Source: Actinomyces minihominis (GTDB taxonomy: Bacteria > Actinomycetota > Actinomycetes > Actinomycetales > Actinomycetaceae). From it: 64,000 nucleotides of DNA. The first letter of the stretch is position 1, and each line of letters opens with the position of its first letter. The DNA is taken from NCBI RefSeq assembly GCF_900187855.1, contig NZ_FYEG01000005.1, positions 62,001 through 126,000 on the forward strand, in the 5' to 3' direction. This document shows, piece after piece, positions 1-64,000 of the stretch. The translations under genes and the position numbers were made by a program. The notes beneath the pieces were generated by a model that was not told the origin of the DNA, made no database searches, and was given only the letters and a program-made list of their open reading frames with translations.

Positions 1-2
1 AG

Positions 3-1541
3 GCCGATGTGGATGCAACCCTCGGCGACATTCGCCGTGCACTCCTCGATGCCGACGTCGCCCTCCCCGTGGTTCGAGAGTTCATCGGAAATGTGCGAGA
101 AAAGGCCTACGGGGCCACCCGTTCCAAGGGCCTTAACCCCGGTCAACAGGTCGTCCGGGTCGTTCATGACGAACTCATTGAGATCCTGGGTGGTGAAACC
201 CGGGAGCTGACATTCGCACAGCGCGGACCGACGGTGTTCATGCTGGCGGGCCTTCAGGGTGCGGGTAAGACCACGCTGGCCGGAAAGCTTGGCAAGTGGC
301 TACGTGAAGAAGGTAAGCGCGTTCTGCTGGTGGCGTCCGACCTCCAGCGTCCCAATGCTGTTCAACAGTTGCAGATAGTCGGAGAGCGGGCCGGTGTTGA
401 CGTTTGGGCCCCCGAACCGGGGAACGGCGTGGGCAACCCGATCATCGTTGCTCGAAGTGGACTGTCTGAAGCCGTAATGAACGGCTACGACGTTGTCATA
501 GTTGATACCGCCGGTCGTCTCGGCGTTGACGAAGAGATGATGCAGCAGGCCCGTGACATTCGCGATGCCGTGAAGCCCCATGAGACGATGTTCGTCCTCG
601 ACGCCATGGTCGGTCAGGATGCGGTTCACACGGCCACCGCCTTCCGTGAGGGAGTGGGATTCACGGGCGTCGTGATGTCGAAGATGGACGGCGACGCACG
701 TGGTGGTGCAGCCCTGTCAGTTCGCGGCGTGACCGGGGCGCCGATTCTTTTCGCCTCAACGGGTGAGAACCTTGATGACTTTGAGCGCTTCCACGCCGAG
801 CGTATGGCGGGCCGAATCCTCGATATGGGTGACATTCTCACCCTGATCGAGCAGGCTGAAAAGAAGATTGACCAGGAAGCCGCCGAGGAGATGGCTTCGA
901 AGGCTCTCTCCGGAGAACTGACGCTCGCAGACTTTTTGAAGCAACTCCAGCAGGTGCGCAAGCTCGGCTCGATGAAGAAGGTTCTCGGCATGATGCCGGG
1001 TATGGGGCAGGTTCGTGATCAGCTGGCAAACTTTGATGAGCGAGAGGTCGATCGGGTTGAGGCCATCGTCCACTCAATGACTCCGGCTGAACGCAACGAC
1101 ATCAAGATACTCAACGGATCACGCCGCAACCGAATTGCCAAGGGCGCCGGAGTCACCGTCGCAGAGGTTAACGGGCTCGTGAAACGATTCGAAGCTGCTA
1201 AGCAGATGATGCAGTCGATGGGACCGGGCGGTATGCCCAACCTCGGTGCGATGCAGGGACGCCCGGGGCGTGCCGCGGGCCGAGCAAAACAGAAAGAGCA
1301 AGCTCGAGTCGCTCAGGCCCAGCGGGCTCGGGTCCAAAAGAAGGCCCGGTCGGGTAACCCGGCCAAGCGACGCCAGCAGGAACTTGAGGCCCTGTTGCCG
1401 AAGGAGCAGCGTGGAGGAAAGGCGGCACCCCGGGGTTCTGCGTTCGGAGTGGGCGCGCCGGAGCAGGATCCGGCCAAGTTGCGTGAGTCGATGGACTCGC
1501 TACCAGATGATTTGAAAAGGATGCTCGGAAAGGGCTTCTAG
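3..1541 (+). CDS. ffh: Signal recognition particle GTPase Ffh, 5' end outside window
   Basis: This is the protein component of the signal recognition particle; it binds 4.5S RNA and signal sequences on nascent chains and docks with FtsY at the membrane. The reading frame is already open at the window edge (codons from position 3 read A-D-V-D-A-T-L), so the usual roughly 25 N-terminal residues are missing and the GTG at 9 is not the true start. The NG domain shows the P-loop GLQGAGKTT, the DTAGR motif and SKMDGDARGG. The methionine-rich M domain follows (GMMPGMG, then KQMMQSMGPGGMPNLG), with a basic tail. The family normally has about 450-550 residues, so the visible part is nearly complete. 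Identification is very secure. Confidence 0.97.
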   Translation, partial: ADVDATLGDIRRALLDADVALPVVREFIGNVREKAYGATRSKGLNPGQQVVRVVHDELIEILGGETRELTFAQRGPTVFMLAGLQGAGKTTLAGKLGKWLREEGKRVLLVASDLQRPNAVQQLQIVGERAGVDVWAPEPGNGVGNPIIVARSGLSEAVMNGYDVVIVDTAGRLGVDEEMMQQARDIRDAVKPHETMFVLDAMVGQDAVHTATAFREGVGFTGVVMSKMDGDARGGAALSVRGVTGAPILFASTGENLDDFERFHAERMAGRILDMGDILTLIEQAEKKIDQEAAEEMASKALSGELTLADFLKQLQQVRKLGSMKKVLGMMPGMGQVRDQLANFDEREVDRVEAIVHSMTPAERNDIKILNGSRRNRIAKGAGVTVAEVNGLVKRFEAAKQMMQSMGPGGMPNLGAMQGRPGRAAGRAKQKEQARVAQAQRARVQKKARSGNPAKRRQQELEALLPKEQRGGKAAPRGSAFGVGAPEQDPAKLRESMDSLPDDLKRMLGKGF

Positions 1542-1576
1542 GAGCGTGGTTTCGTTCCCTACGGACAGGGGGAGCA

Positions 1577-2728
1577 GTGCAAGGGACAGGCGAGCTGGAC
1601 TCTAGCGGTGAGCTGCGAGGGTGGATCCTCTGGCGTGAAGCCGAGGGGGAGGAGCCGCGGTTTCGTCCGGGAGTACTGCGCTTTCGCGACGGGGTCATAG
1701 TTGGTTTCGAAACACTCAAGCAGACTGGGGGCCTCGAGAACTACGTTGTTCCAGGCTTCGTAGACCTACACTCCCACCTGGCCATCGGCGCTAGACCACT
1801 GACCTCCAGCGAGATCAAAGAACAGGCTTGGGCTGAGATTAGGGCCGGAGTCCTGGCGGTTCGTGAACCAGGCTCACCCGTGCGAGTGGACCCAGCCGAC
1901 CTGCCTTTCGGTCGTCCCATTGTTGTTTCCGCGGGACGGCACATTGCTGTTGAGAAGAGGTACGGGCGCGGTCTCGCCGTTGAGCTTCCTCAGGGATCGG
2001 GAGATCTTGCTGCAGAAGTTCTTCGGCAGGCAACCTCTGGTGACGGCTGGGTCAAACTGGTGGGGGACTGGATCGACCGCTCTGCGGGCGAGGAATCAGA
2101 CCTCAGGCCCCTGTGGTCACGAGAGCAGCTGATCAATGCCGTTGCCGTCGCTCACAGGCAGGGTGTGCGCGTCGCCGTTCACGCATTTGGTTCAGAGGTG
2201 GTGGATGACCTGCTCGAGGCCGGAGTCGACTCCATCGAGCATGGCACCGGGATGAGTCGTGCCCAGATGGACCGTGCCCGGCAACAGGGGGTGGTGGTGG
2301 TTCCGACTCTGCTCCAGGTTCTGAAGTTTCCTGAGTTCGCTTCGGCCGCTACGCGCTATCCGTGCTATGCGAAGACCATGACTCAGTTGTACTCGCGAAG
2401 GAGGGCGTGGTTCTCAGAGCTTCTTGCCAGCGGGGTGACGCTGCTACCGGGTTCTGATGCAGGGGGATACCAGACCCACGGATCCCTCATCCGAGAGATG
2501 CAGCTCATGGTTGAGTGGGGGATGCCTCCCCACGAGGTCCTTAATGCTGCCACCTGGCGGGCCCGTGACTTCCTTGGCCTCTCATCCTTGACGAGAGGAT
2601 CGCCCGTGGACGCGGTAGTCTTCGACGAGGATCCGCGGACTTCTCCTGCTATCTGGGAGCAACCGAAAGTAGTGGTGGCCCGGGGACATTCAATTTTTAC
2701 GATCAGGGAGCAGAATGACTTCAACTAA
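1577..2728 (+). CDS. Amidohydrolase-family metal-dependent hydrolase
   Basis: A 383-residue member of the amidohydrolase superfamily (imidazolonepropionase/dihydroorotase-like TIM barrel). Visible metal-site motifs in order are GFVDLHSH (HxH on strand 1), a lysine in WVKLVGDW that may be the bridging residue, VAVHAFG, SIEHGTG and the terminal aspartate in LLPGSDAGG. The GTG start at 1577 is supported by a GGGGGAG ribosome-binding site seven bases earlier. The gene is 35 bp after ffh and its last 14 bases overlap the transporter gene that follows, so the two are probably co-transcribed. The substrate cannot be read from sequence; family members hydrolyse cyclic amides, dipeptides or N-acyl compounds. 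Confidence 0.85.
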   Translation: MQGTGELDSSGELRGWILWREAEGEEPRFRPGVLRFRDGVIVGFETLKQTGGLENYVVPGFVDLHSHLAIGARPLTSSEIKEQAWAEIRAGVLAVREPGSPVRVDPADLPFGRPIVVSAGRHIAVEKRYGRGLAVELPQGSGDLAAEVLRQATSGDGWVKLVGDWIDRSAGEESDLRPLWSREQLINAVAVAHRQGVRVAVHAFGSEVVDDLLEAGVDSIEHGTGMSRAQMDRARQQGVVVVPTLLQVLKFPEFASAATRYPCYAKTMTQLYSRRRAWFSELLASGVTLLPGSDAGGYQTHGSLIREMQLMVEWGMPPHEVLNAATWRARDFLGLSSLTRGSPVDAVVFDEDPRTSPAIWEQPKVVVARGHSIFTIREQNDFN

Positions 2729-4385
2729 CAGCGTGGAAGAAGCAGCAAAGCCCACGCGCAAGGAGTGGCTGGCCCTAGGTGTGCTTTCGGTCGGACTCGG
2801 GCTCATCGTCCTCGATGGGACCATTGTTGGTGTTGCACTTCCGATCATCATCCAAGACCTCAAGATGGACATCACGGATGCCCAGTGGGTCAATAGTCTT
2901 TACGCGGTGCTCCTCGGTGCACTTCTGCTTTCCTCAGGCAGTCTCTCTGACCGCTGGGGCAGGAAAAAGTCCTTCCTGATCGGCATTGTTATCTTCGTTG
3001 CCGGTAGTGTCCTCGCAGCTATGTCTGGCTCGGCGGGTGCCCTGATCGGCTCGCGAGTCGTCCAGGCAATCGGTGCTGCGATGATCATGCCGTCGGCACT
3101 ATCGACCGTGAACGCTATCTTCCGTGGCAAGTATCGCGCGGCAGCATTCGGTGTCTGGGGCGCGGTGATCTCAGGTGCTGCGGCGGTGGGTCCCCTCGCC
3201 GGTGGCGCTCTCACCCAGTATGCCTCGTGGCACTGGATCTTCCTGGTGAACGTTCCCATCGGCGCCCTCCTTGTTATTGCCGCCTTCCTGGTTGTGCCAG
3301 AGACCAAAGGCAAGGTCACGGGTAAGGGTGTCGATGTCGACGGAGCTCTTCTTAGCGCCATTGGGTTCGGAGCCCTGGTTTTCGCAATCATTGAGGGACC
3401 GGACCTTGGTTGGTGGAAACCAGAATCAGAGATGCGTCTAGCCGGAATCACCTGGCCTACCACGGCACCGATCTCTCCGGTTCCCATTGCATTCGTGATC
3501 GCGATTGCCGCACTGACTGCATTTGGGTTCTGGGAGGTACACCGTAAGAAGATTGGCCGCTCGGCGATTCTTGACCTCAGTCTCTTTAAGCTGCCGACTT
3601 TCACCTGGGGCAACATCACCGCGGCGACTGTCGCTGCCGGAGAGTTCGCACTGATCTTCGTTCTACCCCTCTACCTGGTTAACGCCCTCGGCCTGGACGT
3701 CATGGGAGCAGGCCTGGTGTTTGCTGCCATGGCGGTCGGTGCATTCATGTCGGGTGCGGCTGCGCGCCACGTCGCCGCCAAGTTCGGTTCTCCAGGAACC
3801 GTTGTCATCGGCCTGGGACTTGAACTTATTGGCGTGGCTGCGCTGGCATTTATCGTTGATGGCACCGAGTCACCCTGGCTGATCGCAGTGCCACTGGTCG
3901 TTTACGGTCTTGGCCTGGGCCTTGCGTCAGCTCAACTCACGGGCACCGTTCTTCGGGATGTTCCGGTTGAGATTTCAGGGCAGGGATCTGCAACTCAGAG
4001 TACGGTTCGTCAGCTCGGTTCGGCACTGGGAACCGCAATCTCGGGTGCGGCACTATCCGTGTCCCTAATGATCTTTATGCCTCACGCCCTAGACAAGGTG
4101 GGTTTTTCTGCAGAAGAAGCGGACAAGATCGCAGAGGCAACAAGGCAGAGCGCGGGTTCGACCATCTCTATGCTCCGTGCCCAGGGCGCACATAGTGAAC
4201 TGGGTGCTAAGACGGATGAGGCCGTCAAAGCTCTTTCACAGGCCTTCGCCAATGCCACCTCAGCCTCAATGGCCATTGCGGCCGTCTTCCTCGGCCTCGG
4301 TCTGATCGGCGCGATTCGCCTGCTCAAGGCTTCGGCCGTCGGCGGTGAGGAACTAGCAGCGGATAAGGCGGCGGTCTCCGAGTAG
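2715..4385 (+). CDS. MFS drug/solute antiporter, DHA2 (14-TM) family
   Basis: A 556-residue membrane protein of the major facilitator superfamily. Motif D1 (LDGTIVGVALP) in the first helix, motif A (SDRWGRKK) after helix 2 and a motif-C-like GAVISGAAAVGPLAGG in helix 5 are typical of the 14-helix DHA2 multidrug exporters (EmrB/QacA/LfrA type). The length is also right for 14 helices. It overlaps the upstream amidohydrolase gene by 14 bases, which suggests translational coupling, and is followed by a strong bidirectional terminator. Probable role: proton-coupled export of a toxic or metabolic compound across the cytoplasmic membrane. The substrate is unknown. Confidence 0.88.
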   Translation: MTSTNSVEEAAKPTRKEWLALGVLSVGLGLIVLDGTIVGVALPIIIQDLKMDITDAQWVNSLYAVLLGALLLSSGSLSDRWGRKKSFLIGIVIFVAGSVLAAMSGSAGALIGSRVVQAIGAAMIMPSALSTVNAIFRGKYRAAAFGVWGAVISGAAAVGPLAGGALTQYASWHWIFLVNVPIGALLVIAAFLVVPETKGKVTGKGVDVDGALLSAIGFGALVFAIIEGPDLGWWKPESEMRLAGITWPTTAPISPVPIAFVIAIAALTAFGFWEVHRKKIGRSAILDLSLFKLPTFTWGNITAATVAAGEFALIFVLPLYLVNALGLDVMGAGLVFAAMAVGAFMSGAAARHVAAKFGSPGTVVIGLGLELIGVAALAFIVDGTESPWLIAVPLVVYGLGLGLASAQLTGTVLRDVPVEISGQGSATQSTVRQLGSALGTAISGAALSVSLMIFMPHALDKVGFSAEEADKIAEATRQSAGSTISMLRAQGAHSELGAKTDEAVKALSQAFANATSASMAIAAVFLGLGLIGAIRLLKASAVGGEELAADKAAVSE

Positions 4386-4404
4386 GTGACGGAGGTTCAA
4401 AGCC

Positions 4405-4438
4405 GAGGGGGCCCGGGGAATTTTTCCCGGGCCCCCTC
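4405..4438. terminator. Bidirectional intrinsic terminator between convergent genes
   Basis: A perfect 13-bp GC-rich stem (GAGGGGGCCCGGG with its complement) encloses an AATTTTTC-type loop. It lies between the stop codons of the rightward transporter and the leftward inositol-phosphatase-like gene, so it probably serves both. Confidence 0.8.
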
Positions 4439-4453
4439 CTCTTTAACCAGTTC

Positions 4454-5428
4454 TTATCGGTTATCTCGGCGGAGAAGCGCGGCCTCGACCTCTCGCAGAA
4501 TCCTCTTAGCGGTCACTGCATCCAGGTTCCCCACAGATGCCACCACAGCTGGGCGCAACCCGTCGGGAAGATCGGTATCAACGGGCAGGTTCAGAACGTG
4601 GCCACCGGCAACACGGACCAGGTGGATCCCCGCTGCGACATCCCAGGGTTTGAACGAAATAGCCATTGAGACCCCGATCCAACCCGCGGCTACCATCGCC
4701 AAGTCGAGGGCGCCGGCCCCGGGTCTGCGCAGGGTGCCGTAGGTCGACATCAGCTCTACCTCGTGGGCGCGAACCATGTCGGGGTTGAGGTCGAGGCTGA
4801 AGACACCCGGGTAGTAGGAAGCGATCAGGGCCGCAGCCTCTGTGCTGGGACCAACCGAGCGCAGGGGGACACGCTCCCCGGTGTGCTCGTTGAGGTGCCA
4901 GACCTCGGTGTCGTCCCCGACGAAAACCTCGTAGGTGAAGGGAGCGGAAACCGCACCGGCCACCATCTTGCCGTCAAGTTCGACCCCGATGGAGGTGGCG
5001 AAGTAGGTGAGACCAGAAGCGAAGTTGGCGGTGCCGTCAATAGGGTCGACAATCCAGCGCACCCGGTCGCCGAGGTCTGCCACCACTTCTCGGACCTGTT
5101 CGCTAATGGCGACCGCTGAGGCAAGAGGTGCCTCGGGAAGGTTCTGCATCAGACTGAAGTCGATCTGCTCACCCATTTCTTCCCCAAGAACGCGCGAACC
5201 GGGGGTGATTTCTTCGAGTAGTTCGCGAATGGCGCCTTCGACCCGCTGGTCGTGGACTGTTACAGGGTCGTGGATGTCGACTTTGAGGTCGACTTCGGGA
5301 GAGGATCGCGCAACCCGCCGCAGGTAGGGGGCGACTGCAAGAGTGGCTGCGGTTGCGACCTCGGCTAGTGCAGTGGGGATTGAAACTGGCTTACTGTTGT
5401 TCTCAGTCATACTGCTATTGTCGCGCAT
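4454..5428 (-). CDS. Inositol monophosphatase family protein
   Basis: A Mg-dependent phosphatase of the IMPase/FBPase/CysQ fold. Visible signature motifs are the GEE metal-ligand motif (VLGEEMGEQ), WIVDPIDGTANF (the DPxDGTxNF metal site) and, near the C-terminus, FKPWDVAAG (the WDxAAG motif). The length of 324 residues is slightly above the family norm of about 260-280 because of an N-terminal extension. The start at 5428 has a weak GGGAA upstream; an internal ATG at 5410 is an alternative. Substrates in actinobacteria include inositol-1-phosphate and histidinol phosphate, and nothing here decides between them. It stands alone, convergent with the transporter. Confidence 0.9.
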   Translation of the reverse strand: MRDNSSMTENNSKPVSIPTALAEVATAATLAVAPYLRRVARSSPEVDLKVDIHDPVTVHDQRVEGAIRELLEEITPGSRVLGEEMGEQIDFSLMQNLPEAPLASAVAISEQVREVVADLGDRVRWIVDPIDGTANFASGLTYFATSIGVELDGKMVAGAVSAPFTYEVFVGDDTEVWHLNEHTGERVPLRSVGPSTEAAALIASYYPGVFSLDLNPDMVRAHEVELMSTYGTLRRPGAGALDLAMVAAGWIGVSMAISFKPWDVAAGIHLVRVAGGHVLNLPVDTDLPDGLRPAVVASVGNLDAVTAKRILREVEAALLRRDNR

Positions 5429-5677
5429 TGAGTTCCCGCTTCGTTAGGTGGCTTCCAACCTGGGGTGGAATTACCGGTGCTCGGTGAGCAACTACACGTT
5501 CACAAGCACCCCTAATGGGGACGTTTGTGTTGGGAATCAGAGCGTGGCGTGGCAAAATAAGTGACTGTACTCGAATGCGTGTGCCCTCTCTGCACGTACT
5601 TCGCGTTCTTGGGTGACACTTCGTTGGCCCCACCAGCGGAAGTGAAGCTCACCGTATTTACAAGGAGAACCACTAAA

Positions 5678-6130
5678 GTGGCTGTTCGTATTCGTTTGAA
5701 GCGCATGGGCGCAACCCATGATCCGAAGTACCGTGTTGTCGTTGTTGATTCGCGTAAGAAGCGTGACGGCCGTGTGATCGAAGAACTCGGTTTCTACGAT
5801 CCCGTACCCAACCCTTCGATTATTCGCATCGATTCTGAGCGTGCCGTTTACTGGCTCGGTGTGGGCGCACAGCCTTCCGACTCAGCACGTCGCCTGCTCA
5901 GCCTGAATGGTGACCTGGCACGCGCCAACGGCAAGGAAAATGTCGTTAGCCGTATCAAGGTTGCCGAGGTCGACAAGGCCGCTGAAGTTCAGGAGGCCAT
6001 CACGGCTGCTGAGGATCGTGCGCAGAAGACCAAGGCAAAGCACGCTGAGGCCAAGGCTGCTGCCGCAGCAGAGGCCGCAGTCGAAGAGGCTGACTCCAAG
6101 GTCGAAGCCGCCGAAGAGGCAGCTGAGTAA
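5678..6130 (+). CDS. rpsP: 30S ribosomal protein S16
   Basis: A ribosomal protein of the 30S body. The sequence begins [20 protein letters not shown], the conserved S16 N-terminus. The start is the GTG at 5678, with the strong AAGGAG at 5662-5667; an in-frame start at 5561 would add 39 unrelated residues and is rejected. The product has 150 residues, longer than the E. coli protein (82), because of a C-terminal alanine/glutamate/lysine-rich low-complexity tail from about residue 100, common in actinobacterial S16. It begins the S16-KH operon, and its stop codon overlaps the next start (TAATG). Confidence 0.98.
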
Positions 6131-6375
6131 TGAACGCTCTGGCAGATGCACTCGAGCACCTCGTTTCAGGGATCGTTGATCACCCTGAAGATGTCAGGGT
6201 GGATAGCCGTAACCAGCGTCGCGGCCAGCTCCTAGAGGTTCGGGTTCACCCGGATGATCTGGGCCGTGTCATTGGACGTAACGGACGTACCGCGCGCTCG
6301 CTGCGCAAGGTTGTCTCTGCGCTCAAGGGCAAGGATTTCGTGCGGGTTGATGTTGTTGAGACTGATCGCCGTTAG
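6130..6375 (+). CDS. khpA: KH-domain RNA-binding protein (KhpA/YlqC family)
   Basis: An 81-residue single-KH-domain protein. The GxxG loop is visible as IGRNGRT in the middle of the chain (VIGRNGRTARSLRKVV). In other bacteria this small protein pairs with KhpB/Jag and influences cell elongation and mRNA binding. The ATG shares a base with the rpsP stop codon, so translation is coupled. The rpsP-KH-rimM-trmD order is the conserved one. A terminator follows the gene, so rimM may be separately transcribed or reached only by readthrough. Confidence 0.93.
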   Translation: MNALADALEHLVSGIVDHPEDVRVDSRNQRRGQLLEVRVHPDDLGRVIGRNGRTARSLRKVVSALKGKDFVRVDVVETDRR

Positions 6376-6395
6376 CTGACTGATCGCAGCTTTTT

Positions 6396-6434
6396 CTAGT
6401 GGGTCTGGCCCTTGGCTGGACCCACTAGTCTTTT
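6396..6434 (+). terminator. Intrinsic terminator after khpA
   Basis: The 10-bp arms CTAGTGGGTC and GACCCACTAG (6396-6405 and 6419-6428), with further partial pairing inside, are followed by TCTTTT. This separates the rpsP-khpA transcript from rimM-trmD. Confidence 0.75.
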
Positions 6435-6470
6435 AACCCAGTGCGTTGGTAAACCTGAGTGAGGGACCCC

Positions 6471-7013
6471 ATGTTGAACACACCATCAGAAGAACTGCTC
6501 CTAGCCGGGATCATCGGGGCTGCCCGGGGCCTCCGCGGTGAGGTGAGCGTCCTCGTCCATACCGACCGTCCGGAAGAGGTGTTCCAGCCCGGTTCGGTCC
6601 TGACATCCTCCTCTGACGCGGTTCCTGAGTTGGAGGTGTCCAGGGTGCGGGAACACAATGGCCGCCTGCTGCTGGAGTTTGTGGGGGTTGATTCCCGCGA
6701 GCAAGCCGAGGTTCTTCGTGGAACTGAGCTCCTCGTAGAGGGCGAGGACGAGGATGATGCCTGGTATGCCCGCGATCTCGAGGGGCTGGTTGTCACAGAT
6801 ATCGACGGAAATGAGCTGGGTGTTGTATCGGGTCTGGTGCCCTCCCCGGCTCATGACCTCCTTCTGGTGCGCAGCGAGGGAACTGAAGTTATGGTGCCTT
6901 TCGTAGAGGCAATCGTTCCGCAGGTTCTTCCTGAGGAGGGGCGTGTCGTTGTCGATGCCCCGAGCGGGTTGTTCCCTGACCGCACTGTGGTTGGCGAAGA
7001 AGACACCGAGTAG
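6471..7013 (+). CDS. rimM: 16S rRNA processing protein RimM
   Basis: An assembly factor for the 30S head that binds S19. The N-terminal barrel begins LLLAGIIGAARGLRGEVSV (the family's G-x-hG motif), and the C-terminal PRC-barrel contains LGVVSGLVPSPAHDLL and VPFVEAIVPQV. The ATG at 6471 is chosen because GAGGGA lies just upstream; a GTG at 6459 would add four residues. The product has 180 residues, normal for the family. It sits 13 bases before trmD, the standard partner. Confidence 0.96.
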   Translation: MLNTPSEELLLAGIIGAARGLRGEVSVLVHTDRPEEVFQPGSVLTSSSDAVPELEVSRVREHNGRLLLEFVGVDSREQAEVLRGTELLVEGEDEDDAWYARDLEGLVVTDIDGNELGVVSGLVPSPAHDLLLVRSEGTEVMVPFVEAIVPQVLPEEGRVVVDAPSGLFPDRTVVGEEDTE

Positions 7014-7026
7014 GACGGGCTCCGAA

Positions 7027-8334
7027 GTGCGTTTCGACATCATCTCGACCTTTCCCGAGTTCTTTGCGGCTCTCGACCTCTCCCTTGTGGGGAAGGCTCA
7101 GAAGGCCGGAGTTGTGGATATCAGGGTGCATAACCTGAGGGACTGGGCTGAAGGGAAGCACCTCGCGGTTGATGACACTCCAACCGGCGGGGGTGCGGGC
7201 ATGGTGATGCGCCCGGATGTCTGGGGTCGGGCGCTCGATACGGTTCTTGAGGAAGGGGCCGTCCTTGCTATCCCCACTCCCAGCGGGAAGCCCTTGACGC
7301 AGCGCGATCTGGAGGCGCTGGTGCAGGTCCCACAGATCGTGGTTGCCTGCGGCAGATACGAGGGGATTGATGCCCGGGTGGCCGAGCACTACGGAGCTGA
7401 GGGGATCCGGGTCTTTGAGTACTCCCTGGGTGACTACGTCCTGAATGGGGGGGAGGTGGCTGCAGTCGCCCTCGTTGAGGGAGTCTCCCGGTTGGTTGAC
7501 GGAATGGTGGGTAATCCGGAGTCCCTGGTCGAAGAGTCCCACTCCGTTGAGGGTCTTCTTGAGTACCCCGTCTACACTCAGCCGCGCGAGTGGCGGGGAA
7601 TCGAGACCCCCGCGGTTCTTTTCAGTGGGGACCACGCTCGGATTCGGCGTTGGCGACGCGATCGTGCCCTGGCGAGGACAGCCGACCGACGCCCCGACAT
7701 GATCAACGCTCTAGTGGAGGGCGGAAAGATTCTTGAACGGGCTGATGTCGAGGTACTGACGAGTCGGGGTGTGGACGTTCGGACCGGGCGCTGGGACTAC
7801 AGCTTCTCGGTGGCGGAAGAGTCTGATCTCAGTGAGGTTGCGGCTCTGGCTGCCCGCACCTTCCCGCTGGCGTGCCCGCCCACGGCCACGGAGACGGAGA
7901 TTCGGGAGCACATTGACACCCACCTGACGGAGAATGCCTTCCGGGAACTAACCCGGGGCGGTGCGAGCATCACAACCGTGCGATCCGGTCCAGAGTTGGT
8001 AGTTGTCGCCTATGCCCTGTGTGAGCCAAATGCGCCCGATGACATTGCTTCACTGTCTCCTGGAGCCTGCTACGTCTCGAAGATCTATACGGACCCCGAG
8101 TTCCATGGATCGGGTGTATCTGGAGCTCTGATGGAGTTCGCGCTTGCCGATGCCGTCTCCCGCTGGGGAAGCACCGCGGTGCTACTTGGAACCAACCAGA
8201 GCAACCGACGTGCGATTCGCTTCTATAGGCGCCACGGTTTCAAGAAGTGCGGACGAAGGACCTTTGAGGTCGGGAAACGCATTCACAGGGACTTCGTCTA
8301 CGTGCGAGATCTCACGGTGGATCCTCCTCGATAA
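7027..8334 (+). CDS. trmD: tRNA (guanine37-N1)-methyltransferase TrmD fused to a GNAT acetyltransferase domain
   Basis: Residues 1 to about 250 are TrmD, the SPOUT/trefoil-knot enzyme that methylates G37 of tRNAs to prevent +1 frameshifting. Visible motifs are GRYEGIDARV (109-118), YSLGDYVLNGGE (132-143) and the flexible-lid segment ESHSVEGLLEYP. The chain continues without a stop to residue 435. Residues about 257-431 form a GNAT N-acetyltransferase domain: YTDPEFHGSGVSGALM fits motif A and NRRAIRFYRRHGF is a classic motif B. Normal TrmD has about 240-270 residues. The start is the GTG at 7027 (mature sequence RFDIISTFPEFF), preceded by GGACGGG; an in-frame start at 6943 inside rimM is rejected. 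The fused domain's substrate is unknown. Confidence 0.93.
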   Translation: MRFDIISTFPEFFAALDLSLVGKAQKAGVVDIRVHNLRDWAEGKHLAVDDTPTGGGAGMVMRPDVWGRALDTVLEEGAVLAIPTPSGKPLTQRDLEALVQVPQIVVACGRYEGIDARVAEHYGAEGIRVFEYSLGDYVLNGGEVAAVALVEGVSRLVDGMVGNPESLVEESHSVEGLLEYPVYTQPREWRGIETPAVLFSGDHARIRRWRRDRALARTADRRPDMINALVEGGKILERADVEVLTSRGVDVRTGRWDYSFSVAEESDLSEVAALAARTFPLACPPTATETEIREHIDTHLTENAFRELTRGGASITTVRSGPELVVVAYALCEPNAPDDIASLSPGACYVSKIYTDPEFHGSGVSGALMEFALADAVSRWGSTAVLLGTNQSNRRAIRFYRRHGFKKCGRRTFEVGKRIHRDFVYVRDLTVDPPR

Positions 8335-8502
8335 GCCCCTGAACTGCTTGGAGCAGGGGGGCAAACTGTGGCAGACTGTTGCACCGAGATTGTTGGTGTC
8401 ACCTGCCGCAGGGGGCCGCCGGAAACAGCTCGATCAATGACTACGGACCCCGGTCCGGCTATTCGTTACCTCGGCCTGCGGCGGTGGTGACTAGGAGCAG
8501 CA

Positions 8503-8859
8503 ATGCAGAAGCTTGATTTCCTCGACGCGGAGTCGATGAAGAAGTCCGTCCCGACGTTCCGCCCCGGCGACAACGTCAAGGTTCACGTCAACGTTATTGA
8601 AGGTAACCGTTCACGTGTGCAGATCTTCCAGGGCATCGTAATTGGTCGCCAGGGTCACGGTCTGAAAGAGACCTTCACCGTCCGCAAGATTTCCTTCGGT
8701 GTCGGTGTTGAGCGTACCTTCCCGATTCACGCACCGACGATTGAAGAGATCGAAGTTGTCTCCCGTGGCGATGTTCGCCGCGCCAAGCTCTACTACCTGC
8801 GCGATCGCGTTGGCAAGGCAGCTCGCGTCAAGGAGAAGCGCATCAACGTTTCCAAGTAG
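8503..8859 (+). CDS. rplS: 50S ribosomal protein L19
   Basis: An L19 protein of 118 residues located at the 30S-50S interface. The sequence shows the family signature: [34 protein letters not shown] and [18 protein letters not shown]. The ATG is preceded by AGGAG at ideal spacing. The 168-base gap after trmD contains GC-rich inverted repeats but no gene, and may carry its own promoter. Placement after trmD is conserved across bacteria. Confidence 0.98.
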
Positions 8860-8892
8860 GTTCGCCTGTGGCCGCATTTGCGGCACTTGGTT

Positions 8893-8930
8893 AATGGCCC
8901 AGTCACCCCCTAGCGGTAGACTGGGCCATT
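8893..8930 (+). promoter_or_regulatory. 12-bp perfect hairpin abutting the lepB start codon
   Basis: AATGGCCCAGTC at 8893-8904 pairs perfectly with GACTGGGCCATT at 8919-8930, and the lepB ATG begins at the next base. A TAGACT -10-like element sits inside at 8917-8922, eight bases before the ATG. It may be an rplS terminator without a U-tract, or the operator/core of a leaderless lepB promoter. No Shine-Dalgarno sequence is visible for lepB. Confidence 0.55.
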
Positions 8931-9854
8931 ATGCATCCGGATGAAGCGCACCAGCCCTCAGATCCCCAAGGGGATGAACCCGAGGTGACTTCAGCGGCAT
9001 CCGCGGACATGCTTCCCCCCTCATTCGCGGTACCCGACAGCCGTGGGGGCCAGCCAACCGGACGTCCCACCTACCAGGGCGCGCAGAAGACGTCCCGGCC
9101 GCCAACTCGACGCTCTCCCCACCCGGCGCGGGCGTCGGAGAGGGCAGCGCGGTCAGAGGGGCGGAACCGCAGCCTGGGTTGGCGAGTCGGAAGAGTCGCA
9201 CTTGAGTTCTTAGCTGTGTTCGGCATTGCCGCCATCATCGCCCTGGGACTGCGTGCCTTCGTCGTCCAGGTCTACAAGATCCCCTCAGAGTCGATGTTGG
9301 ACACTCTTTCGGTGGGATCTCGCATCGCAGTCAATAACGTTCCCGGCCTCGGCAAAGACATCGAACGCGGTGACGTGGTGGTGTTCCGAGATAGCGAGGG
9401 GTGGTTGGAGCCCGTTGATGAAACTAACCAGAACTTCCTCAACACCGTAGCTGGCCTGTTCGGGTTTGCGCCGCAGGGGTCCCAGCAGATTGTCGTCAAG
9501 CGCGTCATTGGGGTCGGGGGTGACACGGTGACCTGCTGTGATGAGCAGGGTCGGATCTCAGTCAACGGCATTCCGATTGATGAAACCTACCTGGCAGCGG
9601 GGGCAGTCCCTTCCACGGCAGAGTTCAGCGTGCAGATCCCCGACGGAACCTACTGGGTGATGGGGGACAACCGCCAGGACTCGGCTGACTCGGCATACCA
9701 CTATGAAAATGGGGACTCGGCGTTCATCCCCGAGGCATCCGTGATTGGCCGTGCCCAGTGGGTAATTTGGCCGCTGTCCGATTGGTCCTACCTGGGAAAC
9801 CGTGATGTTTTCAGCCAGGTGTCAGCACCCTCGGATCAGACTGGCCAGTCGTGA
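8931..9854 (+). CDS. lepB: Type I signal peptidase
   Basis: A membrane-anchored S26 serine protease that removes signal peptides from secreted proteins. The first roughly 85 residues are a charged, proline-rich cytoplasmic extension common in actinobacteria. One membrane helix follows (about 91-112, FLAVFGIAAIIALGLRAFVV), then the catalytic IPSESM with Ser121, the general-base region VVKRVIGVGGD with Lys190, and the GDNRQDSADS box. The 307-residue length fits an actinobacterial LepB with one N-terminal anchor. The gene lies between rplS and rnhB, a conserved order, and its end overlaps the rnhB start by four bases. Confidence 0.96.
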   Translation: MHPDEAHQPSDPQGDEPEVTSAASADMLPPSFAVPDSRGGQPTGRPTYQGAQKTSRPPTRRSPHPARASERAARSEGRNRSLGWRVGRVALEFLAVFGIAAIIALGLRAFVVQVYKIPSESMLDTLSVGSRIAVNNVPGLGKDIERGDVVVFRDSEGWLEPVDETNQNFLNTVAGLFGFAPQGSQQIVVKRVIGVGGDTVTCCDEQGRISVNGIPIDETYLAAGAVPSTAEFSVQIPDGTYWVMGDNRQDSADSAYHYENGDSAFIPEASVIGRAQWVIWPLSDWSYLGNRDVFSQVSAPSDQTGQS

Positions 9855-10549
9855 TTTCCTTTCCGGACGGCTCAGTTGATCGCGCACTTCTTGACTCCTG
9901 GGGTTCGTTAGCCGGGGTTGACGAGGTCGGCCGGGGGGCTATCGCTGGACCCCTTGCGGTTGGTGTCGTCGTCGTTGATGCGGGCTGTGGAGATGCGCCC
10001 GGGGGTATTACAGACTCAAAAGCCCTGAGCGCTCTTACCCGGGAGGGACTGGTGCGTCCCATACAGCTCTGGGCCCGAGCCTCCGCGGTTGGATGGGCCA
10101 GCCCCACGGAGATATCTCGCCTGGGAGTGACAGCTGCGCTCAGGACCGCATCACTCAGGGCGTTCGCGCTCATCGAGGTTCAGCTCGCCCGCGGCGCTTT
10201 TCCACCCCTGGGTGCCGTGCTTCTCGATGGTAAGCATGACTATCTTTCCGCACCCGCCCCGGGTCTCTTTGATGAGGGTATTCCAGGGCTGCGTGATCCC
10301 TGGTCGCGAACCGGTGGTGGACCGGCCGTTGCGACCCTCGTTAAAGCTGATATGCACAGTCAGGTGGTGGCAGCCGCATCGATCATCGCGAAGGTGGCAA
10401 GGGATCGCTACATGGTAGAGATTCGCGACCCTGGATATGGCTGGGCCTCCAACAAGGGGTATGGCTCCAAGGTTCACCTGGAGGCTCTCAAGCGCCGGGG
10501 AGCTTCCTCAAGGCACCGGTTGGGTTGGAAGCTTCCGGGAGTGAACTAA
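9851..10549 (+). CDS. rnhB: Ribonuclease HII
   Basis: Cleaves the RNA strand of RNA-DNA hybrids and initiates removal of misincorporated ribonucleotides. The acidic active site is visible: GVDEVGRGAIAGPL near residue 22 supplies the Asp-Glu pair, LLDGKHDYL the second Asp and KADMHSQVVAAASIIAKVARD the C-terminal Asp with the usual helix. The 232-residue length is normal. The GTG start at 9851 overlaps the lepB stop (GTGA), indicating translational coupling. Confidence 0.96.
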   Translation: MISFPDGSVDRALLDSWGSLAGVDEVGRGAIAGPLAVGVVVVDAGCGDAPGGITDSKALSALTREGLVRPIQLWARASAVGWASPTEISRLGVTAALRTASLRAFALIEVQLARGAFPPLGAVLLDGKHDYLSAPAPGLFDEGIPGLRDPWSRTGGGPAVATLVKADMHSQVVAAASIIAKVARDRYMVEIRDPGYGWASNKGYGSKVHLEALKRRGASSRHRLGWKLPGVN

Positions 10550-10581
10550 CCTAGGGGTTCTGAAGGCGAGGAAGGGACACC

Positions 10582-10887
10582 ATGAACCGAGATGACATCG
10601 AGAGCTACGAGAATGCTTCGGAGCTGGGGTTGTTCAAGGAGTACCGGGACGTCGTAGCGCTGTTCAACTACGTGGTAGAGACGGATCGTCGCTTCTACCT
10701 CTGCAATGCGGTTGAGCTTCAGGCTCGCCCCGTCGGCAACGATATTTTCTTCGAGCTGACGCTCACCGACGCCTGGGTTTGGGATATCTATCGGCCGACC
10801 AGATTCGTGAAGTCGGTGCGGGTCGTGACATTCAAGGATGTCAACATAGAAGAGCTCACCAAGCCCGATATGGATATTCCTTCGTAG
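10582..10887 (+). CDS. DUF2469 family protein
   Basis: A 101-residue protein matching the actinobacteria-specific DUF2469 family, with the typical opening (DDIESYENASELGLFKEYRD) and the VETDRRFYLCN and DAWVWDIYRP segments. The function is unknown. In mycobacteria and streptomycetes it occupies the same position between rnhB and yraN, so its conservation points to a basic, still undefined role. It starts 32 bases after rnhB with GAGGAAGG upstream. No membrane segment or catalytic motif is seen. Confidence 0.93.
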   Translation: MNRDDIESYENASELGLFKEYRDVVALFNYVVETDRRFYLCNAVELQARPVGNDIFFELTLTDAWVWDIYRPTRFVKSVRVVTFKDVNIEELTKPDMDIPS

Positions 10888-10985
10888 CTCGAAACTGAGC
10901 TTCCACAGGGCTGCCCAGGCGGTTCAATCCACAGGTCTCCACGATCTCCGTAGAGCCGATTTGGTTCGAGACCGATGCTGAGACC

Positions 10986-11357
10986 GTGAACATAACAACG
11001 GATAGCCCCCGGAAGATCGGCAAGGTTGGCGAGGACGCTGCGGCGGACTTCCTCGAGAGTCAGGGCCACGTCATCTTGGCGCGGAACTGGCGCAGCGGGC
11101 GCAACGGCGAGTTGGACCTGGTAACCAAGGACGGTAACACCACCGTCTTTGTTGAAGTAAAAACAAGGCGCCGGGGAAGCCACTTCCTCCCGGTTGAAGC
11201 AGTCACCGAAGACAAGCTGGCCAAGATGCGTCGGGTCGGGTTGTCCTGGGCCTACCGCGAAGGGTGGCAGGGAGACTACCGCTTCGACATCATCGGCGTG
11301 CTGTTGGATCAGAGCAACACCCCCGCATTCGACTGGCTGAAAGATGTGGGTCAGTGA
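10986..11357 (+). CDS. yraN: YraN/UPF0102 family nuclease-like protein
   Basis: A 123-residue UPF0102 protein with a predicted endonuclease-like fold. The PD-(D/E)xK-type core is visible as RNGELDLVTKDGNTTVFVEVKTRRRG, with the E-x(n)-ExK arrangement. An upstream helix (GEDAAADFLESQGHVILARNWR) is characteristic. The cellular role is not settled; a link to recombination or DNA processing is suggested by its constant neighbours comM and dprA. GTG is the likely start. The stop overlaps the comM GTG by four bases. Confidence 0.92.
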   Translation: MNITTDSPRKIGKVGEDAAADFLESQGHVILARNWRSGRNGELDLVTKDGNTTVFVEVKTRRRGSHFLPVEAVTEDKLAKMRRVGLSWAYREGWQGDYRFDIIGVLLDQSNTPAFDWLKDVGQ

Positions 11358-12961
11358 CGTCCCTGGCCCGAACCTATACGGTTGCGCTTGCCGGACTGCT
11401 CGGCACCGTCGTCGAGGTGCAAACCCACATTGGTCCGGGCATCGTCGGGACGACTCTCGTCGGCCTGCCCGATGCCTCCCTCAGGGAAGCCAAAGAACGG
11501 GTGCGTGCAGCCCTCTTCTCCTGCGCTGTTCCGACGCTCAACAAGCGAGTCACCATCAACCTCTCGCCGGCTGATCTACCTAAAGCTGGCTCCGGGTTTG
11601 ATCTGGGTATCGCGATTTCCGTTCTGGTAGCCCGAGGTGAGCTGCCAAACTTGGCGGTAACCGAAACGGTTTTTGCCGCCGAGCTGGGCCTCGACGGCTC
11701 CTTGCAGCCGGTTCCCGGAGCCCTACCCATCGCGCTTGCGGCCCGCGAAGCCGGTTTCAGCCGCCTCGTAGTCTCTCCGGAAATGATGGGGGAGGCGCGG
11801 TTGGTTGAGGGGATAGAGGTGGTGGGCGGGGCTCATCTGGCCGATATTCTCACGGTCTTTCGTCAGCGGGGACACTCCCTGGTTGACTCCCTGGAGGGTT
11901 GGGAGATCGTTCAGGGCCTCACTGACCAGCGAATGCAGCTCGAAGCTGACACGCTCCCGCACCAGAGCCGGGGCGGAATGCTGATCCAGGGTGAGGTCCC
12001 CGAGATGGATGTTGCAGATGTTCGAGGTCAACCTGAAGCGGTTCAGGCTCTTGGGATCGCGGCAGCCGGAGGACACCACATGCTTATGCTCGGGCCACCG
12101 GGTGTTGGTAAGACAATGCTCGCTACCCGGCTTCAGGCTGTCCTCCCTGACCTGTCAAAGTTTGAGTCGGTCCAGGTCACGGCGCTTCGATCACTCGTGG
12201 GAGGAAGCGCTCCGGTCGATCATCTGGCTGTCCGACCTCCCCTTGAACAGCCCCATCACTCTGCTTCCCTCGTTTCTTTGATAGGCGGGGGTAGTCCGGT
12301 TCGGCCAGGCTCAGTCTCTCTGGCTCATGCCGGGGTACTCGTCCTCGACGAAGCGCCGGAGTTCCAGGTCCGCGTGCTTGATGCCCTGCGGCAGCCACTT
12401 GAGAGCGGAATGATCGCGGTCCACAGGGCTCAGCAGCGCGTTGAGTTCCCCGCTCGGTTCCAAATGGTGATGACTGCCAATCCCTGTCCCTGCGGAGGAG
12501 CAATACGAAGTGGGGACGAAAGGTGCCGCTGCAGTTACGCACAGAGAGATCGCTACTGGGCGCGCATCTCTGGACCGCTTCTGGATCGCCTGGATATCCG
12601 GTTGCATATTAGTCGCCCCCACCACAGTGCTCTCACCCGTGACCAGACTCCAACCAGCGCGGAGCTTCGCGAACGAACCACAGAAGCTCGAAGGCGAGCT
12701 GCGTTCCGATGGCGAAATGAGGCCTGGAGCGTCAACGCGGAGGTCCCGGGTCGGTTCCTTCGGGACCACACACAGTTGGCACCCGCAGATGCCAACGCGG
12801 TGCAAAAGGCGATCGAGTCCGGCCAGATCTCCCTTCGGGGCGCGGACCGCATTCTGCGTCTGGCCTGGTCTGTTGCCGACTGGGAGGGACATGAGACCCC
12901 AAGTACAGAGGACATGGCACGTGCCATTGAGCTGAGAGGCCAAGAGGAGAGAATCAGATGA
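11354..12961 (+). CDS. comM: ComM/YifB AAA+ Mg-chelatase-like helicase
   Basis: Members of this family act as hexameric branch-migration helicases that extend heteroduplex joints during natural transformation. The N-terminal Lon-protease-like domain begins ARTYTVALAGLLG and contains VGLPDASLREAKERVRAAL. The central AAA+ core carries Walker A GPPGVGKTMLATRL, Walker B VLVLDEAPEF and the MTANPCPCG cysteine segment, followed by the Mg_chelatase_C domain. The GTG at 11354, overlapping the yraN stop, is chosen; the open frame reaches back to 11264 but overlaps yraN. The product has 535 residues. The neighbouring dprA overlaps by four bases, so this is a coupled DNA-uptake-processing pair. Confidence 0.95.
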   Translation: MTSLARTYTVALAGLLGTVVEVQTHIGPGIVGTTLVGLPDASLREAKERVRAALFSCAVPTLNKRVTINLSPADLPKAGSGFDLGIAISVLVARGELPNLAVTETVFAAELGLDGSLQPVPGALPIALAAREAGFSRLVVSPEMMGEARLVEGIEVVGGAHLADILTVFRQRGHSLVDSLEGWEIVQGLTDQRMQLEADTLPHQSRGGMLIQGEVPEMDVADVRGQPEAVQALGIAAAGGHHMLMLGPPGVGKTMLATRLQAVLPDLSKFESVQVTALRSLVGGSAPVDHLAVRPPLEQPHHSASLVSLIGGGSPVRPGSVSLAHAGVLVLDEAPEFQVRVLDALRQPLESGMIAVHRAQQRVEFPARFQMVMTANPCPCGGAIRSGDERCRCSYAQRDRYWARISGPLLDRLDIRLHISRPHHSALTRDQTPTSAELRERTTEARRRAAFRWRNEAWSVNAEVPGRFLRDHTQLAPADANAVQKAIESGQISLRGADRILRLAWSVADWEGHETPSTEDMARAIELRGQEERIR

Positions 12962-14214
12962 AATATGACGATGCAAACTGGGTGGCGGCAGCGTGGTCGA
13001 ACCTCGCTGAACCAGGGGACATCTGGGCCGGAACCCTGAGGCGAAACCTCGGTGATGCCGGAGCTCTTCACTGGGCTGCCGAACCCTACGGTAGCCCTCC
13101 GGAAGGGGTCCCCGGGCCCGCGGGACAAACGGGGGCGGGGGCCGCTGCGGGATGGCGGGCAGCTCACCGTCGTTGGCAACCACGTTTTGAGGACCTCAAT
13201 GTCGAACGTGATCTGGCTCAGCTAGAGAAAATGGGGGGACGCCTCGTCACCCCCGGGGATACCGAATGGCCCACCCCTCTCAATGACCTCGAGGATCGCG
13301 CACCGGCAGCTCTTTGGGTCAGGGGTGGGAAGCTGGTGAGCTCAACGGAGGAACCGGCGGTCTCCATAGTTGGCGCGAGGGCCGCATCCGCATACGGAAT
13401 GCGCGTGGCCTCTGAAATGGCGTTCGATCTGGCTGAGGCCGGGTTGACGGTCGTCTCCGGAGGAGCCTACGGGATCGACGCTGCGGCCCACCGAGGGGCC
13501 CTCGATGCGGCGGTTGATCGCCGTGCCCGCTCCGTTGAGAACGGCCTGTCCTCCGGCGGTGGACCACCGACTGTAGCGGTGATTTGCGGGGGACTCGGAA
13601 GCCTCTATCCCCCTGGAAATGAGAGCCTTTTCGAACGAGTTCTTGCCGAAGGTGGGGCCATTGTTGCGGAAGTACCACCACGATTCCGTCCTGCTCGCTG
13701 GCGTTTTCTCGAGCGCAACCGCCTGATAGCCGCATGGGGTGACATCACCGTGGTTCCCGAGGCCGGTCTGCGGTCCGGGGCCCTTGCTACAGCTAATCGC
13801 GCCGTTGAACTTGGCCGAGATGTAGCCGCCATCCCCGGCCCGGTAACCTCCTCTGCCTCCACCGGCCCACACTCCCTGATTAAAGAGGGGGCCGCCCTGG
13901 TCGAGTCAGCTCGAGATGTCATTGAGATCATGGTGGGGGTTGGGGCGGCAGGGCATTTGGACGAGGGGGAGCGAAAGCCGCTGGTTTCACGAAACCCCTA
14001 TGCCCCCACCAGCCAGATCGATGGCAAACTGGCGACTCTTGACCCGGTGGCTCGCAGAGTTTACGAAGCCCTTCCGGCAGTCAGTGCCACTTCGGTGGCC
14101 CGGGTCGTGAGGGCGGCTGGACTCTCCGCCGAGGAGGTCGGAGGTGCGCTCCTCTCCCTCAACCTTGCGAACCTGGCGCATCGTGAGGGGGAAAAGTGGG
14201 CACGGGCGTCATAA
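12958..14214 (+). CDS. dprA: DNA-processing protein DprA
   Basis: Loads RecA on incoming single-stranded DNA during transformation. The Rossmann-like DprA core is visible: VSIVGARAASAYG, VVSGGAYGIDAAAHRGAL, GGLGSLYPPGN, RNRLIAAWGDITVVPEAG and SGALATANRAVELGRDVAAIPG. A C-terminal winged-helix (DprA_WH-like; DPVARRVYEALP onward) completes the 418 residues. The gene has ATG overlapping the comM stop. Competence is not implied, since many non-competent actinobacteria carry comM-dprA. Confidence 0.95.
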   Translation: MKYDDANWVAAAWSNLAEPGDIWAGTLRRNLGDAGALHWAAEPYGSPPEGVPGPAGQTGAGAAAGWRAAHRRWQPRFEDLNVERDLAQLEKMGGRLVTPGDTEWPTPLNDLEDRAPAALWVRGGKLVSSTEEPAVSIVGARAASAYGMRVASEMAFDLAEAGLTVVSGGAYGIDAAAHRGALDAAVDRRARSVENGLSSGGGPPTVAVICGGLGSLYPPGNESLFERVLAEGGAIVAEVPPRFRPARWRFLERNRLIAAWGDITVVPEAGLRSGALATANRAVELGRDVAAIPGPVTSSASTGPHSLIKEGAALVESARDVIEIMVGVGAAGHLDEGERKPLVSRNPYAPTSQIDGKLATLDPVARRVYEALPAVSATSVARVVRAAGLSAEEVGGALLSLNLANLAHREGEKWARAS

Positions 14215-14259
14215 CCGGGAAGCTCGGCTGCCCAGGTTGGAGGTGAGTAACATCGGAGA

Positions 14260-15189
14260 ATGACTCAACAAACCGTTGGTGAAGTGGTGGAGCAGTGGGA
14301 GCGACTCCTGAGAATGCGACTGGGACGCAGTGACAACACGGTGCGCGCCTATCGCGCAGACATTCGCCAGCTGCTTGAGTTCTGCTCAGTGCCCCTCGAT
14401 GCGCCAGCCGTGGAACTGGCAGGGGGCCTCACCACCCGGAATCTTCGTGCCTGGCTGGCCGGGCGAACCATCACCAACCACGCTCGTTCGACGGTGGCAC
14501 GCAATGCAGCTGCGGTGCGAGCCTTCACCGGGTACCTACTCGCCGAGGGAGTGCTTCCCACCGACCCGGCATCTGTGCTTGAGGTCGCCAAACCCGATTC
14601 CAGGCTTCCCACGGTCCTGACTCAACACGAAGTTGAAGAGTTACTCGAGAGGGCTCGCCAAGGAGCGGAGGAGGGGGACGGTGGTGCCGAAGCCATCCGA
14701 GACTGGGCTGCCGTGGAGTTGCTCTACTCCGCAGCTCTGCGTGTCGCAGAGCTGGTGGGCCTCAATCTTGACGATATTGATTTCGCAGCCCACACCGTCC
14801 GTGTCCATGGGAAAGGAAACAGGCAGCGCGTAGCCCCGTTCGGAGTGCCGGCGTCCCGGGCACTCAAAGCATGGGTTGCGGTGCGCCAGGAACTGGTGGG
14901 TCCCAACTCTCCTGCCGACGCGCTGTTCCTTGGTAAGCGGGGAGGGCGCCTCGACGTAAGAATCGTTCGAGGAAGCCTCCATAAACTGTCGGCGCGGGCA
15001 CAGGTTCGTGATGTTGCCCCGCACGACCTACGGCATTCCTCTGCCACCCACCTTCTTGAAGAGGGGGCTGACCTGCGGTTTGTCCAGGACTATCTGGGAC
15101 ACTCTTCACTTCAGACCACACAGCGCTACACCCACGTAGACTCTCGACGTTTGCGTGAGGTCTTCCTGCGCAGCCATCCTCGTGCCTAA
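14260..15189 (+). CDS. xerC: Tyrosine recombinase XerC-type
   Basis: A 309-residue site-specific tyrosine recombinase. The N-terminal SAM-like core-binding domain includes DNTVRAYRADIRQL. The catalytic domain shows Arg161 (ALRVAEL), Lys185 (HGKGNR), His255 and Arg258 (HDLRHSSATHL), His281 (LGHSSL) and nucleophile Tyr290 (QRYTHV). Its place after dprA and before the M23 peptidase and rpsB is the chromosomal XerC position in actinobacteria, so it most likely resolves chromosome dimers at dif and is not the integrase of the mobile element at the other end of the window. Confidence 0.93.
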   Translation: MTQQTVGEVVEQWERLLRMRLGRSDNTVRAYRADIRQLLEFCSVPLDAPAVELAGGLTTRNLRAWLAGRTITNHARSTVARNAAAVRAFTGYLLAEGVLPTDPASVLEVAKPDSRLPTVLTQHEVEELLERARQGAEEGDGGAEAIRDWAAVELLYSAALRVAELVGLNLDDIDFAAHTVRVHGKGNRQRVAPFGVPASRALKAWVAVRQELVGPNSPADALFLGKRGGRLDVRIVRGSLHKLSARAQVRDVAPHDLRHSSATHLLEEGADLRFVQDYLGHSSLQTTQRYTHVDSRRLREVFLRSHPRA

Positions 15190-15201
15190 AAGACTGACTG
15201 G

Positions 15202-15777
15202 TCAGTCCACCGGCTTCAAGACAGAAGGGCCGAACAGAAGTCGAGTGGGGTCGACATACTCATTCTTTCCAAAGCGGGCTCCCCAGTGCAGAGTCCCGGG
15301 GGAATGCCCATCCTCGACGGTCGCAATCGGGTCCCCGCGCCGAACGGACTGGCCGGTTTGGACCAGGGGAACAACGGGCTCATAGGTAGAGCGCAAACCA
15401 TCATCATGGAGAATAGAAACAGACTGACGATCAAAGACAAGGCCCGCATGTACGACCGTGCCGCTTGCGGGAGCCGCCACAACCGAACCAACAGGTGCGG
15501 CAATATCAACGCCCCGGTGGCCCCGCAGCCAGGGCAGCTCGGGTGGGTCAAAGGCGCGGTTGACGGGAACGGCATTACCTGTAGGCCAGGACCAAGCCGA
15601 AGCTGACCCCTCGAGATCCAACCGGTCGACTCCCGGGAGGAGCAGCGCGGAGAGGGCTACCAGACTTGCAAGGGGAATCAAGCTTCCGGTTGCTGCGTGC
15701 AAACTGACCGCCTCCAATCTTCTAGTCCATCCCATCTTCTTGGACTGGGAGTCCCACCGGTGGGGCGGCCCTGCCAC
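15202..15777 (-). CDS. M23-family metallopeptidase (peptidoglycan endopeptidase-like)
   Basis: A 191-residue secreted or membrane-anchored protein with a LytM/M23 domain. One hydrophobic segment (about residues 31-50, GSLIPLASLVALSALLL) follows a basic N-terminus. The domain contains HRGVDIAAPVGSVVAAPASG (HxxxD zinc motif) and GTLHWGAR, where the usual HxH is LHWG, so one ligand may be missing or non-canonical. An ATG 42 bases inside (15735) is an alternative start. The gene is divergent from rpsB, the same arrangement as in mycobacteria. Confidence 0.85.
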   Translation of the reverse strand: MAGPPHRWDSQSKKMGWTRRLEAVSLHAATGSLIPLASLVALSALLLPGVDRLDLEGSASAWSWPTGNAVPVNRAFDPPELPWLRGHRGVDIAAPVGSVVAAPASGTVVHAGLVFDRQSVSILHDDGLRSTYEPVVPLVQTGQSVRRGDPIATVEDGHSPGTLHWGARFGKNEYVDPTRLLFGPSVLKPVD

Positions 15778-15869
15778 CCGGGGGATTGCGCCGTAGAAAC
15801 GGCCCTGTGGGTCACTTTTATGGGTCGGGACTCACACGGTGGGGGTGATGCCCAAGCGTCTTCTTGCCC

Positions 15870-16080
15870 TAGACTTGTCGAGCACCTGTTCGCAGGTGAC
15901 TTCGCGTGTCATTTTCCGTCTGTGCAGGTGGTCCAAACCTGTGGCAACGGGACGCGGGGGCGATGGTCCTAAGGCGCTCTCGGTCATGGCACCAGGCTTT
16001 GCATCATGACTTACCAGTCATGACTGCAGACATAACCAAAACCAGGGCCTCCGGGCCCGCAAGATGTTGCTTCGGCAACG
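15870..16080 (+). promoter_or_regulatory. rpsB promoter/leader region with UUCG hairpins
   Basis: The 314-base gap before rpsB contains no gene. A -10-like TAGACT is at 15870-15875. Downstream are CACCTG-TTCG-CAGGTG (15883-15898), GGGCC/GGCCC (16045-16058) and GTTGC-TTCG-GCAAC (16066-16079), the last just before the rpsB ribosome-binding site. UUCG tetraloops are very stable, so this is probably a structured 5' leader, perhaps for ribosomal protein S2 autoregulation. Confidence 0.45.
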
Positions 16081-16091
16081 AAAGGACGAAC

Positions 16092-16937
16092 ATGGCTGTT
16101 GTAACCATGCGTCAACTGCTCGAGAGTGGTGTGCACTTCGGTCACCAGACCCGTCGCTGGAACCCCAAGATGGAGCCCTACATCCTCACGGAGCGTAACG
16201 GTATCTACATCATCGACCTCCAGCAGACCCTCAAGGCAATCGACTCGGCTTACGAATTTGTCAAGGAGACCGTCACCCGCGGTGGCACAATCCTCTTTGT
16301 TGGCACCAAGAAGCAGGCCCAGGAAGCAGTTGCAGAGCAGGCTTCGCGCGTTGGTATGCCCTACGTTAACCACCGTTGGCTCGGCGGCATGCTCACCAAC
16401 TTCCAGACTGTTTCCAAGCGTCTCGCACGTTTGAAGGAACTCGAGCAGGTCGACTTCGATGACGTCGCTTCCTCGGGCTTCACCAAGAAGGAACTTCTGA
16501 TGAAGCGCCGCGAGCGTGACAAGCTCTCCCGAACCCTGGGCGGCATCCGTGACATGGGCAAGGTTCCCTCGGCTATCTGGGTCGTTGACACCCCCAAGGA
16601 TCACCTTGCAGTTGCTGAGGCAGCCAAGCTGAACATCCCCGTCATCGCCATCCTTGACACGAACTCTGACCCGGATGAGGTCGAGTACGGGATCCCGGGT
16701 AATGACGATGCCATTCGCTCCGTCTCCATCCTGACCCGCGTCATCGCTGACGGCGTTGCAGAGGGTCTGCTGGCTCGCTCGGCCCCCAAGAAGGATGACT
16801 CGGCAGCAGCGGACGCAGCTGAGCCTCTGGCTGAGTGGGAGCGCGAGCTCCTCGAGAAGTCGGCAACCGAGGAGGCTGCGGTCGCAGTTGAAGCCGAGGT
16901 TGCTGAGGTCGCAGCTGACGCTGCCGACCAGGCCTGA
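16092..16937 (+). CDS. rpsB: 30S ribosomal protein S2
   Basis: S2 binds the back of the 30S head-body junction. The start at 16092 gives [20 protein letters not shown], the conserved N-terminus, and has AAAGGA upstream; an open frame reaching back to 15906 is rejected. Family motifs include [31 protein letters not shown] and [22 protein letters not shown]. The product is 281 residues with an alanine/glutamate-rich acidic tail. It is followed by tsf after 30 bases, the universal pairing. Confidence 0.98.
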
Positions 16938-16967
16938 GCAGAATCTACCGACAGGAGAAACCTAGGA

Positions 16968-17801
16968 ATGGCAAAGTACACACTTGCTGACGTGAAGGCT
17001 CTGCGCGAGGCAACTGGCGCCGGCATGATGGACGTCAAGAACGCCCTCGTCGAAGCCGAAGGTAACTTCGATGAGGCAATGAAGATTATCCGCATGAAGG
17101 GCCTCAAGTCCCTTTCAAAGCGTGAGGGTCGTGAAGCCTCCGCTGGCCTTATCGTCGCATCTGTCTCGGACGACAACAGGGTCGGCATCATGGTTGAGGT
17201 CAACTCTGAGACCGACTTCGTTGCCAAGAACGACAAGTTCATTGGCTTTGCAAACGAGGTCCTGGCAGCTGCAGTAGCATCGAAGGCCGCTGACCTCGAG
17301 GCGCTGATGGCAGCACCTTCGGGTGAAGAGACCGTCCAGGACCTGGTTGACGCCATGGGTGCGCAGATCGGTGAGAAGGTTGTTGTGAGCCGTGTGGCTC
17401 GAGTTGAGGGCGACTACGTCGGCCTTTACCTGCACCAGACCAGCGCTGACCTCCCGGCCCAGATCGGTGTCCTCGTGGCCACGGATGAGAAGGGTGAGAA
17501 GGTTGCGCGCGACATTGCGATGCACATCGCCGTGTTCAAGCCCCGCTGGCTCCACAAGGACGTCATCCCCTCGGAGGTCATTGACACCGAGCGTGAAACC
17601 CTGACGGCAATTACCCTCAACGAGGGCAAGCCGGAGCACATCGTTCCGAAGATCGTTGAGGGTCGCCTCTCAGCGTTCTACAAGGAGAACACGCTCCTCG
17701 AGCAGGACTACGCCAAGGATCCTTCTGTTTCCGTTGGAAAGGTACTGGACAGTGAGGGCTCGACAGTTTCCGAGTTCGTTCGCTTCCAGGTTGGCGCCTA
17801 G
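16968..17801 (+). CDS. tsf: Elongation factor Ts
   Basis: The guanine nucleotide exchange factor for EF-Tu. The N-terminal UBA-like domain shows KALREATGAGMMDVKNAL and the core contains TDFVAKNDKF, the EF-Tu contact motif (TDFV). The product has 277 residues, typical for actinobacteria. ATG with an AGGAG-type site (GACAGGAG) upstream. A hairpin terminator follows, separating rpsB-tsf from pyrH-frr. Confidence 0.98.
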   Translation: MAKYTLADVKALREATGAGMMDVKNALVEAEGNFDEAMKIIRMKGLKSLSKREGREASAGLIVASVSDDNRVGIMVEVNSETDFVAKNDKFIGFANEVLAAAVASKAADLEALMAAPSGEETVQDLVDAMGAQIGEKVVVSRVARVEGDYVGLYLHQTSADLPAQIGVLVATDEKGEKVARDIAMHIAVFKPRWLHKDVIPSEVIDTERETLTAITLNEGKPEHIVPKIVEGRLSAFYKENTLLEQDYAKDPSVSVGKVLDSEGSTVSEFVRFQVGA

Positions 17802-17817
17802 TAGGAACTAGTGGTTT

Positions 17818-17849
17818 GGGCTCCCGTCCTCGTCAGAGGGTGGGAGCCC
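17818..17849 (+). terminator. Probable terminator after tsf
   Basis: GGGCTCCC (17818-17825) pairs with GGGAGCCC (17842-17849), followed by a modest pyrimidine tract TCCCTT. It lies 17 bases after the tsf stop. Confidence 0.6.
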
Positions 17850-17913
17850 TCCCTTAACCGGAACTTTGTAAAGCCCGGTTCACATAGTGACGGGGTTCGC
17901 ATCGCGTCGGTAT

Positions 17914-17939
17914 GGCGACCGACAGGGCTGTCTGTCGCC
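17914..17939 (+). repeat. Inverted repeat upstream of pyrH
   Basis: GGCGACCGACAG and CTGTCTGTCGCC form two 12-base arms with one mismatch and only two bases between them. It lies about 36 bases before the pyrH start, in the likely promoter/leader, and could be a dyad operator or an RNA hairpin. Confidence 0.5.
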
Positions 17940-17975
17940 TAAACTTCTGCTCGTATGCCTATGGAAGGAGCCAGG

Positions 17976-18710
17976 ATGGCCAGCAAACGACGTAGGGTTC
18001 TGCTCAAGCTCTCGGGAGAAGTGTTCGGGGGCGGGAAGGTCGGCCTTGACCCCGAGGTGATCCGCCAGGTTGCAGAGCAGATTGTCGCAGCTGTGAGCGC
18101 GGGTGTCCAGGTTTCAGTTGTCGTTGGCGGCGGTAACTTCTATCGTGGAGCTGAGCTTTCCGAGTACGGGCTTGATCGTGCGCGTGCCGACTACATGGGC
18201 ATGCTGGGAACCGTCATGAACGCCCTTGCACTTCAAGACTTCCTGGACAAGGCGGGGGCAGCAACCCGCGTCCAGACGGCCATCACGATGACGCAGGTTG
18301 CCGAACCGTACATTCCCCTCAGAGCTATTCGGCACATGGAGAAGGGTCGTGTCGTAGTCTTTGGGGCTGGTTCAGGAATGCCCTTTTTCTCGACGGATAC
18401 CGTTGCTGCGCAGCGCGCCCTCGAAACCCACTGCGATGAGCTGCTGGTGGCAAAGAACGGCGTTGATGGCGTCTACACCGCGGACCCCAAGCTGGACCCA
18501 AACGCACAACTTTTGCAGACGCTCACATACGATGACGCATTGAAGGGTCAGCTTCGTGTCGTCGATGCAGCCGCATTCGCCCTCTGTCAAGAGAATGGAC
18601 TCTCAATGCGAGTCTTTGGCATGAATGAGCCGGGCAACATCACGCGGGCCCTCATGGGTGAGACAATCGGAACATTGGTGACCACCACTATCAACCAGGA
18701 TGGGAAGTAA
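17976..18710 (+). CDS. pyrH: Uridylate kinase
   Basis: Phosphorylates UMP to UDP in pyrimidine nucleotide synthesis; bacterial UMP kinases are hexamers of the amino-acid-kinase fold. Motifs seen are [45 protein letters not shown] and [11 protein letters not shown]-like [19 protein letters not shown]. The ATG at 17976 is chosen because GGAAGGAG lies just upstream; an in-frame ATG at 17955 is less well placed. The product has 244 residues. frr follows after four bases. Confidence 0.97.
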
Positions 18711-18714
18711 GACA

Positions 18715-19272
18715 GTGATTGACGAAATTCTCTTGGATACCGAAGACCGGATGGGTAAGGCCGTCGAAGCCACGCAGAACGATTTTGCGAGCATCCGGAC
18801 CGGCCGCGCTAACCCGGCCATGTTCACCTCGCTCATGGTTGACTATTACGGTGCACCGACGCCCCTCCAGCAGCTTGCGACGATCAACATCCCCGAGGCG
18901 CGTACCGTCCTCATTTCCCCGTTTGACCGCAATGCTGTCAACGAGATCATTCACGCTATTCGTGAGTCCGATCTCGGGGTGAATCCGAATGATGACGGCA
19001 AGGTTATTCGTGTCATTCTCCCGGCTCTCACAGAAGACCGCCGTAAGGAGTACGTCAAGCAGGCCAAGACTCGCGCAGAAGAGGGACGTATCGCCGTCCG
19101 TGCCATTAGGCGTAAATCGAAGGACCAGATCGAGACGTTGAAGAAGGACGGCGAGATTGGTGAGGACGAGGCCGAGCGTGCTGAGAAGGCACTCGAGGCC
19201 ACCACAAAGGAGTATGTCGACATGGTCGACGCCGCACTGGCATCGAAGGAAGCGGAACTTCTGACCGTCTAG
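18715..19272 (+). CDS. frr: Ribosome recycling factor
   Basis: Together with EF-G splits post-termination ribosomes. The GTG at 18715 gives exactly 185 residues, the same as the E. coli protein; an ATG at 18700 inside pyrH is rejected. Conserved segments are FASIRTGRANPAMF, YYGAPTPLQQLATI and LTEDRRKEYVKQAK in the helical hairpin. GGGA at 18702-18705 may be its ribosome-binding site, inside the pyrH end. It belongs to the pyrH-frr-cdsA-rlmN run of genes. Confidence 0.97.
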   Translation: MIDEILLDTEDRMGKAVEATQNDFASIRTGRANPAMFTSLMVDYYGAPTPLQQLATINIPEARTVLISPFDRNAVNEIIHAIRESDLGVNPNDDGKVIRVILPALTEDRRKEYVKQAKTRAEEGRIAVRAIRRKSKDQIETLKKDGEIGEDEAERAEKALEATTKEYVDMVDAALASKEAELLTV

Positions 19273-19323
19273 GTCACGCCAACCCACGACAATCTGTGAT
19301 CGACCAGTAGAAACTCCCGAGGA

Positions 19324-20214
19324 ATGAGCCAGAAAAACCAGTCCGTGTTGGCCCGGGTCTTCAACCCGGGTCCCACACCTGACACCACCCCCCTTCCAGC
19401 TACAGGGCGGGCGGGACGAAATCTGCCGGCTGCTGTCACATCCGGACTGATTCTCCTCACAACGGTTGCCCTGGCTCTTTTCTTTGCCCGAAATCTCTTC
19501 TTGGTTTTCGTTGGAATCCTCATAGTTCTTGCCACGTGGGAGATTGCGGGGGCCCTGGCTCGTAAGCAGCTGAATGTGGTCCTCATCCCGGTTTACCTGG
19601 GTGGGATCGCAATGTTTGTGGCGGGTTCCCTGGGGTCCGAGGAATGGGTCATGTACTCCATGTACCTGACCATTCTGGTGGCCACGGCCTGGAGGATCTT
19701 CGCGGTGGATATGCCAGGTCGTCCGATCATGGATGTGATGGCAACGATCTTCACCATTGTCTACATCCCGTTCATGGCTTCCTTTGTCGGCCTGATGTCT
19801 CAGCGGACTGATTCTCCGTGGCCCCTGGTGTTCTTTGTCGTTGTGGTGGTTTGCAACGATCTTGGAGGCTGGATGGCCGGTGTCATGTTTGGCAAGCACC
19901 CGATGGCTCCAAAGCTATCTCCGAAGAAGTCCTGGGAGGGTTTTGCCGGGTCGGTCATCATGTGTGGTGCGGCCGGCTGGGTGGCCACACTGGTGATGGG
20001 GATTGAATGGTGGTGGCTGTTCGTGTTCGCCGTGGCGGGCGCGGTACTGGGTACCCTTGGCGACCTTACAGAGTCACTGATCAAGCGTGACGTAGGTCTG
20101 AAAGATATGTCTTCTATCATGCCCGGGCACGGGGGTATTATGGATCGCCTTGATTCGCTGCTCTTCGCGGCTCCGGCATTTTTCCTGATTTACTCCCTAG
20201 CCCTAGGTTGGTAG
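19324..20214 (+). CDS. cdsA: Phosphatidate cytidylyltransferase
   Basis: Makes CDP-diacylglycerol, the precursor of all phospholipids, in the cytoplasmic membrane. The 296-residue protein has a cytoplasmic N-terminus rich in prolines and about seven hydrophobic segments. The CdsA signature near the C-terminus is clear: SPKKSWEGFAGS, then GDLTESLIKRDVGLKDMSSIMPGHGGIMDRLDS. Position downstream of frr is conserved. The end overlaps or abuts the rlmN start. Confidence 0.95.
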   Translation: MSQKNQSVLARVFNPGPTPDTTPLPATGRAGRNLPAAVTSGLILLTTVALALFFARNLFLVFVGILIVLATWEIAGALARKQLNVVLIPVYLGGIAMFVAGSLGSEEWVMYSMYLTILVATAWRIFAVDMPGRPIMDVMATIFTIVYIPFMASFVGLMSQRTDSPWPLVFFVVVVVCNDLGGWMAGVMFGKHPMAPKLSPKKSWEGFAGSVIMCGAAGWVATLVMGIEWWWLFVFAVAGAVLGTLGDLTESLIKRDVGLKDMSSIMPGHGGIMDRLDSLLFAAPAFFLIYSLALGW

Positions 20215-20219
20215 AAGAA

Positions 20220-21443
20220 GTGATTGAGCAACCCGGCAGGCGCAGAGAGGTACGCCCCACGGACCAGCCCCCCGAAGGTGCGGTTAGCCCCGATGCAAGA
20301 CCGGTCCTTAGCTTCACAGCCAAACGGCGTGGGAAGCCACCGGTTCACCTGGCTGACCTGGATATGGCAAAGCGTAAGGAGTGGGCCAAGGACCTGGGGA
20401 TTCCCGCGTTTCGCGCCGACCAGATGTCCCGCCACTACTTCTCACACAACCTGGCCGATCCAGCAGAGATGTCCGATCTTCCCGAAGCTGTTCGAGAGGG
20501 CGCGGCCAAGACCATGCTGCCGTCTCTTGTTACAGAAGCCAGCCGTCAGATTGCTGACGGGGGTGAAACAATCAAGACCCTGTGGCGCCTTTATGACGGT
20601 GTCCTCGTCGAGAGTGTGCTGATGGCATATCCGGATCGCGTCACCCTGTGTATTTCTTCGCAGGCCGGCTGCGGCATGGCATGTCCTTTCTGCGCAACCG
20701 GCCAGATGGGACTAACCCGAAATCTCTCTACCGCAGAGATCGTCGAGCAGGTGCGACTTGCCCGAGTTGAGTGCGAGTCAGGAAGTCTTCCCGGGGGGCC
20801 TCGAAACCTCACCAACGTTGTTTTCATGGGGATGGGTGAACCCCTGGCCAACATCCGTGCTGTTACGGAGACGCTTCACCGTCTGCTCGATCCCTCTCCT
20901 CAGGGGTTCGGTATGTCTGCGCGCAATGTCACCGTGTCCACAGTCGGCCTCGTTCCTGGAATCAGCAAACTGAAGACCCTGGGAATGCCGGTGACCCTGG
21001 CAGTTTCCCTGCATGCTCCCGATGATGACCTGCGGGACGAGCTCATTCCGATTAACTCCCGCTGGAAGGTGGGTGAGCTGCTTGATGCCGCACGCGCCTA
21101 CTTCGTTAAGACCGGCCGTCGGGTCTCCATCGAGTACGCCCTCATCCAGGATATGAACGATCAGCCGTGGCGCGCCGCACTCCTGGCGGATGAGTTAAAT
21201 AAGCGGGGACACGGATGGGCACACGTAAATCCGATCCCGCTCAACCCCACGCCAAACTCGATCTGGACTGCCTCGACGAGGGCGGCACAGAATGAGTTCG
21301 TACGCATCTTGCGTGACAATGGCATCCGGACAACGGTTCGCGATACTCGCGGTGCGGATATTGACGGCGCCTGCGGGCAACTTGCGACAAACTGGGCGCA
21401 GAAGAACGCCGAGAAGGCGACCGCCACAACCAAGGAGGACTGA
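20220..21443 (+). CDS. rlmN: 23S rRNA (adenine2503-C2)-methyltransferase RlmN
   Basis: A radical-SAM enzyme methylating C2 of A2503 in 23S rRNA and A37 in tRNA. The iron-sulphur motif CGMACPFCATG is present (CxxxCxxC), followed by GMGEPLANIRAV and the C-terminal catalytic-cysteine region DIDGACGQLA. Either a TTG at 20208 or the GTG at 20220 could start it; neither has a strong ribosome-binding site, and I prefer GTG. About 407 residues, slightly long because of a basic N-terminal extension. Its stop overlaps the next ATG (TGATG). Confidence 0.95.
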   Translation: MIEQPGRRREVRPTDQPPEGAVSPDARPVLSFTAKRRGKPPVHLADLDMAKRKEWAKDLGIPAFRADQMSRHYFSHNLADPAEMSDLPEAVREGAAKTMLPSLVTEASRQIADGGETIKTLWRLYDGVLVESVLMAYPDRVTLCISSQAGCGMACPFCATGQMGLTRNLSTAEIVEQVRLARVECESGSLPGGPRNLTNVVFMGMGEPLANIRAVTETLHRLLDPSPQGFGMSARNVTVSTVGLVPGISKLKTLGMPVTLAVSLHAPDDDLRDELIPINSRWKVGELLDAARAYFVKTGRRVSIEYALIQDMNDQPWRAALLADELNKRGHGWAHVNPIPLNPTPNSIWTASTRAAQNEFVRILRDNGIRTTVRDTRGADIDGACGQLATNWAQKNAEKATATTKED

Positions 21444-21997
21444 TGAGTGACCTGTTTCCCATGGTGAAGGGACTGTCTCGCGGCTACAACCCGGAGCAGG
21501 TGGATGCGTTTTTTGCAGAGTCCCGGACCGCCTATGAGGGCGGAGTCCCCGCAGACACATTCTCGGCGGAGCAGATCTACACCGCGGCTTTCGACCTGGT
21601 TCGCGGCGGCTACGACCCCAAGCCGGTTGATGCCGCTTTGAACCGGCTTGAGGCTGCCTTCATCCAGCGAGACCGGTCCAATTTCGTTGCCGAACACGGT
21701 GAGAACAAGTGGTTTGAGAAGATCGCCGATGATGCGACCGTCCTCTACCCCCGCCTACTTAGGCCGCAGGGGGACCGTTTCCTGCACCCCGAGGGACGTG
21801 CGCGGGGCTACTCAGCAGTCGAGGTCGATGCATTTCTCGATCGTATTGCAGCGTTCTTTGACGACCGCGACAACGTCACTGAGGCAGCGATAAGGACGGT
21901 CACCTTCAAGTCAGCGCGCGGTGAAGCCGCTTATAACGAGGCTCAGGTTGATGCATTTCTAGGGGCTGCTACCCGGGTCTTGATGGCGGTCTCGTGA
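21443..21997 (+). CDS. DivIVA-domain-repeat protein
   Basis: A 184-residue protein composed mainly of four short DivIVA-like motifs: RGYNPEQVDAFF (from residue 13), GGYDPKPVDAAL (55), RGYSAVEVDAFL (121) and AAYNEAQVDAFL (162). In DivIVA/Wag31 this GY-x(4)-VD-x(3) motif marks the membrane-binding N-terminal coiled coil. No long coiled coil follows here, so it is not Wag31 itself. Small DivIVA-domain proteins occur near dxr in actinobacteria. The gene overlaps rlmN upstream and dxr downstream, so it is fully coupled. The role is unknown; association with the cell pole is only an inference. Confidence 0.75.
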   Translation: MSDLFPMVKGLSRGYNPEQVDAFFAESRTAYEGGVPADTFSAEQIYTAAFDLVRGGYDPKPVDAALNRLEAAFIQRDRSNFVAEHGENKWFEKIADDATVLYPRLLRPQGDRFLHPEGRARGYSAVEVDAFLDRIAAFFDDRDNVTEAAIRTVTFKSARGEAAYNEAQVDAFLGAATRVLMAVS

Positions 21998-23250
21998 CCG
22001 CAGTTTCACCGATTCAGGTCACCATCCTGGGATCGACAGGCTCAATTGGGACGCAGGCTCTAGAGGTTGTTGATAGGCATGCTGATCGGTTCGAGGTCGT
22101 TGGTCTCGCTGCGGGGGGTTCTAACCTGGCGCTGCTCTCGGAGCAGGTGATTAGGTTTCGTCCCTCCGTGGTTGCGGTGGCTCGGCAGCTGAGTGCCGCG
22201 GAACTGACCGACTCGAACACGGAGGCCTCCCTGCTGGCGGTGGCGTGCCACAGGACCGGATCAGAGCTGATCTCCGGAACTGCAGCGACGGAGGAGGTCG
22301 CGGGGCGTTTCCCCGGAACTACCGTCCTCAACGGGGTCACCGGAGGGGTGGGTCTCGCCTCCACGTTAGAGGCGCTGCGGGCCGGGAGCCGTCTTGCCCT
22401 CGCTAACAAGGAGTCCCTGGTCGTCGGTGGTTCACTGGTCAATGCGGCCATCCAGTACCCGGGCCAGATCGTTCCCGTTGACTCCGAGCACTCCGCCCTT
22501 GCCCAAGCCCTCCTTAGTGGAGTCCACGAGAAGGGCATGGTCTCACCTGTCATCACGGGCCGCAGTGAACTGCACTCGTTGGTTTTGACCGCTTCCGGCG
22601 GTCCATTTCGGGGAAAGAAGCGTGCGGAGCTGGAGAATGTGACGGCCAGTGAAGCGCTGGCACATCCGACCTGGGCCATGGGGCCGGTCGTGACCGTGAA
22701 CTCCTCAACCCTGATGAACAAGGGTCTGGAGTTGATTGAGGCCGCGCTGCTCTTTGATGTGGCACCACAGCAGATCACGCCGGTGGTCCACCCCCAGTCG
22801 ATCATTCACTCCATGGTGACCTGGCAGGATGGCTCAACCATTGCTCAGGCCTCCTACCCGGATATGCGTCTTCCGATCGCTCTCGGTTTGGACTGGCATA
22901 CCCATATGAAGGACATTGGTCGGCCTCTCGAATGGGAGAGCCCGACTGCGTGGACCTTCGAACCGGTGGACAACGCGACCTTCCCCGCATTGGGACTGGC
23001 TCGCGACGCACTGCTTGCGTCGGCTACGCACCCCAGTGTTCTGAACGCTGCAAACGAGGTGGCGGTTGACGCATTTCTTCGGGGAATGACGCCGTGGACA
23101 GCAATTGTTGACACGGTTGAGGAAGTTCTTTCTGAACACACCGGAGTTACGGACCCAACATTCGAGGACGTGCTCGGAACCCAGGAGTGGGCTTTCGCGC
23201 GATCCTCCGAGCTGCTTGGATTGGATCAACTTCGAACCAGTCTGGATTAG
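21994..23250 (+). CDS. dxr: 1-deoxy-D-xylulose 5-phosphate reductoisomerase
   Basis: Second enzyme of the MEP isoprenoid pathway; converts DXP to MEP with NADPH and a divalent metal. NADPH-binding GSTGSIGTQALEV is at the N-terminus. Active-site motifs include ALANKESLV, VDSEHSALAQ (metal ligands), TASGGPFRG and MGPVVTVNSSTLMNKGLE. The product is 418 residues, slightly long. It starts with GTG overlapping the previous stop by four bases. Grouping with rseP and ispG is the standard actinobacterial order. Confidence 0.97.
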   Translation: MTAVSPIQVTILGSTGSIGTQALEVVDRHADRFEVVGLAAGGSNLALLSEQVIRFRPSVVAVARQLSAAELTDSNTEASLLAVACHRTGSELISGTAATEEVAGRFPGTTVLNGVTGGVGLASTLEALRAGSRLALANKESLVVGGSLVNAAIQYPGQIVPVDSEHSALAQALLSGVHEKGMVSPVITGRSELHSLVLTASGGPFRGKKRAELENVTASEALAHPTWAMGPVVTVNSSTLMNKGLELIEAALLFDVAPQQITPVVHPQSIIHSMVTWQDGSTIAQASYPDMRLPIALGLDWHTHMKDIGRPLEWESPTAWTFEPVDNATFPALGLARDALLASATHPSVLNAANEVAVDAFLRGMTPWTAIVDTVEEVLSEHTGVTDPTFEDVLGTQEWAFARSSELLGLDQLRTSLD

Positions 23251-23253
23251 CGC

Positions 23254-24504
23254 GTGTTCCTTCTTGGTCTTTTCATCCTTGTCGCAGGACTGCTGATCTC
23301 CGTTGCTCTTCACGAACTCGGGCACATGCTTCCTGCGAAGAAGTTTGGCGCCCTGGTCCCGGAGTACTGGATCGGGTTTGGTCCGACGCTGTGGAAGACC
23401 AAGAAGAAGGGGACGACCTACGGGCTGAAGGCGCTCCCGCTCGGGGGATTCGTACGGATTCTCGGAATGTTTTACCCCGATGGAAAGGGACCCAAGGTCA
23501 AGCGTGACGGGCGTGAGACCCTGGCTGAGATGGCACGCCAGCAGTCCCGTCTGGAGCTGGATGAAGCCGCTGCTGAGGGAATGCGGGGCGTGCCGTTCTA
23601 TGCCCTATCAACACCAAAGAAGCTGATCATTATGCTCGGTGGGCCGGTCATGAACCTGCTCATTGCGGTGCTCCTGGTTGCCATTGTGACGCTTGGAATC
23701 GGCTGGAACGCCCCCTCGACCACCATTGCTGAAGTGCCGACTTCCGAGGGGGCAGGGGAGTCCGCGGCGATGGCAGCCGGGATCGAACCCGGGGACACCA
23801 TCACTTCGTGGAATGGGAAACCCATCTCCTCATGGCAGGGTCTCACCGAGCAAATTCAGGCGACCTCGCAACCGGTTGAGGTCGTAGTTGAGCGTGACGG
23901 ACAGCTTCTGACGCTGACGGCTGAGCCCACGATCGCGGAGGACGGGTCACGCTACCTCGGTGTTGTCAGCGCCGTTGAGCGCCAGAGGGGCACAGTCGGC
24001 GATGTGGCTTCAACGATCTGGATGCAGACGAAGCTCACCGGGCAGGCGGTGGTTGCACTCCCGGTCAGTCTCTACGAGTTGACGACCTCGTTCTTCACGG
24101 GTGAGGAGAGGGACCAAAGCGGAGTACTCTCCATCGTCGGAGTCGCGCGTCTGGCCGGGGAGATTACCGGGACGCCCTCAACTACAGGTGGCGAGGGCGG
24201 ACTTCCCTCCGGGGTCTCGTTCCTGGATCGCGCAGGATTGATGTTGTCGCTGCTCGGCGCCCTGAACATGGCCCTGTTCATCTTCAACCTGATTCCGCTT
24301 CCACCCCTTGACGGAGGCCATGTGGTTGGGGCGCTGTGGGGCGGGTTGCGAAACACCTTCGCGAAGTTGCGGGGCAAACCGAAGCCCCTACCGGCCGATA
24401 CGGCGCGCATGGTGCCGGTTTCCTATGTCGTTTTCGCGGTTCTTATGGTGATGACGCTCATCCTGGTCGTCGCTGATCTCGTGAAGCCAATTACGTTCGT
24501 GTAA
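23254..24504 (+). CDS. rseP: Site-2 metalloprotease (RseP/Rip1 family, M50)
   Basis: An intramembrane zinc protease that cleaves anti-sigma factors and other single-pass proteins. The zinc motif HELGH is at residues 20-24 in the first membrane helix; a central PDZ domain ([19 protein letters not shown]) follows, and the third ligand lies in [18 protein letters not shown]. The 416-residue length fits the mycobacterial Rip1 group. GTG start three bases after dxr. The position between dxr and ispG is conserved. Its substrates here are not known. Confidence 0.95.
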
Positions 24505-24520
24505 CCAGTTGTCTAACAGG

Positions 24521-24529
24521 TGGGATAAT
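24521..24529 (+). promoter_or_regulatory. Extended -10 promoter giving a probably leaderless ispG mRNA
   Basis: TG-G-GATAAT is an extended -10 element. The expected transcription start lies about six to seven bases downstream, at or next to the ispG GTG at 24536. No Shine-Dalgarno sequence is present, which fits leaderless initiation. Confidence 0.55.
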
Positions 24530-24535
24530 GCAGTT

Positions 24536-25684
24536 GTGAGTCAAGTTTCGCTAGGTATGCCCAAGGTCAAAGACACGCCCTTCCCCCGGAAGAAGACGCG
24601 TCTAATCAACGTCGGATCCGTCCCGGTAGGTGGTGGCAGCCCAATTTCGGTGCAGTCAATGACCACTACTAAGACGTACGACATCGGCGCCACGCTGCAG
24701 CAGATTGCTGAGCTGACCGCCGCCGGATGCGACATCGTACGGGTGGCCTGTCCCACTGACAAGGATGCAGAGGCTCTGCCGATCATTGCCCGGCAGTCAA
24801 CGATTCCAGTAATCGCCGATATCCACTTTCAGCCCCGGTACGTCTTCCAGGCCATCGAGGCCGGTTGTGCTGCGGTGCGCGTCAACCCGGGAAACATCCG
24901 TAGGTTTGACGACCAGGTCGGAGAGATCGTGAAGGCGGCAGCCGACCACGGCACGTCGCTGCGCATCGGAGTGAATGCGGGTTCACTCGATCGACGCATG
25001 TACGCCAAGTACGGCGGGGTGACTCCCGAGGCACTGGTTGAGTCGGCTGTCTGGGAAGCATCCCTGTTTGAAGAGCACGGCTTCCACGACTTCAAGATCT
25101 CGGTTAAGCACAATGACCCGGTCACGATGATCAGGGCCTATGAACTTCTCTCCGAGGCGGGGGACTGGCCCCTTCACCTGGGGGTGACTGAAGCCGGCCC
25201 AGCCTTCCAGGGGACCATCAAGTCTGCCACCGCTTTCGGAGCCCTCCTTCGTGAGGGCATCGGCGACACCATTCGTGTTTCGCTTTCTGCGCCACCCGTG
25301 GAAGAGGTCAAAGTGGGACTGCAGATCCTGCAGTCGATGGGTCTGCGTGAGCGTACCCTGGAGATCGTTTCATGCCCTTCCTGTGGTAGAGCCCAGGTTG
25401 ATGTCTACACCCTCGCCGAAGAGGTTACTGAAGGACTGAAGGACCTCACGGTTCCCCTGCGCGTCGCTGTGATGGGTTGTGTAGTGAACGGTCCGGGTGA
25501 AGCTCGAGAAGCTGATCTCGGTGTGGCCTCGGGTAACGGCAAGGGTCAGATCTTTATCAAGGGCAAGGTCGTCGAGACGGTTCCCGAGGACCAGATTGTT
25601 GAAACGCTGATTCGCCACGCCAACGCGCTCGCGGAGGAAATGGGGCTTGAAGCCGGAGAGGGAGAGGTCGAGGTCATTGCGTAA
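24536..25684 (+). CDS. ispG: (E)-4-hydroxy-3-methylbut-2-enyl-diphosphate synthase
   Basis: The iron-sulphur enzyme that converts MEcPP to HMBPP in the MEP pathway. The TIM-barrel part contains [27 protein letters not shown] and RVNPGNIR. The cluster-binding C-terminus has [11 protein letters not shown] and [12 protein letters not shown], giving the CxxC plus C plus E ligand set. The GTG at 24536 is preferred because it follows a -10 element directly; an in-frame TTG at 24509 is rejected. The length of about 382 residues is typical. Confidence 0.96.
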
Positions 25685-26213
25685 TCTGACCAGGTCACTT
25701 CTTATGACCGGGGTGGCAGTTGGCGCTGTCACCTACTTCGGGTTTCCTGCGCGTCTTGGACTCACTAAGTCCCAAACGCAGGTGTCGATGCCCGGGGACC
25801 TAGAACTGCCCACTGCGCAGATTCAGGGTGATCGTGCGCTGGTTGTCGAGGTCGAACCGGCAGTTATCTGGCCAGCTGTCCTCGAACTGAAAGAGACCTA
25901 CGAGAAGCTGCTTGGAACGCGCCTTGAGGTCGTGTACCGGGAGGCCCCGGCCCTGATCGTCTGGCAGACAGTACCGCCGGTTCGAGTCGAAGAGAAGGAC
26001 ATGGACCTGTTCACCGCCTCGATTGCGGTTGCTTTGCGACCTGCGGGCGGAGCCACTTTGATCCAGGTCCGCGAGCGGTATCTGGTCCATGAGCCCAGGT
26101 TTGGGCGCGCGGCCGCCAAGCTGGCACTAACTGCAAGCGCCGGCATCGTCGGCCTCAAGCTACGTAGCATCCGGCGCACCGTAACGGACGCTTCGCCCTC
26201 GCAGGACAAGTAG
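25677..26213 (+). CDS. Hypothetical protein between ispG and proS
   Basis: I do not recognise this gene with confidence. The product has about 178 residues, with one hydrophobic N-terminal stretch ([17 protein letters not shown]) that could be a signal anchor. The body ([20 protein letters not shown] onward, ending with an alanine/leucine-rich helix and a basic tail) has the feel of an SRPBCC-type polyketide-cyclase fold, but this is a guess. The start is uncertain: TTG at 25677 follows GAGGTCGAGG; ATG 25734-region alternatives exist. It overlaps ispG slightly and ends seven bases before proS, so it is likely co-transcribed with both. Confidence 0.6.
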
Positions 26214-26220
26214 GAGTCAC

Positions 26221-28059
26221 ATGCTCACAACAATGCAGCAGCTGTTCGTAAAGACGCTGCGAGAGGATCCGGCTGAGGCCGAGCTAGAGAGCCATAAGCT
26301 GCTGGTTCGCGCTGGGTACATCCGCCGCGTCGCACCCGGTATCTACACCTGGCTTCCGCTGGGCCTGAAGGTTCTGCGTAAAGTCGAGACCGTGATACGT
26401 GAGGAGATGGCTCGCGCTGGTGCCCAGGAGGTCCTTTTCTCTGGACTGCTCCCAGCTGAGCCCTACAAGCTCACGAACCGGTGGGAAGAGTACGGGCCCA
26501 ACCTTTTCCGTCTGAAGGATCGCCGAGGTAACGACTACTTGCTGGCACCGACCCATGAGGAGATGTTCACCCTCCTAGTCAAAGAGATGGTTTCCTCCTA
26601 CAAGGAGTTACCGCTAACGCTCTACCAGATTCAGACCAAGTTCCGTGACGAAGCCCGGGCCCGCGGTGGCCTCCTGCGCGGTCGCGAGTTCTCGATGAAG
26701 GATGCCTACAGCTTCGACCTCACTGATGATCAACTCAATGATTCCTACCAGGCCCAGCGGGATGCGTATGAGCGCATCTTTACTCGTCTGGGACTGCCCT
26801 ACGTGATAGTTTCTGCGATGTCCGGGGCAATGGGCGGATCGAAGTCAGAAGAGTTCCTCATGCCCAGCCCGGTCGGAGAGGATACCTTTGTGACCTCTCC
26901 GGGCGGCTATGTTGCGAACTCAGAGGCAGTCACGACGCCCTCGCCTGAACCTCTACCAACTGAGGGACTTCCAGAGGCCATCCTCGTTGACACGCCAGGG
27001 GCGGACACAATCGAAACCCTGGTTGAGGCCGTCAACGCGGCGGCTCCGCGTGAGGATCGTCCGTGGCAGGCAGCAGACACCCTGAAGAATGTTGTCTTCG
27101 CAGTGACTGACGGTAATGGTAACCGCGAAGTGATCGTTGTGGGAGTGCCCGGTGACCGTGAGGTTGATACCGCGCGGCTCGAGGCATCTCTGGCTCCACT
27201 TGAGGTCGAGGTTGCTACCGAGGAGGACTTCAAGAAACACCCCGAGCTGGTGGCCGGCTACATCGGCCCCGAAGCTATCGGTCCGAACTCACCGGCGAGA
27301 GTGGTTGCTGAGGACGGCAGTGTGACGGGTTCGGTGAGGTACCTGGTTGACCCCCGTATCGCAGTGGGAACGGTGTGGATCTCGGGCGCAAACAGCGTTG
27401 ATCAGCATGTGATTGGCCTGGTTCGCGGGCGCGATTTCGAGGTCGATGGCTACATTGAAGCCTCTGATGTTCGTGAGGGCGATCCGGCTCCCGATGGTTC
27501 CGGTCCCCTTAGTCTCCACCGTGGCATCGAGATCGGACACATCTTCCAGCTGGGGCGCAAGTACGCGGAAGCTCTCGGTTTGAAGGTCCTGGATGAGAAT
27601 GGTAAGGCACGTACTGTCACCATGGGCTCCTACGGGATTGGTGTCTCACGCGCCCTAGCTTCGCTGGCACAGGTGACCCACGACGACAAGGGGCTGGCAT
27701 GGCCGGCTTCCGTGGCTCCGTTCGATGTTCAGGTCATCGTTGCCGGCAAGGGCGAAGAGCTGGAGACAGCTGCCGTTACCCTCGCTGAAGATCTTGACGC
27801 CTCGGGTCTCGACGTCCTCCTGGATGATCGACGTCAGGCCTCCGCCGGGGTCAAGTTCGCCGATGCGGAGCTCCTGGGGGTCCCCCTGGCGGTTGTGGTT
27901 GGTCGAGGGATCAAGAACGGAGTGGTTGAGATTCGGGAACGTCGCTCAGGAGAGCGAACCGAAGTCAAGGTTGAGGACGCATTCATCTCACTCACCGAGG
28001 CACACAATAGGCTTATCGCATCTGACAGTGTGGCTCTCGGGAACCTGGAAGGGAACTAG
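26221..28059 (+). CDS. proS: Prolyl-tRNA synthetase, bacterial type with editing domain
   Basis: Charges tRNA-Pro and hydrolyses mischarged Ala-tRNA-Pro. The class II core starts [25 protein letters not shown] and includes [24 protein letters not shown] (motif 2 region) and [14 protein letters not shown] (motif 3). Between them lies the INS/YbaK-like editing insertion from about residue 225 to 410. The anticodon-binding domain ends the chain. The 612-residue length is slightly longer than E. coli ProS (572). Its start follows AGGAG. def follows after five bases. Confidence 0.97.
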
Positions 28060-28064
28060 ACCGG

Positions 28065-28556
28065 ATGGCTATTAGAGATATTCGCATCATTGGTGATCCA
28101 ATCCTGCGCACGCCGACCGAGTGGATTACGGATATTGATGAGCGGGTAAAGTCCCTGGTCGAGGACCTGCTTGAGACCGTTGACATGGACGGCCGGGCCG
28201 GGCTGGCCGCAACCCAGATTGGGGTGGGCCTTCGCGCCTTCTCCTGGAACATCGATGGGGACATCGGGTACGTCCTTAACCCCAAACTGGTAGAGGTCTC
28301 GACCGAGGAGTACCAGGACGGGGATGAGGGGTGCCTTTCGGTTCCCGGCCTGTGGTTCCCGACGGAACGCGCCTGGTACGCGCGGGTTGAGGGCGTTGAT
28401 CTTGACGGGAAGCCGGTTGTTGTTGAGGGCGAAGAGCTGATGGCCCGTGCTCTCCAGCATGAAACCGACCACCTTGACGGGATGCTCTATATCGACCGCC
28501 TTGATCGTGCCACCAGGCGCAAGGCTCTGAAGGCTATCCGGGAGTCGAACTTCTAG
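28065..28556 (+). CDS. def: Peptide deformylase
   Basis: Removes the N-formyl group from nascent proteins. All three motifs are visible in the 163 residues: GLAATQIGV (motif I, GxGLAAxQ), EGCLSVPG (motif II, metal Cys) and [12 protein letters not shown] (motif III, HExxH). The gene sits five bases after proS, so the pair forms a short operon ended by a strong hairpin. Confidence 0.96.
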
Positions 28557-28574
28557 TTTGATCTGGCAGAGTTC

Positions 28575-28605
28575 GGGGCCCGCAGGTTGATTACCTGCGG
28601 GCCCC
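28575..28605. terminator. Bidirectional terminator between def and wecB
   Basis: GGGGCCCGCAGGT (28575-28587) pairs perfectly with ACCTGCGGGCCCC (28593-28605). It separates two convergent genes; a short AAATTCT tract follows on the plus strand. Confidence 0.78.
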
Positions 28606-28632
28606 AAATTCTAGGTGCTGGCCGCTGTGCTG

Positions 28633-29754
28633 CTACTTGGCAGTAGCCAGAATGTCAGCCATCTGGCGACTTGCGGTGCCATCACCGTAGGGGTTTACGG
28701 CGTGCGCCATCGCATCGTAGGACTCAGCGTCGTGAAGCAGGGTCTGAGCGGCCTCATAAATGGCCTGCTCGTTGGTGCCGACCAGGCGCGCGGTGCCCGC
28801 GGTGACGCCCTCCATACGTTCGGTGACATTGCGCATGACGAGGACGGGTTTGCCCAGTGAAGGGGCCTCCTCTTGGATTCCCCCCGAGTCGGTGAGTACG
28901 AAGTAGGAGCGTTCCATGAGCCAGATCAACCTGGGGTAGTCGAGGGGGGCAATCAGGTGGATGTTGGGCTGTCCTGACAGGTACTTCTCAACCGGCTTCT
29001 GAACATTGGGGTTGAGGTGAACCGGGTAGATGAACTCGACGTTGGGATTATCGGTTGCGAGCCTGGAAATGGCTGCACACATCTGCTGGAAGCCATCACC
29101 GAATGACTCGCGGCGGTGACCGGTCACCAGGACGATTCGCCTGCTCCAGTCCAGGGTGGGAAGCAGGTCTTCCAGGGGATTTCCGCCCTGGTCCTTGAGG
29201 ATATCGACCGCCCAGAAGAGAGCATCAATGACGGTGTTGCCAACCATGTGAATCTTGGAGGCATCGACGCCCTCAGCGAGGAGGTTATCGCTGGCCTGGG
29301 GTGTGGGGGTGAAATGGAAGTCTGTGAGGCGGGTCGCAAGAAGGCGGTTACCTTCCTCTGGGAAGGGGGAGAAGAGGTCGCCGCTGCGAAGTCCAGCTTC
29401 GAGGTGTCCCACTTTGATCTTCTTGTAGAAGGCACCCAGTGCCCCAACAAGAACGCTGGTCGTGTCACCCTGGACCAGGACGACATCGGGGGAAACCTGA
29501 TCGAGAACTGGCTCAAGTCCGACCAGAATCGACGATGTCACCCCGAAGAGACTCTGGTTGGGCTTCATAACCTCGAGGTCGAAGTCCGGCTTGATGGAGA
29601 AGAAATCGAGAACCTGGTACAGCATCTCCCGGTGTTGCCCGGTCACACAGACCGAGACCTCAAACTCTTCGGGGCGCCCCTTCAGTTCGCGAATCATCGG
29701 TGCCATCTTGATTGCTTCGGGGCGGGTTCCGAAGACAAAAAGAACCTTCTTCAC
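28633..29754 (-). CDS. wecB: UDP-N-acetylglucosamine 2-epimerase (non-hydrolysing)
   Basis: Interconverts UDP-GlcNAc and UDP-ManNAc for surface polysaccharides or teichoic acid linkage units. The N-terminus FVFGTRPEAIKMAPMIREL is the family hallmark. VCVTGQHREMLYQVLDFF, VQGDTTSVLVGALGAFY, LVTGHRRESFGDGFQ and LTDSGGIQEEAPSLGKPVLVMRNVTER complete the set. 373 residues, normal. It stands alone, convergent with def. On its other side is a divergent promoter region for the DUF3145 gene. Confidence 0.95.
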   Translation of the reverse strand: MKKVLFVFGTRPEAIKMAPMIRELKGRPEEFEVSVCVTGQHREMLYQVLDFFSIKPDFDLEVMKPNQSLFGVTSSILVGLEPVLDQVSPDVVLVQGDTTSVLVGALGAFYKKIKVGHLEAGLRSGDLFSPFPEEGNRLLATRLTDFHFTPTPQASDNLLAEGVDASKIHMVGNTVIDALFWAVDILKDQGGNPLEDLLPTLDWSRRIVLVTGHRRESFGDGFQQMCAAISRLATDNPNVEFIYPVHLNPNVQKPVEKYLSGQPNIHLIAPLDYPRLIWLMERSYFVLTDSGGIQEEAPSLGKPVLVMRNVTERMEGVTAGTARLVGTNEQAIYEAAQTLLHDAESYDAMAHAVNPYGDGTASRQMADILATAK

Positions 29755-29914
29755 TTCTTCTCCTTCTGTGTGTCCCAGTGGACCACTATGCCTCGAGTCT
29801 AAACCGCTGAGTGGGCAAAAGCCGCTTCCGAGCCCGGGTGATGGTGCCTTGCATCAGTTGGCTGAACCGCACCCCAGGGGAGCCGCTTCAAGGATGAGGG
29901 TGATAACTCGGACC

Positions 29915-29944
29915 TTGGCGTTGCGGGGCAGATCAGGCTAATCT
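29915..29944 (+). promoter_or_regulatory. Candidate promoter for the DUF3145/acyl-carrier-like pair
   Basis: TTGGCG at 29915-29920 and TAATCT at 29939-29944 are separated by 18 bases, about 70 bases before the ATG at 30016. The surrounding 261-base gap holds no gene. Confidence 0.45.
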
Positions 29945-30015
29945 TGGACCATCGCCATCCTGGTTGATGCAAGGACGTTGGGGAAGACGAACCTTGTCAC
30001 TAACGGGAGGTAGCG

Positions 30016-30516
30016 ATGCTAGGAACAACGACCCGCGGTGTGCTTTTCGTACACTCGGTTCCCCCAGCGCTTGGGCCGCACGTAGAGTGGGCGGCCGCTT
30101 CGGCCCTGGGGCGTGAAGTGCGCCTAGAATGGACAGCCCAGCCGGCTGCTCCTGGGATGATGCGCGCCGAACTGTCCTGGGTGGGTGAGGTTGGCACCGG
30201 CGCTCGCCTCGCCTCTGCACTGAGGGGGTGGGAGCACCTTCGCTACGAAGTCACAGAGGAAGCCACTCGGGATTCAGATGGCTCGCGTTGGTCCCATACC
30301 CCGGAGCTTGGTATCTTCCACCACCAGATGGACTCTGCGGGGAACGTCGTGGTCTCTGAGAACCAGGTCCGAGCAGCTATCGAGTCAGCCCACAACTACG
30401 AGGACCTGAGGGACGCCCTCGACCTCGCCCTCGGCCAGGCCTGGGATGATGAGCTGGAACCGTTCCGTTACGCGGGTGCCGGTGCCCCCGTCCGCTGGCT
30501 TCACCGCGTGAGCTAG
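30016..30516 (+). CDS. DUF3145 domain protein
   Basis: A 166-residue protein of the actinobacterial DUF3145 family, recognised by TRGVLFVHSVPPALGPHVEWA and the W-rich centre (LRGWEHLRYEVTE). The function is not known. In streptomycetes and mycobacteria DUF3145 genes lie beside fatty-acid synthesis genes (fabD, acpP, fabF, accD). The following gene here resembles an acyl carrier protein, which supports the same connection. A GGGAGG site precedes the ATG. The two genes are two bases apart. Confidence 0.88.
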   Translation: MLGTTTRGVLFVHSVPPALGPHVEWAAASALGREVRLEWTAQPAAPGMMRAELSWVGEVGTGARLASALRGWEHLRYEVTEEATRDSDGSRWSHTPELGIFHHQMDSAGNVVVSENQVRAAIESAHNYEDLRDALDLALGQAWDDELEPFRYAGAGAPVRWLHRVS

Positions 30517-30518
30517 CC

Positions 30519-30893
30519 ATGTCGACAATCGGCGATCAGTTTGGTGCTCTGGCAGCACTGTTCGGTGGGGACGGGGAAGCCTCACCGAGCAGTGCGCCCC
30601 AGCAGGTAGAAGTTGTCGAGGATGAGTCCGTCGAGGCTGCCGAGGGCGAATCCTCGGTAAGCGGTGAGGCCACCTTCGCCTCCACGCTCATCGCCACCAT
30701 CTGCGAGTTGAATGGCATGTCGGCTGAGGACTTCGACTTTGATGCCAGCCTGGCGGATGAACTTGACATTCAGGGCCTGCCGCTCTGGGCACTCGTCGCA
30801 GAACTAGAGCGCTTTGCGGGCGCCAAGTTCCCCGACCCGGTGGTAGAGGCGTGGAGAACCCCTAGAGATATCCTCAGCTCCGAGCAGGACTGA
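30519..30893 (+). CDS. Acyl-carrier-like protein lacking the phosphopantetheine serine
   Basis: A 124-residue acidic protein. After a low-complexity acidic N-terminus (about residues 15-50) the rest reads like an acyl carrier domain: an early helix around TICELNGMSAEDFDFDASL, then ADELDIQGLPLWALVAELERFAG, and a final KFPDPV helix. In true carriers the start of the second helix is DSL with the modified serine; when the helices are aligned on the downstream AELERF segment, that position is a glutamine and no serine is nearby. It may be an inactive or regulatory carrier-like protein. The coupling to DUF3145 is the best functional clue. Confidence 0.6.
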   Translation: MSTIGDQFGALAALFGGDGEASPSSAPQQVEVVEDESVEAAEGESSVSGEATFASTLIATICELNGMSAEDFDFDASLADELDIQGLPLWALVAELERFAGAKFPDPVVEAWRTPRDILSSEQD

Positions 30894-30904
30894 CAGCCGA
30901 GCCC

Positions 30905-31723
30905 CTAGTACTGAGCTGGTTTTGCTTCGCCCTCCGCGGGGCTGCCAAACCGCTTGGCGAGCGCTTCACTTCCACGTGCCACCAGGGAGACGTCGGCGCC
31001 CACCAGTAGAAAGTCGACGCCCGCCTCGAGGTAGGACTGGGCCACCTGGGGGTCGAAAGCGTTGATACCAACAGGTTTGCCCGCAGCGTGAGCCGCGGCG
31101 ATCACCGAGTGTGCGGCTGCAACAACGTCGGGATGCGACTGCTGACCGAGCAAGCCCATTGAGGCTGCCAGGTCTGAAGGGCCAATGAAGACGGCGTCGA
31201 CGCCCTCGACAGCGAGGATCTCAGCAACATTGTCGACCGCTTCCATCGACTCGATCTGAATCGTCACACTGACGTGAGTGGAGGCCTCTTGCAGATACCC
31301 CGGGATACGTCCCCAGCGTCCCGACCGCGCCAAGGCGCTCCCAACCCCGCGGATACCACGCGGCGGGTAGGAGGCGGCAGTAACAGCAGCTTCGGCCTCG
31401 GCGGCAGAGGAAATCATCGGGACCACGATATTTTGCGAACCAAGATCCAGAATCTGCTTGATCAAGACCGGGTCGGCGGCAGGAACCCTGATCGCCGCCG
31501 TAATCGGGTAGGCGGCAATGGCCTGCAACTGGACCTGCATGTCCATCAGGCTGAGGGGGGAGTGCTCGGCATCCAAGAGGAGCCAGTCCAGTCCTGAACC
31601 AGCACAGATCTCAGCCATGACCGGGGAGCCGGAGCAGAGCCACATGCCCGCCAGTGCGCTCCCCCCAGCCCTACGGCGGTGAGCCAGGTGCTGGGCGAAG
31701 GTTGGCTTTAGAGGAAGCGACAT
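30905..31723 (-). CDS. hpaI: 4-hydroxy-2-oxoheptanedioate aldolase HpaI
   Basis: Class II pyruvate aldolase that splits 4-hydroxy-2-oxoheptane-1,7-dioate into pyruvate and succinate semialdehyde, the last ring-derived step. The HpcH/HpaI family signatures are DWLLLDAEHSPLSL, AIRVPAADPVLIKQILDLGSQNIVVPMI (with the conserved Arg), IQIESMEAVDNV (metal Glu) and VFIGPSDLAASMG (metal Asp). The ATG at 31723 (SLPLKPTFAQHL) is chosen; the open frame extends 19 residues further into hpaH and is rejected. 272 residues. It overlaps hpaH by 16 bases and ends the operon, close to the convergent acyl-carrier-like gene with no clear terminator. Confidence 0.93.
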   Translation of the reverse strand: MSLPLKPTFAQHLAHRRRAGGSALAGMWLCSGSPVMAEICAGSGLDWLLLDAEHSPLSLMDMQVQLQAIAAYPITAAIRVPAADPVLIKQILDLGSQNIVVPMISSAAEAEAAVTAASYPPRGIRGVGSALARSGRWGRIPGYLQEASTHVSVTIQIESMEAVDNVAEILAVEGVDAVFIGPSDLAASMGLLGQQSHPDVVAAAHSVIAAAHAAGKPVGINAFDPQVAQSYLEAGVDFLLVGADVSLVARGSEALAKRFGSPAEGEAKPAQY

Positions 31724-32493
31724 GAGATGGTCCCCAGGTCTCCGTAGTCGGCCAGGACGGTGTCGCCACGCTCGACCCACATCGGTCGGGTAAAGGACCC
31801 CGCCAGGATCAGATCACCAGCCTTGAGGTAGTCGCCGTGGGCAGCCAGTTTGTCTGCCAGCCAAGCCACGCCCGTGGCCGGATGGTTGAGGACGGCGGCG
31901 GCAACGCCGGACTCCTCAATGATCTGATTGCGATAGAGCAGAGCAGAGACCCAACGCAGGTCGACGCCGTCGGGTTTCGTGGGGTTGCCGCCGTAGACCA
32001 TGGCGCCCATGGCCGCGTTGTCGCTGATGGTGTCAACGATGGTGCGGCCCTGCATTTCGATGCGGGAGGAGAGGATCTCCAGGGCAGGAATGACGTACTC
32101 GGTCGCCCGCATGACGTCGAAGATGGTGGTGGAGGGACCGCGCAGGTCCTCTTTGAGGAGGAAGGCCAACTCAACTTCGATGCGTACGTTAGAGAAGCGG
32201 TCGAAGGGGATTTCCGCTCCGTTTTCGTAGACCATGTCGTCAAAGATGGCGCCGTAGTCGGGTTCAGTGATGCCGGTGGCGACCTGCATCACCTTGGAGG
32301 TGAGGCCGATCTTGCGGCCGACCAGGGTACGCCCCTTGGCTAGGCTGCGCTCCACCCAGCGTCCCTGGACCCGGTAGGAGTCCTCTACTTCCATCCCTGG
32401 GTAGCGCGCGGTGAGAAGCGGAATCATGGTGCGCGACTCCTCGGCCTCAGCCAACTCATCTGCAATGGAGGTAACTTGGTCTTCGCTCAGCAC
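31708..32493 (-). CDS. hpaH: 2-oxohept-3-ene-1,7-dioate hydratase HpaH
   Basis: Hydrates 2-oxohept-3-enedioate to 4-hydroxy-2-oxoheptanedioate. Family motifs seen are GRKIGLTSKVMQ, PDYGAIFDDMVY, VRIEVELAFLLKEDL (metal Glu residues), ALEILSSRI, DNAAMGAMVYGG and LNHPATGVAWLADKLA. The GTG at 32493 is preferred over an upstream TTG because AGGAAGGA lies seven bases before it; this gives 261 residues. It overlaps hpaI. A hairpin lies between it and hpaD. Confidence 0.93.
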   Translation of the reverse strand: MLSEDQVTSIADELAEAEESRTMIPLLTARYPGMEVEDSYRVQGRWVERSLAKGRTLVGRKIGLTSKVMQVATGITEPDYGAIFDDMVYENGAEIPFDRFSNVRIEVELAFLLKEDLRGPSTTIFDVMRATEYVIPALEILSSRIEMQGRTIVDTISDNAAMGAMVYGGNPTKPDGVDLRWVSALLYRNQIIEESGVAAAVLNHPATGVAWLADKLAAHGDYLKAGDLILAGSFTRPMWVERGDTVLADYGDLGTISCRFL

Positions 32494-32521
32494 GGGGGCA
32501 TCCTTCCTAAGTTTCAAATGA

Positions 32522-32553
32522 AGGTGGTGGGGACGACGCTGTCCCCACCACCT
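32522..32553 (-). promoter_or_regulatory. Intercistronic hairpin between hpaD and hpaH
   Basis: AGGTGGTGGGGAC and GTCCCCACCACCT pair perfectly over 13 bp around a six-base loop. There is no U-tract on the leftward strand, so it is more likely an RNA-stability or partial attenuation element that sets different expression of hpaD and hpaHI. Confidence 0.55.
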
Positions 32554-32563
32554 GTACTACTGG

Positions 32564-33712
32564 TTAGAGCTGGTTACCCAGCTTGAACTCGCCGAGCTTC
32601 CACTCCGGCATGCTTTCGTCGTCGTCAACTCGAGTGTAGGAGAAGCCGTCGGCGCCGATGGTTGCTTCCAACTCCGATTCATCGGTGCGGGAAACAAGGG
32701 GAACCAGGTTGTCGTCGAGGTCGAGGACGCGTGAGGCATCCCGGTACCAGGAGGGGACCACCGGGGTGCCCCACCAGTCGCGACGCTGGTTGTCGTGGAC
32801 GTCCCAGGAGACCTTGGGGTTGTCGGGATCGCCCGTGTAGTAGTCCTGGGTGTAGATCTCAACGCGGTGCCCATCGGGGTCACGCAGGTAGAGGTAGAAG
32901 GCGTTGGAAACGCCGTGACGGCCCGGGCCGCGCTCAATGCGGTCAGACTGGCGCAGCGCTCCCAGTTTGTCGCAGATGGCGAGGATGTTGTGCTTCTCGT
33001 GAGTCGCGAAGGCAATGTGGTGCATGCGGGGTCCGTCGCCACCGGTCATTGCGGTGTCGTGCACGGTCGGCTTGCGGCGCACCCAGGCGGCGTAGACGGT
33101 GCCGTCCTCGTCAACAATCTCTTCGGTAACACCGAAGCCGAGGTCCTCCATGTAACCGATGGCGCGAGGTACGTTCGGGGTGACCTGGTTGAAGTGGTCG
33201 AGGCGGACCAGCGCGCCCGGCGTGTAGAGCTGGTAGTCCCAGGCGAGACGCTTCTGGTGGTCAACGTCGTAGAAGAACTCGTAGGGGAAGCCGAGGGGAT
33301 CCTGGACCCGCAGGATCTCACCCATGCCGGGAACGGTGCCCGCGGGAACACGCTTGACCTTGCAGCCCATCTCCCTGTAGAACTCCTCGGCCAGCTCCAG
33401 GTCCTTGGGGGAGCGGACGCGGTAGCCGAAGGCGCGAACAGCGGGTACGTCACCCTTGCGCAGAATCAGGTTGTGGTGGATGAACTCTTCCAGGGAACGC
33501 AGGTAGATCTCGTTCTCGTTTTCCTCTGTCACAACGAGGCCGAGGACGTCCGCGTAGAACTTGCGGGAGGCTTCGAGGTCGGAAACGACGATGTCCATGT
33601 AGGCGGCGCGCAGGACGTCCGGCGCGGGAACGGAAGGGGTGGGGACGGGGCTGGAGCCGAGGATGACTTCGGGGTCGAGGTAGGGGACTTCTGTCTTGTT
33701 GTCGTCTGCCAT
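32564..33712 (-). CDS. hpaD: 3,4-dihydroxyphenylacetate 2,3-dioxygenase (VOC type)
   Basis: Extradiol ring cleavage of homoprotocatechuate to 5-carboxymethyl-2-hydroxymuconate semialdehyde. The protein (382 residues) is of the vicinal-oxygen-chelate kind known from Brevibacterium fuscum and Arthrobacter, not the unrelated E. coli HpaD. The 2-His-1-Glu metal site is His173 (LDHFN), His232 (MHHIAF) and Glu285 (HRVEIY); the spacings of 59 and 53 residues match those of the well-studied homoprotocatechuate dioxygenases. Iron or manganese cannot be distinguished. Start ATG with a GGCGC-weak site; the gene is central in the operon between hpaE and hpaH. Confidence 0.95.
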   Translation of the reverse strand: MADDNKTEVPYLDPEVILGSSPVPTPSVPAPDVLRAAYMDIVVSDLEASRKFYADVLGLVVTEENENEIYLRSLEEFIHHNLILRKGDVPAVRAFGYRVRSPKDLELAEEFYREMGCKVKRVPAGTVPGMGEILRVQDPLGFPYEFFYDVDHQKRLAWDYQLYTPGALVRLDHFNQVTPNVPRAIGYMEDLGFGVTEEIVDEDGTVYAAWVRRKPTVHDTAMTGGDGPRMHHIAFATHEKHNILAICDKLGALRQSDRIERGPGRHGVSNAFYLYLRDPDGHRVEIYTQDYYTGDPDNPKVSWDVHDNQRRDWWGTPVVPSWYRDASRVLDLDDNLVPLVSRTDESELEATIGADGFSYTRVDDDESMPEWKLGEFKLGNQL

Positions 33713-33733
33713 GAGAGCGCCTTTGCTTTCTAA

Positions 33734-33801
33734 CGCGTCATCCGTTGACGCGGGTGGGATTTTGGTGGGGTGTGGGACGGGCTAAGGGCACCCGCCCCAC
33801 A
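33734..33801 (-). promoter_or_regulatory. Two intercistronic hairpins between hpaE and hpaD
   Basis: CGCGTCA/TGACGCG (33734-33752) and TGTGGGACGGG/CCCGCCCCACA (33771-33801, one mismatch) fill the 97-base gap. Like the hpaD-hpaH hairpin they may protect or partition the operon mRNA. Confidence 0.5.
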
Positions 33802-33809
33802 GGGGTGAG

Positions 33810-35324
33810 TTACTGCTTGCCGAAAGTAGGGTTGTGGACTTTACCCAGGTTGATCTGCACCGACTGCTGATCAGTGTAGAAATCAATGGAGCGGTAGCCG
33901 CCCTCGTGGCCAAGTCCCGAAGCCTTGACGCCACCGAAGGGGGTGCGTAGGTCACGAACGTTGTTGGAGTTGAGCCACACCATGCCGGCCTCGACGTTCT
34001 GAGCGAAGTTGTGGGCCCGCTTCAGATCATTGGTCCAGATGTAGGCCGCCAGACCGTACTTGGTGTTGTTGGCCAGGGCTAGGCCTTCTTCGTCAGTGTC
34101 GAAGGGGGTGATTGCGACGACCGGGCCGAAGATCTCCTCCTGGAAGATGCGAGCGTCAGGTGCCACGTCAGCGAAGACGGTTGGGGCAACAAAGTTACCG
34201 GTGGGGAAGTCCTTGGGACGACCGCCGCCTGCGACCAGGCGTCCTTCTTCCTTACCGATTTCGACGTAGCTCATAACCTTGTCGTAGTGCTCGGGGTGGA
34301 CGAGGGCGCCGACCTCGGTGTTCGGATCAGAGGGAAGGCCGACTTTGATGCGGCTTGCCTGAGCGGCGTACTTCTCGACGAACTCGTCGTAGATATCGCG
34401 CTGAACCAGGATGCGGGAGCCAGCGGTGCAACGCTCACCGTTCAGGGAGAAGACCCCGAAGATGGTCGCGTCTACCGCGTCATCCACGTTGGCATCCGCG
34501 AAGACTACGGCGGGGGACTTGCCGCCGAGCTCCATGGAGAGGCCCTTCAGGAAGGGTGCGGAGTTGGCGAAGATCAGGCTGCCCGTCGAGCTCTCCCCGG
34601 TGAAGGAGATGAGGGGAACGTCCGGGTGCTTGACCAGGGAGTCACCGGCAGTTTCGCCCAGTCCGTTGACCAGGTTGAAGACACCGGCGGGAACTCCGGC
34701 CTCGGCAAAGATGTTGCCCCACAGGGATGCGGACAGGGGGGTGAACTCCGCGGGCTTCAGGACCACGGTGTTACCGGTGGCGAGGGCGGGAGCCAGCTTC
34801 CAGGACTCCAGCATGAAGGGGGTGTTCCACGGGGTAATCAGGCCGGCGACGCCGATCGGCTTGCGGTTGACGTAGTTCATTTGGCGCCCCGGCACCTTGA
34901 ACGCGTCATCGACCTGGGCGACGACGAGGTCGGCGAAGAAGCGGAAGTTTTCGGCGGCTCGACGTGCCTGCCCCAGAGCCTGGGTGATTGGCAGACCCGA
35001 GTCGTAGGACTCGAGTTCGGCAAGGCGCTCGTCCTCGGCCTCAATCAGATCCGCAACCCTGTGCAGGATGCGGGAGCGTTCGCGGGGAAGCATCTTGGGC
35101 CAGGGGCCGGTCTCAAATGCCTTCTTGGCGGCTGCAACTGCGCGTTCCACGTCGGCCTTGTCGCCGGAAGCGGCCTGAATGTAGGTCTCGTTAGTGACCG
35201 GGTTTAGGACGTCAAAAGTCTCTCCGCTGAGGGAGGGGACGTAGTTTCCATCAATGTAATGAAGAATCTGCTCCGGCAGGTTGGCCGGCGCAGGGGCCGC
35301 TGCCATGTTCTCTTGGTCGGTCAC
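33810..35324 (-). CDS. hpaE: 5-carboxymethyl-2-hydroxymuconate semialdehyde dehydrogenase
   Basis: NAD-dependent aldehyde dehydrogenase that oxidises the ring-cleavage product to 5-carboxymethyl-2-hydroxymuconate. The ALDH landmarks are TPWNTPFMLESWKLAPAL, the general base Glu265 in SMELGGKSPAVVF and the nucleophile Cys299 in NGERCTAGSRI; LFAEVFGPV-type EEIFGPVVAI follows. 504 residues, expected length. The assignment to HpaE, as opposed to a generic ALDH, rests on its place between the regulator and hpaD and on the overall resemblance. GGAGG precedes the start. Confidence 0.93.
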   Translation of the reverse strand: MTDQENMAAAPAPANLPEQILHYIDGNYVPSLSGETFDVLNPVTNETYIQAASGDKADVERAVAAAKKAFETGPWPKMLPRERSRILHRVADLIEAEDERLAELESYDSGLPITQALGQARRAAENFRFFADLVVAQVDDAFKVPGRQMNYVNRKPIGVAGLITPWNTPFMLESWKLAPALATGNTVVLKPAEFTPLSASLWGNIFAEAGVPAGVFNLVNGLGETAGDSLVKHPDVPLISFTGESSTGSLIFANSAPFLKGLSMELGGKSPAVVFADANVDDAVDATIFGVFSLNGERCTAGSRILVQRDIYDEFVEKYAAQASRIKVGLPSDPNTEVGALVHPEHYDKVMSYVEIGKEEGRLVAGGGRPKDFPTGNFVAPTVFADVAPDARIFQEEIFGPVVAITPFDTDEEGLALANNTKYGLAAYIWTNDLKRAHNFAQNVEAGMVWLNSNNVRDLRTPFGGVKASGLGHEGGYRSIDFYTDQQSVQINLGKVHNPTFGKQ

Positions 35325-35335
35325 TTGGCCTCCTG

Positions 35336-36103
35336 TTAGATGGGAGAGGGCGCCGGGGTCTCGGCGTCCTCATGTTCGCGAATCAAGTAGGCATCCATCG
35401 TGGCTGTGCGGTGCGTGCGCACGGCATTTTCGATAGCCGCTGACGGTGCCCCATTTTCAATGAGTTCCAGAATGACGGAGTGCTCCCGCACGGACTCCTT
35501 TGCCCGGTTGGGAACGAAGGCGAAGGTGGATTCCCGGAGGTTTCCGAGCATCGCCCATTCCGCGTGAACCAGATCCGTCAGCCTGTCGTTTGGACAACCC
35601 AGCAGCAGGGCGGCGTGGAACTCCTGGTTCAAGACTGTGAACAGCCTGGCGTTGAACTCGTCCAGGGTGTCGCGCATCAGGTCGTTGACCCGTCGCGCCT
35701 TTTCGATTTGGTTTCTGGTTAGGTTGGGCGCGCTCAGAGCCGTGGCTGCGCCTTCGATGATGGCCAGTGTTTCCATGGAATGGGCGTACTGGGTGTCGTC
35801 GTACATTTTGACGCAGGCACCAACATTGCGTTCGAAGGTGACTAGCCCGTCGGCTTCGAGACGACGAATGGCTTCCCGGACCGGAACAACACTCATGTCC
35901 AGTTCGCCCGCAATCGAGGCGAGGACGAGTCGGTAGCCGGGTCCGTACTGGTGGCTAAGGATGCGTTCCTTGATCCAGAGGTAGGCGGTTTCGGCCTTCG
36001 AGATCGAGTCCTTGGGCTTGGGACGAGCGGCTTTAGGCCGCTTCTTCGTCCCGGAGGTCGCCTTCTTCTTGCGTGGCTTGCCGGGTTCTAGTTCTGCTTC
36101 CAT
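35336..36103 (-). CDS. GntR-family transcriptional regulator, FCD subgroup
   Basis: A 255-residue regulator. A lysine/proline-rich N-terminal tail (about 30 residues, KPRKKKATSGTKKRPKAA) precedes the winged helix (AYLWIKERILSHQYGPGYRL, SVVPVREAIRRLEADGLVTF). The C-terminal effector domain is all-helical FCD type (ARLFTVLNQEFHAALLLG, EHSVILELIENG, RTHRTATMD). ATG at 36103 or GTG at 36124 could start it; both overlap hpaG. It lies inside the operon it probably represses. The three ATCGTATACGAT palindromes in the island are the obvious candidate binding sites, and a pathway intermediate the candidate inducer. Confidence 0.9.
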   Translation of the reverse strand: MEAELEPGKPRKKKATSGTKKRPKAARPKPKDSISKAETAYLWIKERILSHQYGPGYRLVLASIAGELDMSVVPVREAIRRLEADGLVTFERNVGACVKMYDDTQYAHSMETLAIIEGAATALSAPNLTRNQIEKARRVNDLMRDTLDEFNARLFTVLNQEFHAALLLGCPNDRLTDLVHAEWAMLGNLRESTFAFVPNRAKESVREHSVILELIENGAPSAAIENAVRTHRTATMDAYLIREHEDAETPAPSPI

Positions 36104-37542
36104 TGGCGGTACCGTTCCTTCCACTCATCGTTCATGGGGAACAGGCCTTCAATGGGGAAACCGGCTGCGACCTGTTCTGCCACCCAGGCGTCTGATTCTT
36201 CCGCTTTCTGGGCCTCTTCGACGACAGTGACCACCAGGTCACTGGGAATGACAATGACGCCATCGCGGTCACCCACGATGATGTCGCCAGGAACCACGGT
36301 GGTTCCGCCGCAGGCGACGGTGCCCCCGACCTCCCAGGGGAAGTGTTTGCGGCCGAGGACGGCGGGGTGCGCGCCCCTGGTGTAAACCGGGATATCGACA
36401 TCTGCCACAGCGGTGTAGTCGCGGACGCCACCGTCGGTGACGATTCCTGCGGCGCCGAGTGCCTTAGCGCGCAGGGCAAGAATGTCACCCAGCGTTCCGG
36501 ACCCGGCCTCACCGCGGGCTTCAATCACCATGACATCACCGGGGGTGAGGGCGTCGAAAGCGCGCTTTTGCGCGTTGTGTCCGCCCCCGTACTTCTTGAA
36601 GAGGTCCTCACGGTTCGGGAGGAAACGTAGCGTTTTGGCGACCCCGACCATCTTCGTTTCCGGGTGCATGGCTGCAACGCCGTCGATGGTGACGTTGTTG
36701 AGGCCCATCTTGCGCAACTGGGCGCTGATGGCTGCAGTTGGAAGTTCGATGAGGGCGGCTTTCAGTGCCTCGGTGAGGACGGGCTCAGGGGGGGTGCCCC
36801 ACGCTTCGGCAACCTGCAGACTGTCGGTGGCCGGGACGTCGCCGAGTGCGGGGTCGAAGGCGTGTTCGCCCTGGGTCACCGTGGTGGCAAGGCGCCCGCT
36901 GCTCTGTCCATTGCCGCTGACCTCGACCTCGACGGTGTCGCCGGGAACAACCACGCTGGAACCGGCTGGAGTCCCGGTGAGGATAATGTCGCCGGGCTGC
37001 AAGGTGAAGTGCTGGGAGAGGTCGGCGACCAGGCGGGGGAGGGAGAAGAACATGCCGGCGCTGGAGTCCTGCTGGGCGACCTCACCGTTGACCCAGGTGG
37101 TGACGGAGATGTCAGCAGGATCTAGATCTGTGGCGGGGATGAAGTCTGGGCCGACCGGAGTGTAGCCGTCGCCACCCTTGGAGCGAACGTTGGAACCCTT
37201 GTCTGCCTTGCGCATGTCGTAGATGCCGAAGTCGTTGGCGGCGCTGACCCAACCGACGTGGCTCCAGGCTGCGTCCTCGGAGACCCAGCGCGTAGGGGTG
37301 CCGATGACCAGGGCGATCTCACCCTCGAAGGCTAGTAGCTCGGCACCTTTGGGGCGCTCGATCGTCTCCCCGGAACCAGCGAGGGAGGAAAGGGGCTTGA
37401 AGAAGTAGGAAGGGGTCTTCGGCTTGCGACCACGCTGGGCCGCGCGGGAGTCGTAAGAAAGGTGGACGGCAATGATCTTGCCCGGCTGCAGCGGAAACCC
37501 TGCAGGGAAAGCGAATGAATCGGTTGCGGCGTTCTTAGTCAT
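36088..37542 (-). CDS. hpaG: Fused FAH-family isomerase/decarboxylase and RraA-like protein (HpaG role)
   Basis: First gene of the leftward operon. Residues about 20-215 are a fumarylacetoacetate-hydrolase-fold domain with metal ligands Glu73, Glu75 (FEGEIAL) and Asp104 (AANDFGIYD), and the GDIILTGTPAG motif. Residues about 257-484 form a second, unrelated RraA/HMG-aldolase-like domain: YGGGHNAQKRAFDALTPGDV and GIVTDGGVRD (366-375, with the conserved Arg-Asp). In E. coli HpaG both halves are FAH-fold and perform decarboxylation and isomerisation of 5-oxopent-3-ene-1,2,5-tricarboxylate. Here the RraA half may carry the decarboxylase step, since RraA-fold enzymes include oxaloacetate decarboxylases. 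The role is an inference from context. Confidence 0.85.
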   Translation of the reverse strand: MTKNAATDSFAFPAGFPLQPGKIIAVHLSYDSRAAQRGRKPKTPSYFFKPLSSLAGSGETIERPKGAELLAFEGEIALVIGTPTRWVSEDAAWSHVGWVSAANDFGIYDMRKADKGSNVRSKGGDGYTPVGPDFIPATDLDPADISVTTWVNGEVAQQDSSAGMFFSLPRLVADLSQHFTLQPGDIILTGTPAGSSVVVPGDTVEVEVSGNGQSSGRLATTVTQGEHAFDPALGDVPATDSLQVAEAWGTPPEPVLTEALKAALIELPTAAISAQLRKMGLNNVTIDGVAAMHPETKMVGVAKTLRFLPNREDLFKKYGGGHNAQKRAFDALTPGDVMVIEARGEAGSGTLGDILALRAKALGAAGIVTDGGVRDYTAVADVDIPVYTRGAHPAVLGRKHFPWEVGGTVACGGTTVVPGDIIVGDRDGVIVIPSDLVVTVVEEAQKAEESDAWVAEQVAAGFPIEGLFPMNDEWKERYRQWKQN

Positions 37543-37632
37543 TGGAATCCTCCGTTGGCTCCTAAACCTTGAACCTCCTGCCAGGCGGGTGGCGTGGTTA
37601 GCAGGAGATTTCTAAGAGAATCTGAAAATCTC

Positions 37633-37677
37633 TTGTGTGATATTCAAAATGGTATACGATCTGTTTTCAAGGGGCAA
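37633..37677. promoter_or_regulatory. Divergent face-to-face promoters over an operator, hpaG/transporter
   Basis: The core ATGGTATACGAT (37649-37660) matches the two perfect ATCGTATACGAT palindromes farther right at 11 of 12 bases. Rightward: TTGTGT (37633-37638), 16 bases, TACGAT (37655-37660). Leftward: TTGCCC (complement of 37672-37677), 17 bases, TACCAT (complement of 37649-37654). One palindrome would thus supply both -10 elements and a repressor site. The rest of the 186-base gap holds no gene. Confidence 0.6.
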
Positions 37678-37728
37678 GCCCAATGATGTAACAGCCCCTG
37701 ATCCAACTCGACAAGGGAGTTACGAGTA

Positions 37729-39135
37729 ATGAGTGCAACTAACTACAAGATTGGGGAAGGGCCGAAGACTCTCAAGCCGCCCAGTCTCCGCTCCGTCTTT
37801 AATGAAAATCCCGAGCAGGGGCGCGTTATTGCCGCAACCGTCATCGGCACCTCGCTCGAATGGTATGACTTTTTCGTATACGCTTCGGCAGCCGGTTTGG
37901 TCTTCGGCAAACTGTTCTTTGAACCGGCTGGTCCCAGCGCAGCAATGTTGCTGTCCTTCGCGACCGTCGGTGTTTCCTTCCTCTTCCGCCCGTTTGGCGC
38001 GGTGATCGCCGGACACCTTGGCGATAAGTACGGGAGACGATTTGTCCTCGTCATGACGCTCTGGCTCATGGGTGCCGCAACGGCCCTGATCGGCCTCCTT
38101 CCCACCTACGAGGCGATCGGCATTGCCGCGCCCATCATCCTGGTCCTCCTCCGTGTTGTGCAGGGTATTTCTGCAGGTGGCGAGTGGGGCGGCGCAGTCC
38201 TCATGGCCGTTGAGCATGCCGCCCCGGGTCGACGCGGCCTGCTCGGAGCGCCTCCCCAGATTGGGGTTCCCCTTGGGCTCCTTCTCGCCTCGGCAGTCAT
38301 GGCCATCACGGCTTGGATCGCGCCGGGGGATGCATTCCTTTCCTGGGGTTGGCGTATCCCGTTCCTGATCTCCATCCTTCTCGTCTTCGTTGGCTACTGG
38401 GTCCGCAAGTCCGTTGAGGAAAGCCCCGTCTTCAAGGAGATCTCAGAGCGCAAGGAAGAGACCAAGACGCCCCTGAAGGAACTCCTGAAGAACTTCCTCC
38501 CCCTCGTCATCGTCGCGGCACTGGTTTTTGCGGGCAACAACGCAGTTGGCTACATGACCACCGGTGGCTTCATCCAGGCTTACGCAGCCAACCCCGAAGG
38601 CCCCCTCGGCCTACCTCGTGCAGAGATCCTCTGGGCAGTCGCAGGTGGTGCTGTTGTCTGGCTCGTTTCGACCCTGATAGCGGGTTGGGTCTCCGACTTC
38701 ATCGGAAGGAAAAACACCTACTTCATCGGCTGGGGACTGCAGCTCCTAGGTGTGCTCGCGCTGTTCCCAATCATCAACCTCGGGAGCGCCTGGTGGCTCC
38801 TCCTCGGCCTCGCCTTCCTCAGCATCGGCCTTGGCTTCACCTACGGTCCCCAGGCTGCCTTCTATGCTGAGCTGTACCCGGCTTCGGTGCGGTTCTCGGG
38901 TGTCTCGATCTCCTACGCACTCGGTGCGGTTCTCGGCGGTGCCTTCTCCCCGCTGATTGCCCAAGCCCTTATGCAGCAGACAGGCACCTGGACCGCGATC
39001 GTCATCTACCTGGCGGGGATGACCCTGATCGGGTTCCTGGCCACGGCCGCCCTACGGGATCGCTCCTCGATCCCCCTCGGCCCCTCACATGAGGCTGAGC
39101 AGGCTCAGAGCCCCCTGATCTGGCACAAGGGCTAG
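37729..39135 (+). CDS. MFS transporter, metabolite:H+ symporter (MHS) family, probable aromatic-acid uptake
   Basis: A 468-residue 12-helix permease. The MHS-type N-terminus (VIGTSLEWYDFFVYASAAGLVF) is unmistakable; motif A-like GHLGDKYGRR follows the second helix and ISAGGEWGGAVLMAVEHAAPGRRG is the family's helix-4/5 signature. The family includes ProP, ShiA, KgtP and aromatic-acid carriers. Divergent transcription from the hpa operon over a shared operator makes a hydroxyphenylacetate the likely substrate, by inference. It has a GGGAG site before the ATG, and a strong terminator behind. Confidence 0.88.
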   Translation: MSATNYKIGEGPKTLKPPSLRSVFNENPEQGRVIAATVIGTSLEWYDFFVYASAAGLVFGKLFFEPAGPSAAMLLSFATVGVSFLFRPFGAVIAGHLGDKYGRRFVLVMTLWLMGAATALIGLLPTYEAIGIAAPIILVLLRVVQGISAGGEWGGAVLMAVEHAAPGRRGLLGAPPQIGVPLGLLLASAVMAITAWIAPGDAFLSWGWRIPFLISILLVFVGYWVRKSVEESPVFKEISERKEETKTPLKELLKNFLPLVIVAALVFAGNNAVGYMTTGGFIQAYAANPEGPLGLPRAEILWAVAGGAVVWLVSTLIAGWVSDFIGRKNTYFIGWGLQLLGVLALFPIINLGSAWWLLLGLAFLSIGLGFTYGPQAAFYAELYPASVRFSGVSISYALGAVLGGAFSPLIAQALMQQTGTWTAIVIYLAGMTLIGFLATAALRDRSSIPLGPSHEAEQAQSPLIWHKG

Positions 39136-39155
39136 TCCCTAACCGGTCTCCACGC

Positions 39156-39191
39156 AGAAGATCCCGGGTCCATTCGGACCCGGGATCTTCT
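39156..39191. terminator. Bidirectional terminator between transporter and gabD
   Basis: AGAAGATCCCGGGTC (39156-39170) pairs perfectly over 15 bp with 39177-39191 around a six-base loop. The arms end in AGAAG and CTTCT, giving U-rich runs on both strands (TCTCT on the plus strand). Confidence 0.82.
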
Positions 39192-39206
39192 CTCTGCCCT
39201 GTTCGA

Positions 39207-40676
39207 TTACGAAGCGAAGGGGTTCGCGGTCAGGGTGTACTTGGTCTGCAGGTACTCCTCAATGCCTTCAGGCCCGCCCTCGCGCCCCAGCCCCGACATC
39301 TTCCAACCCCCAAAGGGAGCGGCTGCGTTGGAAACCAGTCCGGTGTTGAGCCCCATCATGCCGGTCTGCATCGTCTCTACCAGGCGTTGGGCTCGCGCAA
39401 GGTCCTGGGTGAAGACGTAGGAGACCAGCCCGTACTCGGTGGCATTCGCCAGGTGAACGGCCTCATCCTCAGTATCAAAGGGAACGACAGCCAGGACCGG
39501 GCCAAAGATTTCTTCACGCAGGATGTCGCTTCCCGGTGCGATATCGGTGAGGACGGTGGGCTCCAGGAAACTGCCCGGCCCGGGAATAGCCACGCCCCCA
39601 ATCTTCAGTTCAGCGCCACGGGCGGTCGCGTCCGCAACCAGGGCCAGGGTCTTCTCAACCGCGCGATGGTCGATGAGTGGGCCAATGGTGACCCCCTCTT
39701 CGGTACCACGTCCGACATGCATCTCCTTGACCCGGGCAGTGACACGCTCGGTGAACTCTCCAACCAGGGGCCGAGCCACAATGAAGCGGTTAGCGGCGGT
39801 GCAGGCTTGACCAATATTGCGGAACTTAGCCTGCAGGGCGCCCTCGACAGCCGCGTCAAGATCAGCGTCCTCAAACACCACGAACGGGGCGTTACCACCG
39901 AGTTCCATGGAGGTGCGCAGGACTCCGTTTGCGGCCTGGCGCATGAGCTGTTGACCGACGGCGGTGGAACCTGTGAAGGACAGTTTGCGAAGCGCCGGAT
40001 GGTCGATGATGGCGGCGGAAACATCGACCGAGTGTGAGGTGTTGATGACGTTGACGACCCCGGCGGGCAACCCGGCCTCCTCAAGAACCTGCGCCAGATA
40101 GAGGGTGGTGAGGGGAGTGAGGGCAGCGGGCTTGATGACCACGGTGCACCCTGCTGCGATGGCTGGGGCAATCTTTCGGGTTGCCATGGCGAGCGGGAAG
40201 TTCCACGGCGTGATCAGGAAGGCCGGTCCAACCGGGTGCTTGCTGACGATCATGCGACCGGTGCCCTCGGGGTTGGAGCCGTAGCGACCCGAGACGCGTA
40301 CTGCTTCCTCGCTGAACCAGCGCAGGAACTCCGCGCCGTAGGTGACTTCACCCTGGGCTTCGGAAAGCGGCTTGCCCATTTCGATTGTCATCAGCAGGGC
40401 AAACTGGTCGCGGCGTTCGATGACGAGGTCGAAGGCGCGACGCAGGATTTCGGCGCGGCTCCTTGGTGATGTCATCGACCAGGCCGGGAAGGCTTGGTCG
40501 GCTGCTTCAATGGCAGCGAGGCCATCTTCGACAGACGCGCTGGCGACTTCCTTGAGGACCTCACCGGTGGCTGGATCGTGGACTTTGAGCGTCGAGCCAT
40601 CCGACGCCGCCCTCCATTCACCGTTGATGAGCAGACCGCCATTGATCTGTCCCAGAAGTTCACTCTCATTGATCAT
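39207..40676 (-). CDS. gabD: Succinate-semialdehyde dehydrogenase
   Basis: Oxidises the succinate semialdehyde released by HpaI to succinate for the TCA cycle. The 489-residue aldehyde dehydrogenase has TPWNFPLAMATRKIAPAIAAGCT, the general base Glu258 (SMELGGNAPFVVF) and nucleophile Cys292 (GQACTAANRF), the last matching the GabD-type cysteine context. ALDH sequences can be confused, but the placement in the hpa island with the same palindromic operator upstream supports the substrate. It is leftward, divergent from the monooxygenase, 320 bases away. Confidence 0.9.
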   Translation of the reverse strand: MINESELLGQINGGLLINGEWRAASDGSTLKVHDPATGEVLKEVASASVEDGLAAIEAADQAFPAWSMTSPRSRAEILRRAFDLVIERRDQFALLMTIEMGKPLSEAQGEVTYGAEFLRWFSEEAVRVSGRYGSNPEGTGRMIVSKHPVGPAFLITPWNFPLAMATRKIAPAIAAGCTVVIKPAALTPLTTLYLAQVLEEAGLPAGVVNVINTSHSVDVSAAIIDHPALRKLSFTGSTAVGQQLMRQAANGVLRTSMELGGNAPFVVFEDADLDAAVEGALQAKFRNIGQACTAANRFIVARPLVGEFTERVTARVKEMHVGRGTEEGVTIGPLIDHRAVEKTLALVADATARGAELKIGGVAIPGPGSFLEPTVLTDIAPGSDILREEIFGPVLAVVPFDTEDEAVHLANATEYGLVSYVFTQDLARAQRLVETMQTGMMGLNTGLVSNAAAPFGGWKMSGLGREGGPEGIEEYLQTKYTLTANPFAS

Positions 40677-40823
40677 TTCGCAAGTCTCCTTGGCTTGGGG
40701 AGGGCTGCGGAAGCGCAGCTTTTCTTAGATGGGATCGACACTGATCACAGGCTGCCGGGTGAGGCACTGCCAGGGCAGAACGCACTGGGAGTCACCGGCA
40801 CAAGCACCCTTAGTGTTAATGGA

Positions 40824-40852
40824 ATCGTATACGATAAATCGGGTTGAAACAA
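40824..40852 (-). promoter_or_regulatory. gabD promoter with ATCGTATACGAT operator on the -10
   Basis: On the leftward strand, TTGTTT (complement of 40847-40852), a 17-base spacer and TACGAT (complement of 40824-40829) form a good promoter. The -10 lies in the perfect 12-bp palindrome at 40824-40835. No rightward -35 is seen at this copy, so it serves gabD only. Confidence 0.65.
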
Positions 40853-40904
40853 TGATAAAAAGCAGAAGAGACGGCGGGATTGGTAATTTTGGTCGTCAAA
40901 TCCC

Positions 40905-40933
40905 TTGTCGGGTACAAGAAGATCGTATACGAT
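40905..40933 (+). promoter_or_regulatory. Monooxygenase promoter with ATCGTATACGAT operator on the -10
   Basis: TTGTCG (40905-40910), 17 bases, then TACGAT (40928-40933), the -10 being part of the perfect palindrome at 40922-40933. The -35 also overlaps a smaller inverted repeat, CTTGT-N5-ACAAG (40904-40918), which could be a weaker second site. The two perfect palindromes in this 320-base gap are 98 bases apart, and each is followed by a NATTCGG/AAATCGG context. Confidence 0.65.
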
Positions 40934-40996
40934 TATTCGGGGATGGTGCACTGGCGCACCTGCACCCTTGAGGAGACAACTTAAAGAGGAGTTGGC

Positions 40997-42889
40997 ATGC
41001 TGTTCCACCACCACGGTTACGTCAGCGAAGACCCGCGAACTAAACCCAAGACCGCCAAGCATGCGCGCAGCGCAGATCTTCCGGACAACATCGACGTTCT
41101 CATCGTTGGTGGGGGACCTGCCGGCATGATCTTGGCCGCCCAGCTTTCGATGTTCCCGACCATTGAGACGCGCCTGATCGAACGTCGTCCCTCCCGGCTC
41201 ATTCTCGGTCACGCTGACGGCATCCAGGCCCGCTCCGTTGAGACGTTCCAGGCCTTCGACTTCGCCGAACCCATCATCCAGGAGGCCTACCACCTCACCC
41301 AGATGAACATCTGGGGACCGGATGAGAAGAACCCGGAAGAGATCGTTCGTACCGCTATCACCCTTGATGACGAGACGGGAATCAGCGAGTTCCCCCACCT
41401 CATCGTCAACCAGGCGCGCGTCCTCGACTACTTCGCAAAGTTCGCTGAGAACTCACCTTCGCGCCTCACCCCTGACTGGGGTTGGGAGCTGACCGACCTC
41501 GTCATCGGCGACGAGGGTGACTACCCGGTCCAGGTCACCTTGAAGGGGACCGCCGACTTCAACCGTGACGTCGAAAAGACCGTCCACTGCAAGTATGTCG
41601 TTGGGACCGACGGAGCCCGTTCGCTGGTGCGTAAGCGCATCGGACGCGAACTGAAGGGAGCACAGGCCAACCACGCCTGGGCGGTCATGGACATCCTCTA
41701 CAACACCGACTTCCCTGACATACGCACCAAGTGCGCGATCCAGTCCAAGGCCGGTTCGATCCTCCTCATTCCCCGAGAAGGCGGCTACCTGGTTCGCCTC
41801 TACGTTGACCTTGGTGAGACTGCAGAGGGCGACGGCGGTCGTGTTCGTGACACCACCGTCGAGGATGCCATCGATCGTGCCAACGCGATCCTGCACCCCT
41901 ACAAGATCGACGTTAAGCATGTGGCCTGGTCCTCGGTTTACGAGGTCGGACACCGCGTCACCGACAAGTTCGATGACGTTCCCGAGGGGGAAGACCGCAT
42001 GCCGCGAGTCTTCATCGCCGGGGATGCCTGCCATACCCACAGCGCCAAGGCTGGCCAGGGCATGAACGTCTCCATGCAGGACACCTTCAACCTGGGTTGG
42101 AAACTCGGTTACGTCCTCACCGGGCTTGGACAGGACTCCCTTCTCAGCACCTACTCGGCAGAGCGTCAGGAGATTGCCCAGAACCTGATTGACTTCGATC
42201 GGGAATGGTCGACCATGATGGCCAAGAAACCGGAGGAGTTCGAGGACAAGGACGAACTGGCAGAGTTCTACATCTCCACCCAAGAGTTCCCGATGGGCTT
42301 CATGACCCAGTACAAGACTTCGGCCCTCACGGTCGAACCAACCTTCCAGGATCTGGCTCAGCAGTATCCGGTGGGGAAGCGGTTCCGCTCCGCCGAGACG
42401 GTGCGGGTCGCCGACGGTAACAAGGTCCACCTCGGCCACCTTCACAAAGCGGACGGTCGCTTCCGGATCTATGCCTTCGCGGATCGAAACGGCCTCGCAG
42501 ATGACTCGATTACCGCGCAGTGGTCGACGTGGCTTGGTAACGACCCGACCTCACCGCTGGTCCGTTTCACCCCGGTAGTGGAGGATCGCTCGGCAGTCTT
42601 CGACGTCAAGGTCATTTACCAGGACAACTACGCTGACATCAACGTTCACAAGGTGCCTGCCGTGTTCCGTCCCGAGGTCGGCCCGTACCAGATTGAAGAC
42701 CTCAACAACGTCTTTGGTGGGGGACTGGGGACCGATATCTTCGCAGAGCGGGACATCAACCGCGACGAGGGCGTTGTCATCGTCGTTCGCCCCGACCAGT
42801 ACGTCGCGGCTGTGCTGCCCATGTCGGACACCCGGGCCCTAGCGGACTACTTCGCAGGCTTCATGGTCGAGGCCGCTGCCGCAGAGTAG
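40997..42889 (+). CDS. FAD-dependent aromatic monooxygenase (phenol hydroxylase/MobA-like)
   Basis: A 630-residue single-component flavoprotein hydroxylase. The FAD-binding GGGPAG is at 38-43 (VLIVGGGPAGMILAAQL), the DG motif is VGTDGARSLVRK and the GD motif AGDACHTHSAKAGQGMN. The C-terminal quarter is a thioredoxin-like domain typical of phenol 2-monooxygenase and of 3-hydroxybenzoate 4-monooxygenase (MobA, about 640 residues), which it resembles in length and overall sequence. In this island it most likely makes 3,4-dihydroxyphenylacetate, from either 3- or 4-hydroxyphenylacetate; MobA chemistry (hydroxylation para to the existing hydroxyl-bearing carbon's neighbour) favours the 3-hydroxy isomer, but that is inference. 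ATG with GAGGAG upstream. Confidence 0.88.
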   Translation: MLFHHHGYVSEDPRTKPKTAKHARSADLPDNIDVLIVGGGPAGMILAAQLSMFPTIETRLIERRPSRLILGHADGIQARSVETFQAFDFAEPIIQEAYHLTQMNIWGPDEKNPEEIVRTAITLDDETGISEFPHLIVNQARVLDYFAKFAENSPSRLTPDWGWELTDLVIGDEGDYPVQVTLKGTADFNRDVEKTVHCKYVVGTDGARSLVRKRIGRELKGAQANHAWAVMDILYNTDFPDIRTKCAIQSKAGSILLIPREGGYLVRLYVDLGETAEGDGGRVRDTTVEDAIDRANAILHPYKIDVKHVAWSSVYEVGHRVTDKFDDVPEGEDRMPRVFIAGDACHTHSAKAGQGMNVSMQDTFNLGWKLGYVLTGLGQDSLLSTYSAERQEIAQNLIDFDREWSTMMAKKPEEFEDKDELAEFYISTQEFPMGFMTQYKTSALTVEPTFQDLAQQYPVGKRFRSAETVRVADGNKVHLGHLHKADGRFRIYAFADRNGLADDSITAQWSTWLGNDPTSPLVRFTPVVEDRSAVFDVKVIYQDNYADINVHKVPAVFRPEVGPYQIEDLNNVFGGGLGTDIFAERDINRDEGVVIVVRPDQYVAAVLPMSDTRALADYFAGFMVEAAAAE

Positions 42890-42910
42890 GAACGACTTTA
42901 GGTCAGGCAA

Positions 42911-42956
42911 AAGGTTCGGGCCCAGACACCTTCAACAGTGTCTGGGCCCGAACCTT
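42911..42956. terminator. Very strong bidirectional terminator
   Basis: AAGGTTCGGGCCCAGACAC (42911-42929) pairs perfectly over 19 bp with 42938-42956 around an eight-base loop. It marks the right end of the catabolic island, between two convergent genes. Confidence 0.8.
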
Positions 42957-42963
42957 AAGGTTT

Positions 42964-42985
42964 GGTTGCCCCCGCGCGGGCAACC
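42964..42985 (-). terminator. Second hairpin at the aceE end
   Basis: GGTTGCCC/GGGCAACC form an eight-bp stem nine bases after the aceE stop on the leftward strand. There is no U-run, so it may act with the larger neighbouring hairpin. Confidence 0.45.
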
Positions 42986-42993
42986 GGAAGAAC

Positions 42994-45750
42994 CTAGTTC
43001 TCTAGCTTCGGTGCTGCGTCAATCTTGTAGTCGAACAGCTTGTACTTGTCGATGGCTTGCTGCAGGACCGAGTGGTCCAACTTGCCGTCGTAGACCAGGC
43101 CCTGCAGGACGCGGACTGCCGTTGACTCAGCGTCAACATGGAAGTAGCGACGTGCCGCGCGACGGGTATCGGAAATACCGAAACCATCGGTACCAAGGGT
43201 CAGGTAGCGACCTGGGATCCAGGGGCGGATCTGGTCGTGAACCATCGAGGTCCAGTCGGAGGTTGCCACGAACGGACCTTCGGAACCCGCAAGCTTCTGG
43301 GAGACATAGGGGTGGCGGTACTCTTCATTCGGGTGGAGGAAGTTGTGCTCATCAGCGGCAACTCCGTCCCGACGCAGTTCGTTCCAGGAGGTCACAGACC
43401 ATACAGCCGCATCGACGCCCCAGTCATCTGCCAGGAGTTGACGGGCCTCGCGAGCCCACGGAACACCCACGCCCGAGGCCAGGATCTGGGCCTTCAGGCC
43501 ACCGCTGTTGGTGTGGTCATCAACCTTGTAGATACCGCGTAGAACGCCCTCGACATCCAGGTTCTCCGGTTCAGCGGGCTGAACGATGGGCTCGTTGTAG
43601 ACCGTGATGTAGTAGAGAATGTTGGGATCGCGGGGATCATCCTTGCCAAACATACGCTGGATGCCATCCTTGAAGATGTACTTCATTTCGTATGCGTAGG
43701 CGGGGTCATAGGAGACGAAGCCGTCATTGGTCGAAGCGAGAAGTTGCGAGTGCCCATCGAGGTGCTGCAAGCCCTCACCAGTTAGAGTGGTGCGACCGGC
43801 GGTTGCCCCGATGACGAAGCCTTTTGCCAGCATGTCTGCGGCAGCCCAGAACTGATCGCCCGTCCTCTGGAACCCGAACATCGAGTAGAAGATGTACACC
43901 GGCAGCAGCGGGATGTTGTGCGTGGTGTAGGCGGTACCGGCCACCTGGAGCGCAGCGGCAGAGCCAGCCTCGGTAATACCGGTGTGCAGAATCTGCCCCT
44001 CGGTCGACTCCTTGTACGACAGCATCATGTCTGCGTCAACGGAGGTGTAGTTCTGGCCGTGGGTGTTGAAGATCTTCGCCGACGGGAAGATGGAATCCAG
44101 ACCGAAGGTCCGAGCCTCATCCGGGATGATCGGCACAACGTACTTGCCGACTTCCTTGTCTCGCATCAGGTCCTTGAGAGCACGGACAAACGCCATGGTC
44201 GAGGCGACCTTCTGGCTGCCCGAACCCTTAGCCAGGGACTTGAACGGCTTCTCAGGAATCGTCTCCCACTTGGGGTTGTTCGGAAGACGCTCGGGCAGGT
44301 AGCCGCCCAGCGCCTCACGCCGTTCCTTCATGTAGAGCAGGGCCGGGTCGTCATCGGCCGGACGGTAGTAGGGCGGGATGCCCGGGTTCTTGTCGAGCTC
44401 TTCATCAGAGATCGGAATCTGCAGGCGGTCACGCAGCAACTTGGCGTCGTCAGCCGACAGTTTCTTCATCTGGTGGGTTGCGTTGCGGCCTGCGAAGGAC
44501 GGCCCGAGGGCATAACCCTTAATTGTGTGAGCCAGGATGACCGTGGGCTGTCCGGTGTGCTCCATGGCTGCCTTGTAGGCGGCAAAGAGCTTGCGGTAGT
44601 CGTGGCCGCCGCGACGCAGATCCCAGATCTGGTCATCGGTCCAGTTCTCAACCATCGCCTTGGTGCGGGGGTCGCGACCGAAGAAGTGCTCACGCACGTA
44701 GGCGCCATCATTAGCGCGGAACGTCTGGTAGTCACCATCCAGGGTCTGGTTCATGATGTTGACGAGGGCGTGGTCCTTGTCTGCGGCGAGCAGCTGGTCC
44801 CAGCCCCGACCCCAGATAACCTTGATGACGTTCCAGCCGGCACCCTTGAAGAATGCTTCCAGTTCCTGGATGATCTGGCCGTTACCGCGAACCGGTCCGT
44901 CAAGGCGCTGCAGGTTGCAGTTGACGACGAAGGTGAGGTTATCGAGACCCTGGACCGCAGCCATCTGAAGAAGGCCACGTGACTCTGGCTCATCCATCTC
45001 ACCGTCACCGATGAAGGCCCAGGTGTGCTGCTGGCTGGTGTCTTTCAGACCGCGTAGGTGCAAGTACTTGTCAACCCATGCCTGGTAGATGGCGGCGGCC
45101 GGTCCGAGACCTAGGGAAACCGTGGGGTACTCCCAGAACCAGTCCATCTGGCGGGGGTGGGGGTACGAGGGGAGACCGTGGTCAGTTGAGGCCTGCTGGC
45201 GGAATCCGTCGAGGTCGTCCTCATCGAGACGTCCTTCCACGAAGGCGCGGGCGTAGTTTCCAGGGGAAGCGTGGCCCTGGAAGAAGACGTGGTCGCCGCC
45301 GCCCGGGTGGTGCTTACCGCGGAAGAAGTGGTTGAAACCGACCTCGTAGAGAGTCGCAACCGAAGCATAAGAAGAGATGTGACCGCCGACGCCAACCCCC
45401 GGACGCTGAGCTCGAGTCACCATGGCCGCTGCGTTCCAGCGGATCCACATGCGGTATCGCTTCTCCATTGCCTCATCACCGGGGAAGTAGGGCTCCTGCT
45501 CCACCGGGATCGAGTTAATGTAGGGCGTCGTGGTCTCAAGCGGGATCGAGACGTCACGACGGCGCGCCTCATCGAGCATATGTAGAAGCAAGTAGCGTGC
45601 GCGCGGCGCACCCTTCTCAGCAATAAGGCCCTCGAGCGAGTCGATCCATTCCTGTGTTTCATCAGGATCGTTGTCGGGTACTTGACTGAGCATTCCGTTT
45701 ACAACGGGCCTATTCAGGGGACTCAACGTAAACCACATCCTTGAAGTCAT
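42994..45750 (-). CDS. aceE: Pyruvate dehydrogenase E1 component, homodimeric type
   Basis: Thiamine-diphosphate enzyme that decarboxylates pyruvate and passes the acetyl group to E2. The family landmarks include [17 protein letters not shown] near the N-terminus, [42 protein letters not shown], the ThDP site [12 protein letters not shown] and [22 protein letters not shown]. The 918-residue length agrees with actinobacterial AceE (about 900). The ATG at 45750 with GGTGA upstream is chosen; an ATG 57 bases in is possible. It is divergent from the DUF3052 gene, the arrangement known in mycobacteria. Confidence 0.97.
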
Positions 45751-45969
45751 TTTTCACCCATTAGTGATGGGTGGACATGACTTTATTGTCTCTCAGAAGG
45801 GACGGTGTTGGCGACCCATCTGGGACCTTTGGGTGATGAACTTCGACTCACAGTGTGCAACTGGAGCCCCGTGGGGAGAGGCGAGGCAGGGAGAATGACC
45901 TCAAACGGGACCGTGGCCCATGATCTCTTGTGCCAGACGCAACTTAGGTTCCATTGGGTCGCCGGTCCC

Positions 45970-45999
45970 TTACTATCCCTCTGAGTGTCCCAATAGAAT
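45970..45999 (+). promoter_or_regulatory. Candidate promoter for the DUF3052 gene
   Basis: TTACTA (45970-45975), 18 bases, TAGAAT (45994-45999). The 320-base gap between aceE and DUF3052 holds no other gene and should contain promoters for both. Confidence 0.4.
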
Positions 46000-46070
46000 A
46001 GGGTTTCGTATACTGGCCGGGCTCGACCGCGGTCGGCAGTTTTGTTTCCATTCGGAAGGTGGTTTGTCAG

Positions 46071-46472
46071 GTGGGCGATGGCCTCGGGTTCACTCCCGGT
46101 CAGGTGGTTCAAGAGTTCTACTATGACGAGGACGTGGACGACGACTTACGCGCAGCCGTAGAGAAGGCAGTTGGTGGCTCAATCGTCGACTGGGATTACC
46201 AGGACATGGTGGATGGCGTCATCATCTGGTGGCGTGAGGAAGACTCGTTTGAAGAGGACCTCACCGATGTCCTAATGGACGCCAGCGCAAACCTTGATGA
46301 CTCGGGTGGCACCATCTACGTGCTGACACCGAAACCAGGTCGCGACTCTTCAGTTCCGATCGATCAGGTTGCCGAGGCCGCGAAGACGGCTGGCCTCAAA
46401 CCAACCACGTCGACATCAGTAGCCCAGGATTGGGCGGGAATGCGCTTGGTGGCGCGTCCTCGGACCCGTTAG
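46071..46472 (+). CDS. DUF3052 family protein
   Basis: A 133-residue acidic protein of the actinobacterial DUF3052 family. The conserved core is GLTPGQ-like GFTPGQVVQEFYYDEDVDDDLR, VDWDYQDMVDGVIIWWREED and a C-terminal AQDWAGMRLVARP. The function is unknown. The neighbour aceE is the same as for its mycobacterial homologue. GTG at 46071 is preferred because GGAAGGTGG precedes it at good spacing; GTG at 46059 would add four residues. Confidence 0.9.
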   Translation: MGDGLGFTPGQVVQEFYYDEDVDDDLRAAVEKAVGGSIVDWDYQDMVDGVIIWWREEDSFEEDLTDVLMDASANLDDSGGTIYVLTPKPGRDSSVPIDQVAEAAKTAGLKPTTSTSVAQDWAGMRLVARPRTR

Positions 46473-46597
46473 ATCATTTCTGGTTGACGTAGATCACGTG
46501 GTTTTGGTCGAATCTGATTTCGGCGTAAGACTGTTTTATGCGTATGCTGTACGGGTTGCTTGAGAGTTTCCCTCCCGGTGGAGCCTCAAGTGGCTTA

Positions 46598-46674
46598 GGG
46601 CCTATAGCTCAGTTGGCTAGAGCGCCACGTTTACACCGTGGATGTCGGGGGTTCGAGTCCCTCTGGGCCCACCA
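46598..46674 (+). tRNA. tRNA-Val (anticodon TAC)
   Basis: A complete 77-base cloverleaf: acceptor GGGCCTA with TGGGCCC (one G-U pair), D-arm AGCTCAGTTGGCTAGAGC, anticodon stem CCACG/CGTGG around TTTACAC with TAC in positions 34-36, T-arm GGGGGTTCGAGTCCCTC, and an encoded CCA. It reads valine GUA/GUG codons. It borders the defence/phage region, and tRNA 3' ends are common integration sites. Confidence 0.97.
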
Positions 46675-46678
46675 CTTG

Positions 46679-46710
46679 GACACCTCTTTGGATACAAAGG
46701 GGTGTCTTTT
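46679..46710 (+). terminator. Terminator after tRNA-Val
   Basis: GACACCTCTTTG and CAAAGGGGTGTC form a 12-bp stem with one G-U pair around GATA, followed by TTTT. Confidence 0.8.
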
Positions 46711-46906
46711 GGTTTTCTGTGACGCTGGGGCTGGTTTTGCGTGTAGTTCTGCGGTTCTGCGGCGTCCGCACAACTTCTCTGCATGTCTTAATTGGCGCTT
46801 CTAGGTGGCCACACGGTCTCAACGAGTTCCCGGTTCGAATGTGGCGAGACGTCCTGCTGGTTCGGTTGCACCCGGGGTGGGTGCAGGAGCGGTGGGAAAC
46901 GCGCGG

Positions 46907-46957
46907 CGTCAAAAGGTATAGGCAAACGTCAAAAGGTTCGGGCCATCGTCAAATCGT
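46907..46957. repeat. Three direct repeats with exact 20-bp period
   Basis: CGTCAAAAGGT begins at 46907 and again at 46927, and CGTCAAATCGT at 46947. The exact 20-base phasing places them on one face of the helix. They lie in the otherwise empty 247-base gap between the tRNA terminator and the Abi-C gene. They could be integrase arm-type or excisionase sites of an element inserted at the tRNA, or iteron-like protein sites. Confidence 0.55.
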
Positions 46958-47767
46958 TCACTTTTTCGCTATATGTCCCCTTTCTAGATGCGTGGCCCAC
47001 AGGTAGTCCACGAGCGCAAGGGAAACCCCGGCAGCAAGGCGCGCATGCCGCTCGGACAACCCCATGTAAGAAGCTGATTTTCCATGGCCGATCCCGTAAC
47101 TGTTGCGTAGTTCTGCTAGATGTCTCGCGACGCTTGCCAGGCTGCCAAGTAAGGCTTTGACCGCGTTTACATCGGGGACATCATTCTTGACTTCCCGAGG
47201 GTTGATTGAGAGGACTGTCTGGGTCCTATCTACCAGTTTCGGCACGTCGTCGTGCTTTTCGTATTCGACACCGTTGCGTTCTAGGATCGTCTTACAACAG
47301 GACTCGATGAGCTCTTTGGCGATGCCAATCGACGCAGTTGGGTGCGTACTAGCTTTCTCCCATAACAGGGTCCGCTGCTCATCGAGGTAATCGCTAGTGA
47401 AGCCTTTACTTTTGAGGCGTTCTCCTATGCCGTCATCGCTAAACTGTGCAGATATTTCGGCTAGAATCGCATAGCAACGTGCGGCTAGCTTGGTCGACGT
47501 GTCATCTGCATTTTCACTCCGCACACTCTCCCATTCCTTCATGAGCGCATGAAGAAGCTTTGCCGAATCAACACGGTCGGCGGACTCCATGAAGGCTTGG
47601 AGAGATTTGCCTTTGGAGAGTCCGTAGTGCTCGATCAGCCTGATCCCGACAATCGAGTATGTGAATCGATCGAAATCGTCGTTGCGAAAGTCTAGGACGT
47701 AACCACCTTCGTTCAGCAAGTCCATGAACGGCCGATATTCGCCGTATTTCAGTGGGTTCGTCGTCAC
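46958..47767 (-). CDS. Abi-C family abortive infection protein
   Basis: A 269-residue protein whose C-terminal quarter fits the Abi_C (abortive infection C-terminus) family: LLGSLASVARHLAELRNSYGIGHGKSASYMGL, with the conserved RN-x(3)-GxGHG motif, then a helix ending in VDYLWATHLERG. This RN..H pattern is reminiscent of HEPN-type RNase motifs (R-x(4-6)-H), so RNA cleavage is conceivable; that is inference. A central segment (PTASIGIAKELIESCCKTILERNG) is also typical of the family. The start is a GTG with GGGAGA upstream. It is on the leftward strand beside the tRNA, separated from the large operon by 384 bases. Confidence 0.8.
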   Translation of the reverse strand: MTTNPLKYGEYRPFMDLLNEGGYVLDFRNDDFDRFTYSIVGIRLIEHYGLSKGKSLQAFMESADRVDSAKLLHALMKEWESVRSENADDTSTKLAARCYAILAEISAQFSDDGIGERLKSKGFTSDYLDEQRTLLWEKASTHPTASIGIAKELIESCCKTILERNGVEYEKHDDVPKLVDRTQTVLSINPREVKNDVPDVNAVKALLGSLASVARHLAELRNSYGIGHGKSASYMGLSERHARLAAGVSLALVDYLWATHLERGHIAKK

Positions 47768-48151
47768 TACATGTCTCCCTAGGTCTTTTGTCGGACGAGT
47801 TCTATCACAATAGAAATGTCGTAATTAGGAATGGGACGTACGACCCAGGACTGCTAATAGGGACCCACCCGCTAAGCCAGTTCCCTCCACCGGACCTCGG
47901 TAGCGGTCTGCGTTGTTGTTCGCCCAGAGTTAACCGTCATCCTCGCGCACGTACCCCAAAACTCTGGTGAGAATCTCCCTTCTCTGCCTTCCCATAATGG
48001 GTTCTTCTCTTACAAGATGCCCATGCACCTAGGGCAATGCCGCGGGTAAGACATCATGTCGCGACGGTCGGTGGATAAGCTCGATTGCCACGCGCGAGAC
48101 AAATTCTCAGCAGAGTGAAGCGATCGAACGTAGATCCGTACGCGCTCACGA
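47768..48151. other. Gene-free gap between the Abi-C gene and the defence operon
   Basis: No open frame with a credible start and no clear hairpin terminator is seen. The first 80 bases are relatively A/T-rich and probably hold the Abi-C promoter (a leftward TAGAAC near 47805 is a weak -10 candidate). Confidence 0.4.
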
Positions 48152-51100
48152 CTAGCTCATGTTCTTGATTGATGCCTTGATATGCTCTTGCTCAGCCGTC
48201 GTCAGGCCGTAGAGATCAAAAAGCTGTTGGTCGACATCCGCTAGGTCCGCATTCCAGTCGATTCGAGAGTCGTCAGAAAAATCCACGAGAGGGACGAATC
48301 TGTAGGTCTGCTTCGTGCCGTGCTGGCTAGCCTTCGCTTGTGAATGGAGGAACCTTGCAAACCTGGTCTTAAGGTATGCAGCCAGGTGGTTGGCGGTATC
48401 TTCGGTCAAACTCATATCTGCGCCAACAACCAGGTACGTCTCAGTGCATATCTCCCCGGGTTGCCCCAACAGAGTATTCTGGTTGTCGTCATTTAGCTCG
48501 GTGCCTATGTTGTTGGATTCAGGCACAAAGACTTTCCATTCGTCAATCCATCCTCTGTGTGAAGCGACTTCATCTCGTTCGACGTAGCCAATCTTTCCTG
48601 CTCGTCCGAAACACCGAACGGCATCGCGTAAGCCCTTCGCGCTGCTCCTGAAGCGCGCATCCTTGATGAAGAATGTTCGGAAGCCGAAAGCCTTGGCCGC
48701 CGAGACATGAGACTCGAGGGTGCCCCGGTCAGACATGTTCAACACCTTTTCGACAATGCCTACGCCACGCGTGTCTCGAAGGAATACGCCGAGCCCAAAG
48801 GCGTTGAGTGGTCGCGTCGCAACGTTGGCCGTGCCAGTGCCAACCCGGCTTGTGACTTCCGTTCCACCCTCGTCTAAGGCGTTATAGCTTGTATCACGAA
48901 CGAAGTAACAAATGCCACCACGATTGTTGGTGCCGGGGAATACAGCCTCCGGGCTGAGAAAATCGTGTAAAGCGCTAATGTGACCGTCATCCAGCATGGT
49001 TTCTCGGAACTCCGCCAACTCTTTCCCTTTTCCGCCCGTGTACCACCGGGCCGGAATAACAAAAGAAGAGACTCGGGGATCTAGTGCCGATGCAATGCCA
49101 ACGAACTTCTGGTAAATAGGGCGTGCACTCGAGCCAGCGCCACCGTCGTCTTGGTGGTACGGCGGGTTTCCTACTACTGCACCGAATTTCACGTGTGCGG
49201 CCTCCTCGTCCGGGATGCTTTGTTGGGCGTTGGTCCAGTTTTCAAGGTAGCTTGCGGCTCCGACATATTTGTCTTCGCCATCTTCGCTCTGTATACCGAG
49301 CAGGTCGTAGCTGTTGTACGCTTCTGCGATGTTCTCGGTCTTCAAGCCTAGGATTTCGTAGAACCGCCTCGTGAATTCGTAGGCAATGCTCGAGGTGGGA
49401 ATCGAGTAGATCGAGTCGCGCACCAGGTTCGCGTCCAGGCCCATTTCCCCGGCTAGCCGTTTGTAGGCTGCAACAGCGAACTCGCCCGACTTACTGGCGA
49501 TGTCGAGGAGCTTCTCGCCGTTTAGCAGTGACTGTTTCAGTTGTTCAGCGGGTAGGGCTGCGATCATCTCATCGCACAGCCATTCCGGTGTTCGGACTTC
49601 CGAATCGGAGATCCGACTGAACTTTCCAAGTGCCCGCTGAGCTCGCTCCAAAGGTTGGAGCTCGGCATCGTTCGCGAGCGTGGAGATGTTCTGGATCTTG
49701 TAGTCGAGTCCGCTCAGTTTGAATGGGTCAAATGCGTCGAGCATTCGTCTCAGGACCGACGGTTCCAAGTCGAGGTTCCGGGCAAGACGCCCATCGCTGG
49801 CTTCGATGGCTTCCGTGATGTCGCTGAGTGAAGCGACTGGTTGCGGGTTGAGCAGCGCGAAGAACAACAATCGTTGGTAGTAAGTCTGGAGCTTTTTCTG
49901 AAGCACCATAGTGTTGCCGTCGGTTGGGTCTTCGCTTGGGTCCGGCTTGTCCTCGGGTTTGGATTTGCCGTCGTCGTCTTCAGCGGAGCTGTCACCGGTG
50001 TCGAGGTCATCGCCCTCGCCTTTTGCGGGTTCAACTTCTAGCCCGAGACGACTGCCGATTTCCGCTTGCCGTTCGATCGTGGCCAAGATCTCTGCGTCGG
50101 CTAGGAGAGCGAGATCTATGGGAATGTCCCTTGCTTCGTCTTCGATGCTCCGTTTGTTGTTGTATTCCGCGACGGCTTCGAGGATGTCGCTTGGCTCGAC
50201 TTGGTGAATGCGCCCGGCGTTCAGCGTGATTATTGGGGAAATTCTCAGTTCGTCTGCGATGCGTTCCTTGAGTCGAGTGTTGCCGTTCTTTTCGGTGTTC
50301 GCGTTGTAGATGAGGGATTTGCGTTCCTGCATGCGAAACATGCGGCTCGGGTCGAAATCAACCAGTAGGGTCTGTGGCTTGAGATTCTCGCGAATGGTAG
50401 AGCCGTCGGCAGCTTCGAGTTCCCTGGTGTATTGGTTTTGGAGCCGGAATATGGCCTGGTCGTACTCCTGGGGCGATGCGGTGCCTTTCAGGAACAGCAT
50501 TGTGTCCCACTGTTCGACCGTTGACCCGGTGAGCATCCGGTTGACCGTGAGCGTAATCGTCTTCTGGTCTTCTTCTTCGGCCTTCCTTATGGCGGCCTTG
50601 ACGTCCTCTGGGGTTTTGTAGGAGGTTCCGCCGTCTACACCTGAAATGTTGATGATCTTGTAGTCACTGAGGTTAAGAAACTCGTCCCGGTTGGACTCGA
50701 TGAGTCTTTCCATGGCGTCACATGACGCACAGAAGGGGAGCACGACGACTAGGTGGCGGCACATGTCGCCTTCTTTGATTTTGTCGTAGTTCAGGAAGCC
50801 GAGAACTGAATCGTCCGCTTTGCTTCCGTCGATCACGCGTAGGAGGTCGAGAACCTCGGCTTCATGTTCGAACTGCTTATAGGCTCCTTTGTCGTCCTTG
50901 GTAATGGACTTTGGCTTCAGGAGTGCTGAGAGTCCGTAGGCGGTGCCGCTGGCGCGCAAAGCTTCCATTTTCTTGCGGGACGATTCGTTGGGGTTGAAGG
51001 CGAAACGGACCATTTCTGGGAACCCGAAGTAGGGGTTGTCCCATTCGTTCTGTTCGTGAGCTACATCTGTCAGATTGTGCTGGTCCCAGCGTTGCTGGTC

Positions 51101-52249
51101 GGCGACGATGTCTGTGAACTGGACGAACGATACGATGTCCTCCGGTTCGAACTCTTCGCCCATGAGGATGCGGTAGGGAGTTCCCGACAGATGTAGGCGC
51201 ACCCTCGCGTTCAGCGCTTTTTGGATTTCCGAGTCCGCATCCTGGAGGTCGATGTCCTTATCGTGTTTACTCGCTTTTGCGAGCAACCTTTCGTTGGCCT
51301 TCGCATCTTTCTTACTGAGCACCCTGCCGTACTCCTCGGCTCTCGCTCCGAAGTGGGTTTCGTCAACGATGAGGAGGTCAGCGGTCCGTTCGAAGAGCTG
51401 TCGATGCTTATCCTTGACCGCTTTGCCTTGGAGGTCTTGCAACGTCAGGAAGACCACAGCGGTGCCACCGTTGCCCGTGGTGTCTTCAATAGCGGACGTG
51501 TTGCGGAGGAGTGCGTCGGAGTCGAGGAAGTGGTAGCCCTCAAAATTACCGGCAACCTCGACCGTCTTCTTCCACTCGGACCGGACGTCAGCTTTGGCGG
51601 ACACGATGACCACTAGCTTTGAGTCGATGGCCTTCGCGCAGCAGAGCGACGTGAATGATTTACCGAACCGCATCACCGCATACATGAGGAGGTTACGGCG
51701 CCCCCTCGCAACCGCAACCTTGAACGCATCTACGGCATCAGCCTGATTCGGACGTAAATCCCAGATGGGACCACGCACGTAAGTCTGTGTTTCGGGCAGC
51801 TTGGTCGTAGCGTCGTAGAACGTGTACTTGCCAGGACTCTCTTCGTACGCTGCTCGAATTGATTCGATGGCTGCTGCGACGTCGTCACGTGTAGCGTCTT
51901 GGAAAAACTCGCGGCTCAGGTACGGTAGATGCCTCTCGTGCGCTGCAGATTCAGTGAGTCTGGGGCGGCCTCTGTCGTACTCAATGTAGTGGTGGACCGA
52001 GTGATCCCGGAAGTACACGTCGTCGTTTATGGAGGCGGAGCCGCGAAAGACCTCATCGAGGTTTTCGAAGTGCTCTAGGTTTTCAAACACCTTGCGCCAC
52101 TCAGCCAGGCGTACCGGGACTGGTCTGTAGGTGTCGCCCACTTTCAGGTAGTTGGGGACGGTGTTCGTGGCGAACGCGTATATGTGAGGCTTAACGCGTC
52201 CGACGATAATGCGGTCGAGGACAGACTGGTTCTCAATCTTGGAAGTCAT
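48152..52249 (-). CDS. Single-chain restriction-modification-like protein: GIY-YIG-like, SF2 helicase, N6-adenine methyltransferase
   Basis: A 1365-residue multidomain protein. Residues about 20-50 (HIYAFATNTVPNYLKVGDTYRPVPVRLAEWR) fit the GIY-YIG/T5orf172 nuclease pattern. An SF2 helicase follows: GKS at 196-198 (MRFGKSFTS), DETH at 296-299, SGTP at 355-358 and a motif V-VI region about 575-610. After an acidic linker (745-778) comes an Eco57I-like adenine methyltransferase: TPEWLCDEM (887-895), motif I LLDIASKSGEFA (914-925, atypical) and motif IV NPPY (1028-1031). The remaining 330 residues probably contain target recognition. The arrangement parallels Type ISP enzymes (LlaGI) but with a different nuclease. 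It is last in the six-gene operon, five bases after its partner. Confidence 0.82.
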   Translation of the reverse strand: MTSKIENQSVLDRIIVGRVKPHIYAFATNTVPNYLKVGDTYRPVPVRLAEWRKVFENLEHFENLDEVFRGSASINDDVYFRDHSVHHYIEYDRGRPRLTESAAHERHLPYLSREFFQDATRDDVAAAIESIRAAYEESPGKYTFYDATTKLPETQTYVRGPIWDLRPNQADAVDAFKVAVARGRRNLLMYAVMRFGKSFTSLCCAKAIDSKLVVIVSAKADVRSEWKKTVEVAGNFEGYHFLDSDALLRNTSAIEDTTGNGGTAVVFLTLQDLQGKAVKDKHRQLFERTADLLIVDETHFGARAEEYGRVLSKKDAKANERLLAKASKHDKDIDLQDADSEIQKALNARVRLHLSGTPYRILMGEEFEPEDIVSFVQFTDIVADQQRWDQHNLTDVAHEQNEWDNPYFGFPEMVRFAFNPNESSRKKMEALRASGTAYGLSALLKPKSITKDDKGAYKQFEHEAEVLDLLRVIDGSKADDSVLGFLNYDKIKEGDMCRHLVVVLPFCASCDAMERLIESNRDEFLNLSDYKIINISGVDGGTSYKTPEDVKAAIRKAEEEDQKTITLTVNRMLTGSTVEQWDTMLFLKGTASPQEYDQAIFRLQNQYTRELEAADGSTIRENLKPQTLLVDFDPSRMFRMQERKSLIYNANTEKNGNTRLKERIADELRISPIITLNAGRIHQVEPSDILEAVAEYNNKRSIEDEARDIPIDLALLADAEILATIERQAEIGSRLGLEVEPAKGEGDDLDTGDSSAEDDDGKSKPEDKPDPSEDPTDGNTMVLQKKLQTYYQRLLFFALLNPQPVASLSDITEAIEASDGRLARNLDLEPSVLRRMLDAFDPFKLSGLDYKIQNISTLANDAELQPLERAQRALGKFSRISDSEVRTPEWLCDEMIAALPAEQLKQSLLNGEKLLDIASKSGEFAVAAYKRLAGEMGLDANLVRDSIYSIPTSSIAYEFTRRFYEILGLKTENIAEAYNSYDLLGIQSEDGEDKYVGAASYLENWTNAQQSIPDEEAAHVKFGAVVGNPPYHQDDGGAGSSARPIYQKFVGIASALDPRVSSFVIPARWYTGGKGKELAEFRETMLDDGHISALHDFLSPEAVFPGTNNRGGICYFVRDTSYNALDEGGTEVTSRVGTGTANVATRPLNAFGLGVFLRDTRGVGIVEKVLNMSDRGTLESHVSAAKAFGFRTFFIKDARFRSSAKGLRDAVRCFGRAGKIGYVERDEVASHRGWIDEWKVFVPESNNIGTELNDDNQNTLLGQPGEICTETYLVVGADMSLTEDTANHLAAYLKTRFARFLHSQAKASQHGTKQTYRFVPLVDFSDDSRIDWNADLADVDQQLFDLYGLTTAEQEHIKASIKNMS

Positions 52250-52254
52250 TACTG

Positions 52255-53184
52255 CTAGTTCCCGTCAGCCAGTGCGGCGAATGTGGTTGTTTTCTTACCC
52301 CGCCAGTCTCGAATGCGGCACAGGGCCGCTTTCTTATCTTCCGCGGGCGTGTCGAAGAGTGTAGGGAGTAATTCTGGCGAGGATGGCTCGTGGAATGGGG
52401 GTGCTTGTGTGAATGCGTCCATTTGCCAAAGGTTCCAAGAGATGACCCGGGCAACCCTGCGCAGTTCGTCCCGGCTGGGTTCCCGCCTCAGGGCCGCGCG
52501 CGCGTAGTCGGTGTAACTGGCTAGGATGTTCTCCCTGGCTAATAGAAGGCTGTCGCCTTGAAGCTCGAAGCCATAAATGCTCTGAACCGCCCGAAGGGAC
52601 CAATTCAGCCATTCCTCTTCGGACGTGGTGTTTTCTTGGACGACACGCATCTTGCGGTCCAGCAGACCTATGCGTCTCTCAAGTTTGATGGGAGCACCGG
52701 TTGTGGCATCGTAGCGGCTTACCAAGTAGGGGGCCTCCCCGCAGGCGACCTCCATCCGCCGCTCGTCCACGTAGCGCTTCCACGAGCGCGGCCCGGCGTC
52801 CTCGAAATCGATGAGGTCCCGGTTAGTGCGCCATCCGTTCTTTGTGGGCCTGTTGAACACATTGGGACGACCAAACCACGCTTCGTCCACTAAGTTGTTT
52901 TGTTCGTTGCAAAGCCACGACGGTGTGAACACTTCCGCCCGCTCTTTGGTTCGCCCAAGCTGGTGGTGTTCAACCTTCTCGACGCGCGGTTGGAGTATCC
53001 CCGCGTTTTCGCCCGTGATTGCATCGACCGTGATCTCGTCTTCGGCGCCGAACCCGCTACCGCGCGATGCGTGGTCTTCGGTTGCCCAGACAATGTTTCG
53101 GCCGGTGGTGTTGTCTCGCAACAAGAGTTTGAGCAGCGTTGGATCCCTCTCCAGAAGGGCTTGTTCATCAACGTCGACCAGCAT
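52255..53184 (-). CDS. Restriction 'subunit M'-like partner protein
   Basis: A 309-residue protein that I recognise only as the short companion often found next to large helicase-methyltransferase proteins and loosely labelled restriction endonuclease subunit M. The motif RAEVFTPSWLCNEQNNLVDEAWFG (about 82-105) echoes the TPEWLCDEM segment of the downstream large protein. CGEAPYLVSRYD, RRIGLLDRKMRVV and VISWNLWQMDAF are other striking blocks. There is no NPPY motif and no SAM-binding loop, so it cannot be a complete methyltransferase. It overlaps the XRE gene upstream by 17 bases and precedes the large gene by five; it probably forms a complex with it. Confidence 0.65.
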   Translation of the reverse strand: MLVDVDEQALLERDPTLLKLLLRDNTTGRNIVWATEDHASRGSGFGAEDEITVDAITGENAGILQPRVEKVEHHQLGRTKERAEVFTPSWLCNEQNNLVDEAWFGRPNVFNRPTKNGWRTNRDLIDFEDAGPRSWKRYVDERRMEVACGEAPYLVSRYDATTGAPIKLERRIGLLDRKMRVVQENTTSEEEWLNWSLRAVQSIYGFELQGDSLLLARENILASYTDYARAALRREPSRDELRRVARVISWNLWQMDAFTQAPPFHEPSSPELLPTLFDTPAEDKKAALCRIRDWRGKKTTTFAALADGN

Positions 53185-53395
53185 CTGCGGTACCTTCCTT
53201 GGCCAGTTCGCAAATGTCGCCGATTTGGCAGTCGAGAGCGACGCATATACGGATCAGAGTGTCTGTGGTGACGGTTCCGCCCTTTCCGAGTTTCGCCATC
53301 GTTGATGGGGATACACCTGCCTTGGCTTGGAGCTGGGTCTTGTTCAAGTTTTTGTCTATCAAAAGTTTCCAGAGCTTGTTGTAGCTGAGCCTCAC
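53168..53395 (-). CDS. Small XRE-family helix-turn-helix regulator
   Basis: A 75-residue protein that is almost only a helix-turn-helix domain: NKTQLQAKAGVSPSTMAKLGKGGTVTTDTLIRICVALDCQIGDI. The GTG at 53395 is preferred over an in-frame TTG at 53425 because it has AGAGGAA six bases before it and overlaps the upstream stop as GTGA. It resembles the controller proteins of restriction-modification systems. Its position in the middle, between the ABC-3C genes and the restriction-like genes, suggests it controls the whole operon or its distal half. Confidence 0.88.
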   Translation of the reverse strand: MRLSYNKLWKLLIDKNLNKTQLQAKAGVSPSTMAKLGKGGTVTTDTLIRICVALDCQIGDICELAKEGTADAGRR

Positions 53396-55074
53396 TGATC
53401 GTTCCTCTTGTCCTTGGTATTCCAAACCCGTCCGTAAAGAGCCGCCTCACCCTCGCCGACTTCAATGACGGTATGTTCCTGGACGATGTCCCGGGTTCCT
53501 GGTGTGTAAGACACGGCCTTGTCGAAGGCAACGAAGATTTGCACACCGAGGGCCGCCGCCTCAACATACAGCTTCATGATTTCTTCGACAGGCTGGTCAC
53601 CGATGTTCTTGATGATTGGAGAGTCATGAATGATTGCGGGCAGCGCGGTTAGGGACGCGATTGCCAGGTCGAAGACGATTAGGTTCTTCGCCGTCGTTCC
53701 ATCGCCCGTGTCGCGGGGAGTGCCGTACGTGTACCTCTGTCCACCGTTAGATGTCTCTTTGAGTTCGAATATCGGCGGATACTGGGCCCCGTCGTAGATT
53801 CGGTCATTTAGTTCCTCCAGCCTTTTGTTTAGGCTGCTGGTCATCTCCTGCAGCAGTTCGGGGCGTCTTCTCGCCAGCTCGTCAGCGGCCTCTTTTGCCT
53901 CATCCTTAGCGTCTTCGGTCGCCTCCCAGGCGTCTGCCTGTGCGCGTAGTCTCTGGATCTCTGCCTTCAGGGTCCCGGCTCTGTCAAGTTCTGCGTCGTT
54001 GAGGTTGGAGGAGACGTTGATGGAAGCCATTTGGGCTCGGACCAAGTTGATCTGTTGGTCGAGCATATCGGCCAGTTTCTGGTAGCGGATTTCTTGCTCG
54101 TCCAGTTCCCGTTCCAAGATGCCCGCCAGGCGATAGTGGAAGCCCTCGATTTCCCGCAGACTCACGATGTTGGCTTCTGGGAAGAATGCCTGAAGTTGGC
54201 TGATGTCTTCGGTGTCGATCTGAGGAGTTCCGATTCGGCTTGCTTCGATTACAGCGAGTTTAGCGCCGGTGGTTTTCCTGTCGGTGATCAGCGAGTTTAG
54301 TTGAGCGGAGAGTCGTGCCTTCTCTTCAGCACCGGCCATGTCCTCGTCGAAGAGGCGCTGATCCGCGCCCGCACGAAGGTTCTCAAGTTCTGTTTCTGCT
54401 TCTTTTAGTCGGGTCTGTGCCTTCTTGTAGTTAGTCTTGGTGCGCAGGGTGATGTAGTCGCTCAGTCCTAACCGTGCTGCGGCTTTCAGGGTTGTAAGTC
54501 GCTCCTGGGCTTTGTCGTTGCGGTCTTGGAGCTCTTTGATTGGCTGGTAGACTCCGAACAGTTTTTCCAGCGCTTCGATGTCTGCGACAGCACGGCTATC
54601 CCCGACCTTGAGTGGTTTGGAGTATGCGATGTCATCCTTTTCGTGGACTCTGGAGAACCTGCCGAATGCTCCGCGCCAGCTCAGGTCGGGGTCGGTCAAC
54701 TTGTATTCGTCCTTGAGGAACTTCCGGAACTCGTTGAGTGACCATTCGTCCTCGCGCGTCCTGTAGTGCTTATCGGCGTACACCTGCACATACCCGGGTC
54801 GTGAGGTGTCGCGGCTGAAGTAGTACTCCCTGTCCGCGAACTGGAAGGTGAAGTAGATAGTGTGGTCGCTTACAGCGAAGGGTTCGACGGTCTTGGATTT
54901 GGCGAAGTCGTCGCCACCGAAAGCGAAATCGATTATCAGCAGGGTGGTGGATTTGCCAATGGAGTTGGCCGCGTTCTTGGTGCCCTGGATTATGTTCAAG
55001 CCGGGGCCGAAGCGAATGTGCTGGTCTCGGCCCTTGTACGAGGCAAACTCGGGTACATAGATTTCAAGCAGCAA
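53392..55074 (-). CDS. SMC-like ATPase with DUF2326 domain (ABC-3C system ATPase)
   Basis: A 560-residue ABC-type ATPase of the RecF/SMC/Rad50 group. The P-loop is NSIGKSTTLL (37-46), unusual in having an asparagine-serine lead. Residues about 200-450 are charged helices predicted as a coiled coil (AQTRLKEAETELENLRAG; ELDEQEIRYQKLADMLDQQ; RAGTLKAEIQRLRAQADAWEA). The C-terminal half is DUF2326: NLIVFDLAIASLTALPAIIHDSP, where the HDSP box stands in the Walker B region. Such ATPases are the core of ABC three-component conflict systems. The start is a TTG with GGAG upstream. It overlaps the middle component by 11 bases and the XRE gene by four. Confidence 0.85.
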   Translation of the reverse strand: MLLEIYVPEFASYKGRDQHIRFGPGLNIIQGTKNAANSIGKSTTLLIIDFAFGGDDFAKSKTVEPFAVSDHTIYFTFQFADREYYFSRDTSRPGYVQVYADKHYRTREDEWSLNEFRKFLKDEYKLTDPDLSWRGAFGRFSRVHEKDDIAYSKPLKVGDSRAVADIEALEKLFGVYQPIKELQDRNDKAQERLTTLKAAARLGLSDYITLRTKTNYKKAQTRLKEAETELENLRAGADQRLFDEDMAGAEEKARLSAQLNSLITDRKTTGAKLAVIEASRIGTPQIDTEDISQLQAFFPEANIVSLREIEGFHYRLAGILERELDEQEIRYQKLADMLDQQINLVRAQMASINVSSNLNDAELDRAGTLKAEIQRLRAQADAWEATEDAKDEAKEAADELARRRPELLQEMTSSLNKRLEELNDRIYDGAQYPPIFELKETSNGGQRYTYGTPRDTGDGTTAKNLIVFDLAIASLTALPAIIHDSPIIKNIGDQPVEEIMKLYVEAAALGVQIFVAFDKAVSYTPGTRDIVQEHTVIEVGEGEAALYGRVWNTKDKRNDQ

Positions 55075-55288
55075 TCTGGATCACTCCGTCCGCGTTCATC
55101 TCGATTTTTCTCAATGCGTACAGCACGGTGAGTGCTTCGATGAACCGGTAGGTTCCGCGCTCGTCGTCGCAGAAGCGCTCATTGAGGACTGTAAGCGGGG
55201 TGCCCTCCGGTTCGATCTGGGACAAAACTGGTGCCAGATCAGCCAACGTAGAGTTGTCGAAGCTGGTGAGCTTGCTAGGAAGCCGCAT
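55064..55288 (-). CDS. ABC-3C middle component (small protein)
   Basis: A 74-residue protein: RLPSKLTSFDNSTLADLAPVLSQ, RGTYRFIEALTVLYALRKIEMN. The size, helical content and position between the C-terminal-type protein and the DUF2326 ATPase match the middle component of ABC three-component systems, of the short wHTH-like kind. The ATG at 55288 is chosen; the open frame reaches 55348 but overlaps the upstream gene heavily. It overlaps both neighbours (14 and 11 bases). The identification is by position and general pattern. Confidence 0.7.
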   Translation of the reverse strand: MRLPSKLTSFDNSTLADLAPVLSQIEPEGTPLTVLNERFCDDERGTYRFIEALTVLYALRKIEMNADGVIQIAA

Positions 55289-56420
55289 GCTGCACCTCGA
55301 AAACCTCGCAGATTTGGACGAAGTAAGAGACCAAAACGGCGCATACATGTTCGCGGTGTCCGGTTCGTTTCTGAACCCATTGAGTTAGGGCATCGAACGT
55401 GTCCGGTTGGGACGCGCTGGAACCAGCAAGTTCCAGGTAACGTCCGTTCATTTGGTTGCTCAGAAGACGAAAGTGGAGCTTGTTTTGAATTTCCAGGTCG
55501 CTCATGTATGAGTGCATCGTTGCGAAGTAGGTTGTCATCGCATCCCTAACTTGCAGCTGGAGCATTGGGTGGTTCTTGATCTTGGCTTCGATAGCCACAG
55601 GATCGTAATTAGGGTCGGAAGTGGCAGCGGGTAGCTGTTCTGCGGTTAGTTGCGAGACTTTGCTCAAGAGGTCAGCCAGTTGCCGCTCGAGGTTCAACGG
55701 AACCATCGCTTCTATCAGAAGTGCCTCTTCACTCGTGAGCTTTGCTTTGGTGGCGCGGATGCGTTTCTGTTCTTCGAGCGACGGATCTGCTTGGTAGGAG
55801 GTCGCGCATTGGGGGCACATCACCACAAAGTCATCAAAACCTGGGTCCGCGCAGTTGGCGTCTATTAGCACTATCTCCGATACCGGCGCGCGGTTCGAAC
55901 CGGCGGCCACACTTAGTGATCGGCCGCATGACGCGCAGCCGCGGGCTTGTAGATATAGGGCGCGGGTGTTCTTGGCGGTGGCATTTGCTATCCGGAGGTT
56001 GCGTGCCGCTGTTTCTGGCCGGATGTCTAGTTTGGCCTTCTTGATCAAGAACTCTTGGGCGATCTGGGCGCACACGACGCTGACGTTGGCTACATCGACG
56101 TCGTGCATGCCGTGGCTGTCCAGGCAGGAGACGACTTGTCTTTTTGCAGGTACCGGGGCGTTGTCGATGACGCTGATGAAGTTGCCGAGGTCAATGCAAT
56201 TGAATATAGCGTTCGCCAGCTTCTTGGTGAACGACCGGTCGCTGGAGAAGATTTTCCGCTTGGTCTCATCGCTGGCAAGGACACTCGGGTCATCGCGAGT
56301 GTTCCACTTGTCCTCTGGCACGCTCGTCAGCATCGAAATGACCTCGGCGACATGCTCAGTGCCGTTGTTACCTTTGCCCGTAACTGGCAGCAGGCACTTC
56401 AGTAGGTCACAAAACCGCAC
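55275..56420 (-). CDS. ABC-3C system zinc-ribbon C-terminal-type protein
   Basis: First gene of the leftward operon, 381 residues. Two CxxC pairs (Cys162/Cys165 in RGCASCGRSL and Cys202/Cys205 in VMCPQCATSY) form a probable zinc ribbon. The N-terminal 60 residues and the C-terminal 150 are helical without recognised catalytic residues. In ABC-3C systems this third component is the effector or scaffold and varies in N-terminal domain; the ribbon could bind nucleic acid. The start is a GTG with AAAGGTGG upstream. The immediately following middle component overlaps it. The family assignment is from context and partial resemblance. Confidence 0.65.
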   Translation of the reverse strand: MRFCDLLKCLLPVTGKGNNGTEHVAEVISMLTSVPEDKWNTRDDPSVLASDETKRKIFSSDRSFTKKLANAIFNCIDLGNFISVIDNAPVPAKRQVVSCLDSHGMHDVDVANVSVVCAQIAQEFLIKKAKLDIRPETAARNLRIANATAKNTRALYLQARGCASCGRSLSVAAGSNRAPVSEIVLIDANCADPGFDDFVVMCPQCATSYQADPSLEEQKRIRATKAKLTSEEALLIEAMVPLNLERQLADLLSKVSQLTAEQLPAATSDPNYDPVAIEAKIKNHPMLQLQVRDAMTTYFATMHSYMSDLEIQNKLHFRLLSNQMNGRYLELAGSSASQPDTFDALTQWVQKRTGHREHVCAVLVSYFVQICEVFEVQHAAS

Positions 56421-56820
56421 CTACGCCACCTTTCTCCAGTTTCTCCCTGCTTCTCCCCAGGGCTGCTCCCTCTATCTCCCCGGACACCGCAGACCCAAAA
56501 ATACTGTTGGTTCTGACGGCTGAGCCACGATTATTCGAGGGCGCGCACTTCAAATAGTACGCGTTCCTCTGGGTGTTCGCAGAGTAAAACTCCACGAACG
56601 CATGATCCGCGGGTTGGTTGTCCGGAGTAGCTGGTGGTGGCCACCTTCAGTTGCTGTGTAGGCCCAGGCGTAGCTAATCGGGGCTGTCCTAGAGATCAGC
56701 GGGAGACACGTTCGAGCAGCTGCGGCGCCTACTCACCTTGAGTGGGCGCCGCAGTGCGTTTGAGCGTCCTCCTGCGGGATCAACACAACTGGATACCAAT
56801 CGAACGGGTCTCCCTTCCAC
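56421..56820. other. Gene-free boundary between the defence operon and the phage module
   Basis: A 400-base gap. The left part is strongly pyrimidine-rich on the plus strand (a purine-rich leader for the leftward operon). No open frame is credible. The promoters for both the leftward operon and the rightward phage genes must lie here; AATAAT-like -10 candidates near 56530 are seen, without convincing -35 boxes. Confidence 0.4.
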
Positions 56821-57405
56821 ATGGAAGGGGCCAGGCCCTTGGGAACCAACAAGCAAACCCAAACTCTCAAGATCCGCTACGAGAAAACCGAGGGCGTGCG
56901 GGAGTCCTCGTCCTGCATTTACGCCGAAGTGGAGGTGGACTCTGCAGAGGTCGACGTGTTCGTGGAGAACGTCCACCAGGAGCGCCTGCGCAAGGCCGAA
57001 GATCCCAGCTCGGTTGTCCGCTGGAGCGCGGACGAGACGGTGCGCGAGGTTCTCAACAAGCCCGAATACAACCAGGCGAAGAAGTATCTGCGCCACACCG
57101 CCTATGAAGCCACACCAGACGGGGACGGCGAAATCTCAGCCGTCGAGGCGTCGCTGACGTCGGGTGGTTATCTCGCTCAGGCGGGCGGGGTTGACCCGGC
57201 TGATTCCTGGGTGGGGGAGATGACGATCTGGGATGCGATCAACTCCCTGCCGCCTCGTGACAAAGCGATTCTCGTGGACGTGCGCTTGAACGGGCTGACC
57301 CAGGTTGAGGCCGCCGCGAAGTACGGGGTATCCCAGCCCCGCATCCAACAACTTCTCGCCCGCTCAATCAAGAGGCTGGGGGCGATCTTGCGTGAGGGGT
57401 TATAA
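56821..57405 (+). CDS. Sigma-70 region-4-like phage regulator
   Basis: A 194-residue protein. The C-terminal third is a helix-turn-helix of sigma-factor region 4 type: IWDAINSLPPRDKAILVDVRLNGLTQVEAAAKYGVSQPRIQQLLARSIKRL. The N-terminal part (KIRYEKTEG..SSCIYAEVEVDS) is not recognisable. There is no sigma region 2, so it is not a full sigma factor; similar proteins start the early gene cluster of gram-positive prophages and act as transcription activators. The ATG at 56821 lacks a ribosome-binding site; a TTG at 56839 has GGAAGGGG upstream and may be the real start. Confidence 0.75.
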   Translation: MEGARPLGTNKQTQTLKIRYEKTEGVRESSSCIYAEVEVDSAEVDVFVENVHQERLRKAEDPSSVVRWSADETVREVLNKPEYNQAKKYLRHTAYEATPDGDGEISAVEASLTSGGYLAQAGGVDPADSWVGEMTIWDAINSLPPRDKAILVDVRLNGLTQVEAAAKYGVSQPRIQQLLARSIKRLGAILREGL

Positions 57406-57416
57406 ACCGGTCCTTC

Positions 57417-57477
57417 TCGAAGCCCTCTTAGTAGCGGAGCCAGTGGGTGGTTTCGCTCCTAAGAGGAAGGAAATACG
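57417..57477 (+). promoter_or_regulatory. Structured leader with shared TCGAAGCCCTCT motif
   Basis: TCGAAGCCCTCT (57417-57428) recurs at 62198-62209 before the antirepressor gene. Here CCTCTTAG (57424-57431) pairs with CTAAGAGG (57459-57466) and an inner GAGC/GCTC adds to the hairpin; its 3' arm abuts the GGAAGG ribosome-binding site, so it may control translation. Confidence 0.5.
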
Positions 57478-57711
57478 ATGCGACACAAACTAAAAGTCCG
57501 CGTCAACGCAGGTGGGGGAGACGCCGGGCGCGTGGTCGGAGTCAACAGGATGGCTCTGCCCCGCAGGCTATACAAGCGCATTTTCGGTGGCGAACGCCGG
57601 GTAGCGGTTCTGCTGCCAGGAGTGACCGTTGATGAGGTCACCATCGTCGAGCGCGACGATCTGACTGACGTGGCTGAGGCCGCAGGTGTCATGGGTGGTG
57701 GTCCTAAGTGA
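57478..57711 (+). CDS. Small phage protein, unknown
   Basis: A 77-residue protein that I do not recognise. The N-terminus is basic (RHKLKVRVN), the middle has a hydrophobic strand pair (RVAVLLPGVTVDEVTIVERDD) and the tail is glycine-rich. AGGAAGG precedes the ATG. The last four bases overlap the next gene (GTGA), so it belongs to the phage operon. Confidence 0.65.
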   Translation: MRHKLKVRVNAGGGDAGRVVGVNRMALPRRLYKRIFGGERRVAVLLPGVTVDEVTIVERDDLTDVAEAAGVMGGGPK

Positions 57712-58088
57712 TCCCGATTTCAGCAGCGAACAAGATCATCGACGGCATCACCCAGATCAACGAAGGACTTGCTGAGCTTTCACGCTGGGTTGAAGCCCGG
57801 GCCTTCGATGGGATTGAGGATGAGTACGCGTTGGCGGGCGAACGCCCCCACCCGCCAGTAGAGGTTCCAGGAACAACGCCGCCTGCTAGTGCTGCCGAAC
57901 CGGAGCCTCACGAGTCGCCAGTGACTTTGGTGGAGGTTCGCACGGCCCTGTCGGCCCTGTCGCAGGCGGGGGAGACCGACCAGGGGCGCAGCCTGATTGA
58001 AGCGACCGGAGCGGACAAGCTCAGTGCGGTTCCCCAGGACAAGTACACGTGGTTGATGGCACGGGCGAAAGAGATCGGCAATGCCTGA
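57708..58088 (+). CDS. Phage replication-module protein, function unknown
   Basis: A 126-residue protein. The N-terminus is helical (AANKIIDGITQINEGLAELS), the centre is proline/glutamate-rich, and the C-terminus (TLVEVRTALSALSQAGETDQ, IEATGADKLSAVPQDKY) resembles the small SAP-like or HeH-like domain of short proteins encoded before DUF2800 genes in gram-positive phages, often mislabelled as rRNA biogenesis protein Rrp5. Possibly DNA-binding. GTG start overlapping the gene before, and an eight-base overlap with DUF2800 after. Confidence 0.65.
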   Translation: MIPISAANKIIDGITQINEGLAELSRWVEARAFDGIEDEYALAGERPHPPVEVPGTTPPASAAEPEPHESPVTLVEVRTALSALSQAGETDQGRSLIEATGADKLSAVPQDKYTWLMARAKEIGNA

Positions 58089-59217
58089 CCAACACGCCAT
58101 GCTCAGTGCTTCGGGTGCGCACCGGTGGATGAACTGTCCCCCCAGCGCCGTCCTCGAATCCGGCGAACCCGGGTCGACCTCTGACGCTGCCGAACAAGGT
58201 ACTGCCGCGCATGCCCTGGCGGAGCACAAGTTGCGTAAGGCATTGAAGCAGCGATCCAAACGGCCAGTGTCCTCGTGGCAGGACGATGAAATGGATGAGC
58301 ACACCACCGACTACGCGGCATTCGTCCTCGAACAGTTGGCTGCGGCGAGGGCGACCTGTCCCGACGCGCAGCTCTTGATCGAGCAGCGCCTGGACTTCAG
58401 CCATTTGGTTCCGGGTGGTTTCGGGACCGGCGACGCAGTGATCATCGCTGAACCCCGCCTGCAGATCATCGACCTGAAATACGGGCTGGGAGTCTTGGTT
58501 GAGGCTGAGCGCAATGCCCAGTTGATGCTGTACGCCCTCGGAGCGCTCCACGCGTTCGAACCGCTCTACGACATCACCGAGGTTTCGGTGACTATCTTCC
58601 AGCCCCGGCGCGGCAACGTCTCCACCTGGACCATCACCACAGAGGAACTCCTGGCATGGGCGGAGGAAGAAGTGGTGCACAGAGCTGCTCTGGCTGCTGA
58701 GGGTGCGGGCGAGTTTCGCTCAGGCTCTTGGTGTCAGTTCTGCCGATTGGCTCCGACCTGTAGAGCGCGGGCGGAGGCCAACCTGGAATTAGCCAAGCTC
58801 GAGTTCGCGCCACCTGCGGAGTTGACAGATGCGGAGATCGCGGAGGTCCTCACCCAGATCCCGCTGCTCACCAAGTGGGCATCCGATGTGGAGGCTTACG
58901 CGGCTTCGTTGGCGATCAACCAAGGGAAGCAGTGGCCCGGATTCAAGGTCGTGGCTGGCCGGTCAGTCCGCAAATACATGGACGAGACGGCTGTCGCTGA
59001 GGCCGCGGAGGCTGCGGGCTACGCGGACATCTACGACCGGAGACTCATCGCCCTCACGGCGATGGAAAAACTCATGGGCAAGAAGACCTTCACCGAGATC
59101 CTCGGCGACCTGGTCTTCAAACCCAGCGGGAAACCAACCTTGGTTCCCGACACCGACAAGCGACGCGCCCTTGACATCCGGAGCGCCGGAGACGAATTCA
59201 CAAAAACACAAAAGTAG
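58081..59217 (+). CDS. DUF2800 protein (Cas4/RecB-like nuclease fold)
   Basis: A 378-residue protein typical of phage replication modules. LSASGAHRWMNCPPSAVLE and EQGTAAHALAEHKL give the N-terminal RecB/Cas4-like pattern, the core GFGTGDAVII..LQIIDLKYGLGVLVEA has the D-x(n)-DxK-like active site, and the cysteines in CPP and in WCQFCRLAPTCRARAE could hold an iron-sulphur cluster as in Cas4/AddB. It probably processes DNA ends during phage replication or recombination. The DUF2815 gene follows after 14 bases, its constant partner. Confidence 0.9.
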   Translation: MPDQHAMLSASGAHRWMNCPPSAVLESGEPGSTSDAAEQGTAAHALAEHKLRKALKQRSKRPVSSWQDDEMDEHTTDYAAFVLEQLAAARATCPDAQLLIEQRLDFSHLVPGGFGTGDAVIIAEPRLQIIDLKYGLGVLVEAERNAQLMLYALGALHAFEPLYDITEVSVTIFQPRRGNVSTWTITTEELLAWAEEEVVHRAALAAEGAGEFRSGSWCQFCRLAPTCRARAEANLELAKLEFAPPAELTDAEIAEVLTQIPLLTKWASDVEAYAASLAINQGKQWPGFKVVAGRSVRKYMDETAVAEAAEAAGYADIYDRRLIALTAMEKLMGKKTFTEILGDLVFKPSGKPTLVPDTDKRRALDIRSAGDEFTKTQK

Positions 59218-59231
59218 AAAGAGGCAACAAA

Positions 59232-59771
59232 ATGGCAACTACAAATACTCGCATCGTAACCGGTGAAGTCCGACTCTCTTACGCGAACATTTGGGAACCC
59301 AAATCCATCCAGGGCGGCGCACCTAAGTACTCGGTGTCCCTGATAATCCCGAAAGGCGACCAGGCAACCCTGACCACGATCAACCGCGCGATTGACGCCG
59401 CAATAGAAGCTGGGATCGGCAAGTTCGGCGGGAAGAAACCCAACAAGGCCGCTCTCAAGCTTCCACTACGTGACGGGGATATCGAGAAAGACGATGAGGC
59501 CTATGCGGGGGCGATGTTCCTCAACGCCAACAGCAAGACTCCACCCCAGATTGTGGACGAGAACGTGGCACCGATCTTGGACCGCGCCGAGGTGAGCTCC
59601 GGCTGCTACGGACGCGTCAGCCTGTCCTTCTACGCGTTCAACACCAACGGGAACAAGGGCATCGCCTGCGGCCTTGGAAACATCCAAAAGACCCGGGACG
59701 GCGAACCACTCGGTGGCGGCCACGTCTCCGCCGCGGATGATTTCGGTGCTAGCGCCGACTTCCTCGCCTAG
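59232..59771 (+). CDS. DUF2815 protein (probable single-strand-binding/annealing role)
   Basis: A 179-residue protein matching DUF2815: TRIVTGEVRLSYANIWEPKSI, SVSLIIPKGDQATLTTINRAIDAA and SGCYGRVSLSFYAFNTNGNKGIACGLGNIQ. The family is predicted to have an OB-like fold and lies between DUF2800 and DNA polymerase genes in phages; single-stranded DNA binding is the usual inference but is not shown. AGAAAGAGG precedes the ATG. Confidence 0.9.
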   Translation: MATTNTRIVTGEVRLSYANIWEPKSIQGGAPKYSVSLIIPKGDQATLTTINRAIDAAIEAGIGKFGGKKPNKAALKLPLRDGDIEKDDEAYAGAMFLNANSKTPPQIVDENVAPILDRAEVSSGCYGRVSLSFYAFNTNGNKGIACGLGNIQKTRDGEPLGGGHVSAADDFGASADFLA

Positions 59772-59847
59772 TCACTAACGAACACCTTGTGGGGCGATGA
59801 CCAAACCGGCCATCGCCCCACAACCATTTACCTGAAAGGCAGACGGC

Positions 59848-61818
59848 ATGGAGACCATCGCCATCGATCTGGAAACCCGGTCCAGCGTCAACCTCACCAA
59901 ATCCGGCGTCTACAAGTACGCAGAGAGTCCCGACTTCGACATCCTCCTGTTTGGCTACTCCGTTGACCGTGGGCCGGTGCATGTCGTAGATCTGGCAGGA
60001 GGAGAAAGTCTGCCGCCAGATGTCTTGGCCGCCCTGACGGATACCAATATCGTGAAGACAGCGTTCAATGCCGCGTTCGAGAGAATCTGCCTCTCGTCCT
60101 GGCTGCGCAAACACCACCCAGGCATGCTCTCCGGCAACGGTTTCTTGGACCCCGTTCAGTGGCGGTGCACCATGGTGTGGTCCGCGTATCTTGGCTTGCC
60201 GATGAGCCTGGAATCAGCCGCCCAAGTCCTCTCCCTTCCCGTGCAGAAAGACGCCGCCGGGAAGAAGCTCATCAAGCAGTTCTGCGTGCCCCAAGGCCCC
60301 ACCGTGTTCAACGAGGGCAGCGCCTTCAACCCGCCAGCCTCTGACGTGCAGGCCTGGCAACAATTCAAGGACTACAACCAACGCGACGTCGAGGTGGAGC
60401 TGGCAATCCAAGCCCGACTCACCTCCTTCCCAATGCCGGAGGCCGAGTGGGAGGCCTGCGCGTTGGACCAGCGGATCAATGACAGGGGTGTCGCCCTCGA
60501 CCAGACCCTGGTCGACAACGCCGTGCGGTGCGCGACAGGCCACCACGACAAATCCATGGCCCGCGCCCAGCATCTCACGGGCCTGGAAAACCCAAACTCA
60601 CCCTTACAGCTCAAGGAATGGCTGATCTCCCAGGGTTGCGACATCGGGGGGCTAACGAAACAAGATGTATCTCGGGCTTTGGAGGAATCTGTTGGAGATG
60701 TGCGAGAAGTCCTGACATTGCGCTCAGACATGTCCAGATCCTCAACCAAGAAATATCAGGCCATGCAACAAGTCGCCGGAGATGATTCTCGCGCCCGCGG
60801 CCTCATCCAGTTCTACGGAGCAGGCAGAACCGGCAGGTTCGCAGGCCGCCTCATCCAAGTCCAAAACCTACCCAGAAATCACCTGCCAGACCTCGAATCC
60901 GCGCGGAGCCTGGTGCGCGGCGGCCACTTCGACGCCCTCGAACTGCTCTACCCCTCAGTGCCAGACACGCTCAGTCAGTTGGTGCGCACCGCGTTCGTGC
61001 CCGCCGCGGGCCACCGGTTTATCGTCGCGGACTTCAGTGCTATTGAGGCCCGCGTGATCGCCTGGCTCGCAGGTGAAGAATGGCGCCTCGACCTCTTCCA
61101 AGCAGGAGGCGACATCTACTGCCAATCAGCGTCCCAAATGTTCGGGGTCCCAGTCGGTAAACATGGCCCTAACGCTGACCTGCGGCAAAAAGGAAAAATC
61201 TCCGAACTGGCCTGCGGCTACAACGGATCCGTCGGCGCACTGAAAGCCATGGGCGCCCTCGAAATGGGCCTACAAGAGGAAGAACTCAAACCTCTGGTTG
61301 ACGCGTGGCGAGCCTCCAACCCCAACATCGTGCAACTTTGGGCGAACGTGGAAGAAGCCGCCATCCAAGCCATCACCACTAGAACCAAAATCAGACTGCA
61401 CAACCTGATCTTCGCAGTGCGTTCTGGGATCCTCTTCATCACCCTGCCATCTGGCCGCCGACTGGCATACGTGCAACCGAGCCTGGGCGAGAATCGGTGG
61501 GGCGGCACCTCCATCAACTACTGGGGTGTCGGCACAGGCAAGAAATGGCAGAAACTGGAAACCTATGGCGGGAAACTGGTCGAAAACATCGTCCAGGCCA
61601 TCGCCCGCGACATCCTCACCCACGTCCTCAAACTCCTAGATGACGCCGGACACAAAGTCGTGATGCACGTCCATGACGAGGCCGTCATCGAAGAACCCTT
61701 CACGTCACCTGCGACCGTCAAAAGCATCTGCCAACTCATGACCACACAGCCCTTCTGGGCCGACGGCCTCCCACTGGACGCTGACGGCTACGAATGCGTG
61801 TTTTACAAGAAGGACTAA
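59848..61818 (+). CDS. Phage family-A DNA polymerase with 3'-5' exonuclease domain
   Basis: A 656-residue polymerase for replication of the element. The proofreading exonuclease starts ETIAIDLETRSSVNL (Asp7 and Glu9), with DYNQRDVEVELAIQ as its third motif. The polymerase domain shows GAGRTGRFAGRLIQVQNLPR (template/dNTP region), motif A DFSAIEARVIAWLAGE and motif C MHVHDEAVIEEP. It lacks a 5'-3' exonuclease domain, as usual for phage enzymes. The gene starts 76 bases after DUF2815. Confidence 0.95.
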   Translation: METIAIDLETRSSVNLTKSGVYKYAESPDFDILLFGYSVDRGPVHVVDLAGGESLPPDVLAALTDTNIVKTAFNAAFERICLSSWLRKHHPGMLSGNGFLDPVQWRCTMVWSAYLGLPMSLESAAQVLSLPVQKDAAGKKLIKQFCVPQGPTVFNEGSAFNPPASDVQAWQQFKDYNQRDVEVELAIQARLTSFPMPEAEWEACALDQRINDRGVALDQTLVDNAVRCATGHHDKSMARAQHLTGLENPNSPLQLKEWLISQGCDIGGLTKQDVSRALEESVGDVREVLTLRSDMSRSSTKKYQAMQQVAGDDSRARGLIQFYGAGRTGRFAGRLIQVQNLPRNHLPDLESARSLVRGGHFDALELLYPSVPDTLSQLVRTAFVPAAGHRFIVADFSAIEARVIAWLAGEEWRLDLFQAGGDIYCQSASQMFGVPVGKHGPNADLRQKGKISELACGYNGSVGALKAMGALEMGLQEEELKPLVDAWRASNPNIVQLWANVEEAAIQAITTRTKIRLHNLIFAVRSGILFITLPSGRRLAYVQPSLGENRWGGTSINYWGVGTGKKWQKLETYGGKLVENIVQAIARDILTHVLKLLDDAGHKVVMHVHDEAVIEEPFTSPATVKSICQLMTTQPFWADGLPLDADGYECVFYKKD

Positions 61819-61923
61819 TGGGCTATTGGGCGTGATCTGCGGAGCGCCAAGGTGCCCCTGAGTGTTTGCGCGATCCGATGGCAATACACGTACCAACCAA
61901 TTCACTGCTACTAGGAGCCTTTG

Positions 61924-62160
61924 ATGATTGACCCGCCATGCCACCTCGACGAACGCGCCCGCGAAGGAATCGCCCGCCTCTTGGTGGAGCACGGCTGGTC
62001 CAGAGACGAACTGCAAGCATGCACCGGGATCCCGAAGACCCGTTTCCAAGCATGCATGGACGGCAAGCAATCCTTCGAACTCAACGACGTGTGGAACATC
62101 GGAAAAGAACTCGGAGTCAGTTTCGACCAGTTGGTCCGGGACCCCGAGGACCTGTCCTGA
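61924..62160 (+). CDS. Small helix-turn-helix protein
   Basis: A 78-residue protein with an XRE-like pattern: AREGIARLLVEHGWSRDELQACTGIPKTRFQACMDGKQSFELNDVWNIGKELGVSFDQL. The helix-turn-helix would be around residues 26-48. The ATG at 61924 has AGGAG eight bases before it. It may regulate the phage operon; it precedes a structured gap and the antirepressor gene. Confidence 0.7.
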   Translation: MIDPPCHLDERAREGIARLLVEHGWSRDELQACTGIPKTRFQACMDGKQSFELNDVWNIGKELGVSFDQLVRDPEDLS

Positions 62161-62197
62161 AAGCCCTTTAGCTGTGGGGGTTATATTTTCCTCCTCT

Positions 62198-62274
62198 TCG
62201 AAGCCCTCTATGTGGAGGGTCATGTAGTAGTTCCCATTTTTCGAGTCGGCCCTCCCTAGAAGGAGGAGTCGATC
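62198..62274 (+). promoter_or_regulatory. Second structured leader with TCGAAGCCCTCT motif, before the antirepressor gene
   Basis: TCGAAGCCCTCT is at 62198-62209. CCCTC/GAGGG (62204-62218 region) forms one hairpin. CCTCC (62251-62255) can pair with GGAGG (62262-62266), which is the ribosome-binding site of the following gene, so initiation could be blocked in the folded state. An imperfect extra copy, AAGCCCTTTAG, follows the previous stop at about 62161. Confidence 0.5.
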
Positions 62275-63027
62275 ATGGCTACCAATATCGAAGTATTCAC
62301 CAACGACACTTTCGGGACTCTGCGCACCACTTTGGACGCCACCGGCGCCACATGGTTCTTGGTCGCTGATGTTTGCGTAGGCCTTGACTTGCAGAACCCG
62401 ACCGCCGTCGTGGCACGTTTGGATGAGGACGAAAAGGCTAAGTTCAACTTAGGCTTACCCGGCGGAGCAGCCTGGGTGGTGAACGAAGCGGGCCTGTACA
62501 CGCTGATCCTGGCCTCCCGGAAGCCACAAGCCAAAGCGTTCAAACGGTGGGTCACCCACGAGGTTCTCCCAACCATTCGCGCCCATGGCCTGTACGCGGT
62601 GGAGGCGGTCCTCGACAACGACGAGCTACTCATCGCCACTTTGGAACGTCTGCGCAGTGAACGGGCAGCGCGGCTCCTTGCCCAGCAGGCTTTGTTGGAG
62701 GCCGAACCAAAACTGTCCTATTACGACGTGGTGTTGCAGTCCGACTCCCTGATGACGATCACCAGTATCGCTAAGGACTACGGCCTCTCAGGCAAGAAAC
62801 TTAACCGGCTACTCGCCGACGCGGGAGTCCAATTCAAACAGTCGGGGATTTGGTTCCTCTACGCCAAGTACGCCGCGGCGGGATACACGCAGTCCAAGAC
62901 GCATGTTCTTGATGACGGGCAAACCCGCATGCACACCCAGTGGACCCAAAAGGGCAGGCTCTTCATTTATGACCTGTTGAAGTCTCAGGGGATTCTGCCG
63001 GTGATCGAGCAGGGAGCAGAGGCGTGA
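62275..63027 (+). CDS. Phage antirepressor (BRO-N plus KilA-C/Ant)
   Basis: A 250-residue phage regulatory protein. Residues about 1-110 are a BRO-N domain: IEVFTNDTFGTLRTTLD, WFLVADVCVGLDLQNP, VVNEAGLYTLILASRKPQAKAFKRWVTHEVLPTIRAHG. The C-terminal half is an ANT/KilA-C domain (LQSDSLMTITSIAKDYGLSGKKLNRLLADAGVQFKQSG). Such proteins counteract phage repressors and may bind DNA. Translation is likely controlled by the hairpin on its ribosome-binding site. It overlaps the next gene by four bases. Confidence 0.93.
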   Translation: MATNIEVFTNDTFGTLRTTLDATGATWFLVADVCVGLDLQNPTAVVARLDEDEKAKFNLGLPGGAAWVVNEAGLYTLILASRKPQAKAFKRWVTHEVLPTIRAHGLYAVEAVLDNDELLIATLERLRSERAARLLAQQALLEAEPKLSYYDVVLQSDSLMTITSIAKDYGLSGKKLNRLLADAGVQFKQSGIWFLYAKYAAAGYTQSKTHVLDDGQTRMHTQWTQKGRLFIYDLLKSQGILPVIEQGAEA

Positions 63028-63455
63028 GGCCGGTCGTGGCCCTGGATGGTCGCCGCAACGCTGAGGGCTACATGGACATGACCGCGTTCGAGGGACTCAA
63101 ACGCGCCCAACGCACCCGGTTCGGATGGCGCCCCTTCGTCTACATTTGTTCCCCCTATTCCGGGGACGTTGAAGCGAACGTGGAACTTGCCCGCAGGTTC
63201 TGCCGGGTCGCCGTTCAGCGGCGCACCATTCCCGTCGCCTCGCACTTGTTGTTTCCCCAGTTCATGGATGACGCGGTGTCTGGTGAGCGGGAGTTGGCGA
63301 TGTTCATGAACCGGATCGTGTTGTCTCGCATGGACGCGATCTGGGTTTACGCCGACCGCATCTCCACTGGGATGCGCCAGGAAATCGAGTGGGCCTACGT
63401 GCAAGGCACCCCCATCAAGTACTTCAACACCGGCTTCGGGGAGATCAAGCGATGA
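63024..63455 (+). CDS. DUF4406/DUF7768-like phage protein
   Basis: A 143-residue protein. The core FVYICSPYSGDVEANVELARRFCRVAVQRRTIPVASHLLFPQFM is characteristic of a phage family with a nucleoside 2-deoxyribosyltransferase-like Rossmann fold, and DAIWVYADRISTGMRQEIEWA is its second half. Enzymatic activity is not established; a nucleotide-metabolism role is possible. GTG start overlapping the antirepressor gene, ATGA overlap with the next. Confidence 0.8.
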   Translation: MRPVVALDGRRNAEGYMDMTAFEGLKRAQRTRFGWRPFVYICSPYSGDVEANVELARRFCRVAVQRRTIPVASHLLFPQFMDDAVSGERELAMFMNRIVLSRMDAIWVYADRISTGMRQEIEWAYVQGTPIKYFNTGFGEIKR

Positions 63456-64000
63456 CACCCATGACCTTGTTCTGCGCTGACATCGCAGGCCAAGAAACCA
63501 ACAAGCACTACCCGCACAAACACGACATCATCACTCCCGATGATCTGGCTGAGGCGGTCCGGTGGGATCACGTTGCCGCCCAGTACCAAGGCAACCTGCG
63601 GGGCAACGCCAACTTCGAGACTTCCGACTGCCTGGTCATGGATGTGGACAACGACCACTCGGAGAACCCCGAAGACTGGATCAACCCCAACGACCTAACG
63701 GATCTACTGTCTGGGGTGGCGTTGATGACCGCGACCTCACGTAACCACATGAAGGCGAAGGGCCTGTCGGTGGCGCGGCCCCGATTCCACGCCTACTTCC
63801 CAATCACACCAACCACCGACGCGGACGCGTATGCGGGGCTGAAACGGCTGCTCGCAGCCAGGTTCGCCTTCTTCGACCGACAGGCATTGGACGCAGGCCG
63901 CTTCATCTTCGGCACCCACAACCCCGAAGTAACCATGGTTGATGGTGCGCAGACAGTAGATGCTTGGCTGGATGAGACTCAAGACCAGGACTTGTTTGCC
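63452..64000 (+). CDS. Primase-polymerase (AEP)-like phage protein, cut by window end
   Basis: The frame is open from ATG at 63452 to the last base (183 codons), so the C-terminus is outside the window. CLVMDVDNDHSENPEDWI contains an acidic hhDhD-type motif, followed by ARPRFHAYFPITPTTDADAYAGL and FFDRQALDAGRFIFGT. This is the pattern of the archaeo-eukaryotic-primase-like N-terminal domain that precedes D5/VirE helicases in phages and mobile elements. A helicase part is expected downstream. ATG overlaps the preceding stop. Confidence 0.75.
   Translation, partial: MTPMTLFCADIAGQETNKHYPHKHDIITPDDLAEAVRWDHVAAQYQGNLRGNANFETSDCLVMDVDNDHSENPEDWINPNDLTDLLSGVALMTATSRNHMKAKGLSVARPRFHAYFPITPTTDADAYAGLKRLLAARFAFFDRQALDAGRFIFGTHNPEVTMVDGAQTVDAWLDETQDQDLFA

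What the first reader, a model, noticed from the sequence alone, without database searches (positions are those of the whole stretch)
48152..56420. Six-gene overlapping operon joining an ABC three-component system to a single-chain restriction-modification-like enzyme
Seen: all six leftward genes overlap or are within five bases (56420 to 48152), so they are made together. Known: ABC-3C systems (DUF2326-type SMC ATPase, small middle component, C-terminal-type protein) were predicted as conflict systems, and single-chain helicase-methyltransferase enzymes (Type ISP) restrict phage DNA. Inference: the ATPase module may sense or bind DNA translocated or marked by the methyltransferase-helicase, making one composite defence system with its own XRE controller. 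I know of no described system with this exact set.
Basis: partly seen in the sequence, partly recalled or inferred. Interest (0 to 1): 0.88.

Follow-up and report, generated by a model that had tools for sequence, protein, structure and literature searches.

The report
Phage-borne sensor cassette welded to restriction systems
A prophage carries a four-gene DNA-sensor-like cassette in one operon with a restriction-modification system, and the same cassette turns up in front of many unrelated kinds of restriction system, which suggests a portable partner for DNA-cutting defences.

Summary
In detail: six leftward genes overlap or abut (56420 to 48152). They are CTD11, MC7 and DUF2326 (an ABC-3C, Lamassu-like module), a small XRE regulator, and a DrdVI-like two-subunit restriction-modification (R-M) system. 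The operon is prophage cargo, between a tRNA-Val gene and a phage replication module. The exact six-gene set is not a conserved block: in 297 genomes of the order the halves meet only here. But the first four genes are a recurrent cassette. In two collections (best 80 relatives each), R-M or related defence genes lie downstream on the same strand in 45 of 65 non-redundant long-form cassettes with XRE and 0 of 17 short forms: type I, II, IIG, III, DISARM-, Druantia- and Hma-like. Cassettes at least 90% identical carry different systems, and one viral contig repeats the window's pairing. Short forms can have R-M genes upstream instead. Long forms have mostly lost the HNH catalytic histidine and gained a helical N-terminal domain. 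Most likely the cassette is a generic, DNA-mediated partner (alarm) of restriction systems. This mechanism is inferred. The main rival is a shared cargo hotspot without cooperation; a tree-corrected test of the link did not reach significance.

The parts
55275..56420 (-). CTD11 protein (LmuA-like, long form): helical N-terminal domain about 1-130, degenerate HNH/treble-clef about 160-212, CTD11 domain 242-374
   Evidence: Pfam PF20277; PADLOC LmuA over residues 1-132 at 1.5e-8 and PDC-M68A 4.9e-6; AF2 mean pLDDT 87.6; profile matches the HNH of McrA and Cap5 in the PDB, Foldseek hits there have E 0.28 or worse; catalytic His absent
55064..55348 (-). MC7, ABC-3C middle component (LmuC position); likely true start at 55288
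   Evidence: Pfam PF20292 3.4e-11; alternative ATG
53392..55074 (-). DUF2326 SMC/Rad50-like ATPase (LmuB-like)
   Evidence: PF10088 and AAA_23; PADLOC PDC-M68B 1.7e-15, LmuB 2.1e-14; invariant GKS and HDS columns in the 7 aligned sequences
53168..53425 (-). XRE/HTH_26 small regulator; alternative GTG start at 53395
   Evidence: PF13443 5.5e-19; same family follows DUF2326 in 49 of 80 genome loci
52255..53184 (-). MT309, separate methyltransferase (M) subunit of the R-M system
   Evidence: PADLOC MTase_II PDLC03390 2e-96; no Pfam match; related to the M subunit of the DrdVI plasmid (26%, 2e-9)
48152..52249 (-). helMT: GIY-YIG-like N-terminus (inferred), helicase (ResIII 164-314; Helicase_C 504-602 below cut-off), Eco57I methylase (946-1104)
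   Evidence: Pfam; PADLOC REase_MTase_IIG 3-1364; N-terminal alignment with relatives
46598..46674 (+). tRNA-Val(TAC), probable left attachment site of the prophage (inferred from position only)
   Evidence: ARAGORN; no repeat of its 3' end found up to the contig end
46958..47767 (-). AbiJ-like protein (Abi_C), probably a second cargo gene between the tRNA and the operon
   Evidence: PF14355 1.7e-22; PADLOC AbiJ 2e-12
56821..61818 (+). start of the divergent phage early/replication module: sigma-like, DUF2800, DUF2815, DNA polymerase
   Evidence: PHROGs; further phage genes to terminase in C4:126001-140717

Best explanation
The operon is prophage defence cargo made of a portable Lamassu-like (ABC-3C) cassette, CTD11-MC7-DUF2326-XRE, and a swappable R-M system, here a DrdVI-like two-subunit type IIG enzyme. 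Proposed working: the R-M enzyme methylates host DNA and cuts unmodified invading DNA; the SMC/Rad50-like DUF2326 with MC7 and CTD11 reacts to the DNA ends or fragments that any restriction enzyme makes, and sets off a second response (cell arrest or death, or stronger restriction); the XRE protein sets expression of the operon. The link passes through DNA (or transcription), not through docking to one restriction enzyme, because the same cassette goes with many R-M types. Shown: the gene order, its recurrence with many R-M types, partner swapping, loss of the HNH catalytic histidine in this protein, the prophage setting. Inferred: end sensing, the second response, control by XRE. The effector of the long form is unknown.
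For: Same-strand R-M or related defence genes lie within 5.5 kb downstream of long-form cassettes with XRE in 28 of 41 genome loci and 27 of 39 viral loci (26 and 23 within 1.5 kb); non-redundant at 90%, 45 of 65, against 0 of 17 short forms. A Pfam scan not tuned to these genes agrees: ResIII 12, N6_Mtase 11, DNA_methylase 10, HsdM_N 10, Eco57I 7 of 100 proteins downstream of long forms, against one DNA methyltransferase (MethyltransfD12) among the 25 of 83 families shown for 75 proteins downstream of short forms. Partners are of many kinds and differ between cassettes at least 90% identical: L063/L154 type II against L156 type I; L042/L148 Druantia-like against L053 Hma-like. R-M type needs 18 changes on the cassette tree (hand labels). 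Short forms show the link a second way, with R-M or methylase-like genes upstream in 8 of 20. L164 repeats the window's pairing. Two N-terminal domain families without detectable kinship each go with types I, II, IIG, III and DISARM, against enzyme-specific docking. A review holds that Lamassu likely recognises aberrant DNA such as ends (passages of PMC10586767).
Against: No function was tested. With the tree taken into account the link is not proven: long against short gives only 1 independent pair, and XRE against R-M gives about 3.7 of 6 pairs the same way and 0.1 the other, median p 0.125. The nearest cassettes (Bifidobacterium, 44% in DUF2326) lack XRE and any R-M directly downstream and lead to pheST, though L019 has type I genes about 2 kb upstream. 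In 10 of 41 genome loci with XRE no R-M gene was recognised within 5.5 kb downstream on either strand. The HNH base is lost in long forms and no catalytic motif stands out in the N-terminal domain, so no killing enzyme is evident. In this genome's order the two halves are usually apart. Placement beside a phage replication module (60 of 76 viral long forms) is also what a plain cargo hotspot gives.
Confidence: 0.4

Rival explanations
1. Shared hotspot: the cassette and the R-M genes are independent defence systems that collect at one cargo site of this kind of prophage. The cassette is merely the promoter-proximal resident.
For: Recurrent position near the phage replication module: 60 of 76 viral long forms have a core phage gene in the locus, 0 of 4 short forms. 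Some cassettes have no R-M neighbour. Phage NatCom_35866 (L012) carries a DrdVI-like R-M about 5.6 kb from DUF2800 with no cassette gene found in the 19 kb held. Tree-corrected tests of the link are not significant.
Against: Genes overlap or abut in one direction. The partners recognised are mostly restriction or modification systems. The link appears again in reversed order in short forms, none of which showed the phage core genes. Same-strand R-M genes on the upstream side of long forms are rare: 3 of 44 genome and 0 of 71 viral loci.
Confidence: 0.28
2. Regulatory gate: the ABC-3C proteins and XRE together control expression of the downstream R-M genes, for instance delaying nuclease on entry into a new host or raising it on infection. 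The cassette is a controller, not a killer.
For: XRE stands between the cassette and the R-M genes in most R-M-bearing long forms. The same XRE family also stands a second time further on, directly before a type II enzyme gene in L063 and about 1 kb before MT309- and helMT-like genes in L094, with a 338-aa ORF between. Long forms mostly lost the nuclease His. Partner type does not follow the N-terminal family. The cassette is mostly divergent from the phage early genes.
Against: I know of no SMC-like ATPase that regulates R-M genes (recall, not searched). XRE is absent from the place after DUF2326 in some R-M-bearing long forms: upstream of CTD11 in L009, L177, L181, L182, not found in L166. 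Short forms have an intact HNH and no XRE. The R-M-alone loci L012, L013, L014, L098, L099, L112 and L114 have no XRE of this family in the stretches held.
Confidence: 0.22

Closest known systems
ABC-3C / Lamassu superfamily (LmuA-LmuC-LmuB, DdmABC)
   Same: Order effector-like protein, small middle component, SMC-like ATPase; PADLOC LmuA and LmuB models match; Pfam ABC-3C families MC7 and CTD11
   Different: The long-form CTD11 protein has a degenerate HNH and a helical N-terminal domain with no PDB match at E 0.001; an XRE gene and a swappable R-M system follow
PDC-M68 (PADLOC phage-defence candidate)
   Same: Closest PADLOC match of DUF2326 (PDC-M68B 1.7e-15) and a match to the C-terminal part of CTD11 (PDC-M68A 4.9e-6)
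   Different: Weak matches; PADLOC gives no description, and I did not see what else that candidate contains
DrdVI (M1-2.DrdVI, Deinococcus wulumuqiensis NEB 479, plasmid pDrdVI; GCAGCC, 6mA, type IIG; passages of PMC6430315)
   Same: Separate M subunit plus Eco57I-type methylase plus helicase chain in one gene run
   Different: In the window the helicase and methylase are one chain in the order helicase-methylase; 25-29% identity; linked to the ABC-3C cassette
Type ISP single-chain enzymes (LlaBIII-like; recalled, not from a call)
   Same: Helicase and methyltransferase in one chain
   Different: GIY-YIG-like rather than Mrr-like N-terminus, and a separate methyltransferase subunit
PrrC-type guards lodged in type I R-M operons (recalled, not from a call)
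   Same: An accessory defence gene joined to an R-M operon
   Different: Different proteins; the cassette here goes with many R-M types

Membership tests
ABC-3C (Lamassu superfamily) | SMC/ABC ATPase + middle component + CTD-type protein in one operon | tested here: met
   DUF2326 PF10088, MC7 PF20292, CTD11 PF20277 above curated cut-offs, overlapping genes
ABC-3C (Lamassu superfamily) | LmuA-type protein with an enzymatic effector domain | tested here: inconclusive
   HNH base His in 20 of 20 aligned short forms but 3 of 60 long forms with a residue there, and not in the window; the N-terminal domain has no Pfam or PDB match, so an unknown activity is not excluded
ABC-3C (Lamassu superfamily) | Anti-phage or anti-plasmid activity | not testable with these tools
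   Needs experiments
Type IIG R-M, DrdVI-like | M subunit + Eco57I methylase + helicase homologous to the characterised system | tested here: met
   helMT 29% over the Eco57I part (2e-61) and 25% over the helicase (6e-42); MT309 26% (2e-9); PADLOC type IIG 1520 bits
Type IIG R-M, DrdVI-like | GIY-YIG nuclease domain at the N-terminus (feature of several relatives) | tested here: inconclusive
   Aligned pattern IYAF..LKVG.T.R shared with two relatives annotated GIY-YIG and with the DrdVI and NatCom_35866 helicases, not with the L. reuteri chain; no Pfam GIY-YIG hit
Type ISP | One polypeptide with Mrr-type nuclease, helicase, coupler, methylase, TRD (recalled) | tested here: not met
   No Mrr match in Pfam; separate MT309 subunit

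The most novel reading that the evidence does not exclude
The long-form CTD11-MC7-DUF2326-XRE cassette is a universal plug-in for restriction: a DNA-end or foreign-DNA alarm that lost its own nuclease and works with whatever methylation-based restriction system lies downstream, spread by one kind of temperate phage.
Probability: 0.3. Interest if true: 0.85.

Novelty: new variant of a known kind. Interest (0 to 1): 0.62.

Why it matters
Restriction systems and Lamassu-type systems are usually counted as separate defences. A single cassette that sits in one gene run with type I, II, IIG, III, DISARM-, Druantia- and Hma-like systems, and swaps between them, would mean that cutting and a second response are often built as one machine. 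It would give a simple rule for finding such pairs, explain many DUF2326 operons, and give a direct test of whether SMC-like immune sensors read the products of restriction. It also shows phages carrying such pairs as cargo.

Tried and rejected
Exact six-gene unit moving as a block: rejected for this genome's order; one further instance of the pairing found (L164). The nearest R-M relatives (G070, G239; helMT 50-57%, MT309 59%) carry MT309 plus helMT without cassette genes in the stretches held; no XRE was found in L112 and L114 (G070 and G239 stretches are cut by contig ends).

Working idea 'dead HNH if and only if R-M': rejected in that strict form. Short forms with intact HNH also have R-M genes, but upstream: type I in L021, L039, L056, L059; type IIG in L044, L061; a methylase-like match (mads_2) in L024 and L038, the latter with another ORF between. 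I first looked downstream only, which made the contrast too clean.

N-terminal domain as a known enzyme or adaptor: no Pfam match and no PDB match with E <= 0.001 for the full model or the domain alone. N-terminal family tied to R-M type: not seen (hand labels). Operator search: the strongest inverted repeat (56720-56754) lies about 300 nt upstream, nearer the divergent sigma-like gene; left open. Attachment repeat of tRNA-Val: none found up to the contig end. The first viral scan with the single window ATPase found no relative. DUF2326 in print: 2 papers listed, both unrelated by title. Krishnan et al. 2020, which defined ABC-3C (recalled), and Haudiquet et al. 2025 are not held, so I cannot say whether the R-M link is already in print; the searches were made, and two further papers were searched by term without a mention of ABC-3C.

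Counting. Hand labels gave 31 of 42 long+XRE genome loci with R-M (L029 added, some other-strand partners counted). The fixed rule gave 28 of 41 on the same strand plus 3 on the other strand only. Within 1.5 kb it is 26 of 41 and 23 of 39. The farther ones are L083, L094, L124, L143, L176 and L185; in L094 the R-M genes lie beyond a recombinase and a second XRE. The rule's models for R-M genes were built from genes downstream of the genome loci, so they favour that side, and the 'DISARM-like' label rests on helicase similarity (in L058 and L146 only on that for the gene named). The Pfam counts lack this bias but show only the 25 commonest families and cover the first two (long) or up to five (short) downstream ORFs. 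Dropped before these counts: loci with under 2.5 kb after the cassette. Only the best 80 of 236 genome relatives and 80 of 101 viral relatives were available. Some viral contigs are copies of genome loci; the 90% clustering (119 clusters of 159 proteins) allows for that.
Full report
The observation. Curated Pfam cut-offs are met for CTD11, MC7, DUF2326, HTH_26, ResIII and Eco57I; Helicase_C is below its cut-off and MT309 has no Pfam match. PADLOC matches helMT over its full length to a type IIG enzyme (1520 bits) and MT309 to a type II methyltransferase; CTD11 matches LmuA over its first 132 residues (1.5e-8), and DUF2326 matches PDC-M68B (1.7e-15) and LmuB (2.1e-14). Two starts are probably later than the longest ORFs: MC7 at 55288 and XRE at 53395, the latter giving a 4-nt overlap with DUF2326.

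The R-M half. Relatives of helMT were found on 85 plasmid and 10 phage records. In four records looked at, the chain is split into a small M subunit, an Eco57I methylase and a helicase; in two of these the helicase is annotated as GIY-YIG nuclease. One is the plasmid pDrdVI, whose methyltransferases were cloned and assigned to GCAGCC, 6mA, type IIG (passages of PMC6430315). The window's N-terminus shares the IYAF..LKVG.T.R pattern with four of five relatives aligned, not with the L. reuteri chain; Pfam gives no GIY-YIG hit, so that domain is inferred. MT309 corresponds to the M subunit. It is not a single-chain type ISP enzyme by the features tested.

The pairing in the order. CTD11 occurs in 3 of 297 genomes and helMT in 19 of 297; only the window's genome has both. 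The nearest R-M relatives, in G070 and G239, show MT309 and helMT without cassette genes in the stretches held, which are cut by contig ends. So the exact six-gene set is not a conserved block.

The cassette elsewhere. A scan of genome contigs (84,980 species by the tool's description) with a DUF2326 alignment found 236 relatives; the best 80 were kept. CTD11, MC7 and DUF2326 are together in 79 of 80, the exception being L053, where CTD11 was not found. By the length of the CTD11 protein and an XRE gene after DUF2326, the 80 fall into 49 long forms with XRE, 11 long forms without and 20 short forms without (seven fragmentary loci were called long by hand in the script). Downstream of long forms, including L009, L015 and L017 from other sources, PADLOC names type I subunits (L015, L026, L034, L049, L066), type II enzymes (L035, L046, L050, L063), type IIG (L017, L025), type III (L009, L085), DISARM DrmMII+DrmD (L023) and DrmA (L083), Druantia DruA with an SspH-like protein (L042), HmaB (L053) and MzaC/Helicase_II (L057); Pfam adds a HaeIII enzyme (L075). 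No PADLOC match was found for the downstream proteins tried of L019, L022, L030, L048 and L068.

Counts. Fixed rule, same strand, within 5.5 kb, loci with at least 2.5 kb after the cassette. Genome set: long with XRE 28 of 41 (3 more on the other strand only), long without XRE 3 of 9 (2 more), short 0 of 16 (1 more). Viral set of 80 loci (best of 101): long with XRE 27 of 39 (7 more), long without XRE 10 of 13 (2 more), short 0 of 3. Clustered at 90% identity over both sets: 45 of 65, 9 of 15 and 0 of 17. Within 1.5 kb: 26 of 41 and 23 of 39. Upstream on the same strand: long 3 of 44 and 0 of 71, short 5 of 17 and 1 of 4. A Pfam scan independent of my models agrees (100 proteins of 50 long loci against 75 proteins of 16 short loci). 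The tree-corrected tests are weak: 1 independent pair for long against short, and for XRE 6 pairs with median p 0.125, nearly all that differ going the expected way.

Partner swapping. On a tree of 90 DUF2326 proteins the R-M type needs 18 changes among the labelled R-M-bearing rows, while long/short needs 3 (hand labels, no shuffle test for type). Cassettes at least 90% identical carry different systems: L063 and L154 type II, L156 type I; L042 and L148 Druantia-like, L053 Hma-like. R-M presence itself is clustered on the tree (18 changes against a shuffled mean of 28.7). L164, a viral contig, has CTD11-MC7-DUF2326-XRE followed by a 312-aa MT309 relative (45%), a 345-aa methylase and an 1140-aa helicase, that is the window's pairing with the long chain split; its CTD11 has the other N-terminal family. 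In L094 an MT309 relative (42%) and a helMT relative lie about 5 kb past the cassette, beyond a recombinase, a second XRE and a 338-aa ORF.

Two forms. Aligned short CTD11 proteins (18 of the 20 genome loci plus L006 and L007) keep an HNH motif: base histidine, asparagine and last histidine in 20 of 20. In 67 long proteins the base is a histidine in 3 of 60 with a residue there, and the last histidine is kept in 10 of 59. L068, L079, L094, L096 and L097 lack the zinc finger. The long form adds a helical N-terminal domain, modelled well (mean pLDDT 90.6, pTM 0.85), with no PDB match at E 0.001. There are two sequence families of it without detectable kinship (hhalign probability 3%), each found with type I, II, IIG, III and DISARM partners. 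Short forms are not free of R-M: type I, type IIG or methylase-like genes stand in the same-strand run that ends in the cassette in L021, L024, L038, L039, L044, L056, L059 and L061, 8 of 20.

The setting. The operon lies between tRNA-Val with an AbiJ-like gene and a divergent phage module: sigma-like protein, DUF2800 (exonuclease in PHROGs), DUF2815 (ssDNA-binding), DNA polymerase, anti-repressor, helicase and both terminase subunits towards the contig end. At least one of DUF2800, DUF2815, PolA, VapE or the anti-repressor is in the locus of 60 of 76 viral long forms and 0 of 4 short forms, and of 23 of 60 long and 0 of 20 short genome loci by my count of the list, mostly on the opposite strand. 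Phages L009, L010 and L012 are filed under Ca. Heliusvirales.

Mechanism. What links a cassette to such different restriction systems, in two layouts, should be common to them: they cut DNA, and they need safe timing of expression. I rate DNA-mediated coupling (the Rad50/SMC-like ATPase reacting to DNA ends or fragments left by restriction, with a second response) above regulatory gating through XRE and above plain co-carriage in a hotspot, none of them by much. A review holds that Lamassu likely recognises aberrant DNA such as ends (passages of PMC10586767), and another cites preprints in which LmuA is freed and forms tetramers on activation (passages of PMC12409362). The weak point is the output: no active enzyme is visible in the long CTD11 protein. 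None of the steps beyond gene content has been tested.

Novelty. The parts are known kinds: ABC-3C/Lamassu and R-M. That one ABC-3C cassette is the recurrent front end of many R-M types was not met in my searches of the held library, but the paper that defined ABC-3C is not held, so prior description cannot be excluded.

Noticed in passing
window 46958-47767: AbiJ-like gene (Abi_C, PADLOC AbiJ) right beside tRNA-Val, probably a second cargo gene of the prophage.
   Followed up: partly
L024:6875-8752, L038:2358-3854: Methylase-like proteins matching mads_2 (mad2) stand upstream of short-form cassettes, hinting at further modification systems joined to ABC-3C.
   Followed up: no
L068, L079, L094, L096, L097: Clade of cassettes whose CTD11 protein lacks the zinc finger; four of the five have a conserved ~300-aa protein next (not called in L096), and all five lead to a large serine recombinase.
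   Followed up: partly
L065:626-1735: A DpdB-like protein (PADLOC 7.5e-19) ends 2 nt before a short-form cassette.
   Followed up: no
L012 (phage NatCom_35866): DrdVI-like R-M genes about 5.6 kb from DUF2800 with no ABC-3C cassette gene found in the 19 kb held, pointing to a cargo hotspot in these phages.
   Followed up: partly
window 56720-56754: A 16-nt inverted repeat (94% complementary, 3-nt spacer) about 300 nt upstream of the operon and about 65 nt before the divergent sigma-like gene; operator or terminator, not resolved.
   Followed up: no
viral loci such as L118, L125, L130, L158, L170, L184: Several IMG/VR contigs end within about 20 nt of the end of the cassette, as if prophage trimming cut off the R-M cargo; cause not checked.
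   Followed up: no

What the first reader, a model, noticed from the sequence alone, without database searches (positions are those of the whole stretch)
48152..52249. GIY-YIG-like nuclease + SF2 helicase + NPPY methyltransferase in one 1365-residue chain
Seen: a GIY-YIG-like N-terminus, GKS/DETH/SGTP helicase motifs, an acidic linker, then NPPY methyltransferase with an atypical motif I (DIASKSGEFA instead of a glycine-rich loop). Known: Type ISP enzymes use an Mrr-like nuclease at the N-terminus. The different nuclease and divergent SAM loop make the architecture unusual.
Basis: partly seen in the sequence, partly recalled or inferred. Interest (0 to 1): 0.72.

Follow-up and report, generated by a model that had tools for sequence, protein, structure and literature searches.

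The report
Split methyltransferase with GIY-YIG restriction motor
A bacterial DNA-cutting and DNA-marking defence enzyme of the little-studied DrdVI kind turns out to keep the part that binds the methyl donor in a separate small neighbouring protein, while the big chain carries a crippled copy of that part; some phages carry the small protein alone, perhaps to disarm the enzyme.

Summary
The ORF at 48152-52249(-) is real: 1365 aa with a GIY-YIG (T5orf172-type) N-terminus, an SF2 motor and a gamma-type NPPY methyltransferase with a C-terminal region taken as its target-recognition domain. It is not isolated: PADLOC's REase_MTase_IIG model matches the full length (1520 bits), and relatives occur in hundreds of genomes. 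The closest characterised system is DrdVI (pDrdVI), whose M1 and M2 genes methylate GCAGCC.

The SAM-binding half (motifs X, I, II, III; no NPPY) is the separate upstream gene 52255-53184(-), called A here. The KSG loop belongs to K, a degenerate duplicate half that has also lost the motif II acid. All 138 separate A ORFs lack NPPY; K is canonical only where A is absent; A and the NPPY half (B) co-occur in 44 of 788 genomes with no true exception; A fuses to B, without K, several independent times; phage orphan methyltransferases keep A+B and drop K. AlphaFold models show A-B and K-B each folding as a complete m6A methyltransferase: A and K are alternative halves for one catalytic half. Some phages carry A alone under purifying selection. 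That A and K swap on B (methylate versus restrict) is inferred, not shown.

The parts
52255..53184 (-). Gene A (309 aa): SAM-binding half of the methyltransferase; motif X AEVFTP (83-88), motif I EVACGEAPYL (145-154), motif II YGFE (204-207), motif III NLWQMDAF (251-258); no NPPY and no recognition region
   Evidence: (PADLOC MTase_II PDLC03390, 320.8 bits)
48152..52249 (-). Large chain (1365 aa): GIY-YIG nuclease + SF2 motor + degenerate K half + catalytic B half with C-terminal recognition region
51758..52249 (-). N module, residues 1-164: GIY-YIG nuclease of the T5orf172/MUG113 type
49610..51757 (-). H module, residues 165-880: SF2 helicase-like motor (RFGKS, DETH, SGTP, motif VI) and coupling region with acidic linker (745-777)
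49211..49609 (-). K module, residues 881-1013: degenerate N-terminal methyltransferase half; motif I replaced by K-S-G, motif II acid missing
48155..49210 (-). B module, residues 1014-1365: catalytic half with NPPY (1028-1031) and C-terminal presumed target-recognition region
53168..53425 (-). Small Cro/C1-type HTH gene overlapping the start of A; probable controller
   Evidence: HTH_26 5.5e-19; similar HTH near A in 29 of 142 A loci

Best explanation
This is a two-gene, fused form of a DrdVI-type restriction-modification system. One m6A methyltransferase is assembled from two proteins: the small protein A supplies the SAM-binding half (motifs X-III), and the C-terminal module B of the large chain supplies the NPPY catalytic half and target recognition. 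The K module between motor and B is a degenerate duplicate of the SAM half that keeps the fold but should not bind SAM in the canonical way. The N-terminal GIY-YIG nuclease and SF2 motor of the same chain carry out ATP-driven restriction of unmodified DNA. Shown by computation here: domain content, complementary motif loss, strict A-B co-occurrence, repeated A-B fusion, predicted folds. Shown by others for the relative DrdVI: m6A at GCAGCC by the cloned M1-2 genes. Inferred: that A docks on B in trans in this organism, that nuclease and motor are active, and what K does.
For: (1) A keeps motif I Gly (142/142 readable) and motif II acid (142/142), and 0 of 138 separate A ORFs have an NPPY-like motif; B has NPPY in 168 of 177. 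(2) K has Lys at the first Gly of motif I in 145 of 156 modules and lacks the motif II acid; the six K modules with canonical GxG are exactly loci without A. (3) 130 loci with degenerate K have A; of 14 without, 11 start at a contig edge, one is interrupted, one decayed, one (L124) is a real exception. (4) A and B genome by genome: 44 of 788 genomes in two phyla have both; the three apparent exceptions were a contig end, a frameshifted A and a weakly scoring A. (5) A-B single chains in canonical order beside a separate N-H-K chain (L142, L145, L151, L217, L218, L219), A | B | N-H-K split loci, and an intermediate A | N-H-K | B (L157); A-B fusions are polyphyletic on the tree. (6) Orphan phage methyltransferases keep A+B without K (L135, L136, L139, phage FNU4). 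(7) AlphaFold: A-B fusion pLDDT 88.9, pTM 0.86, best VIA match CamA Z 18.5; K-B pLDDT 92.6, pTM 0.90, CamA Z 19.8, M.TaqI 19.5. (8) DrdVI on pDrdVI has A | K-B | N-H, and M1-2.DrdVI expressed in E. coli ER2796 gives m6A at GCAGCC, a site with a single adenine over both strands (PMC6430315).
Against: No complex of A with the large chain was modelled. K-B alone is predicted to fold confidently, so in this chain A would have to displace K or use another copy of B. It is not shown that K cannot bind SAM. The paper on DrdVI does not say that M1 alone or M2 alone is inactive. Restriction activity is untested here.
Confidence: 0.8

Rival explanations
1. One reading: K-B in the large chain is a complete, active methyltransferase that binds SAM through an unusual K-S-G loop, and A is an accessory or regulatory subunit.
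For: K-B is predicted to fold as a complete methyltransferase with high confidence, and K keeps motif X and the overall sequence.
Against: K lost the first motif I Gly and the motif II acid together, only where A is present. A-B fusions and phage orphan methyltransferases keep A, not K.
Confidence: 0.12
2. A and K-B are two separate methyltransferases, as the M1/M2 names and the separate PADLOC models suggest, each acting on one strand or site.
For: Database naming: PADLOC has separate MTase_II models for A and B; M1/M2 names for DrdVI in PMC4996451.
Against: A has no catalytic motif in 138 of 138 cases; the DrdVI site GCAGCC has only one adenine over both strands (PMC6430315); A and B are fused in canonical motif order several times.
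Confidence: 0.03
3. The system defends without cutting, as BREX does, or cuts methylated DNA, and the GIY-YIG domain has another role.
For: BrxX/PglX is among the closest folds of both models, and cleavage by this family was not shown in the papers read.
Against: The GIY-YIG residues Y24, K36, G38, R47, D82 and E114 are invariant in 57 relatives; DrdVI is described as a fused translocase and REase (PMC4996451).
Confidence: 0.05

Closest known systems
DrdVI (M1-2.DrdVI + DrdVI, Deinococcus wulumuqiensis NEB 479, plasmid pDrdVI)
   Same: Same modules: A (212 aa), K-B (539 aa, DPCTKSGVF and NPPY), GIY-YIG + motor (851 aa) in one operon; m6A at GCAGCC (PMC6430315).
   Different: Three genes A | K-B | N-H there; here N-H-K-B is one chain. 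The published records name two methyltransferases and I found no description of a split SAM half.
Type ISP (LlaGI, LlaBIII)
   Same: One long chain with nuclease, SF2 motor, gamma methyltransferase and recognition domain; K-B aligns with LlaGI at Z 19.2 and LlaBIII at Z 17.9.
PADLOC/REBASE 'Type IIG' REase_MTase_IIG PDLC03626
   Same: Full-length match, 1520 bits.
   Different: Type IIG is typically one polypeptide with its own methyltransferase (PMC4752239); here the SAM half is a separate gene.
OspHL35III-type three-protein systems (PMC4752239, S4 Fig C)
   Same: Separate translocase and GIY-YIG endonuclease with a gamma methyltransferase.
   Different: Methyltransferase described as MmeI-like and not as split; not compared here at sequence level.
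METTL3-METTL14-type pairs and split M.AquI-type enzymes (from memory)
   Same: Two related methyltransferase chains, or one methyltransferase cut in two.
   Different: Here the partner supplies the SAM half only and the catalytic chain keeps a degenerate copy of that half.

Membership tests
DrdVI-type system | A + K-B + GIY-YIG/SF2 modules in one operon | tested here: met
   Module HMMs and pDrdVI
DrdVI-type system | m6A at an asymmetric site | not testable with these tools
   Known for DrdVI (PMC6430315); no methylome of this host
Type IIG | Complete methyltransferase and nuclease in one polypeptide | tested here: not met
   SAM half is in the separate gene A; in-chain half K is degenerate
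Type IIG | Single target recognition domain for both activities | tested here: inconclusive
   Only one NPPY + C-terminal recognition region found, but sharing by nuclease and methyltransferase not testable
Type ISP | N-terminal Mrr-like PD-(D/E)XK nuclease | tested here: not met
   N module is T5orf172/GIY-YIG in relatives
Type ISP | SF2 motor followed by gamma methyltransferase and recognition domain in one chain | tested here: met
   (LlaGI Z 19.2)
GIY-YIG superfamily (T5orf172/MUG113) | GIY / K-x-G / R / E residues and family profile match | tested here: met
   45 of 57 relatives match T5orf172; Y24, K36, G38, R47, E114 invariant and present in the window protein; fold of the window N-terminus not predicted
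Gamma-class N6-adenine methyltransferase | Order X-I-II-III-IV(NPPY)-recognition domain | tested here: met
   Met by A followed by B, as in natural A-B fusions; K-B has the order but with degenerate I and II

The most novel reading that the evidence does not exclude
A and K are mutually exclusive N-terminal halves that compete for the single catalytic/recognition half B. A on B (with SAM) methylates; K on B (without SAM, tethered to the motor and GIY-YIG nuclease) reads the site and licenses restriction. Phages that carry A alone would push the host enzyme into the methylating state and so escape restriction, a Ral-like trick by donating half an active site.
Probability: 0.3. Interest if true: 0.88.

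Novelty: new variant of a known kind. Interest (0 to 1): 0.62.

Why it matters
A widespread family filed as 'Type IIG' or as pairs of 'Type II methyltransferases' appears to contain one methyltransferase split between two genes, with a degenerate copy of the missing half kept in the catalytic chain. If right, two database families are halves of one enzyme, cloning or methylome assignment with one gene alone will fail, and the question of how one recognition module serves both methylation and restriction becomes testable. The phage-borne lone A proteins would be a new class of candidate anti-restriction factor.

Tried and rejected
Lookup of P0001 in genome contigs with a single protein found nothing; an alignment was needed. 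phmmer against PDB found no relative of P0001, and profiles of the N module and of K-B found no credible PDB relative. An AlphaFold test with A and K-B in one read-through chain (L054) was dropped because MAFFT aligned A rows onto K. tRNA-Val as an attachment site: no repeat of 12 nt or more of the tRNA in 46675-58500. Full-text searches for a description of a split m6A methyltransferase or GIY-YIG + helicase + methyltransferase enzyme found none that describe the split; the library holds open-access papers only. A coevolution analysis between A, K and B was considered and not run: too few sequences. Megablast of the gene in E. coli genomes: no match.

Full report
The observation. The ORF 48152-52249(-) is as described: 1365 aa, motifs at the positions given, one copy in a 2.04 Mb genome. 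Pfam sees ResIII and Eco57I. The N-terminus has no Pfam match by itself, but in an alignment of 57 homologous N-termini 45 members match T5orf172 (best 2.1e-11) and 35 match MUG113, and Y24, K36, G38, R47, D82 and E114 are invariant. The GIY-YIG reading is therefore supported by homology; I did not predict the fold of this domain. PADLOC REase_MTase_IIG PDLC03626 covers residues 3-1364 with 1520 bits, so the family is known to the databases.

The missing neighbour. Five bases upstream, on the same strand, 52255-53184 encodes 309 aa that PADLOC calls a Type II methyltransferase. It has motif X (AEVFTP), a motif I (EVACGEAPYL), motif II (YGFE) and motif III (NLWQMDAF), but no NPPY and no recognition region. 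The large chain has NPPY but K-S-G in motif I, and its motif II acid is missing. I name the modules A (small protein), N (nuclease), H (motor), K (K-S-G half) and B (NPPY half with its C-terminal region).

Survey. Module profiles give these arrangements over 169 loci: A | K-B | N-H in 58, A | N-H-K-B in 47 (the window type; the window's own gene is counted twice in the set), A | B | N-H-K in 6, A-B | N-H-K in 3, A | N-H-K | B in 1, with the rest mostly fragments. A always keeps the motif I Gly and the motif II acid where readable (142 of 142), and none of 138 separate A ORFs has an NPPY-like motif. B has NPPY in 168 of 177. K has Lys in place of the first motif I Gly in 145 of 156. The six canonical GxG cases (L146, L147, L152, L153, L160, L163) are all in loci without A. 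Among loci with degenerate K, 130 have A and 14 do not. Of the 14, 11 begin within 350 bp of a contig edge, L002/L169 is interrupted by a recombinase-like gene, L154 is decayed, and L124 is a real exception with an unrelated methyltransferase-like and a 344-aa ORF upstream.

Genome-level co-occurrence. In 396 genomes of the window's phylum A is found in 17 and B in 16; in 392 genomes of a second phylum A in 25 and B in 27 (Fisher p 1e-27 and 2e-37). These genomes are related, so p is only indicative. The three mismatches are a contig end after A (G526), a frameshifted A (G808) and a weak A (G845). So 44 genomes have both and none has only one.

Fusions and the tree. In L142, L145, L151 and in three further genomes (L217, L218, L219) A and B are one chain in the order X-I-II-III-NPPY, with K left at the end of a separate N-H-K chain. 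A tree of the half-domains separates A (with the A of fusions and phage A) from K plus canonical relatives (support 100/99). A of fusions is scattered (at least 5 changes forced by well-supported branches), so A-B joining or splitting happened repeatedly (long branches are present, and the K group labels include a few mislabelled fragments). A likely history is that K-B was once an ordinary methyltransferase whose own SAM half decayed after A took over.

Structure. AlphaFold of the window's K-B (residues 881-1365) gives pLDDT 92.6, pTM 0.90, best VIA matches CamA Z 19.8 (rmsd 5.1-5.7, about 400 residues) and M.TaqI Z 19.5 (rmsd 4.4, 346 residues). The natural A-B fusion of L142 gives pLDDT 88.9, pTM 0.86, best match CamA Z 18.5 (rmsd 5.5, 416 residues, model range 74-681), spanning A and B.

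Known biology. Plasmid pDrdVI of Deinococcus wulumuqiensis NEB 479 carries A (212 aa), K-B (539 aa) and N-H (851 aa). The published methylome lists M1-2.DrdVI, GCAGCC, 6mA, IIG, with the methyltransferase genes cloned in E. coli ER2796 (PMC6430315). GCAGCC has one adenine over both strands, so one methyltransferase suffices. [quoted passage not shown] I found no text that describes M1 and M2 as halves of one enzyme. PADLOC has separate models for A (PDLC03390) and B (PDLC03375), and the L142 fusion matches both in tandem.

Phage-borne pieces. Phage FNU4 (complete genome) and contigs L135, L136 and L139 carry A+B without K, N or H: orphan methyltransferases keep A, not K. Several phage or prophage contigs carry A alone (L194, L197-L199, L201-L207); B is absent from the ten whole contigs searched, and no NPPY ORF lies within about 10 kb in two of them. 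dN/dS of close pairs is about 0.1-0.16, so these lone A proteins are kept by selection. The contigs may be fragments.

Mechanism. Best supported: A and B form one m6A methyltransferase in trans; N and H restrict. Inferred next step: K, tethered to motor and nuclease, is the alternative partner of B and holds it in a non-methylating, site-reading state; A and K alternate, or two copies of B divide the tasks. Lone phage A would then favour methylation. This step has no direct evidence.

Surroundings. The gene pair lies in a defence island between aceE (42994-45750) with tRNA-Val (46598-46674) and a + strand gene at 56821. The island also has an AbiJ-like gene with an Abi_C domain (46958-47767), an HTH gene overlapping A, and an ABC-three-component system (53392-56420).

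Noticed in passing
L194, L197, L198, L199, L201-L207 (IMG/VR contigs); L208 and L209 (phage records): Phage and prophage contigs carry the A protein alone, motifs intact, no B found; close pairs evolve under purifying selection. Candidate anti-restriction factors.
   Followed up: partly
window 53392-56420 (-): ABC-three-component system: DUF2326 ATPase, middle component MC7, CTD11 protein; directly upstream of the restriction genes.
   Followed up: no
window 46958-47767 (-): AbiJ-like protein with Abi_C domain at the tRNA-Val side of the island.
   Followed up: no
L165:6194-8173: A and B are in one frame interrupted by a TGA exactly where relatives have the Trp of IIAWNIWQMD; probably a TGA=Trp code or a nonsense mutation in an A-B fusion.
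   Followed up: no
L054:6860-8368: The catalytic motif reads NLPY instead of NPPY in an otherwise intact K-B gene; probably an inactive methyltransferase.
   Followed up: no
L124:3274-6491: Only intact degenerate-K locus without A; upstream lie an ORF with a TNPPF motif and a 344-aa ORF that looked EcoRI-like by eye.
   Followed up: partly
L169 (G086): K-B gene of a same-family genome has lost its start and A next to a recombinase-like gene.
   Followed up: partly
L008, L009, L211 K-B genes: The linker between K and B often holds a CxxC...H segment that may bind zinc; absent in the window protein.
   Followed up: no
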